Source of the DNA: SAR116 cluster bacterium AG-355-O21
GTDB taxonomy: Bacteria; Pseudomonadota; Alphaproteobacteria; Thalassobaculales; Thalassobaculaceae
Direction of reading: 5' to 3'
DNA: 64,000 bases
Assembly: GCA_003280605.1 (NCBI GenBank)
Contig: QCEM01000006.1
Coordinates: 1 to 64,000, forward strand
Positions within the stretch are counted from its first letter, which is position 1. Every line of letters begins with the position of its first letter. The notes beneath the pieces were generated by a model. It was not told the DNA's origin. It saw only the letters and a list, made by a program, of their open reading frames with translations, and searched no databases. A program made the translations under genes and the position numbers. This document shows positions 1-64,000 of the stretch, in pieces.

Positions 1-670
1 TCGCGCCACCGGCACCATTGACCACAGGAACCAGGGGCAAAAAGTCATGAATACCCATGGTCGCATCGACCGCAATATCAATATAACCACTGGCCAACAG
101 CCCATAGTTATGGCAATCGCCACCATATATCGGCAGTTTTACAGCCTGTCGCAACCGCTCGAAAGCAGGTTTCCGATCAGCTATGAACATTTCAGGTGCG
201 GTATTGGCAAGGATCGCATCAGCAATGCCGGCGCAGCTGCGGGTTTGCACCACGGCACCTTGAAACCGGGTTGGCAAACCTGTGCCGCCAAGCCAGCGCT
301 CATGTAACGCAGGGTGGTCAATCACGCCGAGGATTGGCGTCCCGCGATGTAACAACCCAATCAAGGTTCCAAAGGTCGGCCGGCCGGTAATGAATGCTTT
401 GGTGCCGTCGATGGGATCCAGGATCCAAACAAATTCACGATCTATCCCGACACTGCCAAATTCTTCACCGATGATTCCATGGTCAGGAAATTCGGCGGCA
501 ATCATCTCACGCAGACAAGCCTCCGCCTCGCGGTCGGCCCGGGTAACCGGGCTATCATCAGCTTTAATGTCAACACTGACGCCGGACCGATAGTAGCGCC
601 GGGCAATCTGCCCGCTGGCATCCGCTAAGCGGCCAGCGAACATGGCAAAAGCGTCGATTGACCAGGGCAT
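1..670 (-). CDS. hisN: Inositol monophosphatase family protein, probable histidinol-phosphatase (partial, runs off window start)
   Basis: Reverse-strand translation from ATG at 670 reads MPWSIDAFAMFAGRLADASGQIARRYYRSG..., with IMPase motifs GEEFG and WILDPIDGTKAFITGRPTFGTLIGL; open to the window edge. Confidence 0.85.
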   Translation of the reverse strand, partial: MPWSIDAFAMFAGRLADASGQIARRYYRSGVSVDIKADDSPVTRADREAEACLREMIAAEFPDHGIIGEEFGSVGIDREFVWILDPIDGTKAFITGRPTFGTLIGLLHRGTPILGVIDHPALHERWLGGTGLPTRFQGAVVQTRSCAGIADAILANTAPEMFIADRKPAFERLRQAVKLPIYGGDCHNYGLLASGYIDIAVDATMGIHDFLPLVPVVNGAGGA

Positions 671-739
671 TATCAGCTCCCTACAAGAAGCAACCGTGAC
701 CAAGGCGCAAGCGCGCTTGCCGCAACGGTCGGCTGAAGG

Positions 740-1273
740 TCAATTCGGCAGCGCTACGGGACTATCACTTAAGCTGCGCAGGTAGACCAAAATTGCCGCT
801 CGGTCGGTGTCTTTTTTCAGACCGGCGTAGACCATTTTTGTGCCCTTCATGTAGCCTTTTGGATTGGCCAAGAAGCCGTTCAAAGCTTCCCAATCCCAGT
901 CACCACCAAAGCCGGCGAGGACTTTTGAGTACGAGAAACCCTCATGGCTACCTTTGGCACGGTCGACGATTTCCCACAAGTTCGGACCGACTTTGTTTTT
1001 ACCGCCCTTCTCGAAGCTATGACAGGCAGCGCATTTCTTGGCGATTTTCACGCCCTTACCCATATCGGCCGAAGCCATCAAGGTGAGCGCCCCGGAAATA
1101 TCGACCGCCGATTTTTTCGCCGGTGCCGCAGCCTCTGCTGCCGGTGCCTCGGCGACTTCAATCGCGGCGGACGCTAATTCTGTTGGTTGGATCAAAACGT
1201 CCGCAACTTTGCCTGATAACATTGCCAGCAACGCTGCTGCCAAGATGACACCCGAAACCTTGTACCATTCCAT
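740..1273 (-). CDS. Membrane-anchored class I cytochrome c (CycM-like)
   Basis: CAACH heme motif, VGPNLW, MVYAGLKK; N-terminal TM after MEWYKVSG; likely start at 1273 rather than the ORF start 1363. Confidence 0.85.
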   Translation of the reverse strand: MEWYKVSGVILAAALLAMLSGKVADVLIQPTELASAAIEVAEAPAAEAAAPAKKSAVDISGALTLMASADMGKGVKIAKKCAACHSFEKGGKNKVGPNLWEIVDRAKGSHEGFSYSKVLAGFGGDWDWEALNGFLANPKGYMKGTKMVYAGLKKDTDRAAILVYLRSLSDSPVALPN

Positions 1274-1425
1274 TATTAACTTCCCGTTGTAGACACAAGT
1301 TGTCAGGCGCCAAAGGCACCTTTGATCGTAACGATTCTTCACATACTCAGGCCCCTGGCGCAAGGCCGTTGTGTGCGTCAGATTGCCCTCGTATCATAGG
1401 ATAAATTGAGAAGGACCTGAGGCAA

Positions 1426-2187
1426 ATGAGTTTTCCCGGCGCCGCCCCCAAAAACCCCGTGACCCTGATTCCGGCGCGAATGGCGTCGCAGCGGCTGCCC
1501 AATAAGCCGCTTGCGGATATTCATGGTGCGCCAATGATCGAGCATGTTTGGCGGCGTGCTGTCGAAGCTGAGGTTGGCCGTGTCGTCGTCGCTGCAGGTG
1601 AGCCTGAGATCGTGGCCGCGATTCACAACGCCGGCGGTGAAGCGGTGCTGACCCGCGCCGATCATCCGTCCGGCTCTGATCGTATTTTTGAGGCCCTGCA
1701 ACACATTGATCCGGATCAAAACCATGATGCCATCATCAATGTCCAAGGCGATTTACCGGTGCTTGAAGCAAAGGTCATTCATGCCGCCCTGGCGTTGCTG
1801 AACGATGCAGCGGTGGATATCGGCACGGTTGCCGCCGAAATTACCGATGCTGAAGAACTGGCCAGCAACAGTGTTAACAAGCCTGTGGTTGCTTGGAACA
1901 GTGACGGGCAAACCGGACGGGCGCTGTATTTTACGAAATTTCCGGCCCCTTGGGGTGACGCCCCGGTGTTTCACCACATCGGCCTGTATGTTTTTCGGCG
2001 GGCGGCACTGACGCGGTTTGTAAGCCTGCCGCCGTCACCCTTGGAGCTGAGTGAACGCCTTGAGCAGTTACGCGCCCTTGAAGCCGGCATGCGAATTGAC
2101 GTGGCGCGCGTTGACACCGTGCCTTTGGGTGTCGATACTGCCGCCGATCTAAACCGCGCCCGCGACTTGCTTGCAGCAATGGATTGA
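1426..2187 (+). CDS. kdsB: 3-deoxy-manno-octulosonate cytidylyltransferase
   Basis: LIPARMASQRLPNKPLADIHGAPMIEHVW; NVQGDLPVLE. Confidence 0.95.
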   Translation: MSFPGAAPKNPVTLIPARMASQRLPNKPLADIHGAPMIEHVWRRAVEAEVGRVVVAAGEPEIVAAIHNAGGEAVLTRADHPSGSDRIFEALQHIDPDQNHDAIINVQGDLPVLEAKVIHAALALLNDAAVDIGTVAAEITDAEELASNSVNKPVVAWNSDGQTGRALYFTKFPAPWGDAPVFHHIGLYVFRRAALTRFVSLPPSPLELSERLEQLRALEAGMRIDVARVDTVPLGVDTAADLNRARDLLAAMD

Positions 2188-2215
2188 ACCAGGCAGCGCT
2201 TTGGATAGACCAAAA

Positions 2216-3091
2216 ATGGCATCGCTCAAGGGAGAAAACAGCGTGACCGACCCGCAACGAACGATTGCCTTCCAAGGGATGCCTGGCGCCTATTCACATG
2301 CCGCATGCAAAGCCGCACGGCCGGATTTTGAGCCGCTCGCCTGTAACAGTTTTGAGGATATGCTGCTCAGCGTTCAAGAGGGCCGGGCCGCGCTGGCCAT
2401 GGTGCCGGTTGAAAACTCCGTTGCTGGCCGGGTCGCCGATATCCATCATCTCCTGCCCGAGTCCGGTTTGCACATCATCGGCGAGCATTTTCAGCGCGTA
2501 AACCATATGTTGCTTGGCCTGAAAGGCGCCAAAATAAGCGACATCCGCAGTGTGAAAAGCCACACCCATGCGCTTGCACAATGCCGAAAACTGATCCGTG
2601 ATTTAGATATCTTGCCCGTCATCAGTGCCGATACGGCGGGATCGGCGGCTGAAATCGCGGCCGCCGGCGATCCCTCGGTCGGTGCCATCGCCTCCGCCTT
2701 AGCGGCAGAGCTAAATGATTTGCAAATCCTGCGCACCGACGTGGAAGATGCGGTCCATAACACCACGCGCTTTTTGATTATGGCCCGTGAAAGCGTTATC
2801 CCACCTTTGGATGACACTTTATATGTGACCACCATCGTGTTTCGGGTGCGCAGTGTGCCGGCAGCGCTGTATAAAGCCTTAGGGGGGTTTGCGACCAACG
2901 GCATCAACCTGACGAAGCTGGAATCATATCTGGTTGAAGGGTCTTTTTCAGCCGCTCAATTCTATGTTGACGCTGAAGGCCATCCTGAAACGTCGGCCAT
3001 GAAAATGGCCCTCGAGGAACTGCGTTTTTTCTGTCCCGAAGATGCGGTCCAAATTCTCGGGACATATCCTGCAGCTGATTTCAGACGGTAA
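2216..3091 (+). CDS. pheA: Prephenate dehydratase
   Basis: IAFQGMPGAYSHAA, VPVENSVAGRVADIHHLL, NTTRFLIM, C-terminal ACT domain NLTKLESYL. Confidence 0.93.
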   Translation: MASLKGENSVTDPQRTIAFQGMPGAYSHAACKAARPDFEPLACNSFEDMLLSVQEGRAALAMVPVENSVAGRVADIHHLLPESGLHIIGEHFQRVNHMLLGLKGAKISDIRSVKSHTHALAQCRKLIRDLDILPVISADTAGSAAEIAAAGDPSVGAIASALAAELNDLQILRTDVEDAVHNTTRFLIMARESVIPPLDDTLYVTTIVFRVRSVPAALYKALGGFATNGINLTKLESYLVEGSFSAAQFYVDAEGHPETSAMKMALEELRFFCPEDAVQILGTYPAADFRR

Positions 3092-3103
3092 TCATCGCCG
3101 CCC

Positions 3104-3138
3104 GGATCGGCCCCCTGGACCGGCCCCCTGGATCGGCC
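3104..3138. repeat. Short tandem repeat, 13-bp unit GGAYCGGCCCCCT, about 2.7 copies
   Basis: ggatcggccccct ggaccggccccct ggatcggcc read directly in the convergent pheA/heparinase intergenic. Confidence 0.85.
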
Positions 3139-3139
3139 G

Positions 3140-4759
3140 CTAACCTTCGCGTTGGAAAGCCCATTTCAGCTGTATTTCAGCATTTTCAATAGCTGAATCA
3201 AGGGATCCCATGACCACGATCTGCTGGCTACGGACGTGCCGACCATCGCCGAAATAGACACTTTCATGCAAGGCGATGTCACCGCTTGAAGCGCGGAACC
3301 GCCAACCACTGCCACTGCTTAAGCGCAGCAATACTTCGGTGCGATTTTGTACCAAAGAGGCACTGACACGTGGATGCAAATGAAAGCGGATGGCAAAATC
3401 GCGGCCGCGGCGGGTTGGCCCGCCGTTGTAAATCAAAGTGTCTTCGCCGCGCAAATCAGCGCCTGACGCATCTAAGAATAAACGCCGCCGATGAACCATT
3501 CCATAGCGCGGCACATAGCCATCATGTTCACCTTCGAACAGCTGATTGCGATCTTCAACGTCACGGCCGGCAACCACCTGGCAGGTTTCTAGGGCCTGCG
3601 TGTGTGACACACCAACAGCATTACTCTCATCGATGACCAAGGTTGAATGCGCCGCCGTGGCCCGCAGCGGCTGTTGCCATTTCCGCTCCCATGGTGCGGC
3701 CCCGCAATTAACCACCAGCCGTTGCCGGCCATCGGACATTTCAAAAGCCAGCGGCGCGGTATGCCCACCCTCAAGCGCCGTAAACCCGCCATCCACAAGA
3801 ACCAAGCTGCGGCCATTGAGCAGTCGGAAATAGCCTGTTTCCGGCAAGCTCACCGGGGTCCGTGATTTCGCTTCGCTAATGGTCAGCATATTGTCGATAT
3901 CAGCATCTAAATGCAGCAAAGCACCGTTAAACAACGCCAAGCCACCATCGCCGTGACGCAGTAACCGCAGCCCTCCGGCGCAGGCTTCGATCAAGCGCTC
4001 AACATCACCGCCAACCTGGATGCCCGCCGCCCGCATGGCCTGGCGGATATCAATTAAGTCGATCAAATGCCGCGCCGCTGAATCCGCTCGCCGGTCTTTA
4101 GCCCCGCCATCGGGGTGCAAACTGGCACCGTATGCGGTTGCCAGCCGGCGGCTAAAATCCTGCGGGTTATCCAGTGTGCCGGCCAGAAACAGCGATGACC
4201 AAAGCGCCCCTTTACAAACCACCAACGGCCGCGCCGACACCTCACCGCGGGCCAACGCCCGCCGCACCAGCAAGCCGTCACGGGCAATTTGGGCAAAAAA
4301 TTCCTGCTGAAAATCAGCGTCGGCTGAATCACAAAAAAAGCTGTAGTGGCCAATCCAATGCGCCAGCCGTTCCGCCACAACGATACTGTCCTCATCATCG
4401 GTTGTACGCGGGTTATCGAGCCATTGTTGAAGCCATTGGCGGGCTTTTAAACGCGCTGCTTCGCCGCCCAATTCACGCAGATCACGCAACCAGCTAAAGC
4501 TGTTAAGATAGTCCAAGGTTGATTGATCGCAGTTGGCAAGCGACCACGGACAAGCCGGCAAATCAATTTCCTGACCGCCGCACGTTACCTTACCGTCAAG
4601 CCAGCGGCGACCTGCATCAGCATCCCCTGGCCAGCCATCGTCCAAGCGTAAAAAGGGTTCTTTTGGGACCGGTAATTGGCGCGTCCACGACCATGTGCAG
4701 AGGCTATTTAAAATCCGCCTCAAGGCCTGTAAAGACACATCAAACACGGTATCAGCCAA
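3140..4759 (-). CDS. Heparinase II/III family protein
   Basis: 539 aa; pattern [17 protein letters not shown]...[11 protein letters not shown]; located beside rpe/rsmB as in many alphaproteobacteria. Confidence 0.85.
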
Positions 4760-5417
4760 GGTTTTTCAAGGCTGCAATATTTGCCGCGTACTCTGCCGGA
4801 CCGCCTCGAAAACAAGCCGTTCCTGCAACCATCACATCAGCCCCTGCAGCGATGACCTGCGGTGCCGTTTCAACATTCACACCACCGTCTACTTGCAAGT
4901 GAATATGCCGGCCCGATTTGTCGATCATTCGCCGGACGGCAGCAATTTTGCCAAGCTGGCCGTCGATGAAAGATTGGCCACCAAACCCCGGGTTAACCGT
5001 CATTACCAAAATCAGATCAACCTGGTCGATTAAATATTCAATCATTTTTGCAGGCGTGCCCGGGTTTAGCGCAATCCCGGCTTTTTTGCCCAGCGATCGG
5101 ATCAGCTGTAAACTGCGATGCACATGCTGGCCTGCTTCGGCATGAATGGTGATGATGTCGGCGCCGGCATCCGCATAGGCAGCGATGAACGGATCAACCG
5201 GGTCAATCATCAAATGCACATCAAACGGCTTGCTGCTGTGGCCGCGCAGGGCTTTGATAATGGGCGGTCCAAGGGTCAGATTGGGGACGAAATGGCCGTC
5301 CATCACATCCACATGGATCCAATCGGCACCGGCAACATCAATGGCAGCGATTTCTGCCCCGAGTTGGGCAAAATCCGCTGACAAAATACTTGGTGAAATT
5401 AGAGGTTTTGGTGTCAT
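4752..5417 (-). CDS. rpe: Ribulose-phosphate 3-epimerase
   Basis: [48 protein letters not shown]. Confidence 0.95.
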
Positions 5418-5510
5418 GCAGTAGTCGTTAGCAGACTGGCTCGCCGGCTTCAAGAAAAGCTGCACCGAGGCCAGAAATCCGGGCTAAAAATAAATAAAAA
5501 AACAACGGCA

Positions 5511-5545
5511 AAACGGCAGTTGCGTCGAAAACGGCGCAAGCTGCC
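5511..5545 (-). terminator. Probable Rho-independent terminator of cysK
   Basis: Minus strand GGCAG(C)TTGCG...CGCAACTGCC followed by GTTTTGCC and a T-rich tract. Confidence 0.55.
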
Positions 5546-5567
5546 GCGCTGCCGGTGTAACGGCAAC

Positions 5568-6665
5568 CTAGGTGCTTGGCATGTGATAGCCGGGCGTCGA
5601 TTGCGAGAGCGCGATCTCTGCATCGGACATATCTTCGACGATGCCGTCAAACAGCGGCGATGAAAGATATCGTTCACCGGTATCAGGAAGCATGCATAAA
5701 ATCACCGAACCTGGCGCTGCCGTTGCTGCCACTTCCATCGCAATTGCAAAACTGGAGCCACCGGAAACGCCGGTAAAAATGCCTTCTTCCTGCGCCAGCT
5801 TTTTCGACCAAGCAATGCCGTCCGGCCCTGCCACCGGCCGCAATTCATCATAAAATTTGTGATCAATCGCTTCTTGCAGCACCCGCGGGATGAAATCAGG
5901 TGTCCAGCCTTGGATTGGATGCGGCTCAAAGGCCGGATGGCTTGCCGTCGGTTCACCATCGGCGTTGCGTTCCTGGCCATGCCCGCTGCCAAGTAATTGC
6001 GCGTTCACAGGCTCACTTAAGATAATTTTCGTCTCTGGTCGCTCTGCCCGCAATACTCGCGCGACACCTGTGACAGTGCCGCCGGTGCCATAACCGGTAA
6101 CCCAATAATCCAGACGCTGGCCGGCAAAATCGGCGATAATTTCCTGGCCTGTGGTGCTTTCATGAATATCGGCATTATCGGCGGTTTCAAATTGATGGGC
6201 CAAGAACCACCCGTTCGCGTCAGCAAGCTCTTTGGCTTTTTGATACATCCCAAAGCCTTTTGCCGCCCGCGGCGTCAGAACCACTTTGGCCCCCAGGAAG
6301 CGCATCAGCTTGCGACGTTCGATCGAAAAGCTGTCGGCCATTGTGACCACCAACGGATAGCCTTTTGCGGCACAGACCATGGCCAGGCCAATGCCTGTAT
6401 TACCACTGGTCGCCTCGACAATAGTTTGTCCTGGTTGTAAATCCCCCCGCCGCTCGGCGGCTTCGATAATGTTAATCGCCAACCGGTCTTTGACCGATGC
6501 TGCAGGGTTAAAAAATTCCGCTTTGACATAAACGGTCACGCCGTCAGGGGCGAGCCGATTGATTTTAATGCATGGTGTATCGCCAACTGTTTCCAGAACG
6601 CTGTCAAACAACCGACCACGGCCTGCGGTGGTCCGGATATTCTGATTGTTTCTGTTCGTCATCAC
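5568..6665 (-). CDS. cysK: Cysteine synthase A
   Basis: PLP lysine motif NPAASVKDRLAINIIEAAE, EATSGNTGIGLAMVCAAKGY, TGYGTGGTVTGV. Confidence 0.93.
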   Translation of the reverse strand: MMTNRNNQNIRTTAGRGRLFDSVLETVGDTPCIKINRLAPDGVTVYVKAEFFNPAASVKDRLAINIIEAAERRGDLQPGQTIVEATSGNTGIGLAMVCAAKGYPLVVTMADSFSIERRKLMRFLGAKVVLTPRAAKGFGMYQKAKELADANGWFLAHQFETADNADIHESTTGQEIIADFAGQRLDYWVTGYGTGGTVTGVARVLRAERPETKIILSEPVNAQLLGSGHGQERNADGEPTASHPAFEPHPIQGWTPDFIPRVLQEAIDHKFYDELRPVAGPDGIAWSKKLAQEEGIFTGVSGGSSFAIAMEVAATAAPGSVILCMLPDTGERYLSSPLFDGIVEDMSDAEIALSQSTPGYHMPST

Positions 6666-6723
6666 ATTCCCCTTTCACGCTGAAGACTTCAAAAAATTTA
6701 TAATATACTGTGACCGCTCACGA

Positions 6724-8055
6724 TTAAATTCGGCCGAGACGGGCGGCAAAAAAACCGTCAAGACCGCCGCTGTCCGGCCAGTCAGCCGGCGTTGTTCGAA
6801 GCTCACCGGCGGCATTAATTAAGGCTTGATCACCACCGACTTCAGCGGCGCTGATCGGCAGTCGATAGAAGTCACTGAATTTTTCAAGAAATTGCGCAAT
6901 CCGCTGTTCGCCCTCTTCGGGTTGCAGCGAGCACGTACAGTACACCATTTGCCCACCTGGTTTGATCATCGTCGCAGCACTTGCCAAAAGCCGATCCTGT
7001 AAGTCGGTCAGGCGCTGGATATCGCCTATGGTTTTTAGGTGCAAGATGTCCGGATGCCGGCGGATCGTGCCGGTGGCACTACACGGTGCATCCAGCAACA
7101 CCGCATCGACCGCCTCGCGTGGCTGCCAATCGGTTGCATCGGCGACCAGGGTATCGGCATTCAGCTGCAACCGTTTCAGATTCTCATGCACCGTTCGTAA
7201 CCGTTTTTCAGCCCGGTCGACAGCCAAAACCTTGGCCCCGGCGACACATAGCTGGGCTGTTTTACCGCCCGGGGCGGCGCAAAGATCAATCACCCGCTTG
7301 CCGTGCAGATTGCCTAGCAGCCTGGCCGGCATGGCGGCGGCGGCATCCTGCACCCACCACGCCCCTTGGTCATAGCCATCCAACGCCGTGACATTGCCGG
7401 ATAGGGGTAGCCGCAAACTGCCTGTCGAAAGAACCTCGCCACCAAGCCGGGCGGCCCAGTCGGCAGGATCAGAAGCAACCGTGATATCAAGCGTCGGCTC
7501 AACCATCAGCGCCTCAGCGATCGCTGCGGTGGCCTCAGCACCATAGGCCGCCTGCCAAGACGCCTGTAACCAATCCGGCAAATTCGCACCTGCAGGGCCT
7601 CCTGCTTGCTGGCGTTCAGGTTCTCGGCCGATCCGCCGCAGCACCGCGTTGGTTAATCCGGCATAGGCCGCATGGCCGCGGCTGCGGACCAATTCAACCG
7701 TGGTATCAACCGCCGCATGTGGCTTGGTTTCAATGAAGCATAATTGTGCCACACCCAGCCGCAGTGCATCACGCACCGCCGACGCACGGTCGGGCAAAGG
7801 TTTCTCCAGCAGGGCATCTAAGATGCCATCGATTTGACCTAAGCGGCGCAACGTGGCCGCTGTTATCAGCCGCGCAAAACCGCGGTCTGCGGTCGGCAAT
7901 AGGCCCAAGCCACGATGCGCTTTTAACGCTTCATCAAGCGGCGTTGATTTGCGTAAAACCGCACGCAGAAGATCAAAGGCAACACTGCGCGCCGGTGACA
8001 CCCGGGCGGCGGCAGACGATGGTGTATCGGAGACATTTTTTTCAGACTTACTCAT
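6724..8055 (-). CDS. rsmB: 16S rRNA (cytosine(967)-C(5))-methyltransferase
   Basis: N-terminal NusB-like domain plus SAM domain VIDLCAAPGGKTAQLC, LLDAPCSATGTIRRHPDI, YCTCSLQPEEGE. Confidence 0.92.
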   Translation of the reverse strand: MSKSEKNVSDTPSSAAARVSPARSVAFDLLRAVLRKSTPLDEALKAHRGLGLLPTADRGFARLITAATLRRLGQIDGILDALLEKPLPDRASAVRDALRLGVAQLCFIETKPHAAVDTTVELVRSRGHAAYAGLTNAVLRRIGREPERQQAGGPAGANLPDWLQASWQAAYGAEATAAIAEALMVEPTLDITVASDPADWAARLGGEVLSTGSLRLPLSGNVTALDGYDQGAWWVQDAAAAMPARLLGNLHGKRVIDLCAAPGGKTAQLCVAGAKVLAVDRAEKRLRTVHENLKRLQLNADTLVADATDWQPREAVDAVLLDAPCSATGTIRRHPDILHLKTIGDIQRLTDLQDRLLASAATMIKPGGQMVYCTCSLQPEEGEQRIAQFLEKFSDFYRLPISAAEVGGDQALINAAGELRTTPADWPDSGGLDGFFAARLGRI

Positions 8056-8131
8056 AGCTCGCTATTGAGCATGGATCCGGGCGATGACCAAGCCTAAATC
8101 ATACCCTGGCCGGCACGGTCCGACCAAACGG

Positions 8132-8995
8132 CTATCCCCAAGGGCCGGCCGGCACATTACCTGAGGACGCCATTTCACGCAGCCGTGCCACCCGGTTTGC
8201 GGTCGCCGGATGGGTTGAAAACAAGCCATCAACGGCATGGGCGTGAAGCGGATTAACAATGAACATATGGGCCGTGGCAGGATTTGCTTCGGCGGCATGA
8301 TTGTCACGCTGATGACTTGCCACCTCAAGGCGCTCGAGAGCTGAGGCGAGCCAAAGTGGCCGACCGCAAATCTCGGCACCAATCCGGTCAGCTTGATATT
8401 CGCGGGTTCGGCTAATCGCCATCTGCACCAGGGCTGCGGCCAGTGGCGCTAAAATCATCAGCGCCAAAGTGCCGACCAAGCCAAGCGGGTTATTGCGGCT
8501 ATTGCCAAAGAAAAGTGCGAAGTTCGCCAACATCGAAATCGCCCCTGCAATGGTCGCCGTAATGGTCATAATCAGTGTGTCGCGGTTCCGCACATGCGCC
8601 AATTCATGGGCCATGACGCCGGTAATCTCTTCTCGGCTGAGGGATTTCAACAGGCCCGTTGTGGCGGCGACGGCGGCATTTTCCGGGTTCCGGCCAGTTG
8701 CAAAAGCATTCGGCTGGTCACTTTCAATTAGATAGACACGTGGCATCGGCAGGCCGGCCCGATGGGCCATATGTTCGACAATATCGAAAAACCATGGCAG
8801 GTCACGGCGCGCCAGCTCACGAGCGCCATACATTGACAAGATCAACTTGTCCGACCGCCAATAGGCAAAGATGTTCATCGCCCCGGCGATCACCAAGGCG
8901 ATAATAATCCCGCCCTCACCACCCAGCATAAAGCCGATACCAAGAAATAGACTGGTCATGACCGACAACAGCACTGCGGTGCGCAGATAGCTCAT
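8132..8995 (-). CDS. htpX: Zinc metalloprotease HtpX
   Basis: [34 protein letters not shown], four TM regions. Confidence 0.95.
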
Positions 8996-9098
8996 TCCAA
9001 CGATAACCCTAATCCGGTTTTTGCGACCATTATGATGTGGTTATGACGGCGCCTTAGATCAAGGAAGGCGGCCTAACATTCAACCTGGATGGTGGCGA

Positions 9099-9515
9099 TC
9101 AGGCATCTGTCTTTGGATCTGCCGGCAACGGCAGAATGTCAACGCCGTCGTCAACAAGGCTTTTGATGTCGGTCAGGCTGGCTTCCCCATAAATGGCCCG
9201 TGCATCAACTTCGCCAAAGTGAATTTTCCGCGCCTCTTCCGGAAATTCATCGCCGACATAATCAAAATTGTTTTCCACATGGCTCCGCAACTCAACCATT
9301 TTGGCACGCATTTTTGACAATGCGGCAGCACGCTTACTTTCCTTCTTTGGACCGCCGCCAATGGCCGGTGCCATTAAGGATTTGCGGACGTCAGAACTGC
9401 CGCATTCCGGGCAAGCGAGAAGGTTTTCTGACCGCTGTTGGTCAAAACCGGCGCTATTAGGGAACCAGCCTTCAAAATCATGGCCTTGTTCACAAATTAA
9501 GTCGTAACGTATCAC
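9099..9515 (-). CDS. DUF1178 family protein
   Basis: MIRYDLICEQGHDFEGWFPNSAGF... CPECGSSDVRKSLMAPAI. Confidence 0.9.
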   Translation of the reverse strand: MIRYDLICEQGHDFEGWFPNSAGFDQQRSENLLACPECGSSDVRKSLMAPAIGGGPKKESKRAAALSKMRAKMVELRSHVENNFDYVGDEFPEEARKIHFGEVDARAIYGEASLTDIKSLVDDGVDILPLPADPKTDA

Positions 9516-9626
9516 AACGTGCCATCAATCTGCCTTCGACCCTCAAAACATAGGTACCTTAGGGCGAAATTCCAAATAACATTTATCGCGGCAAACAGAT
9601 GTTGCCGCCTGTCGGAGGATTTTTAT

Positions 9627-10139
9627 ATGCCGTCATCTTGGGTCACGCGCTTCGCCGCCGAATTGGCTGCCGGCAGCCGCGCGCTTGATCTGGCCTGCGG
9701 TCATGGTCGCCATACGCGCTGGCTGCACGCTCGCGGCATGGACGTCACCTGCGTCGACCGTGATCTTTCCGGAATTGACGATTTAACGGCGGTAGCAGGC
9801 ATCGAGGCGATTCAGGCCGACCTTGAAAATGGCCCCGCATGGCCCCTTGGCGGGCGGCAATTCGATCTGGTTGTGGTCACCAATTATCTGCATCGACCGC
9901 TGTTTCCGGATATCTTAAATGCGGTCGATAAAAACGGTCTTTTGATTTACGAAACCTTTGCCGCCGGCAATGCCCAATTTGGCCGCCCTAAAAACCCTGA
10001 TTTCCTGCTACAATCAGGTGAATTAATGGCGCTTATGGATGCCCGGTTTGACGTTCTGGGATTTGCTGACCAAATGGTCCAAGAACCACGCCCGGCCGTG
10101 ATCCAGCACATCGCGGCCCGGCGGCGTGAAGCCCCTTAA
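9627..10139 (+). CDS. Class I SAM-dependent methyltransferase
   Basis: ALDLACGHGRHTRWL motif I; internal ATG at 9627 with upstream ggagg is the likelier start. Confidence 0.8.
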   Translation: MPSSWVTRFAAELAAGSRALDLACGHGRHTRWLHARGMDVTCVDRDLSGIDDLTAVAGIEAIQADLENGPAWPLGGRQFDLVVVTNYLHRPLFPDILNAVDKNGLLIYETFAAGNAQFGRPKNPDFLLQSGELMALMDARFDVLGFADQMVQEPRPAVIQHIAARRREAP

Positions 10140-10229
10140 CCAGCTATTTTTTATCGCTGAATGCGGCGCATACCCGGGGCCGTCGGCTTGGTGTCGTTTG
10201 ACCCGCGAAATGCTAAGCGCAAAGTCGCC

Positions 10230-12932
<2,703 letters not shown>

Positions 12933-13034
12933 GAAGACCCCATTGACTACAGTGATAAAAGCCCGCCGTGGATGCGGACCCTGACAGATAGGGGCAAGCG
13001 GCGAAGCTGTCAACGGCGCTGGCACGCATTCTCG

Positions 13035-14234
13035 CTAGTTACCGCCCTTCAGCACATTTTCTCGCAAGCGTTTCGCCACTTCCGGCATCTGCTCTGTCGG
13101 GGCGTTCGCATAGGCCAATCGCAGGCAATCTTCCTGACCGGCCCCAAAAAACGACCCCGGCAAACAAAGCAGATTGTGGTTCCGGGCAAGATTTTCGGCA
13201 ACTGTGCGAGCCGCCACGCCTGCAAACGGGTGGCGAACATAGGCAAAATAGGCGCCGGCCGAGATTAATTCATAACCAAGCTCATCGGCGGCAAAAATAG
13301 CTGTTAACGCCGCCCGCCGGCGATCCAACATCTGGCGTTTTTCCGCAACCCAGTCCCAAGCGACCGATAACCCCTCAAACGCCGCTTCTTGACCGATATG
13401 CCGCGCACAAATTGAAATCGTGTCCATCACTTTGGTCACAGCGGCAATCACGGCGGGACCGGCGATCAACGATCCAACCCGATAACCTGTCAGGCTGAAC
13501 ACCTTCGAGAAACTATACAGCTGCACAACTGTATCGCGCCAATTGGGATCACTGAACAAGCGATGGCGCGCGCCGTCCGGGGCAACAAAATCTTTATAGG
13601 TTTCATCAACGACCAGAGCCAGCCCATGGCGCCGACAAAGATCGGCAAAGCCGGCGATGACCGCCGGCGGATAAATCGCGCCGGTCGGATTATTCGGGGT
13701 GACGAGAACGATGGCACGGGTTCGCGGCGTGATCAGCGTCGCCGCTTGTTCCGGGTCCGGAACCCCGCCGCGATCGGCACGAAACGGCAAATCAACCGCA
13801 CAAACGCCTGTCATATCTAACCACATTTTGTGATTAAAATAATGCGGCACAGGCAAAATCACCTCGTCACCTTTGCCGGCCAGCGCCATCATTGCCAAAC
13901 AAAACGCCTGATTGCAGCCGGCCGAAATGAGGACATCCTCTGCGCTGATCGAACCGCCGTAAAACCCTGCCATGTGCGCGGCCAGGGCTTGGCGCAAATG
14001 CGGTAAGCCTCGAATTGCGGTGTACTGGGCGGTTGCAAACAGCTCGGCCTTGGCGGCCAAATGCGCCCGCAATGCCGGTGCCGGTGGATAGCTCGGGACC
14101 GCTTGGCAAAGGTCAAGCAGCGGCAGGTCAGGCGCAAAACTGCGGCCTGCAACCCAGCTCTGCGCTTCAGCAATCGGCGGTTCGACCGCCTGCTCCAATT
14201 GCGCATTTAAGTGCATTTTAATCCCCGTCATCAA
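13035..14234 (-). CDS. Pyridoxal phosphate-dependent aminotransferase (class I/II)
   Basis: TPNNPTGAIYPP, VVDETYKDF, YSFSKVFSLTGYRVGSL. Confidence 0.9.
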   Translation of the reverse strand: MMTGIKMHLNAQLEQAVEPPIAEAQSWVAGRSFAPDLPLLDLCQAVPSYPPAPALRAHLAAKAELFATAQYTAIRGLPHLRQALAAHMAGFYGGSISAEDVLISAGCNQAFCLAMMALAGKGDEVILPVPHYFNHKMWLDMTGVCAVDLPFRADRGGVPDPEQAATLITPRTRAIVLVTPNNPTGAIYPPAVIAGFADLCRRHGLALVVDETYKDFVAPDGARHRLFSDPNWRDTVVQLYSFSKVFSLTGYRVGSLIAGPAVIAAVTKVMDTISICARHIGQEAAFEGLSVAWDWVAEKRQMLDRRRAALTAIFAADELGYELISAGAYFAYVRHPFAGVAARTVAENLARNHNLLCLPGSFFGAGQEDCLRLAYANAPTEQMPEVAKRLRENVLKGGN

Positions 14235-14260
14235 AATCGCTGAGCCGCGTAGGCGTGGTG

Positions 14261-16033
14261 TTATAGGGCGTCGATAAATTCATCCAGCAAGGTCGCAATC
14301 TGGGTTTCCTCAGATTGATCAAGAATTCCTTGGGCGCGGCGTGCGGCAATCGCGGCATCTAATTGCCGGATCCGTTGTTTGACACGCGGCAAACTATTTG
14401 GCGTCATCGACAATTGCCGTAAGCCCATGCCGATAAGCAGCGGCACAATGCGGGCGTTGCCTGCGACCTCACCGCAAACTGACACTGGAATACCACTGCG
14501 ATGGGCGGCATCAACAGTGTGTTGGATCAACCGTAAAACCGCAGGATGCAGCGGATCATATAGATCGGCAACCTGATCGTCACCGCGGTCGATGGCCAAG
14601 CAATACATCGTCAAATCATTGGTGCCGATGGCGAAAAAATCAACCTCACGGGCAAGGGAATCAGCGTTAATCGCCGCTGCCGGCACCTCAATCATGACGC
14701 CCAAAGGCGATAACGGATGTGCCATCTTTACTTTGCGACGACGCAACCGGCGCACGACTTTGGCCAGAATCTGACGCACCTGGCGAATTTGCCTAATCGA
14801 TGAAATCATCGGCAAGAGGATGCGCACCGGGCCATGCGCACTGGCCCGCATGATGGCCGCCAACTGCGTCTCCATCAATGCCGGTTCTTGCAAGGCCAAG
14901 CGGATCGCCCGCAACCCCAGCGCCGGATTTGGTCCGGCCGCAATCCGGTCACCCAGCGATGTGGCAAGCTTCTCGCCACCAACATCCAAGGTTCGGATCG
15001 TCACCGGCCGACCGTCGAGCGCATCAATAATATCGGCTAGGGCGCGATATTGTTCATCCTCGCTTGGCAGGTCCGGACGGTTCATAAATAAGAACTCAGT
15101 GCGCAGCAATCCAACCCCTTCGGCACCGGCTTGGCGCGCCGCCACAGCATCCCGGGGAAGTTCTAAATTCGCCTCCAACGTCACTTGCACCTGATCACGG
15201 GTTACCGCCGGCAGGTCACGCAGCCGCTTAAGTTGCCGGTTTAAGCGCCGGCGGGCCTCGATCCGGCGACGGTATTCGGCCAGGGTTTGCGCATCAGGAT
15301 GAATAATGACGGTGCCAGCATCACCATCAACAATGATTGGATCACTGGCACGCACCACCGGGATAATGCCCTGCACCCCGAGGGCGGCAGGCAACGCTAA
15401 CGAGCGGGCCATGATGGCGGTGTGACTATCGGTTCCGCCGAGGGTGGTCACTAAGCCGGCAATCATCGCCGGATCCATCAATGCTGTATCCGCAGGGCTC
15501 AGCTCCTCGGCGACAACCACACAGCCGCGCGGCAGGGATGTAAAGGCGGTATATTGACGATCCGTCAGCTGCAGCAATAACCGCAGACCAACATCGCGAA
15601 TATCCTCGGCACGGGCGGCCAAATAGGGATCTTCCATGGCCGAAAACGCCGCCGCTAACGCATGCACCCAGTCTTGAACCGCTGCTTCGGCATTGATTCC
15701 ACGTTCGTGAATACGGGTTTCGACGCCGCTGGTTAACCGTGCCGAGCTAACCATCCCGGCATGCGCCTCAAGCAACAGCAACAGATCATCGCCGGCATTA
15801 CGCGGCAATTCTTGGGCACGCTTGCGCAGCTTAGCGATTTGCGCCCGGGCTGCTTTTGCCGCTGCCCGAAAGCGCTCAATTTCGCGCCCGATACCGCTGC
15901 GGGCGATGCTATATTCCGGCACACTGCCGAGCGCCGGTTCAACCACATAGGCCGGACCAATCGCGATGCCGGTTGACACGCCGATACCGTTTATCACCTG
16001 CGTCGCTGTGCCGCTTGGCTCCTTAGTCTTCAT
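14261..16033 (-). CDS. ptsP: Phosphoenolpyruvate-protein phosphotransferase (PTS enzyme I), no N-terminal GAF domain
   Basis: Phospho-His motif GGTDSHTAIMARSLALPAALG, EGVGLLRTEFLFMNR, VSVCGEVAGN. Confidence 0.92.
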   Translation of the reverse strand: MKTKEPSGTATQVINGIGVSTGIAIGPAYVVEPALGSVPEYSIARSGIGREIERFRAAAKAARAQIAKLRKRAQELPRNAGDDLLLLLEAHAGMVSSARLTSGVETRIHERGINAEAAVQDWVHALAAAFSAMEDPYLAARAEDIRDVGLRLLLQLTDRQYTAFTSLPRGCVVVAEELSPADTALMDPAMIAGLVTTLGGTDSHTAIMARSLALPAALGVQGIIPVVRASDPIIVDGDAGTVIIHPDAQTLAEYRRRIEARRRLNRQLKRLRDLPAVTRDQVQVTLEANLELPRDAVAARQAGAEGVGLLRTEFLFMNRPDLPSEDEQYRALADIIDALDGRPVTIRTLDVGGEKLATSLGDRIAAGPNPALGLRAIRLALQEPALMETQLAAIMRASAHGPVRILLPMISSIRQIRQVRQILAKVVRRLRRRKVKMAHPLSPLGVMIEVPAAAINADSLAREVDFFAIGTNDLTMYCLAIDRGDDQVADLYDPLHPAVLRLIQHTVDAAHRSGIPVSVCGEVAGNARIVPLLIGMGLRQLSMTPNSLPRVKQRIRQLDAAIAARRAQGILDQSEETQIATLLDEFIDAL

Positions 16034-16304
16034 AAAACTTACTCTCGACCAGGCCCTGGACGGCAGTCAAGGCAGCGGCGGCATCAACGCCTTCGGCACG
16101 CACATTGATGGTCGAACCTGGTGCCGCCGCAAGCAACATTAATCCCATGATCGAACAGGCCGAGACCGAGATATCATTGCGCGAAACCGTTAATTGCGAT
16201 TGGAAGCCTTCGGCAAGTTTACAAAGCTTTGCTGCGGCGCGCGCATGCAGGCCGCGCTGATTGGTGATGGTCAGCTCACTTTCAACAACCAAACTGCCAA
16301 CCAT
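16023..16304 (-). CDS. ptsH: HPr family phosphocarrier protein
   Basis: NQRGLHARAAAKL (His15), CSIMGLMLLAA (Ser46 region). Confidence 0.93.
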   Translation of the reverse strand: MVGSLVVESELTITNQRGLHARAAAKLCKLAEGFQSQLTVSRNDISVSACSIMGLMLLAAAPGSTINVRAEGVDAAAALTAVQGLVESKFYED

Positions 16305-16732
16305 TAGTGATCGCCTTCCATCAGTTTTGAGGCGATGCGGATATATTTCCGGCCTGCTTGCTCGGCGGCCGCCGCCGCTTCCGCCAAAGTCTCCGCGTCG
16401 CGCATGCTGACCAGCTTGATCAGCATCGGCAAATTAACACCGGCAATAATTTCAACCACCGCTCGGTCCATGATGGAAATGGCCAGGTTAGAGGGCGTGC
16501 CGCCGAACATATCGGTCAACACAATCACACCACGGCCGCAGTCAACCGCTTGCACGGCGGCAAAAATATCGCGGCGGCGGTCCTCCATGTCGTCATCAGC
16601 TTCGATACACACCGTGGCCACCCCCGACAATGGCCCCACCACATGTTCTAAAGCGGCCTGCAAGGCGGCAGCAAGTTGTCCGTGGGTGACGAGAACCAGT
16701 CCAATTGGCTGCGTGATGTCATCATCTGCCAT
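16304..16732 (-). CDS. PTS EIIA, mannose/fructose type (ManX/PtsM-like)
   Basis: GLVLVTHGQLAAAL, VIVLTDMFGGTPSNLA. Confidence 0.92.
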   Translation of the reverse strand: MADDDITQPIGLVLVTHGQLAAALQAALEHVVGPLSGVATVCIEADDDMEDRRRDIFAAVQAVDCGRGVIVLTDMFGGTPSNLAISIMDRAVVEIIAGVNLPMLIKLVSMRDAETLAEAAAAAEQAGRKYIRIASKLMEGDH

Positions 16733-16768
16733 GCAAATACCCTAATCATGATCTGACCGCCAAAAGCT

Positions 16769-17671
16769 TCACATCGGCAATGGCGACGCTGTTGTCATTA
16801 CCCCAAGCTCTCGGTGGTGCACGGTGACAGGCAATCCTTGTGCTATCAACCATTTTGCAAGCGATTCAGCAACGTGAACGGAACGATGCTGGCCGCCGGT
16901 ACAGCCGATTGCGAACGTCAGATAGCTTTTACCTTCAGCCCGAAAGCGCGGCAATAAAGGTGATAAAAACCCCGTAAGGCGATCATAGAAGGCCTCGAAA
17001 TCCGGGTCCTCTCGAATATACGCGGCAACTGCCGGATCGCGGCCATCAAGCGGTTTCAGCACTGGATCGTAATGTGGATTACGCAAAAACCGCATGTCAA
17101 AAACCAAGTCCGCTTCCCGCGGCAAGCCGCCGCGATAGGCGAAGGACACGACTCGGACACGCATATGCTGTGCGCCGTCAAGGGCCATCCGGCCGACAAC
17201 GTCAGCACGCAAATCAACGACCGACATCTGCGTGGTATCAATGATGTCATCGGCACACAGCCGCAGCGGTGCAAGGGCCAAGCGCTCAATCTGGATGCCG
17301 TCACCAACCGGCCGTTCCAACGCCAACGGGTGCACCCGGCGGGTTTCGGTGAAACGCTGCATCAGCACGTCGTCATCGCATTCCAAGAACACCACATGCA
17401 GGCTCATCTCGGCCGATTGTCGGTAGCGGTCGATCAGTTCTGCCATTTTGCCCGCATTAAAACCGCGGGCGCGCACATCGACGCCCACCGCCAACGAGAC
17501 CGACTGCGTTGCCGTCGCCGATTGTAACAAGGCCGGCATCATCGCTTGCGGCAAGTTGTCGACGGATTCATAGCCATGATCTTCAAGCATCTTTAACACC
17601 GTTGTCCGGCCCGCACCGGACAGGCCGGTCACCAAAACAACCCGCGACTTTTGCGCCTCCCGCTGGCTCAT
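16769..17671 (-). CDS. rapZ: RNase adapter RapZ / RapZ-family NTPase
   Basis: TGLSGAGRTTVLKMLEDHGYESVDNLP, GCTGGQHRSVHVAE. Confidence 0.93.
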   Translation of the reverse strand: MSQREAQKSRVVLVTGLSGAGRTTVLKMLEDHGYESVDNLPQAMMPALLQSATATQSVSLAVGVDVRARGFNAGKMAELIDRYRQSAEMSLHVVFLECDDDVLMQRFTETRRVHPLALERPVGDGIQIERLALAPLRLCADDIIDTTQMSVVDLRADVVGRMALDGAQHMRVRVVSFAYRGGLPREADLVFDMRFLRNPHYDPVLKPLDGRDPAVAAYIREDPDFEAFYDRLTGFLSPLLPRFRAEGKSYLTFAIGCTGGQHRSVHVAESLAKWLIAQGLPVTVHHRELGVMTTASPLPM

Positions 17672-18141
17672 TGATTGCCTCGCACGAAGGCCAGACCTCG
17701 GCGCACCTTGGCCGGCGCCGAGGCCTCAAAAGCAGCCAGGGCAAGCAGCGGCACATCAATGTCCAGGTAACGACAGCTGCCGATCTCGGGAAACCTGATG
17801 ACTTGTTCTGCGGGGATCAAATCAATGACCAAAAATAGCGGGGCCTGAGCAACCGCGGTAACCGGCACAATCCCAATCCCGCGAATTTCGAGTTGCCCGC
17901 TTAACAGATCCGGGGGCCGGACAATCAGCTGATCGCCCATGCGCGACAGCTGCAACTGATCATCGCCAACCAACATCGCCCCACTGTCGATGAGACGTAA
18001 CGCAAGATCAGATTTACCACTGCCGGATGGTCCCCGCAGCAGCACCCCGTCACCGTCGATCGCAATGCAGGTTCCGTGAACCCGTTCCATCAACCACGTA
18101 CCTTCGTTTACCACGGCACATCCGCGCACCAAGACGTGCAA
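17668..18141 (-). CDS. hprK: HPr kinase/phosphorylase (short alphaproteobacterial type)
   Basis: Walker A LLRGPSGSGKSDLALRLI, LVGDDQ; 3 kb block with rapZ, EIIA, HPr and EI. Confidence 0.92.
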   Translation of the reverse strand: MHVLVRGCAVVNEGTWLMERVHGTCIAIDGDGVLLRGPSGSGKSDLALRLIDSGAMLVGDDQLQLSRMGDQLIVRPPDLLSGQLEIRGIGIVPVTAVAQAPLFLVIDLIPAEQVIRFPEIGSCRYLDIDVPLLALAAFEASAPAKVRRGLAFVRGNQ

Positions 18142-18195
18142 GCATAGCGCAATTCGACCTCTGATTTAACTGCAGATTTTTGTCGTCTTGGCCGG

Positions 18196-19854
18196 TCACA
18201 TTTTGTTTGCCGGGAGCCGCGGCAATTGAATAACAAAACGCGCACCGCGAACCGTCCCCATTGAGTCAAGCCGGTTCTCGGCCCAAATCCGGCCGCCGTG
18301 GGCAGCAATAATCTGGGCCGAAATGCTTAGTCCAAGGCCGGAGTGTATGCCAAACTTCTCATCGGTCGGCCGCTCACTGTAAAACCGCTCAAAAATCGCT
18401 TGTAGTTTGGCTGCCGGAATCCCCGGTCCTTCATCATCGACGGTGATTCTGACGCTTTCAGCATCACCGCCCAGCGTTACGGTAATGATCGCATCAACCG
18501 GTGAAAAGCTGATGGCGTTGGTGATAAGGTTGCGTAGGATTTGCATCAAGCGATTCTCATTGCCGCCGACCAGCGCCTGCGTATCGGCATCAATCTGACA
18601 GACAAGCTGCGGCCGGGTCATGTCATGGGTGGCCTGATAAACATCGGCTAGCGTGGTCGCCATGGCCACCAGATCGACCGTTTGGAAGTCTTCACGGCCC
18701 ATCTCCGCATCGATGCGCGAGGCATCTGAAATATCGCTGATCAAGCGATCAAGGCGTTGCACGTCATCAAGGATAATGGTCATCAATTTATGCCGCTGCG
18801 CCGGGTCCTCGACGCGGGCGACCGTTTCAACGGCGCTGCGCAGCGAGGTTAACGGGTTTTTAATCTCATGCGCGACATCGGCGGCAAATCGTTCAATGGC
18901 GTCAATCCGCTCACTCAGGGCCTGTGTCATTGCCCGCAGGGCCGTCGATAAATCACCAATTTCATCATGGCGACTGCCAAGATCGGGGATTTCGGCGCCA
19001 AGCTGGCGGCCGGCGCGGACCACTTCTGCCGCCCGCGCCAATCGTTGCACCGGCCGGATAATGCTGCTCGCAAGATATAAGGAGAGGAGCACGGTAATCC
19101 CAAAAACAACTGCGAAGACACCAAGGATTTCAATCCGAACCGCCCGCACGGCCTGATCAATGTCACGGCCTTCCATGGACAGCATAAGCGCACCCATAAC
19201 CGCCTTATACGACTGCACCGGCACTGCCACACTGAGCAGCAATTCACCGCTTTCCGTCAGCCGCACACGCGCCCCGCCCTCGCCGCCCAGGGCACGGCGC
19301 ACTTCCTGGTAATCATTGGCAATCTGGTCCACCCGTTCACGATAGCGCGGAATCTCCGAGCGGCGTGGTAACCAATTAACCAGGCCGGAGAAGAAATCGA
19401 CCGCGAAGCGTTCAAAATCACTTCGGTCAATGGGCGCTTGAAGTGGCCGAACCCGGACCGCACCGCCAGGGCCACGCAACAGCGAACTATCGGCCAATAA
19501 GCGGCCATCGGGGGCGAAAATACGCACCCGCGTGCCCACCGTCGGGGCCAGCCGGCGCACCAAGCGGCGCACTGTTATGGCCGAAAGCCGCTGTTCGTCT
19601 TGCAGCTGGCGATCAATGGCCAATTCCGCCAAAGCCTGGGCAAACACCTTGCCTTGACGGCTGATTGCCCCAAGCTCGGCTTTGATTAAGCTATTTTGAT
19701 AACGATCAAGATACAACACCCCGACGAACAGGATCGCCACCGCGAATAAATTTATCGCCAGAATCCGCAGGGTTAGGCGCGACAACACGCCACGGCGTGC
19801 AGATTGATTGCCGGCCCGGGTCAACTGCGGCGGTGCATTTTGGCTGGCCGTCAC
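18196..19854 (-). CDS. chvG: Sensor histidine kinase ChvG-like
   Basis: DVAHEIKNPLTSLRSAVET H-box, HAMP region, NRLMQILRNLITNAISFSP, DEGPGIP; beside chvI and hprK. Confidence 0.92.
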   Translation of the reverse strand: MTASQNAPPQLTRAGNQSARRGVLSRLTLRILAINLFAVAILFVGVLYLDRYQNSLIKAELGAISRQGKVFAQALAELAIDRQLQDEQRLSAITVRRLVRRLAPTVGTRVRIFAPDGRLLADSSLLRGPGGAVRVRPLQAPIDRSDFERFAVDFFSGLVNWLPRRSEIPRYRERVDQIANDYQEVRRALGGEGGARVRLTESGELLLSVAVPVQSYKAVMGALMLSMEGRDIDQAVRAVRIEILGVFAVVFGITVLLSLYLASSIIRPVQRLARAAEVVRAGRQLGAEIPDLGSRHDEIGDLSTALRAMTQALSERIDAIERFAADVAHEIKNPLTSLRSAVETVARVEDPAQRHKLMTIILDDVQRLDRLISDISDASRIDAEMGREDFQTVDLVAMATTLADVYQATHDMTRPQLVCQIDADTQALVGGNENRLMQILRNLITNAISFSPVDAIITVTLGGDAESVRITVDDEGPGIPAAKLQAIFERFYSERPTDEKFGIHSGLGLSISAQIIAAHGGRIWAENRLDSMGTVRGARFVIQLPRLPANKM

Positions 19855-19879
19855 CAGCTGGCTCCTTTTACTGCCTTAT

Positions 19880-20581
19880 TCAATCGCTCTCTCGGTAGCG
19901 ATATCCGACCCCGTATAGTGTCTCGATTTCATTGAAGGCGGAATCGACGGCCCGAAGCTTGCGGCGGATCCGTTTGATATGGCTATCGATTGTGCGGTCA
20001 TCAACATAGATCGAGTCGCCATAGGCAGCATCCATCAACTGATCGCGATTCTTAACATGGCCGGGACGCATCGCAAGGCTTTTTAGAATCAAAAACTCCG
20101 TCACCGTGAGCGCCACCGGCCGCCGGTTCCAGGTGCAAAGATGTCGGGCACCATCCAGCAGTAAAGCACCACGATTTAAGACCGTCTCGGCATTTGGGTC
20201 AGCGTCGTCTAAGGCCATATCTTGGCGCCGCAGCAGCGCCCGAATGCGTTCGATCAGCAAGCGTTGGGAAAAAGGTTTTTTGATGTAATCATCGGCCCCC
20301 ATACGCAGTCCGAGAACCTCATCAACTTCATCATCTTTCGAGGTTAAGAAAATCACCGGCAAGCTGGAGTCGCGGCGAATCCGTTGCAGCAATTCCATGC
20401 CGTCCAAGCGCGGCATTTTGATATCAAGAATGGCCAGATCAACAGGCTGCTGATCAAGGCCACGGAGCGCGTCCTCGCCATCTTTGTATGTTTGAACGCT
20501 AAACCCTTCAGCCTCTAATGCGATTGCTACAGAAGCTAGAATATTTTGGTCATCATCAACCAAGGCGATGCGATTCGTCAT
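19880..20581 (-). CDS. chvI: Response regulator ChvI-like (OmpR family)
   Basis: [55 protein letters not shown]. Confidence 0.93.
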
Positions 20582-20762
20582 GGCCCCTTGTTCTCCCTTT
20601 CGCGCGGCAGGTCGTGCTGTCGCAGTATTGCCATCATAGCCGTGATTAGGGCAATGCTAAGGCAGGATCATGGCGGTTTTGGCCGCAGGCAATGCTGGTT
20701 TATTGCCAATCCGCTAACCATATCATGTCCGGTCCCCGACCGATGGCCAAAAATAGAAAGCT

Positions 20763-21578
20763 ATGGCGATGCCGAAAACACCTTCCGAAAACCCAGCAAG
20801 TGAGCGCGACAATGTTGCGATTGCCCGCCACCTGCTGCGGGCCGCAGAAACAGCGGTTCTGTCGACCCGGTTGGCGGAGCATCCCGCCGACGAACACCGC
20901 GCGACGGTTGCAAACTTTCCCTATGGCTCGCTGGTTCTGACAGCCTGTACCCAGGCAGGGGCGCCGCTGATGCTGCTTTCCGATCTTGCCGAGCATTGCC
21001 AAAATCTGGCGGCCGATGACCGGGCCTGCCTTTTGTTTGACGGCACACTTGATCATGATGATCGGCTTGCGGGGCCGCGCCTCAGCGTGCTTGGCCGACT
21101 GACAAAAACGACGGATCCCGCTGCTACCAATCGTTTCCTGCGGCGGCATCCAAACGCGTCGATATACGCCGATTTCAAGGATTTTAACTTCTACACATTG
21201 CACATCGAGCAAGCACATTTAGTCGCCGGGTTTGGACGCATCCAATGGCTCAGCGCGGCAGAGCTTGCGATCCCGCCCATCGCCGCCCTGGCGACCACAG
21301 AAGGCGAGGCCGAGGTGATCGCTCACATGAACGACGATCATCCGGCGGCAATCTTAGCCTATGCGGAAGACCTGTTGGGCCAACAACCCAACGACTGCCG
21401 GATGATCGGCTGCGACAGCGGCGGCTTTGATCTGCGCTGCGACAAAAAGTTATTGCGCCAGAGTTTTGCCACACCGGCGGCTGATTTGACCGGCTTGCGA
21501 GAGAATTTTATGGCGCTTTCACAGCACTTAAGCAGGCGTCAAGAAACCCGCAACGGCAATCATGACCAGGTGGAATGA
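20763..21578 (+). CDS. HugZ-like / pyridoxamine 5'-phosphate oxidase-fold protein with DUF2470-like C-terminus
   Basis: LSTRLAEHPADEHRATVANFPYGSLV, HMNDDHPAAILAYAEDLLG. Confidence 0.82.
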   Translation: MAMPKTPSENPASERDNVAIARHLLRAAETAVLSTRLAEHPADEHRATVANFPYGSLVLTACTQAGAPLMLLSDLAEHCQNLAADDRACLLFDGTLDHDDRLAGPRLSVLGRLTKTTDPAATNRFLRRHPNASIYADFKDFNFYTLHIEQAHLVAGFGRIQWLSAAELAIPPIAALATTEGEAEVIAHMNDDHPAAILAYAEDLLGQQPNDCRMIGCDSGGFDLRCDKKLLRQSFATPAADLTGLRENFMALSQHLSRRQETRNGNHDQVE

Positions 21579-21665
21579 CAGCCAGCATGACAGTTTGATT
21601 GCATTTTACTCTCAAGCCTCCTATTCAACTTTGGTATGGGTAGGGTTGGGAATTAGGAGATCAAG

Positions 21666-23267
21666 GTGACATCGGTGGAAGCACAATCATTAGCAGCGTC
21701 GGGCTTGACGAATTTACGCGTGGCACACTGGAATTTGAATGCAACCGCATTGTACGAAGAAGCCATTCGACGCGGGGAAGGGACCATTGCCCATGGGGGG
21801 GCATTGGCCGTCAATACCGGGGTCCATACCGGCCGGTCACCGAACGATAAATTCATCGTCGATCATGCCAGCTATCGGGATAAAGTTGATTGGGGCAAGG
21901 TCAATAAACCGATTTCGGCCGCTGCCTTTGACGCCCTGCATCAACGCGCCGCCGCTTTCCTGCAAGGCCGTGACGTGTTTGTGCAGGATTGCTATGCCGG
22001 TGCCGATCCCGCCTTTCGATTACCCATCCGGGTGATCACCCAGACGGCGTGGCATAACCTGTTCGCGCGCAACATGTTCATCCAGCCTGCCGCCGCCGAG
22101 TTGGAAAATTTTGAGCCAGGGTTTACCATCATCCAAGTGCCCGGCTTGCAAGCACGCGGCGCCGCCGATGAAGTTAATTCAGAAACCTTTGTGCTGGTGG
22201 ATTTTGAACGCCGCTTGGTTTTGATCGGCGGGACCTGGTACGCAGGCGAAATTAAAAAATCGGTTTTCGGTATTCTGAACTTTTTGCTGCCCGGCCAAGG
22301 TGTGTTGCCGATGCATTGCTCAGCCAATGTCGGCAGCAATGGCGATGCGGCGATTTTCTTTGGCCTATCGGGAACCGGCAAAACCACCTTGTCGGCCGAT
22401 GCCTCACGGATGCTGATCGGTGATGATGAGCATGGCTGGGGTGAAAACGGCGTCTTCAATTTCGAAGGTGGCTGCTATGCCAAAGTGATCAATTTGTCGG
22501 CCCAGGCGGAACCTGAAATCTATGCCACCACAGGGCGCTTCGGAACGGTTTTAGAAAATGTGGTTGTTGACCCCGTCAGCCGCCTGCTCGACTTGAATGA
22601 CGGCCGTTATACGGAAAACACCCGGGCAAGCTATCCGATTGATTTCATTCCTAATATCAGTACGGACGGCATTTGCGGCCACCCCACCAACGTGATCATG
22701 CTGACCGCCGATGCATTTGGTGTTTTGCCACCGATTTCAAAGCTTTCGGCTGAACAGGCGATGTATCATTTTCTCTCCGGCTACACAGCCCGGGTCGCAG
22801 GCACGGAAAAAGGCCTTGGTAGCGAGCCGCAGGCAACATTTTCGACCTGCTTCGGGGCCCCGTTCATGCCCCGCCACCCAAGCGTTTACGGCGAAATGCT
22901 GCGGGATAAAATTGCCCGCCATGAGGTCACCTGTTGGCTGGTCAATACCGGCTGGTCCGGTGGCCGCGCCGGCGGTGATGGTGCGCGGATGCAAATCGCC
23001 CATACCCGCGCCATGGTGCGGGCCGCCCTTGATGGCCGCCTAACAGGTGCGCCGTTGCGGCAAGACAGTAACTTCGGATTGCTGGTCCCTGAAGGTTGCC
23101 CGGAAGTACCGTCCGAGGTGCTGGATGCGCGCCAAGTTTGGCAAAATAAAGCTGAATATGACAGCACCGCAGGCGAGTTGCGGGGCCGCTTTGAAGATAA
23201 TTTCAAGCAGTTTGAAAGCTTCGTTGATGACGGTGTCAAAGCCGCCGGCATTCGCGCCGCCGGTTAA
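21666..23267 (+). CDS. pckA: Phosphoenolpyruvate carboxykinase (ATP)
   Basis: GRSPNDKFIV, FFGLSGTGKTTLSADASRMLIGDDEHGWGENGVFNFEGGCYAK; GTG start at 21666 after aggag. Confidence 0.97.
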   Translation: MTSVEAQSLAASGLTNLRVAHWNLNATALYEEAIRRGEGTIAHGGALAVNTGVHTGRSPNDKFIVDHASYRDKVDWGKVNKPISAAAFDALHQRAAAFLQGRDVFVQDCYAGADPAFRLPIRVITQTAWHNLFARNMFIQPAAAELENFEPGFTIIQVPGLQARGAADEVNSETFVLVDFERRLVLIGGTWYAGEIKKSVFGILNFLLPGQGVLPMHCSANVGSNGDAAIFFGLSGTGKTTLSADASRMLIGDDEHGWGENGVFNFEGGCYAKVINLSAQAEPEIYATTGRFGTVLENVVVDPVSRLLDLNDGRYTENTRASYPIDFIPNISTDGICGHPTNVIMLTADAFGVLPPISKLSAEQAMYHFLSGYTARVAGTEKGLGSEPQATFSTCFGAPFMPRHPSVYGEMLRDKIARHEVTCWLVNTGWSGGRAGGDGARMQIAHTRAMVRAALDGRLTGAPLRQDSNFGLLVPEGCPEVPSEVLDARQVWQNKAEYDSTAGELRGRFEDNFKQFESFVDDGVKAAGIRAAG

Positions 23268-23280
23268 GCTGACGGATTTC

Positions 23281-23321
23281 CGGTTAAGCGCCCGTCCCGG
23301 TACCGGCGCTTAACCGCTTTT
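23281..23321 (+). terminator. Rho-independent terminator of pckA, overlapping the stop of the convergent DUF4340 gene
   Basis: CGGTTAAGCGCC-cgtcccggtacc-GGCGCTTAACCG perfect 12-bp stem followed by CTTTT. Confidence 0.85.
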
Positions 23322-24392
23322 CGCCGGCATCGCAACACTGGCCGGGGTTTGGCGCAGACGTTCCATGCGCACGGCAGGCAGCAGATACGCCCAACCGTCC
23401 GTCCGTTTGGTGAGGTTTTCCGCCTGGGTTTTGGCGGCCGGGCTAGCATCTTCCAGCGACCTGAAACGGAATCGCGCCCATTCAACCGGTGCCCCCTCGG
23501 CCGTGCGGCGTTGATCATCACGGGCAAAGTCGACCGTCACCTGCAAGCCTTCCTTGGTTTTGTAAATCGCGCTGCCAAGCGCCGGCTGGAAACGCAGTCC
23601 TGTTGCCGATCGCACATCATTGAAAACGTTAAATTCCAGTACCGCCGCCGAATTTTTGGGCAAAAATTCACTGGTCAGGGTGACATCATCGGCGATTTCC
23701 TGGAACCGAAATTTAGTGACCAGATTTTCATCGCGGACAACTGTCAGTCGGTCCCCTTGGCCGTCGATCAAGGCCGCCTCGACAATCTCATCGACGGCAA
23801 TATTGGTAATTTCGCGATTTAACCAATCCGCTGGTCCGGCCCGCAAATCAAGGTCACCCTCGGCCAACCAGCTTTGATTTTCCGCAGCTTTCCGCAAATA
23901 CACACGCGCTGGACCGCCGGCAGGATTGGCCCGCCGCTTACCAATCAAAGCGTCGAACACAGGCTCGCCCATCGGTCCAAGCACCGTCACCTGGCCGGCG
24001 CGCGACCCGGCAATGCTCAGATCGCGCAGGTCAATGCGTTTGAACCGAGCCGGATCTCGGGTTTTGGCCTCGATCACGGTGAGCTGATCAAGGCTCACCA
24101 ACAACCGCCGCAGCAGGTTTTGATCGACCGGGTAGCCATCGCGTTCACGAACGATCCAGGTTTCTGCTTGCCGGCTCAAAGTCGCTGTCTTGAAGGCACT
24201 GCCGGCAGCCCATGAAATGCGCACTTCGCTGATGGCCGCAAATTGGCTACCAAGGTCAGGGAACATTCGGGCGCTTGGCACCTCATCAACAATCATTGCC
24301 CGTCGATCAATTGCCGCCCAGCCGGCGACAAAGACCACGGCCCAGGTCACGGCGAACAGAATGGCCAGATGGCGATTTCCAGTCATGATCAT
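23310..24392 (-). CDS. DUF4340 domain-containing protein (locus A)
   Basis: 360 aa with N-terminal TM; resembles 45907..46941; directly downstream of a GldG-like gene. Confidence 0.85.
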   Translation of the reverse strand: MIMTGNRHLAILFAVTWAVVFVAGWAAIDRRAMIVDEVPSARMFPDLGSQFAAISEVRISWAAGSAFKTATLSRQAETWIVRERDGYPVDQNLLRRLLVSLDQLTVIEAKTRDPARFKRIDLRDLSIAGSRAGQVTVLGPMGEPVFDALIGKRRANPAGGPARVYLRKAAENQSWLAEGDLDLRAGPADWLNREITNIAVDEIVEAALIDGQGDRLTVVRDENLVTKFRFQEIADDVTLTSEFLPKNSAAVLEFNVFNDVRSATGLRFQPALGSAIYKTKEGLQVTVDFARDDQRRTAEGAPVEWARFRFRSLEDASPAAKTQAENLTKRTDGWAYLLPAVRMERLRQTPASVAMPAKSG

Positions 24393-24395
24393 CCC

Positions 24396-26351
24396 CTACT
24401 GGTGCACGGCATGGCGGGCCCGGTTTCGCCGCCGCCAAACAGACAATAACACCGCCAAAGCAGCCAATAACAAAGGCACCGCAGCGATATTTACAAACAA
24501 AAGCTTCTCGCGCAGGTCATCAAGATCTTCGCGCAGCGAACGTTGCACGGCCCGCAGATCGGCCCGCAACGACAACAGATCCCGCTGATAGCGATCAATC
24601 TGTTGGCGGTCTTGATCGCTGATCAGGGCGTTTGCCGTTGACGCCCCCTTGGCGGTTAACTCAGCAAGTTTTTTCTCGGTTTCCGACAACTTATCGCGCA
24701 GCTCTTGCTCTTTGGCGCGATATTTACCCTCGGCGGCACGTTTCAAATTTTCGACCACCGTGAAGGGGCGCTGGGAAAATCCCTGGCCGCGCAAATCCAA
24801 CAACGCGCTGTCACCGGCCAAAGCATCAAGCGCATTGACGATGAAAATGCCATTGCCGGCAACAGGCGTGACAACCTCACGACCAAAGAAGCTGCGGGTA
24901 TTGACCCAGAAACGATCAACCAACAGGTCAACATCCGCAAACACAATCAGGTCGATCTCGCCATTGGCCCGGTGGCCAACATCAACGGCCTGTCCTGCAT
25001 CATTCATGATCGCCGGCAGGCCATCTGGGCGGCCGTCCGGATAGGCGGAGCTCGCCGGCCCGGTTAAGCGTGCCGCAAGCGTTAAATTGCCAACCCCAGG
25101 TTTGAAATCACGCAACAGCCGGCGCGGGTCAACCCGTCCCATGATTTGTCCTGTCGACAATGTTGTCGAACCGGGGCTGGTGCGCACCAAAGGCTCAAAA
25201 ACCGTTGTCGCCGCAGGCAGCGATTCAATCACCGCGGCACTGCCAAGGGCCAAGGTTGAGACCCCCGAAGTAATTGGCGAGCCAGCATTAAAATTCGTCT
25301 CCCGCAAAATCAACCAGGGCAAATACGGCACCGGCGGCGCCCCTTGCGACATTGAAACACGGCGTGCCGTCAAGCGGTCGGCGGCAACTTCCAGCTCATT
25401 GATCTTGATCCCCCAGGCGGCCAAAAGATCGGCCGGGATGCTGTTGGCTTCCACCCCTGCCATGGTTGGGTTGCGACTGTTTTGGACTTCGATCTCAGCA
25501 TAGCTGTCGACAAGTGCGAAAACTTTACCGCCACCAAGCGCGAATTGATCGATTGCATAAAGCGTTTGTGGCGGCAGGTTTTTCGGATGCACCACCATCA
25601 ACACGGTCACATCTTCGGGGATCCGAGTCAGGTCAAGTTCCAACATCTTGGTATCGAAGAAATCTTCGATCTGCGCCATGATCGCAAAAGGCTTCACAGT
25701 TTCCTGTTGCCCTGTCTGCTGGTTGTAGGACGCCCGACCATTGATCGGCAGCGTGCTGATAATGCCGACAACGGTCCGCTCAACATGGCTCAAGCCGTAG
25801 ACGATTTTCGAAATATCATATTCTAAAAACGGCTCACGGTTGGGCTGCAGAAACGCAATCGCTTCCACATCATCGGTCGTGTTGGTCCCGACCAGGCCCA
25901 GAAATACGCCGTCCTCATCGCCACCTAACGGCACCTTTTGCAAGCCGTACGATACGGCCCTGTCCTCGGCTTCGGAAAATGGCGCGGGATCAATGATTTC
26001 AAGACGAATGCGGCCATTGGATAAGCTTGCATATTCTTGCAACAAATCTTTCACCCGCTGGGCATAGCTGCCAATTGCCGGGGCCGCCGCGGCGATGCTG
26101 CTGGAATAGAACAGACGCAGGGTGATCGGCTCGTCAATTTTGTTGATCACGTTTTGGCTGGCCGGTGACAGCGTGTACAAGCGTTGTGCCGTCAAATCCA
26201 AGCGCCAGCTGGTGGACACCGAGGTCGCCAGAAGATTGAGCGCTAAAAACAGCACCAAAACGAGACTCAGCGCGACAGCTGTCCGGCGGCCCAAAGTGGA
26301 CAATAAAGGCGATTGCGGCGTTGTCATCTCAGGCAGCCTTCTCAAGATCAA
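24396..26351 (-). CDS. GldG family protein, ABC-type uncharacterised auxiliary component (locus A)
   Basis: LYTLSPASQNVINKIDEPITLRLFYS, FLEYDISKIVYGLSHVERTVVGIISTLPING, C-terminal coiled coil plus TM. Confidence 0.88.
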   Translation of the reverse strand: MILRRLPEMTTPQSPLLSTLGRRTAVALSLVLVLFLALNLLATSVSTSWRLDLTAQRLYTLSPASQNVINKIDEPITLRLFYSSSIAAAAPAIGSYAQRVKDLLQEYASLSNGRIRLEIIDPAPFSEAEDRAVSYGLQKVPLGGDEDGVFLGLVGTNTTDDVEAIAFLQPNREPFLEYDISKIVYGLSHVERTVVGIISTLPINGRASYNQQTGQQETVKPFAIMAQIEDFFDTKMLELDLTRIPEDVTVLMVVHPKNLPPQTLYAIDQFALGGGKVFALVDSYAEIEVQNSRNPTMAGVEANSIPADLLAAWGIKINELEVAADRLTARRVSMSQGAPPVPYLPWLILRETNFNAGSPITSGVSTLALGSAAVIESLPAATTVFEPLVRTSPGSTTLSTGQIMGRVDPRRLLRDFKPGVGNLTLAARLTGPASSAYPDGRPDGLPAIMNDAGQAVDVGHRANGEIDLIVFADVDLLVDRFWVNTRSFFGREVVTPVAGNGIFIVNALDALAGDSALLDLRGQGFSQRPFTVVENLKRAAEGKYRAKEQELRDKLSETEKKLAELTAKGASTANALISDQDRQQIDRYQRDLLSLRADLRAVQRSLREDLDDLREKLLFVNIAAVPLLLAALAVLLSVWRRRNRARHAVHQ

Positions 26352-27063
26352 GGATCAACGCATTGGCATACAGCGCCAAGCCGATGATTGAGGCGAAATA
26401 GATGAAGTCGCGGAAATCAATGACGCCGCGTTGAATGGCTTGAAAATGGCTCAGAAAACCGAGCCCGTTGACCAGCTCAATCAGCATCGGTGGTGCCCAA
26501 TTGGCAAAAAACTCAATCACAATTGGGCTGCCCGCCAAGGTCAGAACGAAACAGATGGTGGTGGTCAACACAAAGGCGATCACTTGATTTTTGGTGCTCG
26601 CCGAAATCATCGAGCCGATGGCCATGAACGCCCCGGCCATCAAGAAACTGGCCACATAGGAGGCAACGATCACGCCATTGTCGGGATCACCAAGGTAATT
26701 GACGGTTAGCCAGATCGGCGCCGTCAGGGCCAAAGCAATGCCTGTGAACACCCAGGCCGCGAGATATTTACCAAGCACGGCTTGGGTCATGGTGATCGGC
26801 ATGGTCAGCAGTAATTCAATGGATCCCGTGCGCCGCTCCTCTGCCCAAAGTCGCATCGATAATGCCGGCACCAAAAACAGATATAGCCAGGGGTGAAAAC
26901 TGAAAAACGCCTGTAGGTCGGCTTGATCGCGTTCCATAAAGCTGCCGACAAAAAATGTCAGTGTTCCCGCCAGCACCAGAAAGATGATGATGAAAATATA
27001 CGCCAAGGGGGTGGCGAAATAGGCTGCCAACTCGCGCCTAAAAATCAGTCCGATGTTACGCAT
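26329..27063 (-). CDS. ABC transporter permease, GldF/ABC-2 type (locus A)
   Basis: HPWLYLFLVPALSMRLWAEERRTGSIELLLTMPITMTQAVLGKYLAAW; six TM. Confidence 0.9.
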   Translation of the reverse strand: MRNIGLIFRRELAAYFATPLAYIFIIIFLVLAGTLTFFVGSFMERDQADLQAFFSFHPWLYLFLVPALSMRLWAEERRTGSIELLLTMPITMTQAVLGKYLAAWVFTGIALALTAPIWLTVNYLGDPDNGVIVASYVASFLMAGAFMAIGSMISASTKNQVIAFVLTTTICFVLTLAGSPIVIEFFANWAPPMLIELVNGLGFLSHFQAIQRGVIDFRDFIYFASIIGLALYANALILDLEKAA

Positions 27064-27781
27064 TACCGGTCACCTCGCGAAAGACTTCATCAAGACTGCC
27101 CTTGCAGGAGCGTGCGGCTAATTCCGTCGGCGTGCCGTCGACCAATATTTTACCACCGGCGATGATCATCGCTCGCGAGCAGACGGCGTCAACTTCTTCC
27201 AAAATATGCGTCGAGATAATGATCGATTTTTCGGCCGCCATTTCAGTGATCAATTTTCGGACACCGAATTTTTGGTTTGGGTCGAGGCCATCGGTTGGCT
27301 CGTCAAGGATCAACACAGGTGGGTTATGCAGCAGCGCCTGCGCCAGGCCAACCCGCCGCTTAAAGCCTTTCGAAAGTGTATCGATAGGTTGTTCGGCAAC
27401 CTCGGCAAGCTCGGTCATGGCCATGGCGGCATCGACACGCTTGCGCCGTTCAGCACCGTCGAAGCCACGAATCCCGGCAACAAAGCCAAGAAACCCGCGG
27501 GCCGTCATATCAGGGTATGCAGGCGCCCCTTCGGGCAAATAACCGATCGCCGTTTTGACCGCGATTGGGTCGCGCGCCACATCAAACCCTTCGACAATCG
27601 CGGTTCCTGAACTGGGGGTCAAAAACCCGGTAATCATTTTCATGGTTGTCGACTTACCGGCACCGTTCGGGCCAAGAAAGCCAAGGACCTCTCCCCGACC
27701 CACCTGAAAACTCAAATTATCGACGACTGTCTTGGTGCCGAATGTCTTGGTTAATTCGACAGTTTCAATGACCGCGCTCAT
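27056..27781 (-). CDS. ABC transporter ATP-binding protein (GldA-like, locus A)
   Basis: Walker A LGPNGAGKSTTMKMI, LSKGFKRRVGLAQALLHNPPVLILDEPTDGLDP; likely start MSAVIETVELTKTFG at 27781. Confidence 0.92.
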   Translation of the reverse strand: MSAVIETVELTKTFGTKTVVDNLSFQVGRGEVLGFLGPNGAGKSTTMKMITGFLTPSSGTAIVEGFDVARDPIAVKTAIGYLPEGAPAYPDMTARGFLGFVAGIRGFDGAERRKRVDAAMAMTELAEVAEQPIDTLSKGFKRRVGLAQALLHNPPVLILDEPTDGLDPNQKFGVRKLITEMAAEKSIIISTHILEEVDAVCSRAMIIAGGKILVDGTPTELAARSCKGSLDEVFREVTGNA

Positions 27782-27863
27782 TTTGGTCTCTCCGCAACAT
27801 CGGGCCGCTGCACCAGCGCCGAGCCCTGTTCGATCAGTGGATTTAAACAATCGCCCACAAAAT

Positions 27864-28418
27864 TCAAGTACGAGCCATAAAAACCAACCGCGCCGCACCA
27901 TAGCGGCGTTCGTCAATAACCGCAAAACCAGCCACCGCGGCAAGCGCCTCTTTGGCTGCGAGTTCCAGCACAACCATGCAGTCATCTGCCAACCAGCCGG
28001 CCTGGTCTAAGGCGGTGATGGCAATCGGCCCAAGCCCCTGATGATAGGGCGGGTCAAGCAGCAGCAGGTTGCCCTGTGTTGGCGGTCGCGGCGGCGGCCG
28101 GGTGACATCGGCCATGATCACGGTGACAGTATCATCGACGCCAAGCCGCCGGCAGTTGCCTCGCAAACTGGCCAAAGCATCGCCGGCTTTTTCGATGAAA
28201 ACCACATGCGCCGCACCGCGTGATAAGGCCTCCAAGCCAAGCGCCCCGGTACCGGCGCAGCCGTCAATCACACAGGTGCCGTGCAAGGACCGCTTATGCC
28301 GGCCATTCTCAAGCAAGTTGAACAGCGCCTCACGGGCCCGGTCCGAGGTTGGCCGGACAGTGTTACCAGGTGGTGCCTGCAGGGCCGCACCCCTATGCCG
28401 GCCGGCGACGATTCGCAT
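27864..28418 (-). CDS. rsmD: 16S rRNA (guanine(966)-N(2))-methyltransferase
   Basis: MRIVAGRHRGAALQAPPGNTVRPTSDRAREALFNLL, LLLDPPYHQGLG. Confidence 0.94.
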   Translation of the reverse strand: MRIVAGRHRGAALQAPPGNTVRPTSDRAREALFNLLENGRHKRSLHGTCVIDGCAGTGALGLEALSRGAAHVVFIEKAGDALASLRGNCRRLGVDDTVTVIMADVTRPPPRPPTQGNLLLLDPPYHQGLGPIAITALDQAGWLADDCMVVLELAAKEALAAVAGFAVIDERRYGAARLVFMART

Positions 28419-29304
28419 GGCCAGGTCGCGGTTTACGCACAGATTTTGCTTTTGCCGGTGCCGATTTTTGGCCGCCTGCCGGGCCTGACGGTTTCGCCTT
28501 GGCGGTCAATACAGGGCGTCTTTTTTTCGCGCTGGCGGTGCCGGTTGCAGCAGCACTGCTCAGTCCCAATTGATCTTTCAGCACCCGCCGTTTGACTTCA
28601 TCAACATCGCCGGCGGCCAACTGCCCGAGCGCAAAAGGCCCGTAGGAGATCCGAATCAAACGGTTCACCGGATAGCCGAGATGCTCCATCAGTTTTCGGA
28701 TTTCGCGGTTTTTACCTTCACGCAGCCCGATCGTTAGCCACGCGTTGGTTGCCGCCTGACTTTCAAGGCTGGCCTGCACCGGTCCATAGCGCTGACCATC
28801 GATTTCAATGCCGCCGGCCAGCGCATTCAACCGCGCCTGATCGACGCGGCCATAGACGCGAACGCGGTATTTGCGCAACCAGCCAGTGGCCGGCAGCTCT
28901 AAATAACGGGCCAAGGCGCCGTCATTGGTAAGCAATAACAAACCTTCGGAGTCCACATCCAAGCGGCCCACGGAAACCACCCGCGGTAAGCTTTCCGGCA
29001 AGCTCGAGAAGACTGTTGGCCGATCGTCATGATCGCGGGTTGAGGTCACCAAACCGCGCTTCTTGTGGAAACGCCACAGCCGCGGCGGTTCAATCACCGG
29101 CAGCGGTGCCCCATCAACTTCGATCTGACTGCTATCGGTCACGATCACCGCCGGGCCGGTGAGCACATTGCCGTCAACCGCGACACGGCCGGCGATGATC
29201 AAGCGCTCCGCATCACGGCGCGAGCATACCCCGGCACGCGCCAAACGTTTGGCGATCCGTTCCGGCCCGCGGGCCTCATCAAAAAGCGACTTGAGCTCTA
29301 CCAT
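28393..29304 (-). CDS. rluB: Ribosomal large-subunit pseudouridine synthase, RluB/RsuA family
   Basis: S4 domain ERIAKRLARAGVCSRRDAERLI, SVGRLDVDSEGLLLLTNDG, EGKNREIRKLMEHLGYPVNRLIRISYG. Confidence 0.92.
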   Translation of the reverse strand: MVELKSLFDEARGPERIAKRLARAGVCSRRDAERLIIAGRVAVDGNVLTGPAVIVTDSSQIEVDGAPLPVIEPPRLWRFHKKRGLVTSTRDHDDRPTVFSSLPESLPRVVSVGRLDVDSEGLLLLTNDGALARYLELPATGWLRKYRVRVYGRVDQARLNALAGGIEIDGQRYGPVQASLESQAATNAWLTIGLREGKNREIRKLMEHLGYPVNRLIRISYGPFALGQLAAGDVDEVKRRVLKDQLGLSSAAATGTASAKKRRPVLTAKAKPSGPAGGQKSAPAKAKSVRKPRPGHANRRRPA

Positions 29305-29326
29305 GGTTCGCTGTTTATCTTGTTCT

Positions 29327-29800
29327 ATGAACCAAAGCAACGACACCCGTTTAAACGCGCCACCGATGGCGCTCGCCCTTGACGCCGCAGAACACGCGGC
29401 AGCACACGGCGACGTGCCTGTTGGTGCGGTCATTATCGACCGTCAACAATCTGCCATTTTGGCCATCACAGGTAACCGGGTTGAGATTGACAACGATCCA
29501 TGCGGCCATGCTGAAATCCTGGCGTTGCGCGCCGCGGCGGCGATTTTAGGCACAGCACGACTGGTCAATTGTGATCTTTACGTCACCCTAGAGCCCTGTG
29601 CGATGTGCGCACAAGCAATCGCGTTGGCGCGGATACGGCGGCTGTATTTCGGAGCTTATGATCCGAAAGGCGGCGGTGTTGAGCATGGCGCCCGTATTTT
29701 TCAGCAAGCGACCTGCCATCACCGTCCGGAAGTTTATGGCGGCATCAAGGAAGCACAGGCAGCGGCATTGCTGAAAAAATTTTTTGCGAGCCTGCGCTGA
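29327..29800 (+). CDS. tadA: tRNA-specific adenosine deaminase / nucleoside deaminase
   Basis: CGHAEILALRAAA, LYVTLEPCAMCAQAI; start MNQSNDTRLNAPPMALAL. Confidence 0.92.
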   Translation: MNQSNDTRLNAPPMALALDAAEHAAAHGDVPVGAVIIDRQQSAILAITGNRVEIDNDPCGHAEILALRAAAAILGTARLVNCDLYVTLEPCAMCAQAIALARIRRLYFGAYDPKGGGVEHGARIFQQATCHHRPEVYGGIKEAQAAALLKKFFASLR

Positions 29801-29904
29801 CCCTAGATGGCGGGCAATATGCGATGTGAAAACGCCGGCAATGCTTGCCTTCCATGAGCGCCCGTCTTATGTCCAGGGGACGGATGAAACAACGGAGCCT
29901 CCCG

Positions 29905-31248
29905 ATGGCCGATGATCGCGATACTGAACTTCTCACTGACTTGATTTCGGCGGCCCGCAAAGCCGGGGCCGACGGCGCTGATGCCGTTTATGCGCGCGGT
30001 CAGTCACAGTCCGTTAGTCAGCGGCTGGGCACCCCTGAAGCAATCGAACGTTCCGAGGAGAATGATATCGGCCTGCGGGTTTTCATTGGCCGTCAGCAAG
30101 CCTGTGTCTCCAGCTCCGACGTCAGTCCGGCAGCGCTCACAGGCCTTGCCGAGCGAGCCGTCGCCATGGCCAAGGTGGCGCCTGAGGACCCTTACGCACG
30201 ACTGGCGACCGCCGCCGAGGTGACAGGCGCGCCGCCGGAGTTGGAAATGTATGATCCGACCGAACCGCATGCCGATGACCTGCGCGATCGGGCGTCAGCG
30301 GCCGAGGACGCGGCCCGCGCCGTCGATGGGGTGACCAATTCTGAAGGGGCGGAGGCCGGTTGGGGCTTAACCGATGTCACCATCGCCGCCAGCAATGGTT
30401 TCCTCGGGCGTTATCGGCGTTCCAGCCATTACGTCAGCGCCTCGGTCTTGGCAGGCAGCGGGCAAGCCATGGAACGCGATTATGATTATGACGCCAAAGT
30501 ATTTTTAAGCGACCTTGGCGATGCCGCCAGCATTGGCCGCAATGCCGGCCAACGGGCGGTCCGGCGCTTAGGTGCAAAAAGCCCAAAAACCGGCAGCTTG
30601 CCTGTGGTTTTTGATAAGCGCGCCAGTGCCAGCCTGTTGCGGCATTTTGCATCGGCCGTGAACGGTGCGGCAGTCGCACGTGGAACCAGCTTTTTAAAGG
30701 ACGCGCTTGGCACCCAGGTGTTTGCCCAAGGGATCGATGTGGTCGATGACCCACACCGCGCCCGTGGCTTTAAATCACGGCCCTTTGATGCCGAAGGCGT
30801 GGCCACAAACCACAGTGCCATCGTCACCAATGGGACGCTTCAAAGCTGGTTTTTAGATTTGGCAACCGCGACGCAATTAGCGACAACCACCACAGGTCAC
30901 GCCAGCCGCGGTGTCGGCGGCCCGCCAAGTCCGTCGCCCAGTAACCTTTACATCGCCGCCGGCGCACAAAGCCTGGCGGCAATGATCGCCGACATCAAGG
31001 AAGGTATCTTGGTCAACGAATTGATGGGCATGAGCATTAGCATCGTTACCGGCGATTACAGCCGCGGGGCCGCAGGATTTTGGATCGAAAATGGTCAGAT
31101 TACCCATCCCATCAGCGAAGCGACCATCGCCGGCAATTTAAAAGAAATGTTTGCCAATTTAACCGCCGCCGACGATCTTGAGTTTAAATACGGCGTCGAT
31201 GCTCCAAGCCTGCGGGTTGATGGCATGACAGTGGCCGGATCAAACTAA
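29905..31248 (+). CDS. pmbA: TldD/PmbA family metalloprotease component
   Basis: FDKRASASLLRHFASAVNG, TGHASRGVGGPPSPSPSNLYI, GDYSRGAAGFWIENGQITHPISEATIAGNL. Confidence 0.92.
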   Translation: MADDRDTELLTDLISAARKAGADGADAVYARGQSQSVSQRLGTPEAIERSEENDIGLRVFIGRQQACVSSSDVSPAALTGLAERAVAMAKVAPEDPYARLATAAEVTGAPPELEMYDPTEPHADDLRDRASAAEDAARAVDGVTNSEGAEAGWGLTDVTIAASNGFLGRYRRSSHYVSASVLAGSGQAMERDYDYDAKVFLSDLGDAASIGRNAGQRAVRRLGAKSPKTGSLPVVFDKRASASLLRHFASAVNGAAVARGTSFLKDALGTQVFAQGIDVVDDPHRARGFKSRPFDAEGVATNHSAIVTNGTLQSWFLDLATATQLATTTTGHASRGVGGPPSPSPSNLYIAAGAQSLAAMIADIKEGILVNELMGMSISIVTGDYSRGAAGFWIENGQITHPISEATIAGNLKEMFANLTAADDLEFKYGVDAPSLRVDGMTVAGSN

Positions 31249-31316
31249 CCTGGACCAGGCTATCGGCGCTGCCGAAAAACAGCGCTGAGGAATGCGGAAA
31301 CCTGGGAGAAAATGGC

Positions 31317-32024
31317 GTGTTGAAGACCTTCACCGGATCGCCGATTGGGCGCGCCATCTGCGGCGCACTCATCGCTTTGATTATCCGTGCGGTCAAAGTC
31401 AGCACCCGCTGGCAGGTGTTACACGAAAATCGCCGGGACGCGCTGTTTGCTTCCGGCCAGCCGTTCATCGTCGCCTTTTGGCATAACCGCATCATGATGA
31501 TGGTGGCGATCTGGCCACCCCAGCAACCTGCCGCCTTGCTGCAATCACCGCACCGCGACGGCCAGCTGATGAGCAACGCCATCAACCGCTTTGGCATTCG
31601 GACCATCTGGGGATCATCTTCGAAAGGCGGCAGTGCAGGCTTGCGTGGTATGATCAAGGCCCTGAAAAAAGGAGAGCATGTGGCCATCACGCCCGATGGC
31701 CCGCGAGGACCAAGAATGCGCTGTCACCCAGGCGTCATTGCCCTTGCACGCCTAAGCGGCGCGCCAATCGTGCCAGTGACGTATAGCTGTTCACGGCAGT
31801 GGATTTTGAACACCTGGGATCAGTTTATCTTTGCCAAGCCCTTTGGCCGGGCGGCATTGGCTTGGGGCGAGGCCATCAGCGTACCCGACGACCTTGATGC
31901 CGACGATTTTGAAACCTATCGCCTGAAGGTCGAGCAGGCCATGAACGCGCTGGTCAAGGAAGCCGATGATGCGGTCGGGGCCGCCGCCATTGACCCGGCA
32001 CCGATTACCGAGAAGACAGCGTAA
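31317..32024 (+). CDS. Lysophospholipid acyltransferase family protein (DUF374-like)
   Basis: FIVAFWHNRIMMM, SPHRDGQLMSNAINRFGI, VAITPDGPRGPRMRCHPGVIALARLSGAPIVPV. Confidence 0.9.
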   Translation: MLKTFTGSPIGRAICGALIALIIRAVKVSTRWQVLHENRRDALFASGQPFIVAFWHNRIMMMVAIWPPQQPAALLQSPHRDGQLMSNAINRFGIRTIWGSSSKGGSAGLRGMIKALKKGEHVAITPDGPRGPRMRCHPGVIALARLSGAPIVPVTYSCSRQWILNTWDQFIFAKPFGRAALAWGEAISVPDDLDADDFETYRLKVEQAMNALVKEADDAVGAAAIDPAPITEKTA

Positions 32025-33313
32025 TGTGGATGCCTGTTTATCGTGGCTTAAGCATCCTTGCCGGCCCCCTGATCAAAGCCATCTTGGAGCGCCGGGTGGC
32101 GGCCGGCAAGGAAGACCCACACCGCCTAGGGGAGCGCCGCGGCCTGGCCACGCAACAACGACCTGCGCATAAGACGGTGGTCTGGATCCATGCTGCCAGT
32201 GTCGGTGAAAGCGTTTCAGCGCTGCCGCTCATCGATCATATCTTGATCAATGATGCAGATGCTTTCGTGGTTTTAACCAGCGGCACGTTGAGTTCCGCCC
32301 GCCTGATGGCCAATCGCCTGCCGGAGCGTGCCGTCCATCAATTCGCACCGCTGGACCGACCTCGTTGGGTGCGCCGTTTTTTGTCCCATTGGCAGCCGAC
32401 GGTCGTCACCTTCATCGAGAGTGAGATCTGGCCAAACATGATCGTCGAGGCGAAAGCGGCCGGCTTGCCGGTGATTTTGGTCAATGGCCGAATGTCCGTG
32501 AAATCGTTCAAACAATGGCACCGCTGGCGGCGGCTATCACAAGCTTTATTCCCTAAAATTGATTTGGTTCTGGCGGTGGATGACAGCGCCGCAACGCATT
32601 TTTCAGCGCTTGGTGCGCGCCAAGTCGCGGTGAGCGGCAATCTGAAATTAGCCTCACCGCCGTTGCCGCTGATCAGCGCCGATCACCACGCTTTTATCGC
32701 CGCGCTTGGGGATCGGCCAATCTGGCTTGCGGCCAGCACCCACCCGGGCGAAGATGACATCGTTTTGGCCGCCCATGCGCACTTGGTCCAGGCGCATCCG
32801 GATTTGCTGACCGTCATTGTGCCGCGCCACCCCAACCGCGGCGGTGAAATTCGTGACATGGCGACGGCATCAGGTTTCAGCGCGGTACAACGCAGTGAAG
32901 GCCGCTTACCAACGCCGCAAACAGCCATTTATGTGGCCGACACCCTTGGCGAGATTGCGGTCTTTTTTGCCGCCGCGCCGATTGTCTTCGTGGCCGGCTC
33001 ACTGGTCCCCGTTGGTGGCCATAATCCGTTGGAGCCATGCCATTTTGACTGCGCCGTTCTGTTCGGCCCGTTAATGCATAAAAACGCCGCCATAGCCCGC
33101 CGCCTTCTTGCCTGCGGCGGCGCCATTGAAGTCAGTGATGCAGCAGACCTTGCCAGACAGGTCGGAAGGCTGCTGACAGACCCCGAACTGGGCCATATTC
33201 AGGCGGCGGCAGCGGCCACCGAAGCACGCCGGAATATTGATTTGATCGGCACCATTTATAACCAAGTGGCCGCTTTCCTGAAGCCATCGGGACAACACCA
33301 TGAAGGCCCCTGA
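32024..33313 (+). CDS. waaA: 3-deoxy-D-manno-octulosonic acid transferase
   Basis: VWIHAASVGESVSALPLI, ESEIWPNMI, LVPVGGHNPLEP. Confidence 0.93.
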   Translation: MWMPVYRGLSILAGPLIKAILERRVAAGKEDPHRLGERRGLATQQRPAHKTVVWIHAASVGESVSALPLIDHILINDADAFVVLTSGTLSSARLMANRLPERAVHQFAPLDRPRWVRRFLSHWQPTVVTFIESEIWPNMIVEAKAAGLPVILVNGRMSVKSFKQWHRWRRLSQALFPKIDLVLAVDDSAATHFSALGARQVAVSGNLKLASPPLPLISADHHAFIAALGDRPIWLAASTHPGEDDIVLAAHAHLVQAHPDLLTVIVPRHPNRGGEIRDMATASGFSAVQRSEGRLPTPQTAIYVADTLGEIAVFFAAAPIVFVAGSLVPVGGHNPLEPCHFDCAVLFGPLMHKNAAIARRLLACGGAIEVSDAADLARQVGRLLTDPELGHIQAAAAATEARRNIDLIGTIYNQVAAFLKPSGQHHEGP

Positions 33314-34283
33314 TTTTTGGCGCCGTAATGGCCTGGCCGCGCAGGTGTTAGCGCCCTGCTCCTGGTTGTTTTCAGCCGCCGGCCAGATACGGTCTGCGAT
33401 TGTCCAACCCTATACCTCGCAGCTACCGGTGATTTGTGTCGGTAACGCCGTTGCCGGCGGCGCCGGGAAAACCCCGGTGGCGATGCAGCTGGCACGGCAA
33501 CTGGCCGCCGCCGGCTGGCGACCGGCGCTGCTGAGCCGCGGCTATGGCGGCAGCGAACCTGGCCCCCATTTGGTGAATATGCACGATGACGCTGCTGCGC
33601 TAGTCGGTGATGAAGCCTTGCTGTTGGCCGGCGTCGCCGACACCTGGGTCGCCCGCGACCGGGCCGCCGGCGCGCGCGCCATCGAGGCCGGCAACTACAA
33701 TTTGATCATCATGGATGACGGCTTACAAAATCCCCAGCTGCAAAAAACCATCGCCCTGCTGGTTGTCGATACCGACCAGGGTTTTGGTAATCAGCGGGTT
33801 TTACCTGCTGGACCGCTGCGCGAGCCGATCGGTGCGGCGCTTGCCCGGGCCGATGCCGTGATCACGTTCGGAGCCGATAACACCGCTTTGGCCGGCACGG
33901 CTTTCGCAACCACTAACCTGCCGTCGTTTTCGGCAAGTCTTGGCAGTCTTAACAGCGCGCAATTCAACCGCCGCCGCTGTCTGGCGTTTGCCGGCATCGG
34001 GCGACCAGAGAAGTTTCGCCAAAGCCTGGCCGCCGCAGGCGCTGAAATTATTGACTTCATCAGCTTCCCTGATCATCACCGCTTTACCGATAACGACACC
34101 CAGCGGTTGCTTGCGCACGCCGCCGATGCCGAGGCGGTTTTGGTGACCACCGCCAAAGACCACGTCCGCTGCCCGGCTGCATTTCGGCAAAAGGTGGAGG
34201 TTCTGCAGGTCGCGCCGGTTTGGAGCGATCCCGAAGCGCTGCTATCCTGGCTACAGTCACGCCTACAAAAATCATCGCCATGA
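33300..34283 (+). CDS. lpxK: Tetraacyldisaccharide 4'-kinase
   Basis: VGNAVAGGAGKTPVAMQLARQL, LLSRGYGGSEPGPHLV, IMDDGLQNPQLQKT. Confidence 0.94.
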   Translation: MKAPDFWRRNGLAAQVLAPCSWLFSAAGQIRSAIVQPYTSQLPVICVGNAVAGGAGKTPVAMQLARQLAAAGWRPALLSRGYGGSEPGPHLVNMHDDAAALVGDEALLLAGVADTWVARDRAAGARAIEAGNYNLIIMDDGLQNPQLQKTIALLVVDTDQGFGNQRVLPAGPLREPIGAALARADAVITFGADNTALAGTAFATTNLPSFSASLGSLNSAQFNRRRCLAFAGIGRPEKFRQSLAAAGAEIIDFISFPDHHRFTDNDTQRLLAHAADAEAVLVTTAKDHVRCPAAFRQKVEVLQVAPVWSDPEALLSWLQSRLQKSSP

Positions 34284-35188
34284 CCAAAAATGCCTCACAT
34301 ACGTCCGTTAGCCGCTGGTTCAGTAATCTGGGTCAGGGGCTGGCCGTGTGGTTGCTGTATTATGGATTTCGGCTGCTGCCGATTGACCTCGCCTCAGCCG
34401 TGGCCGGCGGGATTGCCCGTAATATCGGCCCACTGCTGCCTGTCAGTCGGCGTGCCCGGCGTAATCTGCAGCTGTGCTTTCCGGACTGGTCAAGCGCCCA
34501 GATCAACACCACCGTGCGCGAGGTTTGGGACAATCTTGGCCGCACCGCGGGGGAATTTCCACACCTCGGTAGCTTAGACGCCAGCGGCGGCGACCGGCGT
34601 ATTGAGATCATTGGTCTAGAGCATCTGCAAGCACTGCGGGATGATAATCAGGCCGGTATCGTGGTCTCTGCCCATGTTGGTAATTGGGAGGTTTTGCCGC
34701 GCGTCGCCACCGCAATTGGCTTGCCCATCACCCAGGTTTATCGCGCTTTCAACACGCCCCTTGGCGAGCAGGTCTTGCACCGCGCCCGCGCCAGCGTCCT
34801 GGGTGAAGCCGTGCCGAAAGGCCCACGCGGCGGCCAGCGCTTGCTCGCGGCATTGAAAGCCGGCGGCCATCTTGCGGTGATGATTGATCAAAAACTCAAC
34901 GAAGGTCTTGCGGTGCCGTTTTTTGGCCGCCCGGCAATGACAACACCGATTGTCGCCCGTTTTGCGCTGCGATACCGCTGCCCGGTCATCACCGCCCGCA
35001 GTGAACGCTTGGCGGGGGCGCGTTTCCGAATTACATTTTCAGCACCCATCGACTTACCGGCAAGCGGTGACAATACAGCCGACACTTTAGCTTTGATGAC
35101 GGCAATGAATGACAGCATCGAAGCATGGGTACGGGACCGTCCCGGCCAATGGCTGTGGCTTCATCGCCGCTGGATTGACAAAAACTAA
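34280..35188 (+). CDS. Lipid A biosynthesis acyltransferase (LpxL/HtrB family)
   Basis: GIVVSAHVGNWEVLPRVA, VPFFGRPAMTTPIVARFALRY. Confidence 0.88.
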   Translation: MTKNASHTSVSRWFSNLGQGLAVWLLYYGFRLLPIDLASAVAGGIARNIGPLLPVSRRARRNLQLCFPDWSSAQINTTVREVWDNLGRTAGEFPHLGSLDASGGDRRIEIIGLEHLQALRDDNQAGIVVSAHVGNWEVLPRVATAIGLPITQVYRAFNTPLGEQVLHRARASVLGEAVPKGPRGGQRLLAALKAGGHLAVMIDQKLNEGLAVPFFGRPAMTTPIVARFALRYRCPVITARSERLAGARFRITFSAPIDLPASGDNTADTLALMTAMNDSIEAWVRDRPGQWLWLHRRWIDKN

Positions 35189-35216
35189 CCTCGGCGTCTC
35201 GACGGAGGGCGCAGCC

Positions 35217-36056
35217 ATGACCGAATATGCCTTTAAAAGTGAAAAGTTAAGCCCCAGCATTGGGTTACAAATCTGGGGTGTCGATCCTTCCAAGCCACTG
35301 CCTGATGCAGTGATCGCGGATTTGCGCCGTGCGTGGTTAGACCACTTGGTTATTTTCCTTCGTGACATCGACATCACACCGGCCCAGCAATTGGCCCTTG
35401 CAAAGCAGTTCGGGGAGCCGGCCGAATACCCCTTCGTCAAAGGTATCGACGGTTTTCCAAGCATTACCCCAGTATTAAAACTGCCCGATGAAACGGTGAA
35501 TTTCGGCGGCATCTGGCACACCGACACAGCTTATTTGCCCGAGCCGCCGATGGGCACAATGCTGTATGCACAAGAACTTCCCGAAATTGGCGGCGATACA
35601 CTTTTCGCCAACCAATATCGTGCCTTTGAAGACCTGTCGGAGGGCATGAAGGCGCTGTTGCGGGGCCGCCGCGGCGTCAATGCCTCGGCAAAAGCCGATG
35701 TCACCCGGACTCGCGAAGATCGCATTGCCGACGGCGGCACCAAAAGCGCCGACAAAAGTCTGCAAGCGATCCACCCCGTGGTGCGCACCCACCCGGAAAC
35801 AGGCCGCCAATCGCTATATGTGAATTTCGGCCACACAATTTGCTTTGAGGGCTTAACGGAAGCGGAAAGCCAACCGCTGCTGGACTATCTGTTCAGCCAG
35901 CAAAATCGCCCCGAGATCAGTTGCCGTTTCGCCTGGCAGCCAGGGTCTTTGGCCTTCTGGGATAACCGTGCTTGCCAACATTACCCTGTCAATGATTACC
36001 ACGGCCATAAACGCCTATTGCACCGCATCACCTTAAAGGGCGACACACCGGTTTAA
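35217..36056 (+). CDS. TauD/TfdA family Fe(II)/2-oxoglutarate-dependent dioxygenase
   Basis: WHTDTAYLPEPPMGTMLYAQELPEIGGDTLFANQYRAFEDLS, FWDNRACQHYPVNDYHGHKRLLHRITLKGD. Confidence 0.9.
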   Translation: MTEYAFKSEKLSPSIGLQIWGVDPSKPLPDAVIADLRRAWLDHLVIFLRDIDITPAQQLALAKQFGEPAEYPFVKGIDGFPSITPVLKLPDETVNFGGIWHTDTAYLPEPPMGTMLYAQELPEIGGDTLFANQYRAFEDLSEGMKALLRGRRGVNASAKADVTRTREDRIADGGTKSADKSLQAIHPVVRTHPETGRQSLYVNFGHTICFEGLTEAESQPLLDYLFSQQNRPEISCRFAWQPGSLAFWDNRACQHYPVNDYHGHKRLLHRITLKGDTPV

Positions 36057-36107
36057 CGGTGTCGGATCGGGGTCGGCGAAGCAATGTCTTGGGGCCGGCA
36101 CCGGCAC

Positions 36108-36740
36108 CTAATACAGCCCGCGTTTGGCCATGATGTCGCCCTGGCGTGCAGACTCTTCAGCGGTTAATCCGGCAACCTGATCGGTCAACATATCGCCATA
36201 GCTGGGCAATTGTTGGCGATCAATATGCTTTTGTGGATCCCATAGGCCTGATCGAACAAACGCTTTTGGACAATGCAGAAAAGCTTCTTGAACGGTGATC
36301 AACAGGCCGATTTTCGGAACTTTTCCGCGCATTTCAGAAGCTGCTAACAGGCGTCGATCATCGGTAATTTGGGCGGTGCCATTGATCCGCAATGTTTCAT
36401 CCATGCCAGGCACCAGCACCAATAATCCGATCATTGGATTGCTCAGCAGATTGGCAAAATTATCAAGCCGGTTGTTGCCGACGCGGTCAGGCAGCAACAG
36501 CTGGCGGTCATTAAGCACACGCAAGAAACCGGGCGGGTCGCCGCGCGGCGAAACATCAGCGCCTGTCGGTCCTTGGCTTGACAGGACACAAAACGGTGAC
36601 AGGGCTAAAATCGCCTGACAATGCTGATCAAGATGATCTAAGACCTTGTCGCTGGCCCGGCTCATCGGCGCACGATGCAGCGCTTTCAGCGCCTCAATAT
36701 CGGTAATTACACTCAGATCTGTCGGGACTGACATCCTCAC
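36108..36740 (-). CDS. Pyridoxamine 5'-phosphate oxidase family protein (MSMEG_1061-like FMN-dependent)
   Basis: DVSPRGDPPGFLRVLNDRQLLLPDRVGNNRLDNFANLLSNPMIGLLVLVPG, TLRINGTAQI. Confidence 0.87.
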   Translation of the reverse strand: MRMSVPTDLSVITDIEALKALHRAPMSRASDKVLDHLDQHCQAILALSPFCVLSSQGPTGADVSPRGDPPGFLRVLNDRQLLLPDRVGNNRLDNFANLLSNPMIGLLVLVPGMDETLRINGTAQITDDRRLLAASEMRGKVPKIGLLITVQEAFLHCPKAFVRSGLWDPQKHIDRQQLPSYGDMLTDQVAGLTAEESARQGDIMAKRGLY

Positions 36741-36759
36741 CTTCCTTCATCACACATGC

Positions 36760-37587
36760 TTAGCCCTCGGGCATTGGCGGCACCAATGGTGCCGGATCAA
36801 TACGCCGATCAAACCAATTAATCCGCCAATCAAGATGTGGCCCCGTCGAGCGACCGGTTGAGCCGACGGTGCCAATCTTTTGACCGCGCCGCACGCTCTC
36901 GCCAACCCGCACATCAACTGTCGCCAGATGCAAGAATGCTGACGATAGACCGTGGCCGTGGTCAAGAATAAGGGTCCCGCCGGTATAGTATAAATCGCTT
37001 TCGGCCAACCGCACGACGGCATCCGCCGGGGCGACCACAGGCGTGCCTTTGGGAGCAGCGATATCAATCCCATAATGCGGCTGACGCGGCTTACCGTTTA
37101 AAATCCGCTGGCTGCCGTAAACACCGGAAATGCGGCCGATGGCGGGCCATTGCCAACCGGATAAGAATAACGGCTCGGGGCTGTCGATCTGGCGGGCCGC
37201 TTTGATCCATTTATTCTCCCGCATAATCCGCTCGATGACGGCTGCCGGCGGTGTCACCATTTTGGCCGGCAAGCCGTCAATCCGCTGGACCTGATAACGC
37301 CGCTGCTGAATCGCAAGGCGGCGCTGTTCGAGCCGCCCATCAGCCCAGCGCAGTTGCAAATCTGCCGATGGTTTAGCATCCCGGCTAAAGCCGATAATGA
37401 AGCGCCCGGCAGGGCTGACCCGCAGCAAGCGGCCATCCAGGGTGACCGTGGCACCCGCCGCACCACTGCCAATCAGCAGTCCGCCTTGGCGCAAATCACC
37501 GCGCAGATCAAATGCTGCGGCCCACCCCGGCAGGATGCTTGCGACGGCGGCGATTAAACCCAGCGCGATCCAGGCCGGCCGCATCAA
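36760..37587 (-). CDS. M23 family metallopeptidase (LytM-type)
   Basis: HYGIDIAAPKGTPVVAPADAVVRLAE, GLSSAFLHLATVDVRVGESVRRGQKIGTVGSTGRSTGPHLDWRI. Confidence 0.93.
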   Translation of the reverse strand: MMRPAWIALGLIAAVASILPGWAAAFDLRGDLRQGGLLIGSGAAGATVTLDGRLLRVSPAGRFIIGFSRDAKPSADLQLRWADGRLEQRRLAIQQRRYQVQRIDGLPAKMVTPPAAVIERIMRENKWIKAARQIDSPEPLFLSGWQWPAIGRISGVYGSQRILNGKPRQPHYGIDIAAPKGTPVVAPADAVVRLAESDLYYTGGTLILDHGHGLSSAFLHLATVDVRVGESVRRGQKIGTVGSTGRSTGPHLDWRINWFDRRIDPAPLVPPMPEG

Positions 37588-39152
37588 AAAAGACTTTCCT
37601 GATCATCACCGACCGGTCGCCGCCGGCGTGGCCGGGCGATTGCCGTCGAGGCCGCCGCTTGCCGGCGGCCGGCGCCCTCCATCACAGCGACCCGGATGCC
37701 GTCACGGAACTGTAAGCTGACCTGATCACCTGCCGCCGCCCTATCGGCGCTTAAAACCGGCTTGCCGGCGGCATCACTGACCAGCACAAAGCCTTTATCT
37801 AAAACCCGCTCGAAAGAATGGCTGTCAAGCAGCCGGGCCGTTTGTGCCAAGGTTCGGTCATGGTCCTGAAGGCGGCGATCAAAGGCCTGTTCCAGGCGAT
37901 TTGCCCGATCTGCCAAAGTGGCGGCGAAATCGCGGCATCGGCGGGCGGTGCTATCAATCCGCAGCCGCTCGGCGGAATTCTGAAAACGGACATCGGCAGT
38001 CTGCAGGACTTGCCCGGCGACCGCCTCTAAGCTGCGGCCGGCGGCAGCCAAGCGCGTGCCATCCATTTTAACCCGTTGTAGCGGGCTGATCAGCCGCGCC
38101 GCCAAGTCGCCAAGTTGATAGCGGCGCTGCTCAAACACCCTGTTAATCGCCCGCTCAATGCCGCCGCTGGCATAGTCCAATCGCTGGGCTTTTTGCTCGA
38201 TCATCTGCGCCGGATCGCCAAGGCCGCGCGCCATCCCCTGCAGACGGGTTAGCGCATCTTGTAAGCGGCGATGAACGGCATTAACCAGGCGATTGCCGTC
38301 ATCGTTCACCTGGGCGATTAGATCCAGCCGCACCGGCACCGCCATTTCGGCAGCGGCGGTCGGTGTTGGTGCCCGCCGGTCACTGGCAAAATCAATTAAG
38401 GTGGTATCGGTTTCATGGCCGACGGCGGAAATCATCGGGATCTCACTGGCCGCTGTCGCACGAACCACTTCTTCTTCATTGAAAGCCCACAAATCCTCTA
38501 AGCTGCCGCCGCCACGGGCAACAATTAACAGCTCCGGTCGTGGCACCGCCGCGTCTGTTGCCATGGCGTTAAAGCCGGCAATCGCGGCCGCAATTTGTGT
38601 TTTCGCATGATCCCCTTGAACCAGCACCGGGGCAACCAGAACATGCACTGGGAAGCGATCTTGTAAGCGATGCAAAATATCCCGGATCACAGCCCCTGTG
38701 GGCGAGGTGACAACGCCGATCACCTGCGGCAAAAACGGCAAGGCTTTTTTTCGGGCATCATCGAAAAGGCCTTCGGCAGCAAGCTTGCGGCGGCGGTCTT
38801 CCAGCAGTTTAAGTAACGCCCCCTCGCCGGCGATTTCCATTGTGTCGATGATGATTTGATATTTTGAGCGGCCCGGATAGGTGGTCAGCTTACCGGTGAC
38901 GATCACCTCTAAGCCTTCTTCCGGGGTCACCGCTAAGCGCAATGCTTGACCGCGCCAACAAATGCCGTCTAAGACCGCATTGTCATCCTTCAGGGTCAGA
39001 TAGACATGCCCTGAGGCAGCCCGCGTCGGGCGTGAAATTTCACCCCGCACCCGAACCCGCTCGAACGCTTGCTCAACCGTCCGCTTCAGGGACTGGGCAA
39101 TTTCCGAAACCGTAAATTCCGGCAGATTATTCGGTTCATCCTGCATGCCCAT
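37584..39152 (-). CDS. xseA: Exodeoxyribonuclease VII large subunit
   Basis: FTVSEIAQSLKRTVEQAFERVRVRGEISRPTRAASGHVYLTLKDDNAVLDG, RGGGSLEDLWAFNEEEVVRA. Confidence 0.95.
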   Translation of the reverse strand: MGMQDEPNNLPEFTVSEIAQSLKRTVEQAFERVRVRGEISRPTRAASGHVYLTLKDDNAVLDGICWRGQALRLAVTPEEGLEVIVTGKLTTYPGRSKYQIIIDTMEIAGEGALLKLLEDRRRKLAAEGLFDDARKKALPFLPQVIGVVTSPTGAVIRDILHRLQDRFPVHVLVAPVLVQGDHAKTQIAAAIAGFNAMATDAAVPRPELLIVARGGGSLEDLWAFNEEEVVRATAASEIPMISAVGHETDTTLIDFASDRRAPTPTAAAEMAVPVRLDLIAQVNDDGNRLVNAVHRRLQDALTRLQGMARGLGDPAQMIEQKAQRLDYASGGIERAINRVFEQRRYQLGDLAARLISPLQRVKMDGTRLAAAGRSLEAVAGQVLQTADVRFQNSAERLRIDSTARRCRDFAATLADRANRLEQAFDRRLQDHDRTLAQTARLLDSHSFERVLDKGFVLVSDAAGKPVLSADRAAAGDQVSLQFRDGIRVAVMEGAGRRQAAASTAIARPRRRRPVGDDQESLF

Positions 39153-39217
39153 AACGTTATGCTACAAGCAGGCTCGGTGGAAGGGCTTTAAAGCAGACTG
39201 CAAGGAGCAAACGCTAG

Positions 39218-40495
39218 ATGAAGGTTTTAATCATTGGTGCCGGCGGGCGGGAACATGCGCTGGCCTGGAAGCTGGCGCAGTCGCCAAACGTGACGCAGCT
39301 GCTTGTGGCTCCCGGAAATGCCGGCATGGCTGAGCTTGCGCAGTGCCATGCGGTCGCCGGTGATGATCTTGACGGCTTACTGGCGCTGGCCCAAGCCGAG
39401 GCTGTTGATTTTGTTGTCATCGGCCCCGAACAAGCGCTGGTCGATGGTCTTGTGGATCGCTTAAACGCTGCCGGGATCGCCAGTTTTGGGCCAACGGCCA
39501 GTGCCGCGCAACTGGAAGGCTCGAAAGCCTTCACCAAGGGTTTTTGTGGCCGCCACAACATTCCCACCGCCGCCTACGCCAGCTTCACCGATGGCGATGC
39601 CGCCCGCGACTATGTTCGCCGGCACGGCGCGCCATTGGTCATCAAGGCCGATGGCTTGGCGGCCGGTAAGGGCGTTATCATGGCGGCCACCGACGCCGAA
39701 GCGCTGGCGGCAATTGACAACATCATGGATGCCGGAGCGTTTGGCGCCGCCGGCACTGCCGTCGTGATCGAAGAATGGATGCATGGCGAAGAGGCAAGCT
39801 ATTTCGCCCTCAGTGATGGGCAGAATTTCGTCACCCTCGCATCGGCGCAAGATCACAAACGTGTCGGCGACGGTGATAGCGGCCCGAATACCGGCGGCAT
39901 GGGCGCCTATTCCCCTGCCCCTGTTGTTGACAAAGACATCGAACAGCACATTATCGACCGCATCATTGCCCCGACCGTCGCCGGCATGGCCGCCGAAGGC
40001 AGGCCCTTCAAAGGTGTGCTGTATGCAGGCTTGATGATCACGGCGGACGGCCCAAAACTGATCGAATATAACTGCCGCTTTGGCGACCCGGAATGCCAAG
40101 TGTTGATGGCCCGGCTCAGCAGCGACTTGCTGCCAAGCCTGCTGGCCTGTCATCACGGCAACCTTGACCAGCAACAGCTGCACTGGCGCAGCGACGCTGC
40201 CCTGTTGGTGGTGCTGGCGGCGAAAGGCTATCCCGGGAGCTATCGTAAGCTAACTGAAATGACCGTGCCGGATGATGTGGAGGATGCTCAAACCTTAATT
40301 TTTCACGCCGGCACCCTGCGCCGCGCCGATGGTCAATTGCTGGCCAATGGCGGCCGTGTCTTGGGGGTTACCGGCCTTGGCCCCTCCATCGCCGAGGCGC
40401 AGCAAAAAGCCTATCAAGCGGTTGATAAAATCACCTGGCCCGATGGCTTTTGTCGGCGTGACATCGGTTGGCAGGCGATTGATCGATCCGGCTGA
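39218..40495 (+). CDS. purD: Phosphoribosylamine-glycine ligase
   Basis: MKVLIIGAGGREHALAWKLAQSP, VIKADGLAAGKGVIMA, GVLYAGLMITADGPKLIEYNCRFGDPECQVLM. Confidence 0.96.
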   Translation: MKVLIIGAGGREHALAWKLAQSPNVTQLLVAPGNAGMAELAQCHAVAGDDLDGLLALAQAEAVDFVVIGPEQALVDGLVDRLNAAGIASFGPTASAAQLEGSKAFTKGFCGRHNIPTAAYASFTDGDAARDYVRRHGAPLVIKADGLAAGKGVIMAATDAEALAAIDNIMDAGAFGAAGTAVVIEEWMHGEEASYFALSDGQNFVTLASAQDHKRVGDGDSGPNTGGMGAYSPAPVVDKDIEQHIIDRIIAPTVAGMAAEGRPFKGVLYAGLMITADGPKLIEYNCRFGDPECQVLMARLSSDLLPSLLACHHGNLDQQQLHWRSDAALLVVLAAKGYPGSYRKLTEMTVPDDVEDAQTLIFHAGTLRRADGQLLANGGRVLGVTGLGPSIAEAQQKAYQAVDKITWPDGFCRRDIGWQAIDRSG

Positions 40496-40552
40496 AAAAA
40501 TCCCTATAAAAAATTCTCTCTATGGTAGTTTTTTGGCGCATCATAACCCGCC

Positions 40553-40951
40553 ATGGAGGATGACATGTGGAAGCATGGGCGTTTTTTCTGGAATGAACTG
40601 ATGACACGCGATGCCACCGCCGCCTGCCGGTTTTACGCCGAAATGCTGGGCTGGCAATATCAAAAAATGATAACCCCCGACGGCCATCATTATTGGCTGG
40701 CGCTGGTCGATGAACAGCCGGCCGCCGGCATCATGGACATGACCGCGTCAGAGCATTTGGCCGAGCTGCCGCCGCATTGGTTCAGCTATATCTCGGTCAA
40801 CGATATCGACGACCGACTGACCAACCTGAGCGACCATGGCGGGATTTTACTGCGGCCACCATTCGATGTTGATGACGTTGGCCGTTTTGCCGTGATCCAA
40901 GATCCAAGCGGCGATGTGGTCGGCTGGATCACCCCCAGCAATAACGCTTAG
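40553..40951 (+). CDS. VOC (glyoxalase/bleomycin resistance) family protein
   Basis: GRFFWNELMTRDATAACRFYAEMLGWQY, IQDPSGDVVGWITP. Confidence 0.87.
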   Translation: MEDDMWKHGRFFWNELMTRDATAACRFYAEMLGWQYQKMITPDGHHYWLALVDEQPAAGIMDMTASEHLAELPPHWFSYISVNDIDDRLTNLSDHGGILLRPPFDVDDVGRFAVIQDPSGDVVGWITPSNNA

Positions 40952-41031
40952 ACGGCACCTCGTTGACACTGAATAATCGGCCAGGACTTGTTCCCGGGCA
41001 GTGAGCTTGCTATATCCCCCGCAGGAAGATT

Positions 41032-41069
41032 GATGCGTGATTTGCATTCCCGCTAAGCACGCCTGCATC
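41032..41069 (+). promoter_or_regulatory. Candidate structured ahcY 5' leader with alternative pairings
   Basis: GCGTG (41035) pairs CACGC (41058); GATGC (41032) can pair either GCATT (41044) or GCATC (41065); lies 25 nt before the ahcY ATG. Confidence 0.3.
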
Positions 41070-41094
41070 GTCTTGGTTTTTCCCGGAGCACGCC

Positions 41095-42390
41095 ATGACC
41101 AGTACAACTGACTACAAAGTTGCTGATATTTCACTTGCCGAATGGGGCCGTCGCGAAATCGCGATTGCCGAGACGGAGATGCCCGGCCTGATGGCTTTAC
41201 GCGAAGAATATGGCGATGAAAAGCCGCTTGCGGGGGCGCGCATCGTCGGTTGCTTGCATATGACCATCCAGACAGCTGTGCTGATTGATACCTTGGTTGC
41301 CCTTGGCGCCGAAATTCGCTGGTCGTCCTGCAACATCTATTCCACCCAAGATCATGCGGCGGCGGCGATGGCGGCGGCCGGCATTCCCGTCTTTGCCTGG
41401 AAAGGCGAGACCGAGGAAGAATATGAATGGTGCATTCATCAAACCATCAAAGGCCCCGGCGGCTGGACACCCAATCTGTTGCTTGACGATGGCGGCGACC
41501 TGACCAAAATCATGCATGATGACTACCCTGAGCTGATGGCCGATGTGCGCGGTGTTTCTGAAGAAACCACGACCGGCGTGCATAGGCTTTATGAGATGGC
41601 GACGGCCGGTAGCCTGATGGTGCCTGCCATCAACGTGAACGACAGTGTCACCAAATCAAAATTCGATAATTTATACGGCTGCCGGGAAAGCTTGGTTGAC
41701 GGCATTCGCCGGGCTACCGATGTGATGTTATCCGGCAAGGTTGCCGTTGTTTGCGGTTACGGTGATGTCGGCAAAGGCTCGGCTGCCTCTTTGCGCAATG
41801 GCGGCGCACGCGTGATGGTCACGGAGATCGACCCAATCTGCGCCCTGCAAGCGGCGATGGAAGGGTTTGAAGTTGTCACCATGGAAGATGCCGCCAAAGT
41901 CGCTGACATTTTTGTCACCGCGACCGGTAACCAAGACATTATCACCATCGACCATATGCGGGAAATGAAAGACCGCGCCATCGTCTGTAACATTGGCCAT
42001 TTCGATACCGAGATTCAAATTGAAGCTTTGTCGAACTACCAGTGGGAAGAAGTGAAACCGCAGGTCGATGAAGTTGTTTTCCCGGACGGCAAGCGGCTGT
42101 TGGTGCTGGCCAAAGGACGTTTGGTCAACCTTGGTTGCGCCACCGGCCATCCCAGTTTCGTGATGTCTGCCAGTTTTACCAACCAAACCTTAGCGCAAAT
42201 CGAATTGTGGTTGAATCATGCCGACTATGACAAACAAGTCTATGTCCTACCGAAACGCCTTGATGAAAAAGTCGCCGCCCTGCACCTTGCCAAAATCGGT
42301 GCCAAGCTGACCACGCTCAGCAAAGATCAAGCCGACTATATCGGGGTGCCGACCGCCGGCCCGTTCAAAGGCGAGCAATACCGCTACTAA
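41095..42390 (+). CDS. ahcY: Adenosylhomocysteinase
   Basis: [64 protein letters not shown]-terminus. Confidence 0.96.
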
Positions 42391-42397
42391 TCCACAC

Positions 42398-43225
42398 ATG
42401 AAGGGGCAGCCGATGGGCAACAATGATAGCTTTGGCGAGGGCAAGGTTCTGTACGCGGTCACGGACGGCATCGCCACCGTGACGCTCAACCGACCGGAAA
42501 AGCTTAATGCGCTTGATAAAGCGATGTGGATCGGCCTTGCCGAGGCCATTCAGCAGGCGGACCTGGACCATGATCTGCGCTGCATTATTCTGCGTGGCGC
42601 AGGCGAAAAAGCAATGGGCCCCGGGGCCGATATCGGCGAGTTTGAAACCGCCCGTGCCAATGCCGAACAAGCCACCGAGTATGGCCAAATCATGCATCAC
42701 ACCATGGCCGCTATTCGCGATTGCCGGCACCCTGTTGTGGCCCAGATACATGGCTTATGTGTTGGCGGCGCCTTGGAACTAGCAATCATGTGTGACATCC
42801 GCATCTGCGGTGAAAGTTCCCGCTTTGGGGTGCCCATCAACCGCCTTGGCCTGACCATGGCCTACCCGGAGATTGAGGCCCTGATCAACCTTGTGGGTCG
42901 GTCGACAGCGCTTGAAATCCTTTTTGAAGCACGGGTTTTTGGGGCTGCCGAAGCAAAGGATAAGGGGCTTGTGAACCGCGTTGTCGCCGATGATCAAGTT
43001 GCCGGCGAAGCTGCTGCAACAGCCGCCCGGATCGCTGCCGGCGCACCTTTGGTAAACCGCTGGCACAAGGCCTTTGCCAACCGCGTGATGACTGGCCTGC
43101 ACACACCGCAACCTGTCGGTGAGGCCGATGTGGTTGATAGCTATGCGGCGTTTGACACCGAAGACTTTAATACCGGTTTCCGTGCCTTTTTGGCAAAGTC
43201 GACACCGGTTTTCAAAGGCCGCTGA
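42398..43225 (+). CDS. Enoyl-CoA hydratase/isomerase family protein
   Basis: VTLNRPEKLNALDKAMW, AQIHGLCVGGALELAIMCDIRICGESSRFGVPINRLGL. Confidence 0.88.
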   Translation: MKGQPMGNNDSFGEGKVLYAVTDGIATVTLNRPEKLNALDKAMWIGLAEAIQQADLDHDLRCIILRGAGEKAMGPGADIGEFETARANAEQATEYGQIMHHTMAAIRDCRHPVVAQIHGLCVGGALELAIMCDIRICGESSRFGVPINRLGLTMAYPEIEALINLVGRSTALEILFEARVFGAAEAKDKGLVNRVVADDQVAGEAAATAARIAAGAPLVNRWHKAFANRVMTGLHTPQPVGEADVVDSYAAFDTEDFNTGFRAFLAKSTPVFKGR

Positions 43226-43247
43226 AGGCGCATCCCGGAGTGTGCAG

Positions 43248-43985
43248 ATGATACGCAATATCGCGATCATCACATGGCGTGAACTGGTCGCCTATCTCAC
43301 CCAGCCTGTTGCTTATGTGTTCATCATGGCATTCACGGTATTGGCCGCCGGTTTAACCTTTTACGCCGGCGGTTTTCTAGACCGGGGCAGTGCCGAGTTG
43401 TCGGTATTTTTTCAGTTTCATCCCTGGCTTTATCTGGTGCTGATGCCGGCCATTGGCATGCGTCTTTGGGCGGAAGAATATCGCGGCGGGACAATTGAAC
43501 TGCTGCTGACCTTGCCGCTTAGTACCAGCCATGCCGTGGTCGGCAAGTTTTTGGCCGCCTGGATTTTTGCCGCCCTGGCCCTCAGCTTGACCTTTCCGAT
43601 TTGGTTAACCGTCAGCCTGCTGGGACAGCCTGATCATGGTGTCATTGCCAGCGGTTATCTCGGCAGTTGGTTGCTGGCCGGTGGCTTTTTAGCCGTCAGT
43701 GCGGCGGCATCGGCGGCAACCCACAACCAAGTGATCGCCTTTATTTTTGGCATCACACTGTGCTTTTTGCTGCTCGCCGGCGGCGCTGAGATGACGCAAT
43801 CATTGCTTAGAAACTGGGTTGACCCGGCGATTGCCGAAGGGCTTGCAAATATCAATGCCGTGGCACGCTTTCGCAGCTTTGTTGACGGTCTGATTGACCT
43901 GCGTGCAATTATTTTCTTTGTCACTTTGATCGCCAGTGGGCTTTTCGCAAGCGCGGCCTTGGTGCGCGTCAGAACGGGCTCATGA
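43248..43985 (+). CDS. ABC transporter permease, GldF/ABC-2 type (locus B)
   Basis: HPWLYLVLMPAIGMRLWAEEYRGGTIELLLTLPLSTSHAVVGKFLAAW, very similar to 26329..27063; start MIRNIAIITWREL. Confidence 0.9.
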   Translation: MIRNIAIITWRELVAYLTQPVAYVFIMAFTVLAAGLTFYAGGFLDRGSAELSVFFQFHPWLYLVLMPAIGMRLWAEEYRGGTIELLLTLPLSTSHAVVGKFLAAWIFAALALSLTFPIWLTVSLLGQPDHGVIASGYLGSWLLAGGFLAVSAAASAATHNQVIAFIFGITLCFLLLAGGAEMTQSLLRNWVDPAIAEGLANINAVARFRSFVDGLIDLRAIIFFVTLIASGLFASAALVRVRTGS

Positions 43986-45910
43986 TGACCACGGCAGATC
44001 CCAACCCAGCATCGCTCATGACCCGACTTGGCCGCCGCGGGCGGGCCGCTATCGGGGTTTTATTGGCGGCGATCTTTTTCCTGGCGATCAATATCTGGGC
44101 TGAAATCAGCTTGCCAAATCAGCGCTTGGATACCACTGCCGAGCAGCTCTACACACTGACCACCGGCACCAAAGATGTTTTGGCCTCCATCGATGAGCCA
44201 GTGACCCTTCGGCTGGTGCGCAGTCGCAGTCTTGACGGCCTTGGCCCGCAAACCGTTAAACACGCCCAACGGGTGGCGGAGATGTTGGATCTTTATCGCC
44301 GCCTGGCAAACGGTAAGCTGCGCATTGAAACCGTCAATGTGGATCCATTTTCTGCCGCCGAAGACCTGGCCGAGGCCGCTAGAATCAGCAGTCAGACCAA
44401 CACTGCCGGGGCGCGGTTTTATCTTGGCCTCATCGGCACCAATTCGACCGACGGATTTGAGACCATTGACCGTTTATCGCCAACCCGGGCACGCTTCCTA
44501 GAATATGATTTAAGCCGCCTCATCCATGACCTTGCAACCCCGCGCAAGCCGGTGGTTGGGGTTTTAGGTGAGCTGCCGATTTTTGGTGACCGAACGCGCG
44601 GCCTTAAGGCTTTCACGGTTCTGGAAGGGATTCGCGGCTTCTTTGAGATTCGGCCGATCATGGGCAAGGTCAGCGCCATTGACGACGACATCGACATCAT
44701 CATGCTGGCGCAGGCGGTAACGCTCGACCCACAGACACTCTATGCGATCGATCAATTTGTGATGCGCGGTGGCGCTATTTTGGCATTTGTCGATCCCTTA
44801 AGCGAAGCCTTGCCGCGACCGCCGGACGGGGCCGCCATCAATCGTAACGCGGTGCCGACCATCTCGCCTCTCCTGTGGCATTGGGGGGCGGCTGTCAGCG
44901 CCACCCATGTGGCCGCAGATCGGCAGGCTGCGATTAAGGTCAGCGTCACCCAAAATGGTCGCCAAGTTGTCACCGATTATGTGGCCTGGGGAGAATATTC
45001 AGACCGCCGGCTTGCCGCCACCGAGACCATTACCGGCAATTTACGCCGCCTGCAGTTGCGCAGCAGTGGGATCATTTCAGCGACCGGCAATCCGGCCTTG
45101 ACCATCCATCCGCTGATCAGCACCTCGGCAGATTCGATGCGCTTGGCAATTTCCGCGATCGAGCCGGTGCCAAACCCGATTCAATTATTGGCCGACTTTA
45201 AAGCCACAGGCGCGCCATTGGTATTGGCGGCCCGCTTGAGCGGGATTGTGACATCGGCCTATCCCGACGGTCCGCCGGCGGAAATTGCCGATCCGCAAAT
45301 TCGCGGCCGCCATCGCGCAACGGCCAGCAGCCCGCTGGCCATGGTGCTGGTCGCCGACAGTGATTTATTAAGTGATCAAACCTGGTTAGAGACGCGTGCC
45401 GACGGCGGCAAAGTGCCTTTTGCGAATAACGCCGATTTCGTGATCAACGCCTTAGATCAGCTCAGCGGCGGTGCCAAGATGATGGACCTGCGCGGTCGCG
45501 GGGTCGGTGAGCGACGGCTGACCGTGCTTGACGATAGGAACCGCCAAGCTGAGACCGCAAGCCGCGCCCGGGAAGCTGAATTTAGCCAGGCCATCGACCA
45601 GCTCCGCAGCAAGATTGAAAGCCGCACCAGTAGCCGCCGTGGCGGCGCGATGAGTGTCGAGGATGCCTTAGAGATTGAGACCTTGCGGAGTGAAATCCTG
45701 ACCCTTCGCCAGCAATTACGGGCCCGTCAATTCGACGTCCAAAAACAAGTCCGTGATTTGACTAAGCAGATTCAAGCCGCCAATATCTGGGCGGTGCCCC
45801 TCAGCTTAGGCGTTATTTTGCTGGTCCTGACAACCTGGCGGTGGCTTGGCCGGCGGCGGGCGCTGAAGCTCACCGGCACAGCGGTGCAAACAGACGGGCG
45901 GCCAGTATGA
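43982..45910 (+). CDS. GldG family protein (locus B)
   Basis: LYTLTTGTKDVLASIDEPVTLRLVRS, FLEYDLSRLIHDL, C-terminal coiled coil plus TM, as in locus A; 4-bp start/stop overlap with the permease. Confidence 0.88.
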   Translation: MMTTADPNPASLMTRLGRRGRAAIGVLLAAIFFLAINIWAEISLPNQRLDTTAEQLYTLTTGTKDVLASIDEPVTLRLVRSRSLDGLGPQTVKHAQRVAEMLDLYRRLANGKLRIETVNVDPFSAAEDLAEAARISSQTNTAGARFYLGLIGTNSTDGFETIDRLSPTRARFLEYDLSRLIHDLATPRKPVVGVLGELPIFGDRTRGLKAFTVLEGIRGFFEIRPIMGKVSAIDDDIDIIMLAQAVTLDPQTLYAIDQFVMRGGAILAFVDPLSEALPRPPDGAAINRNAVPTISPLLWHWGAAVSATHVAADRQAAIKVSVTQNGRQVVTDYVAWGEYSDRRLAATETITGNLRRLQLRSSGIISATGNPALTIHPLISTSADSMRLAISAIEPVPNPIQLLADFKATGAPLVLAARLSGIVTSAYPDGPPAEIADPQIRGRHRATASSPLAMVLVADSDLLSDQTWLETRADGGKVPFANNADFVINALDQLSGGAKMMDLRGRGVGERRLTVLDDRNRQAETASRAREAEFSQAIDQLRSKIESRTSSRRGGAMSVEDALEIETLRSEILTLRQQLRARQFDVQKQVRDLTKQIQAANIWAVPLSLGVILLVLTTWRWLGRRRALKLTGTAVQTDGRPV

Positions 45911-46941
45911 GTGTGCGCAGCTTTGCCATTTGCCTGATGATTACATTGCTGGCCGTCCTCGGCGCCCTGATGGCGATTTTCGGTCATGATAATAATCCCC
46001 TTGATCAGGAGATTGGCCGCCCTGTCTTCACGCAGTTGGCGGCAAACCCACAAGCCGTCAAACGCATTGAGTTGCGCCACCACAAAGGCGGGTTTTCATT
46101 TATTCGTGACCAGCAGTCATGGCGAAGTGAGGATAAATTCAGTTTCCCGGCCTCCGCCCGGCGGGTTGACGGCCTGCTGAACGACCTGGCCGGTTTGCGG
46201 TTAGCCGAGCCAAAAACCCGCAAGCCGAAACGCTATGCCCGCATTGGTGTCGAGCCGATTGGCCAAGCTGGCGCCCGTGGCGGCCATCTGCGCCTGTATG
46301 ATACGAACGGCGATCTCATTGCCGACGCCATTATCGGCGATCGGATTAGCCGGCCAACCGGCGACGCAAAGGCCGGAACCTTTGTGCGCTTAACCGGCCA
46401 AGCGCAAGCGTGGCTGGCCAGCGGCGCAATTACCTTGCCGTTGACGCTTCGGCCTTGGCTGAACGCCGCCGTGATTGATATGACCCCGGCAACGGTGGCA
46501 GCGGTCGATATTATCGATCTCGATGGCCGGCGCATGGTCAGTCGCAAAACACCGATGCATAGCTTCACCGTAGCGGCCGGCGGCGGTCGTGAAACCGCAT
46601 TCCCCGCCGCCCCGCAAGTGGTCGAGCAACTTCTGACCGCCCTTCAGCCATTGCGCTTCGATGATGTGCGGCCGCGCCAAGCGGGGCCGGCGTTTGTGGC
46701 CACGGCAGGCGTCAAAGTTCGGCGCTTCGATGGTGTGGTGATCGAGATTGAGATCGCCGATGAAAAGGATATCGCCTGGATACGGCTGAACGCTGTGCCG
46801 CCTGCCGGCAATGTGTCAGCGGCGATATCGGCAGAAGTCGCGGCGCTGAACAACCGTCTCAAGCCATGGACATATCAGATTGCCGATTGGATTAACGATC
46901 GCTTGACGGAACCGCTTGACCGCCTTCGCCAGCAGCCGTAG
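45907..46941 (+). CDS. DUF4340 domain-containing protein (locus B)
   Basis: MSVRSFAICLMITLLAVLGALMAIFG TM start; KRIELRHHKGGFSFIRDQQSWR; 4-bp overlap with GldG gene. Confidence 0.83.
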   Translation: MSVRSFAICLMITLLAVLGALMAIFGHDNNPLDQEIGRPVFTQLAANPQAVKRIELRHHKGGFSFIRDQQSWRSEDKFSFPASARRVDGLLNDLAGLRLAEPKTRKPKRYARIGVEPIGQAGARGGHLRLYDTNGDLIADAIIGDRISRPTGDAKAGTFVRLTGQAQAWLASGAITLPLTLRPWLNAAVIDMTPATVAAVDIIDLDGRRMVSRKTPMHSFTVAAGGGRETAFPAAPQVVEQLLTALQPLRFDDVRPRQAGPAFVATAGVKVRRFDGVVIEIEIADEKDIAWIRLNAVPPAGNVSAAISAEVAALNNRLKPWTYQIADWINDRLTEPLDRLRQQP

Positions 46942-47560
46942 GGACCGGCGGCTTTGCCAGTTCCCGCCAACTCTGTACCGAAATTTCGGTTGCCCCACGC
47001 AAGAAAAGCGCTGCCATCATGACCGCCACAACCAAATCCGGCCAGGAACTGCCACTGAGCCAGACCGCGCCGGCCGCAGCAATCACGGCAAGGTTCCCGA
47101 TGGCATCATTCCGGCTACAAATCCAAACCGAGCGGACATTCGCATCGCCGGCGCGAAAGCGAAACAACAACAGGGCGCAGACAATATTTGCCAGCAACGC
47201 CATGGCCCCGACCCAGGTCATGACCAAGGCCACCGGCTGGCCCATGTAGATCATATTATAGATCGCCCATGCCAAAACCCACAGCCCGACAAGCCCCAAG
47301 CTCAGGGCTTTCAATAACGCCGCCCAAGAGCGCCAAGCCGGCGGCTTGGAAATGACATATAAACTAATCGCGTAGGTCACTGAATCCGCCAGAAAATCAA
47401 GCGCATCGGCCTGCAAAGCGACCGATTGACCATGAACACCAGCGACCATCTCGACCAAAAACATTGCTGCATTAATGGTGATAACGATCCACAAAACACG
47501 TTTGTAAGATACTGACATGCCGGCGAAAACGGCCGCCCTACAACCACAATCTTTATCCAT
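46892..47560 (-). CDS. Cation diffusion facilitator-like transporter
   Basis: ADALDFLADSVTYAISL and SRNDAIGNLAVIAAA motifs; about six TM; start MDKDCGCRAAVFAGMSVSYKR. Confidence 0.82.
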   Translation of the reverse strand: MDKDCGCRAAVFAGMSVSYKRVLWIVITINAAMFLVEMVAGVHGQSVALQADALDFLADSVTYAISLYVISKPPAWRSWAALLKALSLGLVGLWVLAWAIYNMIYMGQPVALVMTWVGAMALLANIVCALLLFRFRAGDANVRSVWICSRNDAIGNLAVIAAAGAVWLSGSSWPDLVVAVMMAALFLRGATEISVQSWRELAKPPVPTAAGEGGQAVPSSDR

Positions 47561-47694
47561 ACCACCCCACCATCGTAACGTGTATTTTAGCACATAAAGT
47601 AGCCCTGATACAACGCCTGGCGGGTGGCTGTTAACTGACCTATACTGGTGCCATATGTATCACGCTGGAGTATCTTTTTGCCGTGTCACCTATG

Positions 47695-48564
47695 CGCTTA
47701 AAACAAGATCAAATTGACCGCTTTTGGCGCGATGGCTGCTTGGTCGTCGAGAATGCCGTCAGCGCCCAGCAACTTGCCGCCATTAACGCCGAGCTGCAGA
47801 GCTGGGTCGAGGAAAGCCGGCAGCACACATCGCCCTTTGGTCCCCTGACAATTGATGAGCGGCCACGGTTTGACATGGGCGCCGAGCATAGCGCCGATCG
47901 CCCGGCATTGCGGCGGGTGAATAATCCTGCCGAAATCTCTCCTGCATATATGGAGGTGATGCGCGATTCCGCAATGGTCGACATGGTTGCCGATCTGATT
48001 GGCCCAGATGTGAAATATCATCACTGTAAGCTCAATATCAAACTGCCAGGCGCGCAAACGCGGGTGCATTTTCATCAAGACTTTATGTACACACCACACA
48101 CCAATGATGACATCGTCACAGCATTGCTGATGCTTGAGGATGTTGATGAGACCAATGGCTGCTTGATGATTGTTCCCGGCAGCCATCGTGGTCCACTGGA
48201 CAGTCTTTTTGCCGATGGTGTCTTTACCGGCATGGTGGCCGACGCGCGGGCCAGTGAGTTGACCGCCGCGCAAGTTCCGGCGATGGGCAAAGCTGGCTCG
48301 GTCTGTCTGATGCACACGCGGCTACAACATGCCTCGGAGCCAAACGCAGGCAGCCGTGCACGGCCCCTTTACATTTGTGTTTACAGCGCGGCCGATGCGG
48401 TGCCGATTGCACGCAATCCCATGCCTAGCCCGCATGAAGGCATGATTGTCCGGGGTCGGCCGAGCGCCTCCGCGCGCATGGTTGACCTTCAAGTTGAGCT
48501 GCCCAAACAGCCGAAATCAGCCTCCTTTTTCACCGTCCAAGGGCAAGCCTCGGTGGAAGCTTAA
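47695..48564 (+). CDS. Phytanoyl-CoA dioxygenase family protein
   Basis: FHQDFMYTPHTNDDIVTALLMLEDVDETNGCLMIVPGSHRGP; HXD motif and downstream His. Confidence 0.88.
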   Translation, partial: RLKQDQIDRFWRDGCLVVENAVSAQQLAAINAELQSWVEESRQHTSPFGPLTIDERPRFDMGAEHSADRPALRRVNNPAEISPAYMEVMRDSAMVDMVADLIGPDVKYHHCKLNIKLPGAQTRVHFHQDFMYTPHTNDDIVTALLMLEDVDETNGCLMIVPGSHRGPLDSLFADGVFTGMVADARASELTAAQVPAMGKAGSVCLMHTRLQHASEPNAGSRARPLYICVYSAADAVPIARNPMPSPHEGMIVRGRPSASARMVDLQVELPKQPKSASFFTVQGQASVEA

Positions 48565-49334
48565 CGGCGATCTTCTGCCGTCGCGACTTTCGGACTTGCC
48601 GTCAGATCAAGACCGTCAATGATGGTTTCTTTCAGCGCCTGTACCTGCGAGTCGGCGCGCCGCCGTGGCCGCCGCATGGTGACCTCAGAAATGCTATGGA
48701 TCCTGCCTGGTTGACCCTGCATCGACACCACACGATCGGATAACACCACACCTTCTTCAACATCATGTGTCACCAGAACCATGGTAATATTGAGCGCCGA
48801 CCAAAGACCGAGGAGGTGATCCTGCAAGCTTTGCCGGGTGAAGCTATCAAGTGCGCTGAATGGCTCATCAAGCAGCAAAACAGACGGTTTTCGTGCAAGC
48901 GCCCGGGCAATCGCAACCCGCTGCGCCATGCCACCCGATAATTCTTTCGGCAGCGCAGCTGCGAATTTGGATAAACCGACTTTGGCCAAAGCATCGTCTA
49001 TTAGTCTTTCCTGCTGCCGCCAGGGCTGGTGCAACAGCGCCAAACGGATATTCTCGCGGGCCGATAGCCAGGGCATCAAGCGCGGCTCTTGAAAAACCAT
49101 TGCTGCCGGCGGCTTTGGTCCCGTTACCGTTTGACCGGCGAGGCGAACCGCGCCGGCCGATGGTTGTGTGAGACCGGAAATGATCCGTAACAACGTTGAC
49201 TTGCCGCAACCTGAGGTGCCAACGAGTGAGACGATTTCAGATGTATCAATGGTCAAGTTAATGTTTTCAAGCGCGTTATTTTGCTGCCCCTGACGACGGC
49301 CAAAGGTTTTTGATACGTTTCTGACTTCAAGCAT
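48561..49334 (-). CDS. ABC transporter ATP-binding protein, nitrate/sulfonate/taurine type
   Basis: GTSGCGKSTLLRIISGLTQPSAG, ELSGGMAQRVAIARALARKPSVLLLDEPFSALDSFTRQ; start MLEVRNVSKTFG. Confidence 0.92.
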   Translation of the reverse strand: MLEVRNVSKTFGRRQGQQNNALENINLTIDTSEIVSLVGTSGCGKSTLLRIISGLTQPSAGAVRLAGQTVTGPKPPAAMVFQEPRLMPWLSARENIRLALLHQPWRQQERLIDDALAKVGLSKFAAALPKELSGGMAQRVAIARALARKPSVLLLDEPFSALDSFTRQSLQDHLLGLWSALNITMVLVTHDVEEGVVLSDRVVSMQGQPGRIHSISEVTMRRPRRRADSQVQALKETIIDGLDLTASPKVATAEDRR

Positions 49335-50184
49335 GTTCACGCTCCTGAAGGCTAAAGTTATCGTCACGCCAATGCAGTAAGCGCTCGCTAACTGCGGTGA
49401 TCGCGGTATCGGACAGCTTTCCGACAATGGCGAACAACACCAGTGCCGCGATTATGATCGACGGCCGGCCGGTCATCTGACCATCAAGCATTAGGAAACC
49501 AAGCCCTTCGCTCGCACCCATGAGTTCAGCGGCAATCACAAACATCCAGCCAAGCGCCAAGCCCGCCCGCAGGCCGGTGAAATAAGCAGGCAAGGTCGCC
49601 GGTAAAAGGATCCGCCGCACCATATCGACACGGCCAAGACCATTGATGCGGCCAACTTCAACCAGTTTACGATCCGTGCCGTCGATGCCAGACAACAGGT
49701 TAAGATAAACGGGAAAGAACACACCAACGGCAATCAGGGTCACCTTTGAGGTTTCAAAAATGCCAAACCAGAGAATGAAAATGGGCACCCAAGCAAGCGA
49801 AGGCACTGCCTTCAAAGCTTGTAAACTCGGATCGAGATAGTCACGTGCGTGGCGGGAGTAACCAGCGATTGCGGCAAGCAAAGTGGCACAGCCGGCACCC
49901 AGTGCAAAACCGATAACAACCCGCCACCCGGTGACCGCAATATGCGTAAACAGCGCCCCATCGGCGGCCAGTTCAAGAATGTCGGTCAGGATCAAAAGCG
50001 GCGGCGGCACCAAATGCGCTGGAAACAGCTGAACCAATGTTAAGATATGCCAGATGATGACCCCGGCGACCGGCAGCAACAGCCCCCGTAACCAACGCTG
50101 GGTATGGCGCAACAGGGCCGGGCGACGACGACGTCGCCCAGCCTGTCCCCAACCGCTTGGTGTTGCGGTGAGATTGATGCTCAT
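49327..50184 (-). CDS. ABC transporter permease, SsuC/TauC type
   Basis: AVPSLAWVPIFILWFGIFETSKVTLIAVGVFFPVYLNLLSGI; GLRAGLALGWMFVIAAELMGASEGLGFLM. Confidence 0.92.
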   Translation of the reverse strand: MSINLTATPSGWGQAGRRRRRPALLRHTQRWLRGLLLPVAGVIIWHILTLVQLFPAHLVPPPLLILTDILELAADGALFTHIAVTGWRVVIGFALGAGCATLLAAIAGYSRHARDYLDPSLQALKAVPSLAWVPIFILWFGIFETSKVTLIAVGVFFPVYLNLLSGIDGTDRKLVEVGRINGLGRVDMVRRILLPATLPAYFTGLRAGLALGWMFVIAAELMGASEGLGFLMLDGQMTGRPSIIIAALVLFAIVGKLSDTAITAVSERLLHWRDDNFSLQEREHA

Positions 50185-50187
50185 CGC

Positions 50188-51180
50188 TTAAAATGCCCGC
50201 ACGGCATTAATGAAGCGGATATCAATCAGCTCATCGACGGTTTGGGCGATATCCACATCCGCTTTAATTATCCCGATTTTTTGCAGAATATCACCCGCGG
50301 CCAAAAAGGTTTGGCGATGCGCCTTGCCGATGGTGGGGTTGGAAATATCTGTCCGCTCTCCCAACTGCAGCGCCGCTACTTTTGGCTCAACCCGTGCCGC
50401 CTTGACCAAGGCTGCTTCTAGTTCGGCTGGGTGTGTGAGGGCATATCGACGCGCCCGCTCATACACCAGCAGCACCCGCTCAACCAGTTTTGGGTTGCGC
50501 GATGCAAAAGCTTCCCGAACATTCAAAATCCCATAGGTATTCAAATCGGGATTGCGAAAAAATAGCTCGGTATCGCCGGCAAGCTGGCCTTTCGCCATAT
50601 GCAGATCAAGCCCGGCCCAGGCATCCACCTGATCCTTGATCAAAGCGGTATAACCATCAGGATGTTGCAGCAGGACGGGGGTTATATCGCGCTCGCTCAG
50701 ACCAACGGAATCTAACGCCCGCAGCAGGAAAATATGCGGGTCAGTTCCTCGCGTCACCGCCACACGCTTGCCTTTCAGGTCTGCAATCCGCTTGATCCCA
50801 GAACCACGGCGGGTAACCAACGCCGTCCATTCTGGTTTCGAGTAAACATAGACCGCCTTGATCGGCAAACCGCCGGCACGGCCAATCACCGATGCCGCCC
50901 CTGCGGTCGACCCAAAGTCGACAGATCCGCCGCGCAAAAATTCCAGCGCCTTATTCGATCCGAACGATAGGACCCAGCGAACTTTAATGCCTTCCGCAGC
51001 CAAATCTTCTTCAAGCCAGCCTTTTTGCTTGAGCAAAATGCTGACCGGGTCGTAATAAGCCCAATCGACGGTGATCGTGCTTGGCTTATCGGCAGCGGTG
51101 GCAGGCGTGTAGAAGGCCAGGGCCGCCCAGGCAAAAATCGCCGACACCCAAACCGTTGGTTTGATTTTCATCGTAAACAT
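50188..51180 (-). CDS. ABC transporter substrate-binding protein, aliphatic sulfonate (SsuA-like) family
   Basis: ITVDWAYYDPVSILLKQKGWLEEDLAAEGIKVRWV, FLRGGSVDFGSTAGAASVIGRAGGLPIKAVYVYSKPEWTALV; signal peptide. Confidence 0.9.
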   Translation of the reverse strand: MFTMKIKPTVWVSAIFAWAALAFYTPATAADKPSTITVDWAYYDPVSILLKQKGWLEEDLAAEGIKVRWVLSFGSNKALEFLRGGSVDFGSTAGAASVIGRAGGLPIKAVYVYSKPEWTALVTRRGSGIKRIADLKGKRVAVTRGTDPHIFLLRALDSVGLSERDITPVLLQHPDGYTALIKDQVDAWAGLDLHMAKGQLAGDTELFFRNPDLNTYGILNVREAFASRNPKLVERVLLVYERARRYALTHPAELEAALVKAARVEPKVAALQLGERTDISNPTIGKAHRQTFLAAGDILQKIGIIKADVDIAQTVDELIDIRFINAVRAF

Positions 51181-51189
51181 TTGTCATCT

Positions 51190-51226
51190 CCTCTTGCGGG
51201 CGCTCAAAAAAGCGCCCCATAAGAGG
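51190..51226 (-). promoter_or_regulatory. Shine-Dalgarno-sequestering hairpin of the SsuA-like gene
   Basis: Minus strand CCTCTT-atg-GGGCGCT-tttttg-AGCGCCC-gc-AAGAGG, then AGATGACAA-ATG; the 3' arm AAGAGG is the ribosome-binding site. Confidence 0.7.
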
Positions 51227-51319
51227 CTCGATTTTCAGTGAACAGGAGAAGCTACGATGATGACTGGGATCGCGTGCCCCGAGCGCCAAAAAAGCCGCTG
51301 AGACGATTGTCCTCGGGAT

Positions 51320-51391
51320 AATAAGCCCCGTGGTCCTTGGGACAAAAAGCCCCGTGGTCCTTGGGACAAAAAGCCCCACAATCCTGGAGAC
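51320..51391. repeat. Tandem repeat, 24-bp unit AAAAAGCCCCGTGGTCCTTGGGAC, three copies (third diverged), with a partial unit after it
   Basis: Units 51320-51343, 51344-51367, 51368-51391 read directly. Confidence 0.9.
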
Positions 51392-51392
51392 G

Positions 51393-51431
51393 AAAAAGCC
51401 CCACGTCACTCACCGTGGGACTCGCTCCCAC
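51393..51431 (-). promoter_or_regulatory. Attenuator-like pair of mutually exclusive hairpins ending in a U-run
   Basis: Minus strand GTGGGA-gcgag-TCCCAC overlaps CCCACG-gtgagtga-CGTGGG-GC-TTTTT. Confidence 0.6.
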
Positions 51432-51480
51432 TCGCTTTAGCTGGATTTTATATAGCGCCCCGCAAGCTGAGCCTCAAATT

Positions 51481-51526
51481 AGCGCTGATAAAAAATTATT
51501 CTAATTTTTTGATCAACACAAGCGCT
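51481..51526. repeat. Nested inverted repeat in the divergent promoter region
   Basis: AGCGCT-GAT-AAAAAATTA-ttc-TAATTTTTT-GATC...-AGCGCT. Confidence 0.7.
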
Positions 51527-51616
51527 GTTTTTACATCTATGGCCATGAGGGGCCTTTATCGGCTATTGTGCCGACCTAGTAATATTCTTTCGTTATGATC
51601 TTTGGAGTTAAGACCG

Positions 51617-52795
51617 ATGCCTGACAATTTATCCACGCGCCCGCCCACGGACCCGGCCCAGCAAGAATTAATCCTTGCGGCAGTTGATAAATTTCTTGAA
51701 CGCGATGTGGTCCCCCATGCCCATGATCTGGAGGCGCGGGACGAATATCCGTTCGAGATTGTCGAGCAGATGAAAAAACTCGGCCTTTTCGGAGCGACGA
51801 TTGGCGAGGAATGGGGTGGCCTTGGCCTTGATGTCAGCACCTACTCAAAAATTGTTGAGCGGGTGTCTGCGGTATGGATGTCGGTTTCCGGCATCTTTAA
51901 CTCGCACCTGATCATGGCGGCGGCCGTGGAGCGATTTGGCACCGAAGATCAAAAACGCCGTTATTTACCGCGCTTCGCAACCGGCGAGCTGCGCGGCGGT
52001 ATTGCCTTGACCGAGCCTGACGCCGGCACCGATTTACAAGGCATCCGAACCCGCGCCGAAAAAACCGCCGACGGTGACTATATTTTAAACGGCTCGAAAA
52101 CCTGGATTTCCAATTCAATCCAAGGTCAAATTCTCGCCGTTTTGACCAAGACCGATCCAAGTGCCGAGCCTGCGCATCGCGGTATGAGCTTGTTCCTGGT
52201 CGAGAAAAATGAACAATTCCGAGTCACCCGTAAACTCGAGAAATTAGGTTACAAGGGCATCGATTCCGGTGAGCTGCTGCTGGAAGATTGCCATGTCTCG
52301 GCTGATAATTTAATCGGCGGTGAAGAGGGCCGTGGCCTGCAACACATCCTTGGTGGTTTGGAGCTTGGCCGGATTAATGTTGCTGCCCGTGGTGTCGGTG
52401 TGGCGCGCGCCTGCTTGGATGAATCTGTGCGCTATGCTCAAATTCGGAAAACCTTCGGCAAACCAATTGCCGAACATCAGGCGATCCAGTTGAAGTTGGC
52501 CGATATGGCGACACAAGTTGAAGCCGCCCGCTTGCTGGTTGAATCTGCAGCCCTTGCTTATGACAAAGGCGAACGCTGCGACATGGAAGCCGGCATGGCG
52601 AAACTCTTTGCCTCCGAAGCCGCCGTTAACAACAGTCTGGAAGCGATGCGCTTACATGGTGCCTATGGCTATGCCAAAGAATTTAACATCGAGCGGTATT
52701 ATCGTGATGCGCCGTTGTTGGCGATCGGTGAAGGCACCAATGAGTTGCAGAAATTGATCATCGCCCGACAGTTGGTTAAGCGTAATCCCGTTTAG
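51617..52795 (+). CDS. Acyl-CoA dehydrogenase family protein
   Basis: GGIALTEPDAGTDLQGIRTRAE, YAQIRKTFGKPIAEHQAIQLKLADM, AYGYAKEFNIERYYRDAPLLAIGEGTNELQK. Confidence 0.93.
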   Translation: MPDNLSTRPPTDPAQQELILAAVDKFLERDVVPHAHDLEARDEYPFEIVEQMKKLGLFGATIGEEWGGLGLDVSTYSKIVERVSAVWMSVSGIFNSHLIMAAAVERFGTEDQKRRYLPRFATGELRGGIALTEPDAGTDLQGIRTRAEKTADGDYILNGSKTWISNSIQGQILAVLTKTDPSAEPAHRGMSLFLVEKNEQFRVTRKLEKLGYKGIDSGELLLEDCHVSADNLIGGEEGRGLQHILGGLELGRINVAARGVGVARACLDESVRYAQIRKTFGKPIAEHQAIQLKLADMATQVEAARLLVESAALAYDKGERCDMEAGMAKLFASEAAVNNSLEAMRLHGAYGYAKEFNIERYYRDAPLLAIGEGTNELQKLIIARQLVKRNPV

Positions 52796-52832
52796 ACCCA
52801 AGACCGCTGATCAACGAAAACGGAACCCAGCC

Positions 52833-54026
52833 ATGTTACCTTTAGCCGGCGTTCGCATTCTTGCCGTTGAACAATATGGTGCCGGCCCGTTCGGCACCAT
52901 GTATTTGGCCAATCAAGGCGCGGAGGTTATTAAGATTGAAAACCCGCGCGATGGCGGTGACATGGCGCGGGCTGTCGGGCCGCATTTTTTTGGCCCCGAA
53001 GACAGTCAATTTTTCCATAGTTTCAATCTCAATAAAAAAAGCCTGACCCTGGATCTAAGAAGCCCCGAGGGACAGGCTATTTTCCACGATTTGGTGCGCG
53101 GTGCCGATGCCGTCGCCAATAATTTACGCGGCGATGTACCGGAGAAACTCGGTCTCGATTACGCGGCCTTAAAGGCCGTCAATCCAGCCATTGTCTGCGC
53201 CCATTTATCCGCCTATGGGCGCACCGGAAGCCGCCGCGATTGGCCGGGATACGACTATTTAATGCAGGCTGAAGCCGGCTGGTTCTCGGTCACCGGCGAG
53301 CCCGATACCCCGCCGACCCGGTTTGGCCTTTCGGTGGTCGATATGATGGCCGGCTTATCCATGGCCTATGCGTTGACAACTGCTTTGGTGTCGGCACGCA
53401 GCGATGGCCAAGGCCGGGATGTCGACACCAGCCTATTTGATTTAGCGATGCACACGACGACATATTTGTCGACCTGGTGCCTAAATGCAGATGTGGTCCA
53501 GGACCGGTTGCCACGCTCGGCGCACCCTGTGCTGACACCATGCCAGCTGTATAAAACCGCCGACGGCTGGATTTATATCATGTGCAACAAAGAAAAATTC
53601 TGGCCGATATTGGCGGAATTTCTGGGCCACCCAGAATGGGGCAGCGACCCACGTTTCGCCAGCTTTGCCGACCGCCATGGCAATCGCGCCCTGATCCAAG
53701 ATCTCCTTGACGAGGCCCTCTCAACCGCGACCACGGACACCTGGTTGAAACGCTTCGCCGGGCAGGTACCGGCGGCGCCGATCAATGATATCGGTCAGGC
53801 CATGGCCAATCCGTTTGTCGCCGAACGCGATGGTATCCACGACTTTCCCCATCCAACCAACCCGGGCGAAAGCTTTCAGATGGTGGCGCATCCAATTCGG
53901 GACGGAAATAGCCCCGCGCCGAAGGTCGCAGCACCTGCTTTGGGGCAAGACTCCGATGCCGTGCTGAGCGAACTTGGCCTTGATGAAACGGCGATTTCGG
54001 CACTGCGCAAAAAAGGTATTATCTGA
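52833..54026 (+). CDS. CaiB/BaiF family CoA-transferase
   Basis: LAGVRILAVEQYGAGPFGTMYLANQGAEVIKIENP, HLSAYGRTGSRRDWPGYDYLMQAEAG. Confidence 0.93.
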   Translation: MLPLAGVRILAVEQYGAGPFGTMYLANQGAEVIKIENPRDGGDMARAVGPHFFGPEDSQFFHSFNLNKKSLTLDLRSPEGQAIFHDLVRGADAVANNLRGDVPEKLGLDYAALKAVNPAIVCAHLSAYGRTGSRRDWPGYDYLMQAEAGWFSVTGEPDTPPTRFGLSVVDMMAGLSMAYALTTALVSARSDGQGRDVDTSLFDLAMHTTTYLSTWCLNADVVQDRLPRSAHPVLTPCQLYKTADGWIYIMCNKEKFWPILAEFLGHPEWGSDPRFASFADRHGNRALIQDLLDEALSTATTDTWLKRFAGQVPAAPINDIGQAMANPFVAERDGIHDFPHPTNPGESFQMVAHPIRDGNSPAPKVAAPALGQDSDAVLSELGLDETAISALRKKGII

Positions 54027-54167
54027 TAGATTTTGCGTAACGGTAGCGCTCGTAATAAGTTTCTTCAACTTTAGATTATTCTCCTCTGAACTATAGTATG
54101 ACTCGGCGAAGAACGGCATTTTTGCACCACTTTTGCATGATGCACACAAACCGAACATTAGTGAGGA

Positions 54168-54776
54168 ATGCTTATGACCGTTATTTTGACCAACCTTAAA
54201 TACACCGTCATTGGCGGTATCGTATTGACCGTCATTCTCATCGCCGTGATGAGTAACCTGCCCGGCGAACGTTTTGCCGTGGATCATGCCTGGTTGACGT
54301 TCATCTTCCGTTGGCTGCACGTGCTGAGTGGTGTGATGTGGATTGGGCTGTTGTGGTATTTGAACTTTGTTCAAATTCCGAACATGCCGAATATTCCTGA
54401 TGAACACAAACCAGCCATTGGCAAAGTTATCGCGCCGGCCGTTTTGTTCTGGTTTCGCTGGGCCGCAATGACAACCCTCATCACCGGCCTGATCGTCGCT
54501 TACATGAATGGCTATCTGCTCGAGGCAATCACCCTTGGCAGCGACGGTGCAAGCAAAAGTACCATAATCGGGATTGGCATGTGGCTTGCCGCCATTATGT
54601 GGTTCAACGTTTGGTTTGTCATTTGGCCCAATCAAAAGCGGGCTTTGGGGATTGTTGAGGCCGATGTCGACAGCAAGGCTGCCTCGGCAAGAACGGCAAT
54701 GCTGTTTTCACGCACCAATACATTGCTCTCCATCCCGATGCTTTATGCCATGGTTGCGGCTCAAAACATTTATTGA
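54168..54776 (+). CDS. PuuD (urate hydroxylase)-like membrane protein, membrane domain only
   Basis: RWLHVLSGVMWIGLLWYLNFVQIPNMPNIPDEHKPAIGKVIAPAVLFWFRWAAM, 202 aa, no heme c motif. Confidence 0.75.
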   Translation: MLMTVILTNLKYTVIGGIVLTVILIAVMSNLPGERFAVDHAWLTFIFRWLHVLSGVMWIGLLWYLNFVQIPNMPNIPDEHKPAIGKVIAPAVLFWFRWAAMTTLITGLIVAYMNGYLLEAITLGSDGASKSTIIGIGMWLAAIMWFNVWFVIWPNQKRALGIVEADVDSKAASARTAMLFSRTNTLLSIPMLYAMVAAQNIY

Positions 54777-54834
54777 GGGCCGACCGAAAGCTCTGCTGCG
54801 GCAATGAATAAGGCGATAAAGTGGCACGAAAAGC

Positions 54835-54866
54835 AACGGGCGTTACCACTTGTAACGCCCGTTTTA
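54835..54866 (+). terminator. Rho-independent terminator
   Basis: AACGGGCGTTAC-cactt-GTAACGCCCGTT followed by TTA; perfect 12-bp stem after the PuuD-like gene. Confidence 0.85.
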
Positions 54867-54876
54867 CCATCATTTA

Positions 54877-54912
54877 GTTGCCTGCTAGGTTGCCTGCTAG
54901 GTTGCCTGCTGG
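54877..54912. repeat. 12-bp tandem repeat GTTGCCTGCTAG, three copies (last ends TGG)
   Basis: gttgcctgctag gttgcctgctag gttgcctgctgg read directly. Confidence 0.9.
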
Positions 54913-54926
54913 GCCGCTTCACCCCG

Positions 54927-55742
54927 TTAATGGGCAAATAATACCGGCATTGTCGCGTCGGCAATAATCTCGCTGGTCGCGCCGCCAAAAATCATTTGCC
55001 GCAAGCGGCTTTGGGTATAGGCACCCTTCAATAGCAGATCGACCTTCAGCTCACTTGCCGTCGCCAGGATTGACGCGCTTGGCCCGCCGTTATCAGCAAC
55101 GTCAGTGTTTACCGCATTGATCCCATGGCACCTGAGATAACTGGCCAACGCCTTGCCGTCCGGGCCCGGCACCATCCAATTTTCAACGCTGATCACATGG
55201 ACCGTCGCAGCGGCCCGCATCAGTTCTAAACTCTGGCCAATAAGACGTGCCGTCTCGGTACTACCATTCCAGCCAATAGCAATGGTGGCGCCGCTGTCAC
55301 CATGCCAATCTGCCGGCACTAAAAAGACTGGCCGGCCGCCTTCAAAAAGTGCTGTTTCAAACACCAGACGCCAATCTTGATAGCGCTCATCCTTGCTGAC
55401 GATGGTTGCGTCATGAACCCGCGCCCGCTCGCCAATCGCATATACCGTGCCGATGCTATCCGCATCAAAGCTCACATGCTCGGCATTTTCCGAGGCAAGG
55501 CGTGCAATCAACTCATTCAGGCCCTTTTCAGCCGCCCGGGCTGTTTCGGCACGACTTTCCGACTGCTCCGAGAGGACAATTGCGCCGCCACCCATGACGT
55601 CGACAACCGGCAGCGTCTCTAAGCGCGGATGAAAGCCGGCGATCACCCGGCCGCCGCTGCGGCGGGCCAACCCCAGGGCAAATTCAATTGGCGCCCAAGC
55701 GCCGCCTGTTTGGTCAATTGGCATCAATAGTTCGCGCATCAA
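54927..55742 (-). CDS. Universal stress protein family (tandem-domain length)
   Basis: IAIGWNGSTETARLIGQSLELMRAAATVHVISVE; LLLKGAYTQSRLRQMIFGGATSEIIADATMPVLFAH. Confidence 0.9.
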   Translation of the reverse strand: MMRELLMPIDQTGGAWAPIEFALGLARRSGGRVIAGFHPRLETLPVVDVMGGGAIVLSEQSESRAETARAAEKGLNELIARLASENAEHVSFDADSIGTVYAIGERARVHDATIVSKDERYQDWRLVFETALFEGGRPVFLVPADWHGDSGATIAIGWNGSTETARLIGQSLELMRAAATVHVISVENWMVPGPDGKALASYLRCHGINAVNTDVADNGGPSASILATASELKVDLLLKGAYTQSRLRQMIFGGATSEIIADATMPVLFAH

Positions 55743-55836
55743 TACCTCCGTCTACACGATCCATTAAGGGTAGCGAAAACCCGCTATGAACGCAACCAAA
55801 CCGATTTATAACCGCTGCAACGGGACCTGAAAATCG

Positions 55837-56505
55837 CTAGTCCGGACTATCGGGCGGCAAGGTCGGGCCTGGGTTAAACAGACCAACACCATTAATTTCC
55901 GGGCCTTTTCGCGGTTTTTGATAAAGCAGGTCGCGTTGCTCCCCAAGCCAGTCCACCATCCGCCGCATATCGGCACGGGTCATTTCCATGTTCCGGCTCT
56001 GTAATTCGGTTTCTAAGTCATGCACCCGGCGAATGTCGGCAGCTGTACCGGTCATTTTCGCCACTTCCGTTTTGACGTCCGCAAACCACGCCAGACTGCT
56101 GTCGTGACTGGTGCGTGCATCTTCCACTAAGATTTGCAGCCGCTTGGCCTGATAATTGGCGACCTCGGCATCGATCTTTTTGCATTGCATCAATAGTTCC
56201 GGCAAAATCCTAAAATCATCGGCATTTAATTTATGCAAAGGCTTGCCAAGATAAGTCAAATTCAGATTGGTCACCGCCAAGCCGCCTTGCATGCGGGTTA
56301 ATCGGTTGAGGGGGGCGGTACCACCTTTAAGGATCAGGCAATCTGCATCCCTAAACACCTTTTTTTCGTACAAATCGGCGGCTTTCAGCTGCGCAGTTGC
56401 TTGCGCCATAACAGCCGTATGGCTGAGGGCAAGCATCCCTAAAGCGACGCCAAACCAACCAAACCAAGGCGATCTTTTCACGCATCCAAACAAATCGGCC
56501 ATCAT
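55837..56505 (-). CDS. Hypothetical secreted protein, no family recognised
   Basis: 222 aa with N-terminal signal-like segment WFGVALGMLALSHTAVMAQA; Glu/Lys/Arg-rich helical body; between uspA-like and mutY. Confidence 0.65.
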   Translation of the reverse strand: MMADLFGCVKRSPWFGWFGVALGMLALSHTAVMAQATAQLKAADLYEKKVFRDADCLILKGGTAPLNRLTRMQGGLAVTNLNLTYLGKPLHKLNADDFRILPELLMQCKKIDAEVANYQAKRLQILVEDARTSHDSSLAWFADVKTEVAKMTGTAADIRRVHDLETELQSRNMEMTRADMRRMVDWLGEQRDLLYQKPRKGPEINGVGLFNPGPTLPPDSPD

Positions 56506-56512
56506 CGAATAC

Positions 56513-57619
56513 TCATCGCAATTGCCTCATACCATGCTGCAACACTTTCACCATCACCGTCGGTAAAGCAAGGCTCTCTAGGTCATCAAGGGGGTGCCAA
56601 AAACAATCTTCAACAGGCACTTGGCGTGCATCTGTTTGTGCCGCGAGCACGGTTAACGCAAGGCTAAAATGGGTAAAAACATGCTGAACCTGGCCGTCAA
56701 GTGTGGCCCAGTTTGCGGCAATCGGGGCCGCTTTCAACAAGTTGTCAAAATCAACTTCGGCGGCCTCACTTTGCGGCAGCCACGGGCTGCAGGGTACTTC
56801 CGTCATCCCGCCCAATAGCCCCTGCTCGGGACGGCGGCGAAACAGCACCTGACCGTCACCGCGATAATATAAAAACGCCAGCCCGGTGCGGTGCGGCTTG
56901 GCCGCTTTTGGCGTCCGCCGAGGCCATGTCATCGGCGCCCCATGGGCATATGCGGCGCAGTCTGCTTGCCAGGGACATAACGCGCACACAGGTTTTCGCG
57001 GCGTGCAAATGGTCGCGCCTAAATCCATTAAGGCTTGGGCATAATCGCCTGTCCGCCGCGGCGGCGTGTGGGTCTGTGCCAGCGTGCGAATTTCTGGTTT
57101 GGCCGCCGGCAAAGCCTTCTCAACCCGGTGAATCCGCGCCATCACCCGCTCAATATTGCCGTCAACAGGACTGGCCACTTGATCAAAAGCGATCGCGGCG
57201 ATGGCTGCTGCGGTGTAAGGACCAATCCCAGGCAGTGCCAGTAACGCCGCCTCATCGGCAGGGAACGCCCCGCCATGACGGGCAACCACCTCTTGGGCAC
57301 ATTTATGCAGATTACGGGCGCGGGCATAATAACCAAGCCCGGCCCACGCCGACAAAACCGTATCTAGCGGCGCTGCCGCCAAGTCGGCCACACTTGGCCA
57401 ACGCGCCAGAAAACCGTCAAAATACGGTTTCACCGTGACCACAGTGGTTTGCTGCAACATAATCTCGCTTAACCAAACCCGATAAGGGTCTGCGCGATCA
57501 CCCGGCGCGGCCCGCCACGGCAAATGCCGACGATGGCGGTCATACCAGGCGAGCAACCGCACCGCCATCGCCTGCCGCCGCTGATCAGACAGCGCTATCG
57601 GTGGTTCATCAACCGTCAC
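56513..57619 (-). CDS. mutY: A/G-specific adenine glycosylase
   Basis: YRVWLSEIMLQQTTVVTVKPYFDGFLARWP, LPGIGPYTAAAIAAIAFD, 4Fe-4S motif CTPRKPVCALCPWQADC. Confidence 0.95.
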   Translation of the reverse strand: MTVDEPPIALSDQRRQAMAVRLLAWYDRHRRHLPWRAAPGDRADPYRVWLSEIMLQQTTVVTVKPYFDGFLARWPSVADLAAAPLDTVLSAWAGLGYYARARNLHKCAQEVVARHGGAFPADEAALLALPGIGPYTAAAIAAIAFDQVASPVDGNIERVMARIHRVEKALPAAKPEIRTLAQTHTPPRRTGDYAQALMDLGATICTPRKPVCALCPWQADCAAYAHGAPMTWPRRTPKAAKPHRTGLAFLYYRGDGQVLFRRRPEQGLLGGMTEVPCSPWLPQSEAAEVDFDNLLKAAPIAANWATLDGQVQHVFTHFSLALTVLAAQTDARQVPVEDCFWHPLDDLESLALPTVMVKVLQHGMRQLR

Positions 57620-57666
57620 CTTAACCCCAGCCTTTCACTCCACACACAACCGGTTTAATCTTACCT

Positions 57667-58197
57667 GTGATGAGCCAAATAAATGACAAAAAATCGCCGC
57701 GCCGAGGATATGGCTTAAAGCCGCTGGCTGTCATGTTAGATCAGGCCACCGGCAAGAGTTTGCGCAAACGAGGCTTCATTGAAATGAGCCTGTTGCAAAA
57801 TTGGCCCGAGATTGTCGGTGTCAGCATGGCCTCCTGGTGCCAACCTGAAGAAATTCGTTTTCCACGGCAGACAGGATCGGGCGGCCGCCGCGATGGAAAA
57901 TTAGTGCTGCGGGTGAGCAGTGGTCGGGCATTGGAAATTCAACACCAAACACCGCTCATCATCGCCAAGGTTAATCAGCTGTTTGGCTACCAAGCGATTA
58001 CCGGCATTGCCATCCGCCAAGGGGTTTTGCCGCCGCCGCCATCACCACGGCGGAAATTCATACCACCATCAAGCGCCGCCACAAAAGATGCCGAAAAATC
58101 CCTTCCGGACATCAGTGATACACGCTTACGACAGGCCTTGGCAGGCCTCGGCGCGGCGATTACAACAAATACGCCAGCGCCCAAAAAAAGCCGCTAA
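57667..58197 (+). CDS. DUF721 (DciA-like) family protein
   Basis: QNWPEIVGVSMASWCQPEEIRFP, LVLRVSSGRALEIQHQTPLIIAKVNQLFGYQAI. Confidence 0.85.
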   Translation: MMSQINDKKSPRRGYGLKPLAVMLDQATGKSLRKRGFIEMSLLQNWPEIVGVSMASWCQPEEIRFPRQTGSGGRRDGKLVLRVSSGRALEIQHQTPLIIAKVNQLFGYQAITGIAIRQGVLPPPPSPRRKFIPPSSAATKDAEKSLPDISDTRLRQALAGLGAAITTNTPAPKKSR

Positions 58198-58286
58198 ACG
58201 ACCCGAACACCGAAACATAATTCGACCATATTCTGCTGGCAGTATATCGTTACATTGGACTATTGCCGATGATTTGCTAACTGATT

Positions 58287-58946
58287 ATGATCACTAAATC
58301 TTGTGGGAAGGAATTGAAATTGGATCGTAGAACGCTAAACCTTGTGCTCGCGAGCTTTTTGGCAGCCCCCACAGCATTGGCCGGCTTATCGCGACCGTTG
58401 CAGGCGCAAACCACCGTCGATGCTGCAGCTGCATTGGCACCGCGCTTTTTAGGGTCAGAAGATGCGCCATTGACCATGATCGAATATTTTTCTTTGACCT
58501 GCGGGGCCTGCGGAAAATTCCACCGCGACGTTTTACCGACGCTGAAGGAAAAATATATCGACACCGGCAAGCTACGGATGGAATACCGTGACTTTCCGCT
58601 GGATATTTGGGCATTACGTGCCGCCGCAATGGCCCGTAGCGCACCACAGAAACGTTACGATGCCCTGATCACCGTTTTATTTGATCAACAGGCCCGGTGG
58701 ACCCGCGCCGATGACGTTTTAGCGGCCTTAAAACAAATCGGCCGTCTGGCCGGCCTGAGTTCAAACTATGTGCAGGCTGCACTGATGAATACCGAATTGC
58801 TGGATGGCATCGCCAATTCACGGCTGGTTGCAAATCGCGATTTGGGTGTTCAATCAACCCCAACATTTTTGATCGGCGATCGCAAACTGAACGGCTTTTT
58901 GCCGCTCGATGAGTTTGACGCTTTGTTGGCCGAAATGACCAAATAG
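58287..58946 (+). CDS. DsbA family thiol-disulfide oxidoreductase
   Basis: MIEYFSLTCGACGKFHRDVLPTLKEKYIDTGKLRMEYRDFPLD (CGAC active site), GVQSTPTFLIGDRKLNG. Confidence 0.92.
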   Translation: MITKSCGKELKLDRRTLNLVLASFLAAPTALAGLSRPLQAQTTVDAAAALAPRFLGSEDAPLTMIEYFSLTCGACGKFHRDVLPTLKEKYIDTGKLRMEYRDFPLDIWALRAAAMARSAPQKRYDALITVLFDQQARWTRADDVLAALKQIGRLAGLSSNYVQAALMNTELLDGIANSRLVANRDLGVQSTPTFLIGDRKLNGFLPLDEFDALLAEMTK

Positions 58947-58966
58947 CAGACAAGTAGGCCCCCTCG

Positions 58967-61900
58967 GTGCAATTTTCTAAACTCAGACTCAGCGGTTTTA
59001 AGTCGTTTGTCGATCCAACCGAGTTGCAGATTGACGCCGGCTTAACCGGTGTTGTTGGGCCGAACGGCTGTGGCAAATCTAACCTTGTTGAAGCGCTGCG
59101 CTGGGTTATGGGCGAAACCTCGGCCAAGCAAATGCGCGGCGGCGAGATGGATGACGTTATCTTCGGTGGCAGCAGCGACCGTCCGGCACGGAATATTGCC
59201 GAGGTTCAACTGGGCATCGACAATTCTGACCGGCGGGCACCGGTCAGCTTCAATGACCATGATGACTTGACCATTTCACGACGGATCGAGCGCGGCAAAG
59301 GCTCGGGTTATCGAGTCAATGGTAAGGATAGCCGCGCCCGCGACGTGCAGCTGTTATTTGCCGATTCCGCGACCGGCGCCCGCGCCACCGGCTTGGTCAG
59401 CCAAGGTCGAATCGGCGCCATTATTAATGCCAAACCACGCGACCGGCGGCATCTTTTGGAAGAAGCTGCAAATATTCGTGGCCTGCACGCCCGCCGCCAT
59501 GAGGCCGAGTTGCGCCTGCGGGCCGCCGAGACCAATCTTGAACGACTGGAAGATGTGCTGACAGCCTTGAGCAATCAAATGGAAGGATTGCGCAAACAGG
59601 CCCGCCAAGCAGCACGCTATCGCAGCGTCAGCGACCGCATCCGGCGGGCCGAATCACTGCTGTTTCACGTCCGCTGGCAGGCGGCGTTGACAGTCCGTGC
59701 AGACGCCGGCAGCCGGCTTGCTGCCTGTGAGCAAATTGTTCGCCAGTTAACCGCCGATGCAACCGCCGTCACAACGGCCCAGACAACGGCCGCAGCAACC
59801 CTGCCCAGTTTGCGCCAGGCCGAGGCCGAAGCTGCCGCCGGCCTGCATCGTATTACCATTGCCTTAGCGGATCTTGACGCCGAAGAACGCCGCGTCAGCA
59901 CGGCCAAAAGCGAAGCTGAGACACGCTTACGGCAAGTCGCGGACGACCTGGAGCGGGAACAGACCTTGGCTGCGGAAGCAGATGTTGCGACGGCAAAACT
60001 AACGGCCGAGGCCGCCACCTTAACAGCGGCGCAGGCCGATGAGGCGACGAGTTTGGCTGCGATTAACAGCCAGTTAGCCGAGACCAATCGCGCCGCCGAA
60101 GCCATTGAAGACGCTGTTGCCGCCGCGACCGAAATTGTCGCCACGACCGAGGCCAAAAGTGCCGCACTTGAGCGGCAATTGCGGCAAATCGGCGATCGCT
60201 TGGCACAAATGGATCGGCAAAGTGAGCAACTTCAGGAGCAACGCCGCAACCTTGAAGCCGAGGCGGTCGGCAGCGGTGAAGTTGACGCTGCAGCCGCCCG
60301 TTTGGCAGCTGCGGTCGCGCATGTTGACCGTGCCGAAGCGGCCCGCGATACCGCCGCACAGAGCCGCAAAATGGCCGAAGAAAGCCATGCCGAACTGCGT
60401 GAGGCTGAACGTCTGTCATCAATTGCGGCAGGTAAAATCAACGCTGAGATTGACTCCCTCTCAGCAGCTCTGGATCGTGACCAGGATGATGTTATTGCCC
60501 CCATCCTTGATCACGTGTCGGTCAAACCAGGCTATGAAAAAGCCCTCGCTGCAGCCTTTGGTGCAGAGCTGGACTTGCCGCAGTTAGACCCTGCCACGGC
60601 TGCCAACGGCTGGCGTAACTTGCCGCCGATCGGATCTTCGGCGGCCCTGCCGGCAACAGTGACCGCATTAACTGAGCTGGCAACCGCACCGGCAGCATTG
60701 CAGCGTGCGTTGAGCCAGATCGGGCTTGCTGCGGATGCTGCCGAAGCGGCCGGTTTGCAGGCCGAACTGCATATCGGGCAATGCTTGGTTACAGCCACAG
60801 GCGGGCTGTGGCGATGGGACGGTTTTATCCGCGATGACGTTGGCGCGACGCCGGCGGCCGTGCGGTTACAGCAACAAAACCAGCTGCTTGCCCTCAGCCG
60901 CACCGCCAAGGATGCCGACCAAGCATTGCAAACCGCGCGAAGCCAGCTAGACGCTGCAGCACAGCGGCTGCGCAACACCGAGGCCGATGAAGTTCAGCAG
61001 CGTGAAAGCCTGCGTAATGCCTATAGCGAACGCGATAACGCACAGTCACATCGAGCCGCGATCGATGCCCGTCTTACCAGCATTCAAACCAAACTCGCCG
61101 CCCTTTCCGATACCCTGGAGCGGATTGCAAGCGAACGCTTAGATGCCGACGAACAAATGCGCACGGCGCAACGTGAAGTCGCGGATCTGGCCGATGTGAG
61201 CACACTGCGGGCTGATACCGCAGCTAAGCGTGCCGAGCTTGCGGACCAGCGTGCCGCCTTGCTGGATGCGCGAACAGCTCATGATCAACTCACTCGGGAA
61301 ATTGACAATCGTCAACGACGGCTGAGCGCCATCGAGAGTGAGCTTGCGGCCTGGCGCGACCGCCTTGATCTTGCCGGCCAACGGCTTGCCGAGCTGCAAT
61401 CCCGCGATCAGGCCGGCCGCCAAGAGATTGCGCAATTGGCCGCCCGCCCCGGCGAAATACGCAACCAACGTGCCGGCTTAGCGGATGCCCAAGAAGTGGC
61501 CGAGAGCAAGCGGAAGGAAACTGCCGATGCCTTGGTCAGCCAAGAAACCGAGGTGGAAAATTTAGCCACCCAAAGTCGGCAAGCCGAGCGCGGTCTTGCC
61601 GAAGCACGCGAGACCATGGTCCGCGCCGAGGGTGAACTAGAAAGTGCCAATCAAGCCTTACTGCAACTGAAAGAACGCATCGCCGAGCGCCTTGATTGCC
61701 CACCGGCGGAAATTTTGTCGCAGGCCGGAATCGACCCGGATGAAGATTTCGCTGCAGAAAGCGATCTGGCACAACGGGTCGAGCGTTTGCTGCGTGAGCG
61801 CTACAATATCGGCCCCGTGAACTTGCGCGCGGAACAGGAAATTGAGGAATTAAGCGGGCAACTCACAACACTGGAACAAGAACGCGATGACTTAATTGCG

Positions 61901-62434
61901 GCCATTGCCAAACTGCGCAGCGCCATCACTGCCTTAAATCGCGAGGGCCGGCAACGTCTGGTGGTCGCTTTTGAGGCCGTCAACGAGCATTTCCAAAAAC
62001 TGTTCAGCAAACTGTTCGGCGGCGGTGATGCCCATCTATCGCTGACCGAAGAAGATGATCCGCTGGATGCCGGCTTGGAAATCTTCGCCAGCCCGCCTGG
62101 TAAGAAAATGCAGGTCATGTCGCTTTTGTCGGGTGGTGAGCAGGCTTTGACCGCGATTGCCCTTGTTTTTGCTGCCTTTTTAACGAACCCGGCCCCGATC
62201 TGCGTCTTAGATGAAGTTGACGCCCCCCTGGATGATACAAATGTCGATCGCTTCTGCAGCCTGTTGAGCGAAATTGCAAAGCTGACCGGAACGCGATTTT
62301 TGATCATTACCCACCACCGCATGACGATGGCGCGAATGGATCGGTTGTTCGGTGTCACCATGGCCGAACGCGGGGTCAGCCAGCTGGTCTCTGTCGATCT
62401 GCGCGGTGCAGAGCAACTACGCGACGCTGGTTAA
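58967..62434 (+). CDS. smc: Chromosome segregation protein SMC
   Basis: [45 protein letters not shown], long coiled coils, [44 protein letters not shown]. Confidence 0.97.
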   Translation: [1155 protein letters not shown]

Positions 62435-62490
62435 AAGTTATTAATCAAAAATTCATTGTTTTTCAGGTGGTTAGTTAAAATGCTTTGATC

Positions 62491-62519
62491 TTGACAGCTG
62501 CGCATGCTGTCCGTATCTT
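62491..62519 (+). promoter_or_regulatory. Predicted sigma-70-type promoter of the atpI-atpB-atpE operon
   Basis: TTGACA - 17 bp - TATCTT upstream of atpI. Confidence 0.5.
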
Positions 62520-62640
62520 TGCCGCGTTTCCGTAGTGTTCACTGTGGCGACGGGCGTGGCGATGACAGACCGTCAAAACTGCGTTTGAGGTTGATCGAGT
62601 TTCAGACCCAACCGGCGACGGCAGGGTCAGATTGCGGGCA

Positions 62641-62982
62641 ATGAACGAGCCTAATAAACTTCCCTCGGCAGAGGATCTGGATGCGCGACTAAAGCGGGCC
62701 CAGGAGCGCGAGGCGAAGTTACGTCAAGGGTCGGACACACCCCGGTCAAGCGCCTTGGGTCAGGCGATGCGGGTTGGCATTGAACTGGTCGCGGGGGTTG
62801 CGGTCGGGAGCTTAATCGGTTACCTCCTGGATCATTGGCTCGGCACACGGCCGTGGTTGATGATTTTGTTCTTTTTTCTCGGTTCGGGAGCCGGGATGAT
62901 GAATGTGTATCGTGTCGCCGGCGCAAGCGGCGGCAGTTTCGGGAAGCAGCGGTCGGGCGATGAGCACGATCGAGGAGCATGA
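62641..62982 (+). CDS. atpI: AtpI/AtpZ family F0F1 ATP synthase assembly protein
   Basis: MRVGIELVAGVAVGSLIGYLLDHWLGTRPWLMILFFFLGSGAGMMNVYR; next to atpB. Confidence 0.9.
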   Translation: MNEPNKLPSAEDLDARLKRAQEREAKLRQGSDTPRSSALGQAMRVGIELVAGVAVGSLIGYLLDHWLGTRPWLMILFFFLGSGAGMMNVYRVAGASGGSFGKQRSGDEHDRGA

Positions 62983-62997
62983 AAAAGGGAGCGTCCC

Positions 62998-63720
62998 GTG
63001 GCATCGCCAGTTGAACAGTTTCGGTTGACACCATTGGTTCCGATTGAAATCGGCGATGTGGATATTTCACTCACCAATTCGTCCGCCTTCATGATCGCCG
63101 CCGTTGCGGTCGTCACCTTGTTTTTGACCCTCAGCATGCGGTCCGGCAAGCTGGTCCCGGGGCGTTGGCAGTCAATGGCGGAACTGAGCTACGAGTTCAT
63201 TGCCAACATGGTGCGCGATAATGTCGGCCGCGACGGTCGGCAATATTTCCCGTTCATCTTCACCTTGTTCATGTTCATATTGGCCGGCAACCTTCTTGGA
63301 ATGCTGCCGTATGCGTATACGTTCACCAGCCAAATCGTCGTCACCTTCGGGCTGGCGTTTGTTGTCTTCATCGGCGTCACCATCATCGGCTTGGTGCGCC
63401 ATGGCACTCATTTCTTCACTTATTTCTTTCCCGACGGCGCCCCGCTTTGGATGGCGCCGCTGCTGGTCCCGATCGAGGTCATTTCCTATCTCTCGCGGCC
63501 GGTTAGCCTGTCGGTTCGGCTGTTTGCTAATATGATGGCAGGGCATACCATGATGAAGGTCTTTGGTGGCTTTACCGTCGCCCTTGCTTTCCTCGGCTTT
63601 GCGCCCTTGGCAATGATCATCGCGTTAACTGGTTTTGAAATATTGGTGGCGTTTTTGCAGGCCTATGTGTTCACGGTGCTAACCTGCATCTACCTGCATG
63701 ACGCAATCCATTTGCATTAA
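62998..63720 (+). CDS. atpB: F0F1 ATP synthase subunit a
   Basis: LVPIEVISYLSRPVSLSVRLFANMMAGHTMMKVFGGF; GTG start. Confidence 0.96.
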   Translation: MASPVEQFRLTPLVPIEIGDVDISLTNSSAFMIAAVAVVTLFLTLSMRSGKLVPGRWQSMAELSYEFIANMVRDNVGRDGRQYFPFIFTLFMFILAGNLLGMLPYAYTFTSQIVVTFGLAFVVFIGVTIIGLVRHGTHFFTYFFPDGAPLWMAPLLVPIEVISYLSRPVSLSVRLFANMMAGHTMMKVFGGFTVALAFLGFAPLAMIIALTGFEILVAFLQAYVFTVLTCIYLHDAIHLH

Positions 63721-63784
63721 AGTTTAATTTTAACGGAAGCCATGCTGGCTTTCCCCTACGACCACTAAAAAGAGGATGTCTCTG

Positions 63785-64000
63785 ATGGAAGTTGAAGCCG
63801 CGAAAATGCTGGGTGCCGGCATCGCTGTTATTGCGCTGATGGGTGTTGGTGTTGGTATTGGCAACATCTTTTCGACCTTGGTTTCGTCGATTGCCCGTAA
63901 TCCTGCCGCCCGTGACCAAGTGTTCGGTATCGGCATGCTGGGCTTCGCGCTGACGGAAGCTGTCGCGCTGTTTGCCCTGCTGATCGCCTTTATTATCCTG
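63785..64000 (+). CDS. atpE: F0F1 ATP synthase subunit c (partial, runs off window end)
   Basis: Translation from ATG 63785: [72 protein letters not shown]. Confidence 0.96.

Follow-up and report, generated by a model that had tools for sequence, protein, structure and literature searches.

A Gld-like ABC operon without an ATPase gene and its ATPase-bearing paralogue in a marine alphaproteobacterium

Two Gld-like ABC loci lie in the window (the whole stretch of 64,000 nucleotides that was analysed) of a marine alphaproteobacterial genome, and comparison of the sequences indicates that the ATPase gene of one of them, locus B, was lost from most of the closely related copies. On the simplest explanation, the ATPase encoded by the other locus, locus A, probably powers both the A and the B machine. 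In a wider form, we lean somewhat more cautiously towards the view that dedicated ATPases were lost separately and that a single GldA-type ATPase now powers two envelope machines which diverged long ago, or even mixed dimers of A and B permeases.

Locus B (43248-46941, forward strand) consists of three genes, none of which encodes an ATPase, and follows the gene order of the proteobacterial operon, namely an ABC-2 permease, then a PF09822 protein and then a PF14238 protein (Table 1). Both gene junctions are 4-bp ATGA overlaps. The permease matches the Pfam family ABC2_membrane_4 with 30.5 bits (cut-off 27), and its score against TIGR03518 (144.1 bits) is below the GldF equivalog cut-off of 288.5. 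The GldG-like protein has a predicted N-terminal membrane helix, DUF7088 and ABC_transp_aux (GIFT) domains, and a C-terminal coiled coil followed by a membrane helix; it scores 70 bits against TIGR03521, below the cut-off of 389.85. A single N-terminal membrane helix is predicted for the DUF4340 protein. The place expected for an ATPase gene is occupied by an enoyl-CoA hydratase (ECH) family gene, whose stop at 43225 leaves a gap of 22 bp to the permease ATG, and the order ahcY-ECH-permease is repeated in a genus-mate (L151). Neither an ATPase gene nor a remnant of one was found in the 3 kb upstream of locus B. The architecture of locus B, its ECH neighbour and the ATPase at the head of locus A (27781-23310, reverse strand; order ATPase-permease-GldG-DUF4340) had been described in the first-pass annotation, and coordinates, overlaps and profile matches agree with that description. 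At the other end of locus B, a cation-efflux family gene (46892-47593, reverse strand) is convergent with the operon and shares 50 bp with the 3' end of the DUF4340 gene.

Table 1. Genes of locus B, locus A and the upstream neighbour of locus B, with profile matches
Feature	Coordinates	Strand	Match
Enoyl-CoA hydratase (ECH) family gene	42398..43225	+	PF00378 169 bits
Locus B permease, ABC-2 / GldF-like, 245 aa	43248..43985	+	PF12730 and PF12679, above cut-off
Locus B GldG-like protein, 642 aa	43982..45910	+	PF09822 ABC_transp_aux 161 bits, PF23357 DUF7088 61 bits
Locus B DUF4340 protein, 344 aa	45907..46941	+	PF14238 39 bits (cut-off 25)
Locus A short GldA-type ATPase, 241 aa	27056..27781	-	TIGR03522 about 276 bits
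Locus A permease	26329..27063	-	Pfam match; member of family-wide clade
Locus A GldG-like protein	24396..26327	-	PF09822 182 bits
Locus A DUF4340 protein	23310..24392	-	PF14238 23.7 bits alone, 25.6 bits with neighbouring frame matches (cut-off 25)

Elsewhere, an operon of four genes, its ATPase gene included, is the normal state. The GldG-like family occurs in about half of the good genomes (133 of 282) in a sample of 290 alphaproteobacterial genomes, and 59 of the 60 loci extracted from this sample have an adjacent ATPase; at the sole locus without one, the contig breaks off 130 bp from the permease, so that the count for uncut loci is 59 of 59. Three genomes with two copies (G079, G168 and G316) have an adjacent ATPase at both. 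Among 80 loci of a species-level genome collection, 75 carry a whole or partial ATPase gene, three are cut, and the two that are uncut and lack the gene are copies of locus B themselves (L033 and L042, from genera g1 and g10).

The relatives of locus B were sampled in 36 genomes of the host family together with these 80 loci, and a phylogenetic tree was built on permease and GldG sequences. Fourteen B copies form one clade (bootstrap 99, aLRT 98), which is distributed over five genera of the host family (Thalassobaculaceae-type; g1, g8, g9, g10 and g12) and has alphaproteobacteria outside that family as its nearest rows in the tree. A separate clade, which spans the family, holds the locus A copies and, as its only other member, a duplicate record of G013 (L096, with an identical sequence in the tree). 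The two loci had been called copies of one system; they do share three protein families, but since they fall into different old clades, the term "second copy" is not to be taken as a recent duplication. The A and B permeases are 48% identical, the GldG-like proteins 35%, and the DUF4340 proteins 25% over 212 residues, a resemblance which, by sequence, is far beyond chance, but both copies are old. Frequent occurrence of locus B in genomes lacking locus A, which the first-pass annotation had named as evidence against a shared ATPase, was not observed: clade B was found in one family only, and part or all of locus A was seen in 12 of its 14 carriers. In two of these (G001 and G024) only the DUF4340 gene of locus A was seen, at a contig end. 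Locus A was not found in the 70% complete genome G010 or the 59% complete genome G034, and the contig of the latter stops about 2 kb short of the place that locus A has in the relative G022.

The distribution of ATPase genes differs between the two clades. An ATPase gene adjoins each of the 28 locus A copies, its product being 241-250 aa long where complete (three are cut by contig ends), whereas ten uncut members of clade B, from g1, g8, g10 and g12, have neither an ATPase gene nor a remnant of one; the B copies of G024 and G027 are cut and stand outside this count. In both g9 genomes, a gene for an ATPase of 318 aa lies directly upstream of the B permease gene, overlapping or abutting it. 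This g9 ATPase groups with the ATPase of locus L040 (aLRT 93, flagged as a long-branch join), and L040 stands beside clade B in the permease and GldG tree as well, which fits a native partner retained in g9. A single clade of ATPase-less B members was rejected (AU p=0.0165); the ATPase must have come or gone at least twice, and none of 200 bootstrap trees could do with one change. Therefore, either two losses or one loss and one regain (in g9) would have occurred. ATPase pseudogenes were searched for upstream of the ATPase-less copies and none was found. The genes upstream of locus B are a tRNA-Ala(GGC) gene in g8 and g12, unrelated genes in g10, and ahcY plus the ECH gene in g1; a tadA-like gene, as read from its sequence, follows locus B in g8, g9, g10 and g12. 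Among the Gld-like ATPases compared (L034-L112, L147 and L149), a long form of about 280-331 aa with a C-terminal extension and a short form of about 237-265 aa can be distinguished. The locus A ATPase is of the short form, and the g9 locus B ATPase is of the long form, with a C-terminal extension of about 80 aa.

The ATPases of the host genome, which is 84% complete and contains tens of ABC ATPase matches, were ranked against GldA. The locus A ATPase came first, followed by an ATPase on contig C67 (161 bits), one on contig C15 (133 bits) and all others at 113 bits or less. The score of the locus A ATPase is under the TIGR03522 equivalog cut-off of 402.6, yet it is by far the top match in the genome. 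With the locus A ATPase as query (self-match 518 bits in G000), the ATPase-less genomes with an intact locus A each gave one strong match, at about 336-358 bits, and the next match was at most 128 bits; lower scores occurred only where the sequence was cut by a contig end. Two of the ATPase-less genomes, G008 and G014, are more than 90% complete. Meanwhile, the g9 genomes, which kept an ATPase at locus B, have two strong GldA-grade matches. A dedicated GldA-type ATPase elsewhere was thus found neither in the 84% complete host genome nor in the ATPase-less relatives, which lends partial support to the suggestion in the first-pass annotation that locus B shares the locus A ATPase.

It is unlikely that locus B is driven by a more distant ABC-2-type ATPase from another part of the genome. 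The number of ABC ATPases in the genome would leave room for such a partner, and the second-best match to GldA, on C67, has no ABC-2 permease gene that could be seen beside it on its 9-kb contig; but the C67 family is found in genera with locus A only (g2, g3, g5 and g6) and was not found in the B carriers g8, g9 and g12. The C15 ATPase adjoins an ABC-2-type permease of its own, judged from the ORF sequence, and all remaining matches score low against GldA. We therefore reject or disfavour the C67 ATPase, by its distribution over genera, and the C15 ATPase, by its own permease, as partners of locus B. The C67 gene itself (G000:C67:6721-7680, L155; match 6742-7599) lies beside a polA-like gene and is conserved in several genera of the family.

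A sharing of the ATPase could also take another form, in which the A and B permeases form mixed dimers on one ATPase dimer and locus B, instead of being a machine in itself, contributes a regulatory or specialised half to the A machine. Dimers are the working form of ABC-2 permeases, and A and B are 57-72% identical in the coupling segment, compared with 44-54% in the remainder of the permease. In addition, the two loci are close to each other, 15.5 kb apart in the window (27781 to 43248) and about 15-22 kb apart across g1, g8 and g12, with differing genes in between (window; G008:C4, G022:C9 and G027:C24). However, locus B has complete GldG and DUF4340 genes of its own and formerly had an ATPase as well, which is what a separate machine would show, and the two permeases are just 48% identical. 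Mixed dimers thus seem to us rather doubtful, slightly more so than a distant ATPase. The linkage of A and B where the ATPase would be shared is suggestive, with few independent cases; in G018, a g9 genome which kept its own B ATPase, A and B are at least about 50 kb apart.

We looked for a functional hint in the genes between A and B and dropped this line, as the interval genes vary by genus. In the window, the interval includes genes at 31317-35188 that read, from sequence, like DUF374, waaA, lpxK and a lipid A acyltransferase; the corresponding intervals of G008 and G022 showed no such genes. Two possible marks of a partner change in the permease were likewise discarded: the B coupling segment of the ATPase-less genomes has no diagnostic sites to indicate that it converged on A, and an apparent F-to-L change in the coupling segment of g1 and g8 does not track the ATPase type among outgroups.

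That locus B, its ATPase gene gone without a remnant, now works without ATP hydrolysis (e.g. as a passive scaffold) or is decaying is highly improbable: the reading frames of the ATPase-less copies are intact, the dN/dS of 0.08-0.21 for their three genes in g8 and g12 indicates maintenance by purifying selection, and the coupling motif MRLWAEE..G..E.L..LP is well conserved, all of which speaks against decay as well as against a release from an ATPase.

According to the preferred reading, a shared locus A ATPase, locus B would supply the membrane and periplasmic components of a Gld-like ABC machine which formerly had its own ATPase, the gene for which was presumably lost in the host lineage. 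The short GldA-type ATPase from locus A would most likely dock on both permeases, A and B. Binding and hydrolysis of ATP would set the B permease in motion, and this movement may be handed on to the membrane-anchored GldG-like protein and the DUF4340 protein in the periplasm, or be coupled to transport by them. Since the lost native ATPase was long (318 aa) and that of locus A is short (241 aa), a fit with the B permease cannot be taken for granted, and the coupling segment gave no positive signal for it. We infer the sharing of the ATPase, as we do the topology of the proteins and any role in the handling of envelope glycans or glycolipids.

In an AlphaFold2 model of the locus B GldG-like protein (pLDDT 86), a region of mixed alpha/beta structure lies between an N-terminal helix and a long helical C-terminal part. 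The best PDB fold match of the model is a eukaryotic oligosaccharyltransferase chain (6c26_B, which we take to be Wbp1; probability 1.00, E 1.4e-6), a partial-length match with a TM-score of 0.24 by query, and further matches are ThuA-like proteins and beta-galactosidases. Together with the PF09822 score, the modelled fold is consistent with a GIFT-domain protein. The GIFT domain owes its name to GldG and IFT52 and is present in Wbp1, and sugar binding has been proposed for it (PMC7226087). The model of the DUF4340 protein (pLDDT 92) gave no convincing match in a PDB fold search (TM at most 0.27), and sequence searches of the PDB with GldG and DUF4340 returned no relatives. The permease profile weakly matched CcmB among PDB sequences.

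All components of locus B belong to known families, and an ATPase gene separated from GldFG is not new. In Flavobacterium johnsoniae, which provided the founding example, gldA (Fjoh_1516) is unlinked from gldF and gldG (Fjoh_2722 and Fjoh_2721), and both gldF and gldG are required for GldA localisation (PMC9127263). The GldA-GldF-GldG system (TIGR03522/03518/03521) thus resembles locus B in its homologous permease and GldG and in the separate ATPase gene; it differs in that all three components studied here score far under the Gld equivalog cut-offs, that a DUF4340 partner is present, and that the gene for the presumed ATPase belongs to a second, complete operon, locus A. As no component is a Gld equivalog by the curated cut-offs, no gliding role is to be assumed, and a link to gliding or type IX secretion is not expected in the host lineage. 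The four-gene proteobacterial operon (GldA-like ATPase, ABC-2 permease, ABC_transp_aux and DUF4340; e.g. locus A) has the same three families in the same order, whereas locus B lacks the ATPase gene present at every uncut alphaproteobacterial locus sampled. Among other ABC systems, the MsmK ATPase of streptococci energises several ABC transporters (PMC8546688) and is similar as one ATPase for several permeases, but it belongs to an unrelated importer family, and its sharing is experimental, that of locus B deduced. The eukaryotic GIFT-domain proteins (IFT52, and Wbp1/OST48 of oligosaccharyltransferase) resemble the locus B GldG-like protein through the model's fold match and differ in that this match is partial-length.

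What appears to be a new variant is a Gld-type operon minus its own ATPase, with a paralogous ATPase-bearing operon surviving in the same genome; no description of such a pair was found in the literature searched, which covered few subscription journals. Locus B had been rated the best candidate for an undescribed system, which is too strong, as the module with its ATPase occurs in about half of alphaproteobacterial genomes and an unlinked gldA is already present in F. johnsoniae; the part of that rating which holds is that no function of the module in Proteobacteria was found in the literature searched, including that on DUF4340 and PA4037-PA4040. Outside Proteobacteria, the DUF4340 domain has been reported as essential in Verrucomicrobium spinosum (PMC12283558). 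For a module so widespread and without a described function in that literature, a clade that lost the motor of one of its two versions offers a clean handle on what the module does. It also points to an ATPase and a permease of ABC-2 type being genetically uncouplable outside Bacteroidota, and if the sharing is true, the family would be a natural experiment in motor swapping between ABC-2-type machines. The only plasmid match to the GldG family was a gene (34% identical) on a 425-kb plasmid of Pseudomonas aeruginosa (CP109682.1:65659-67323).
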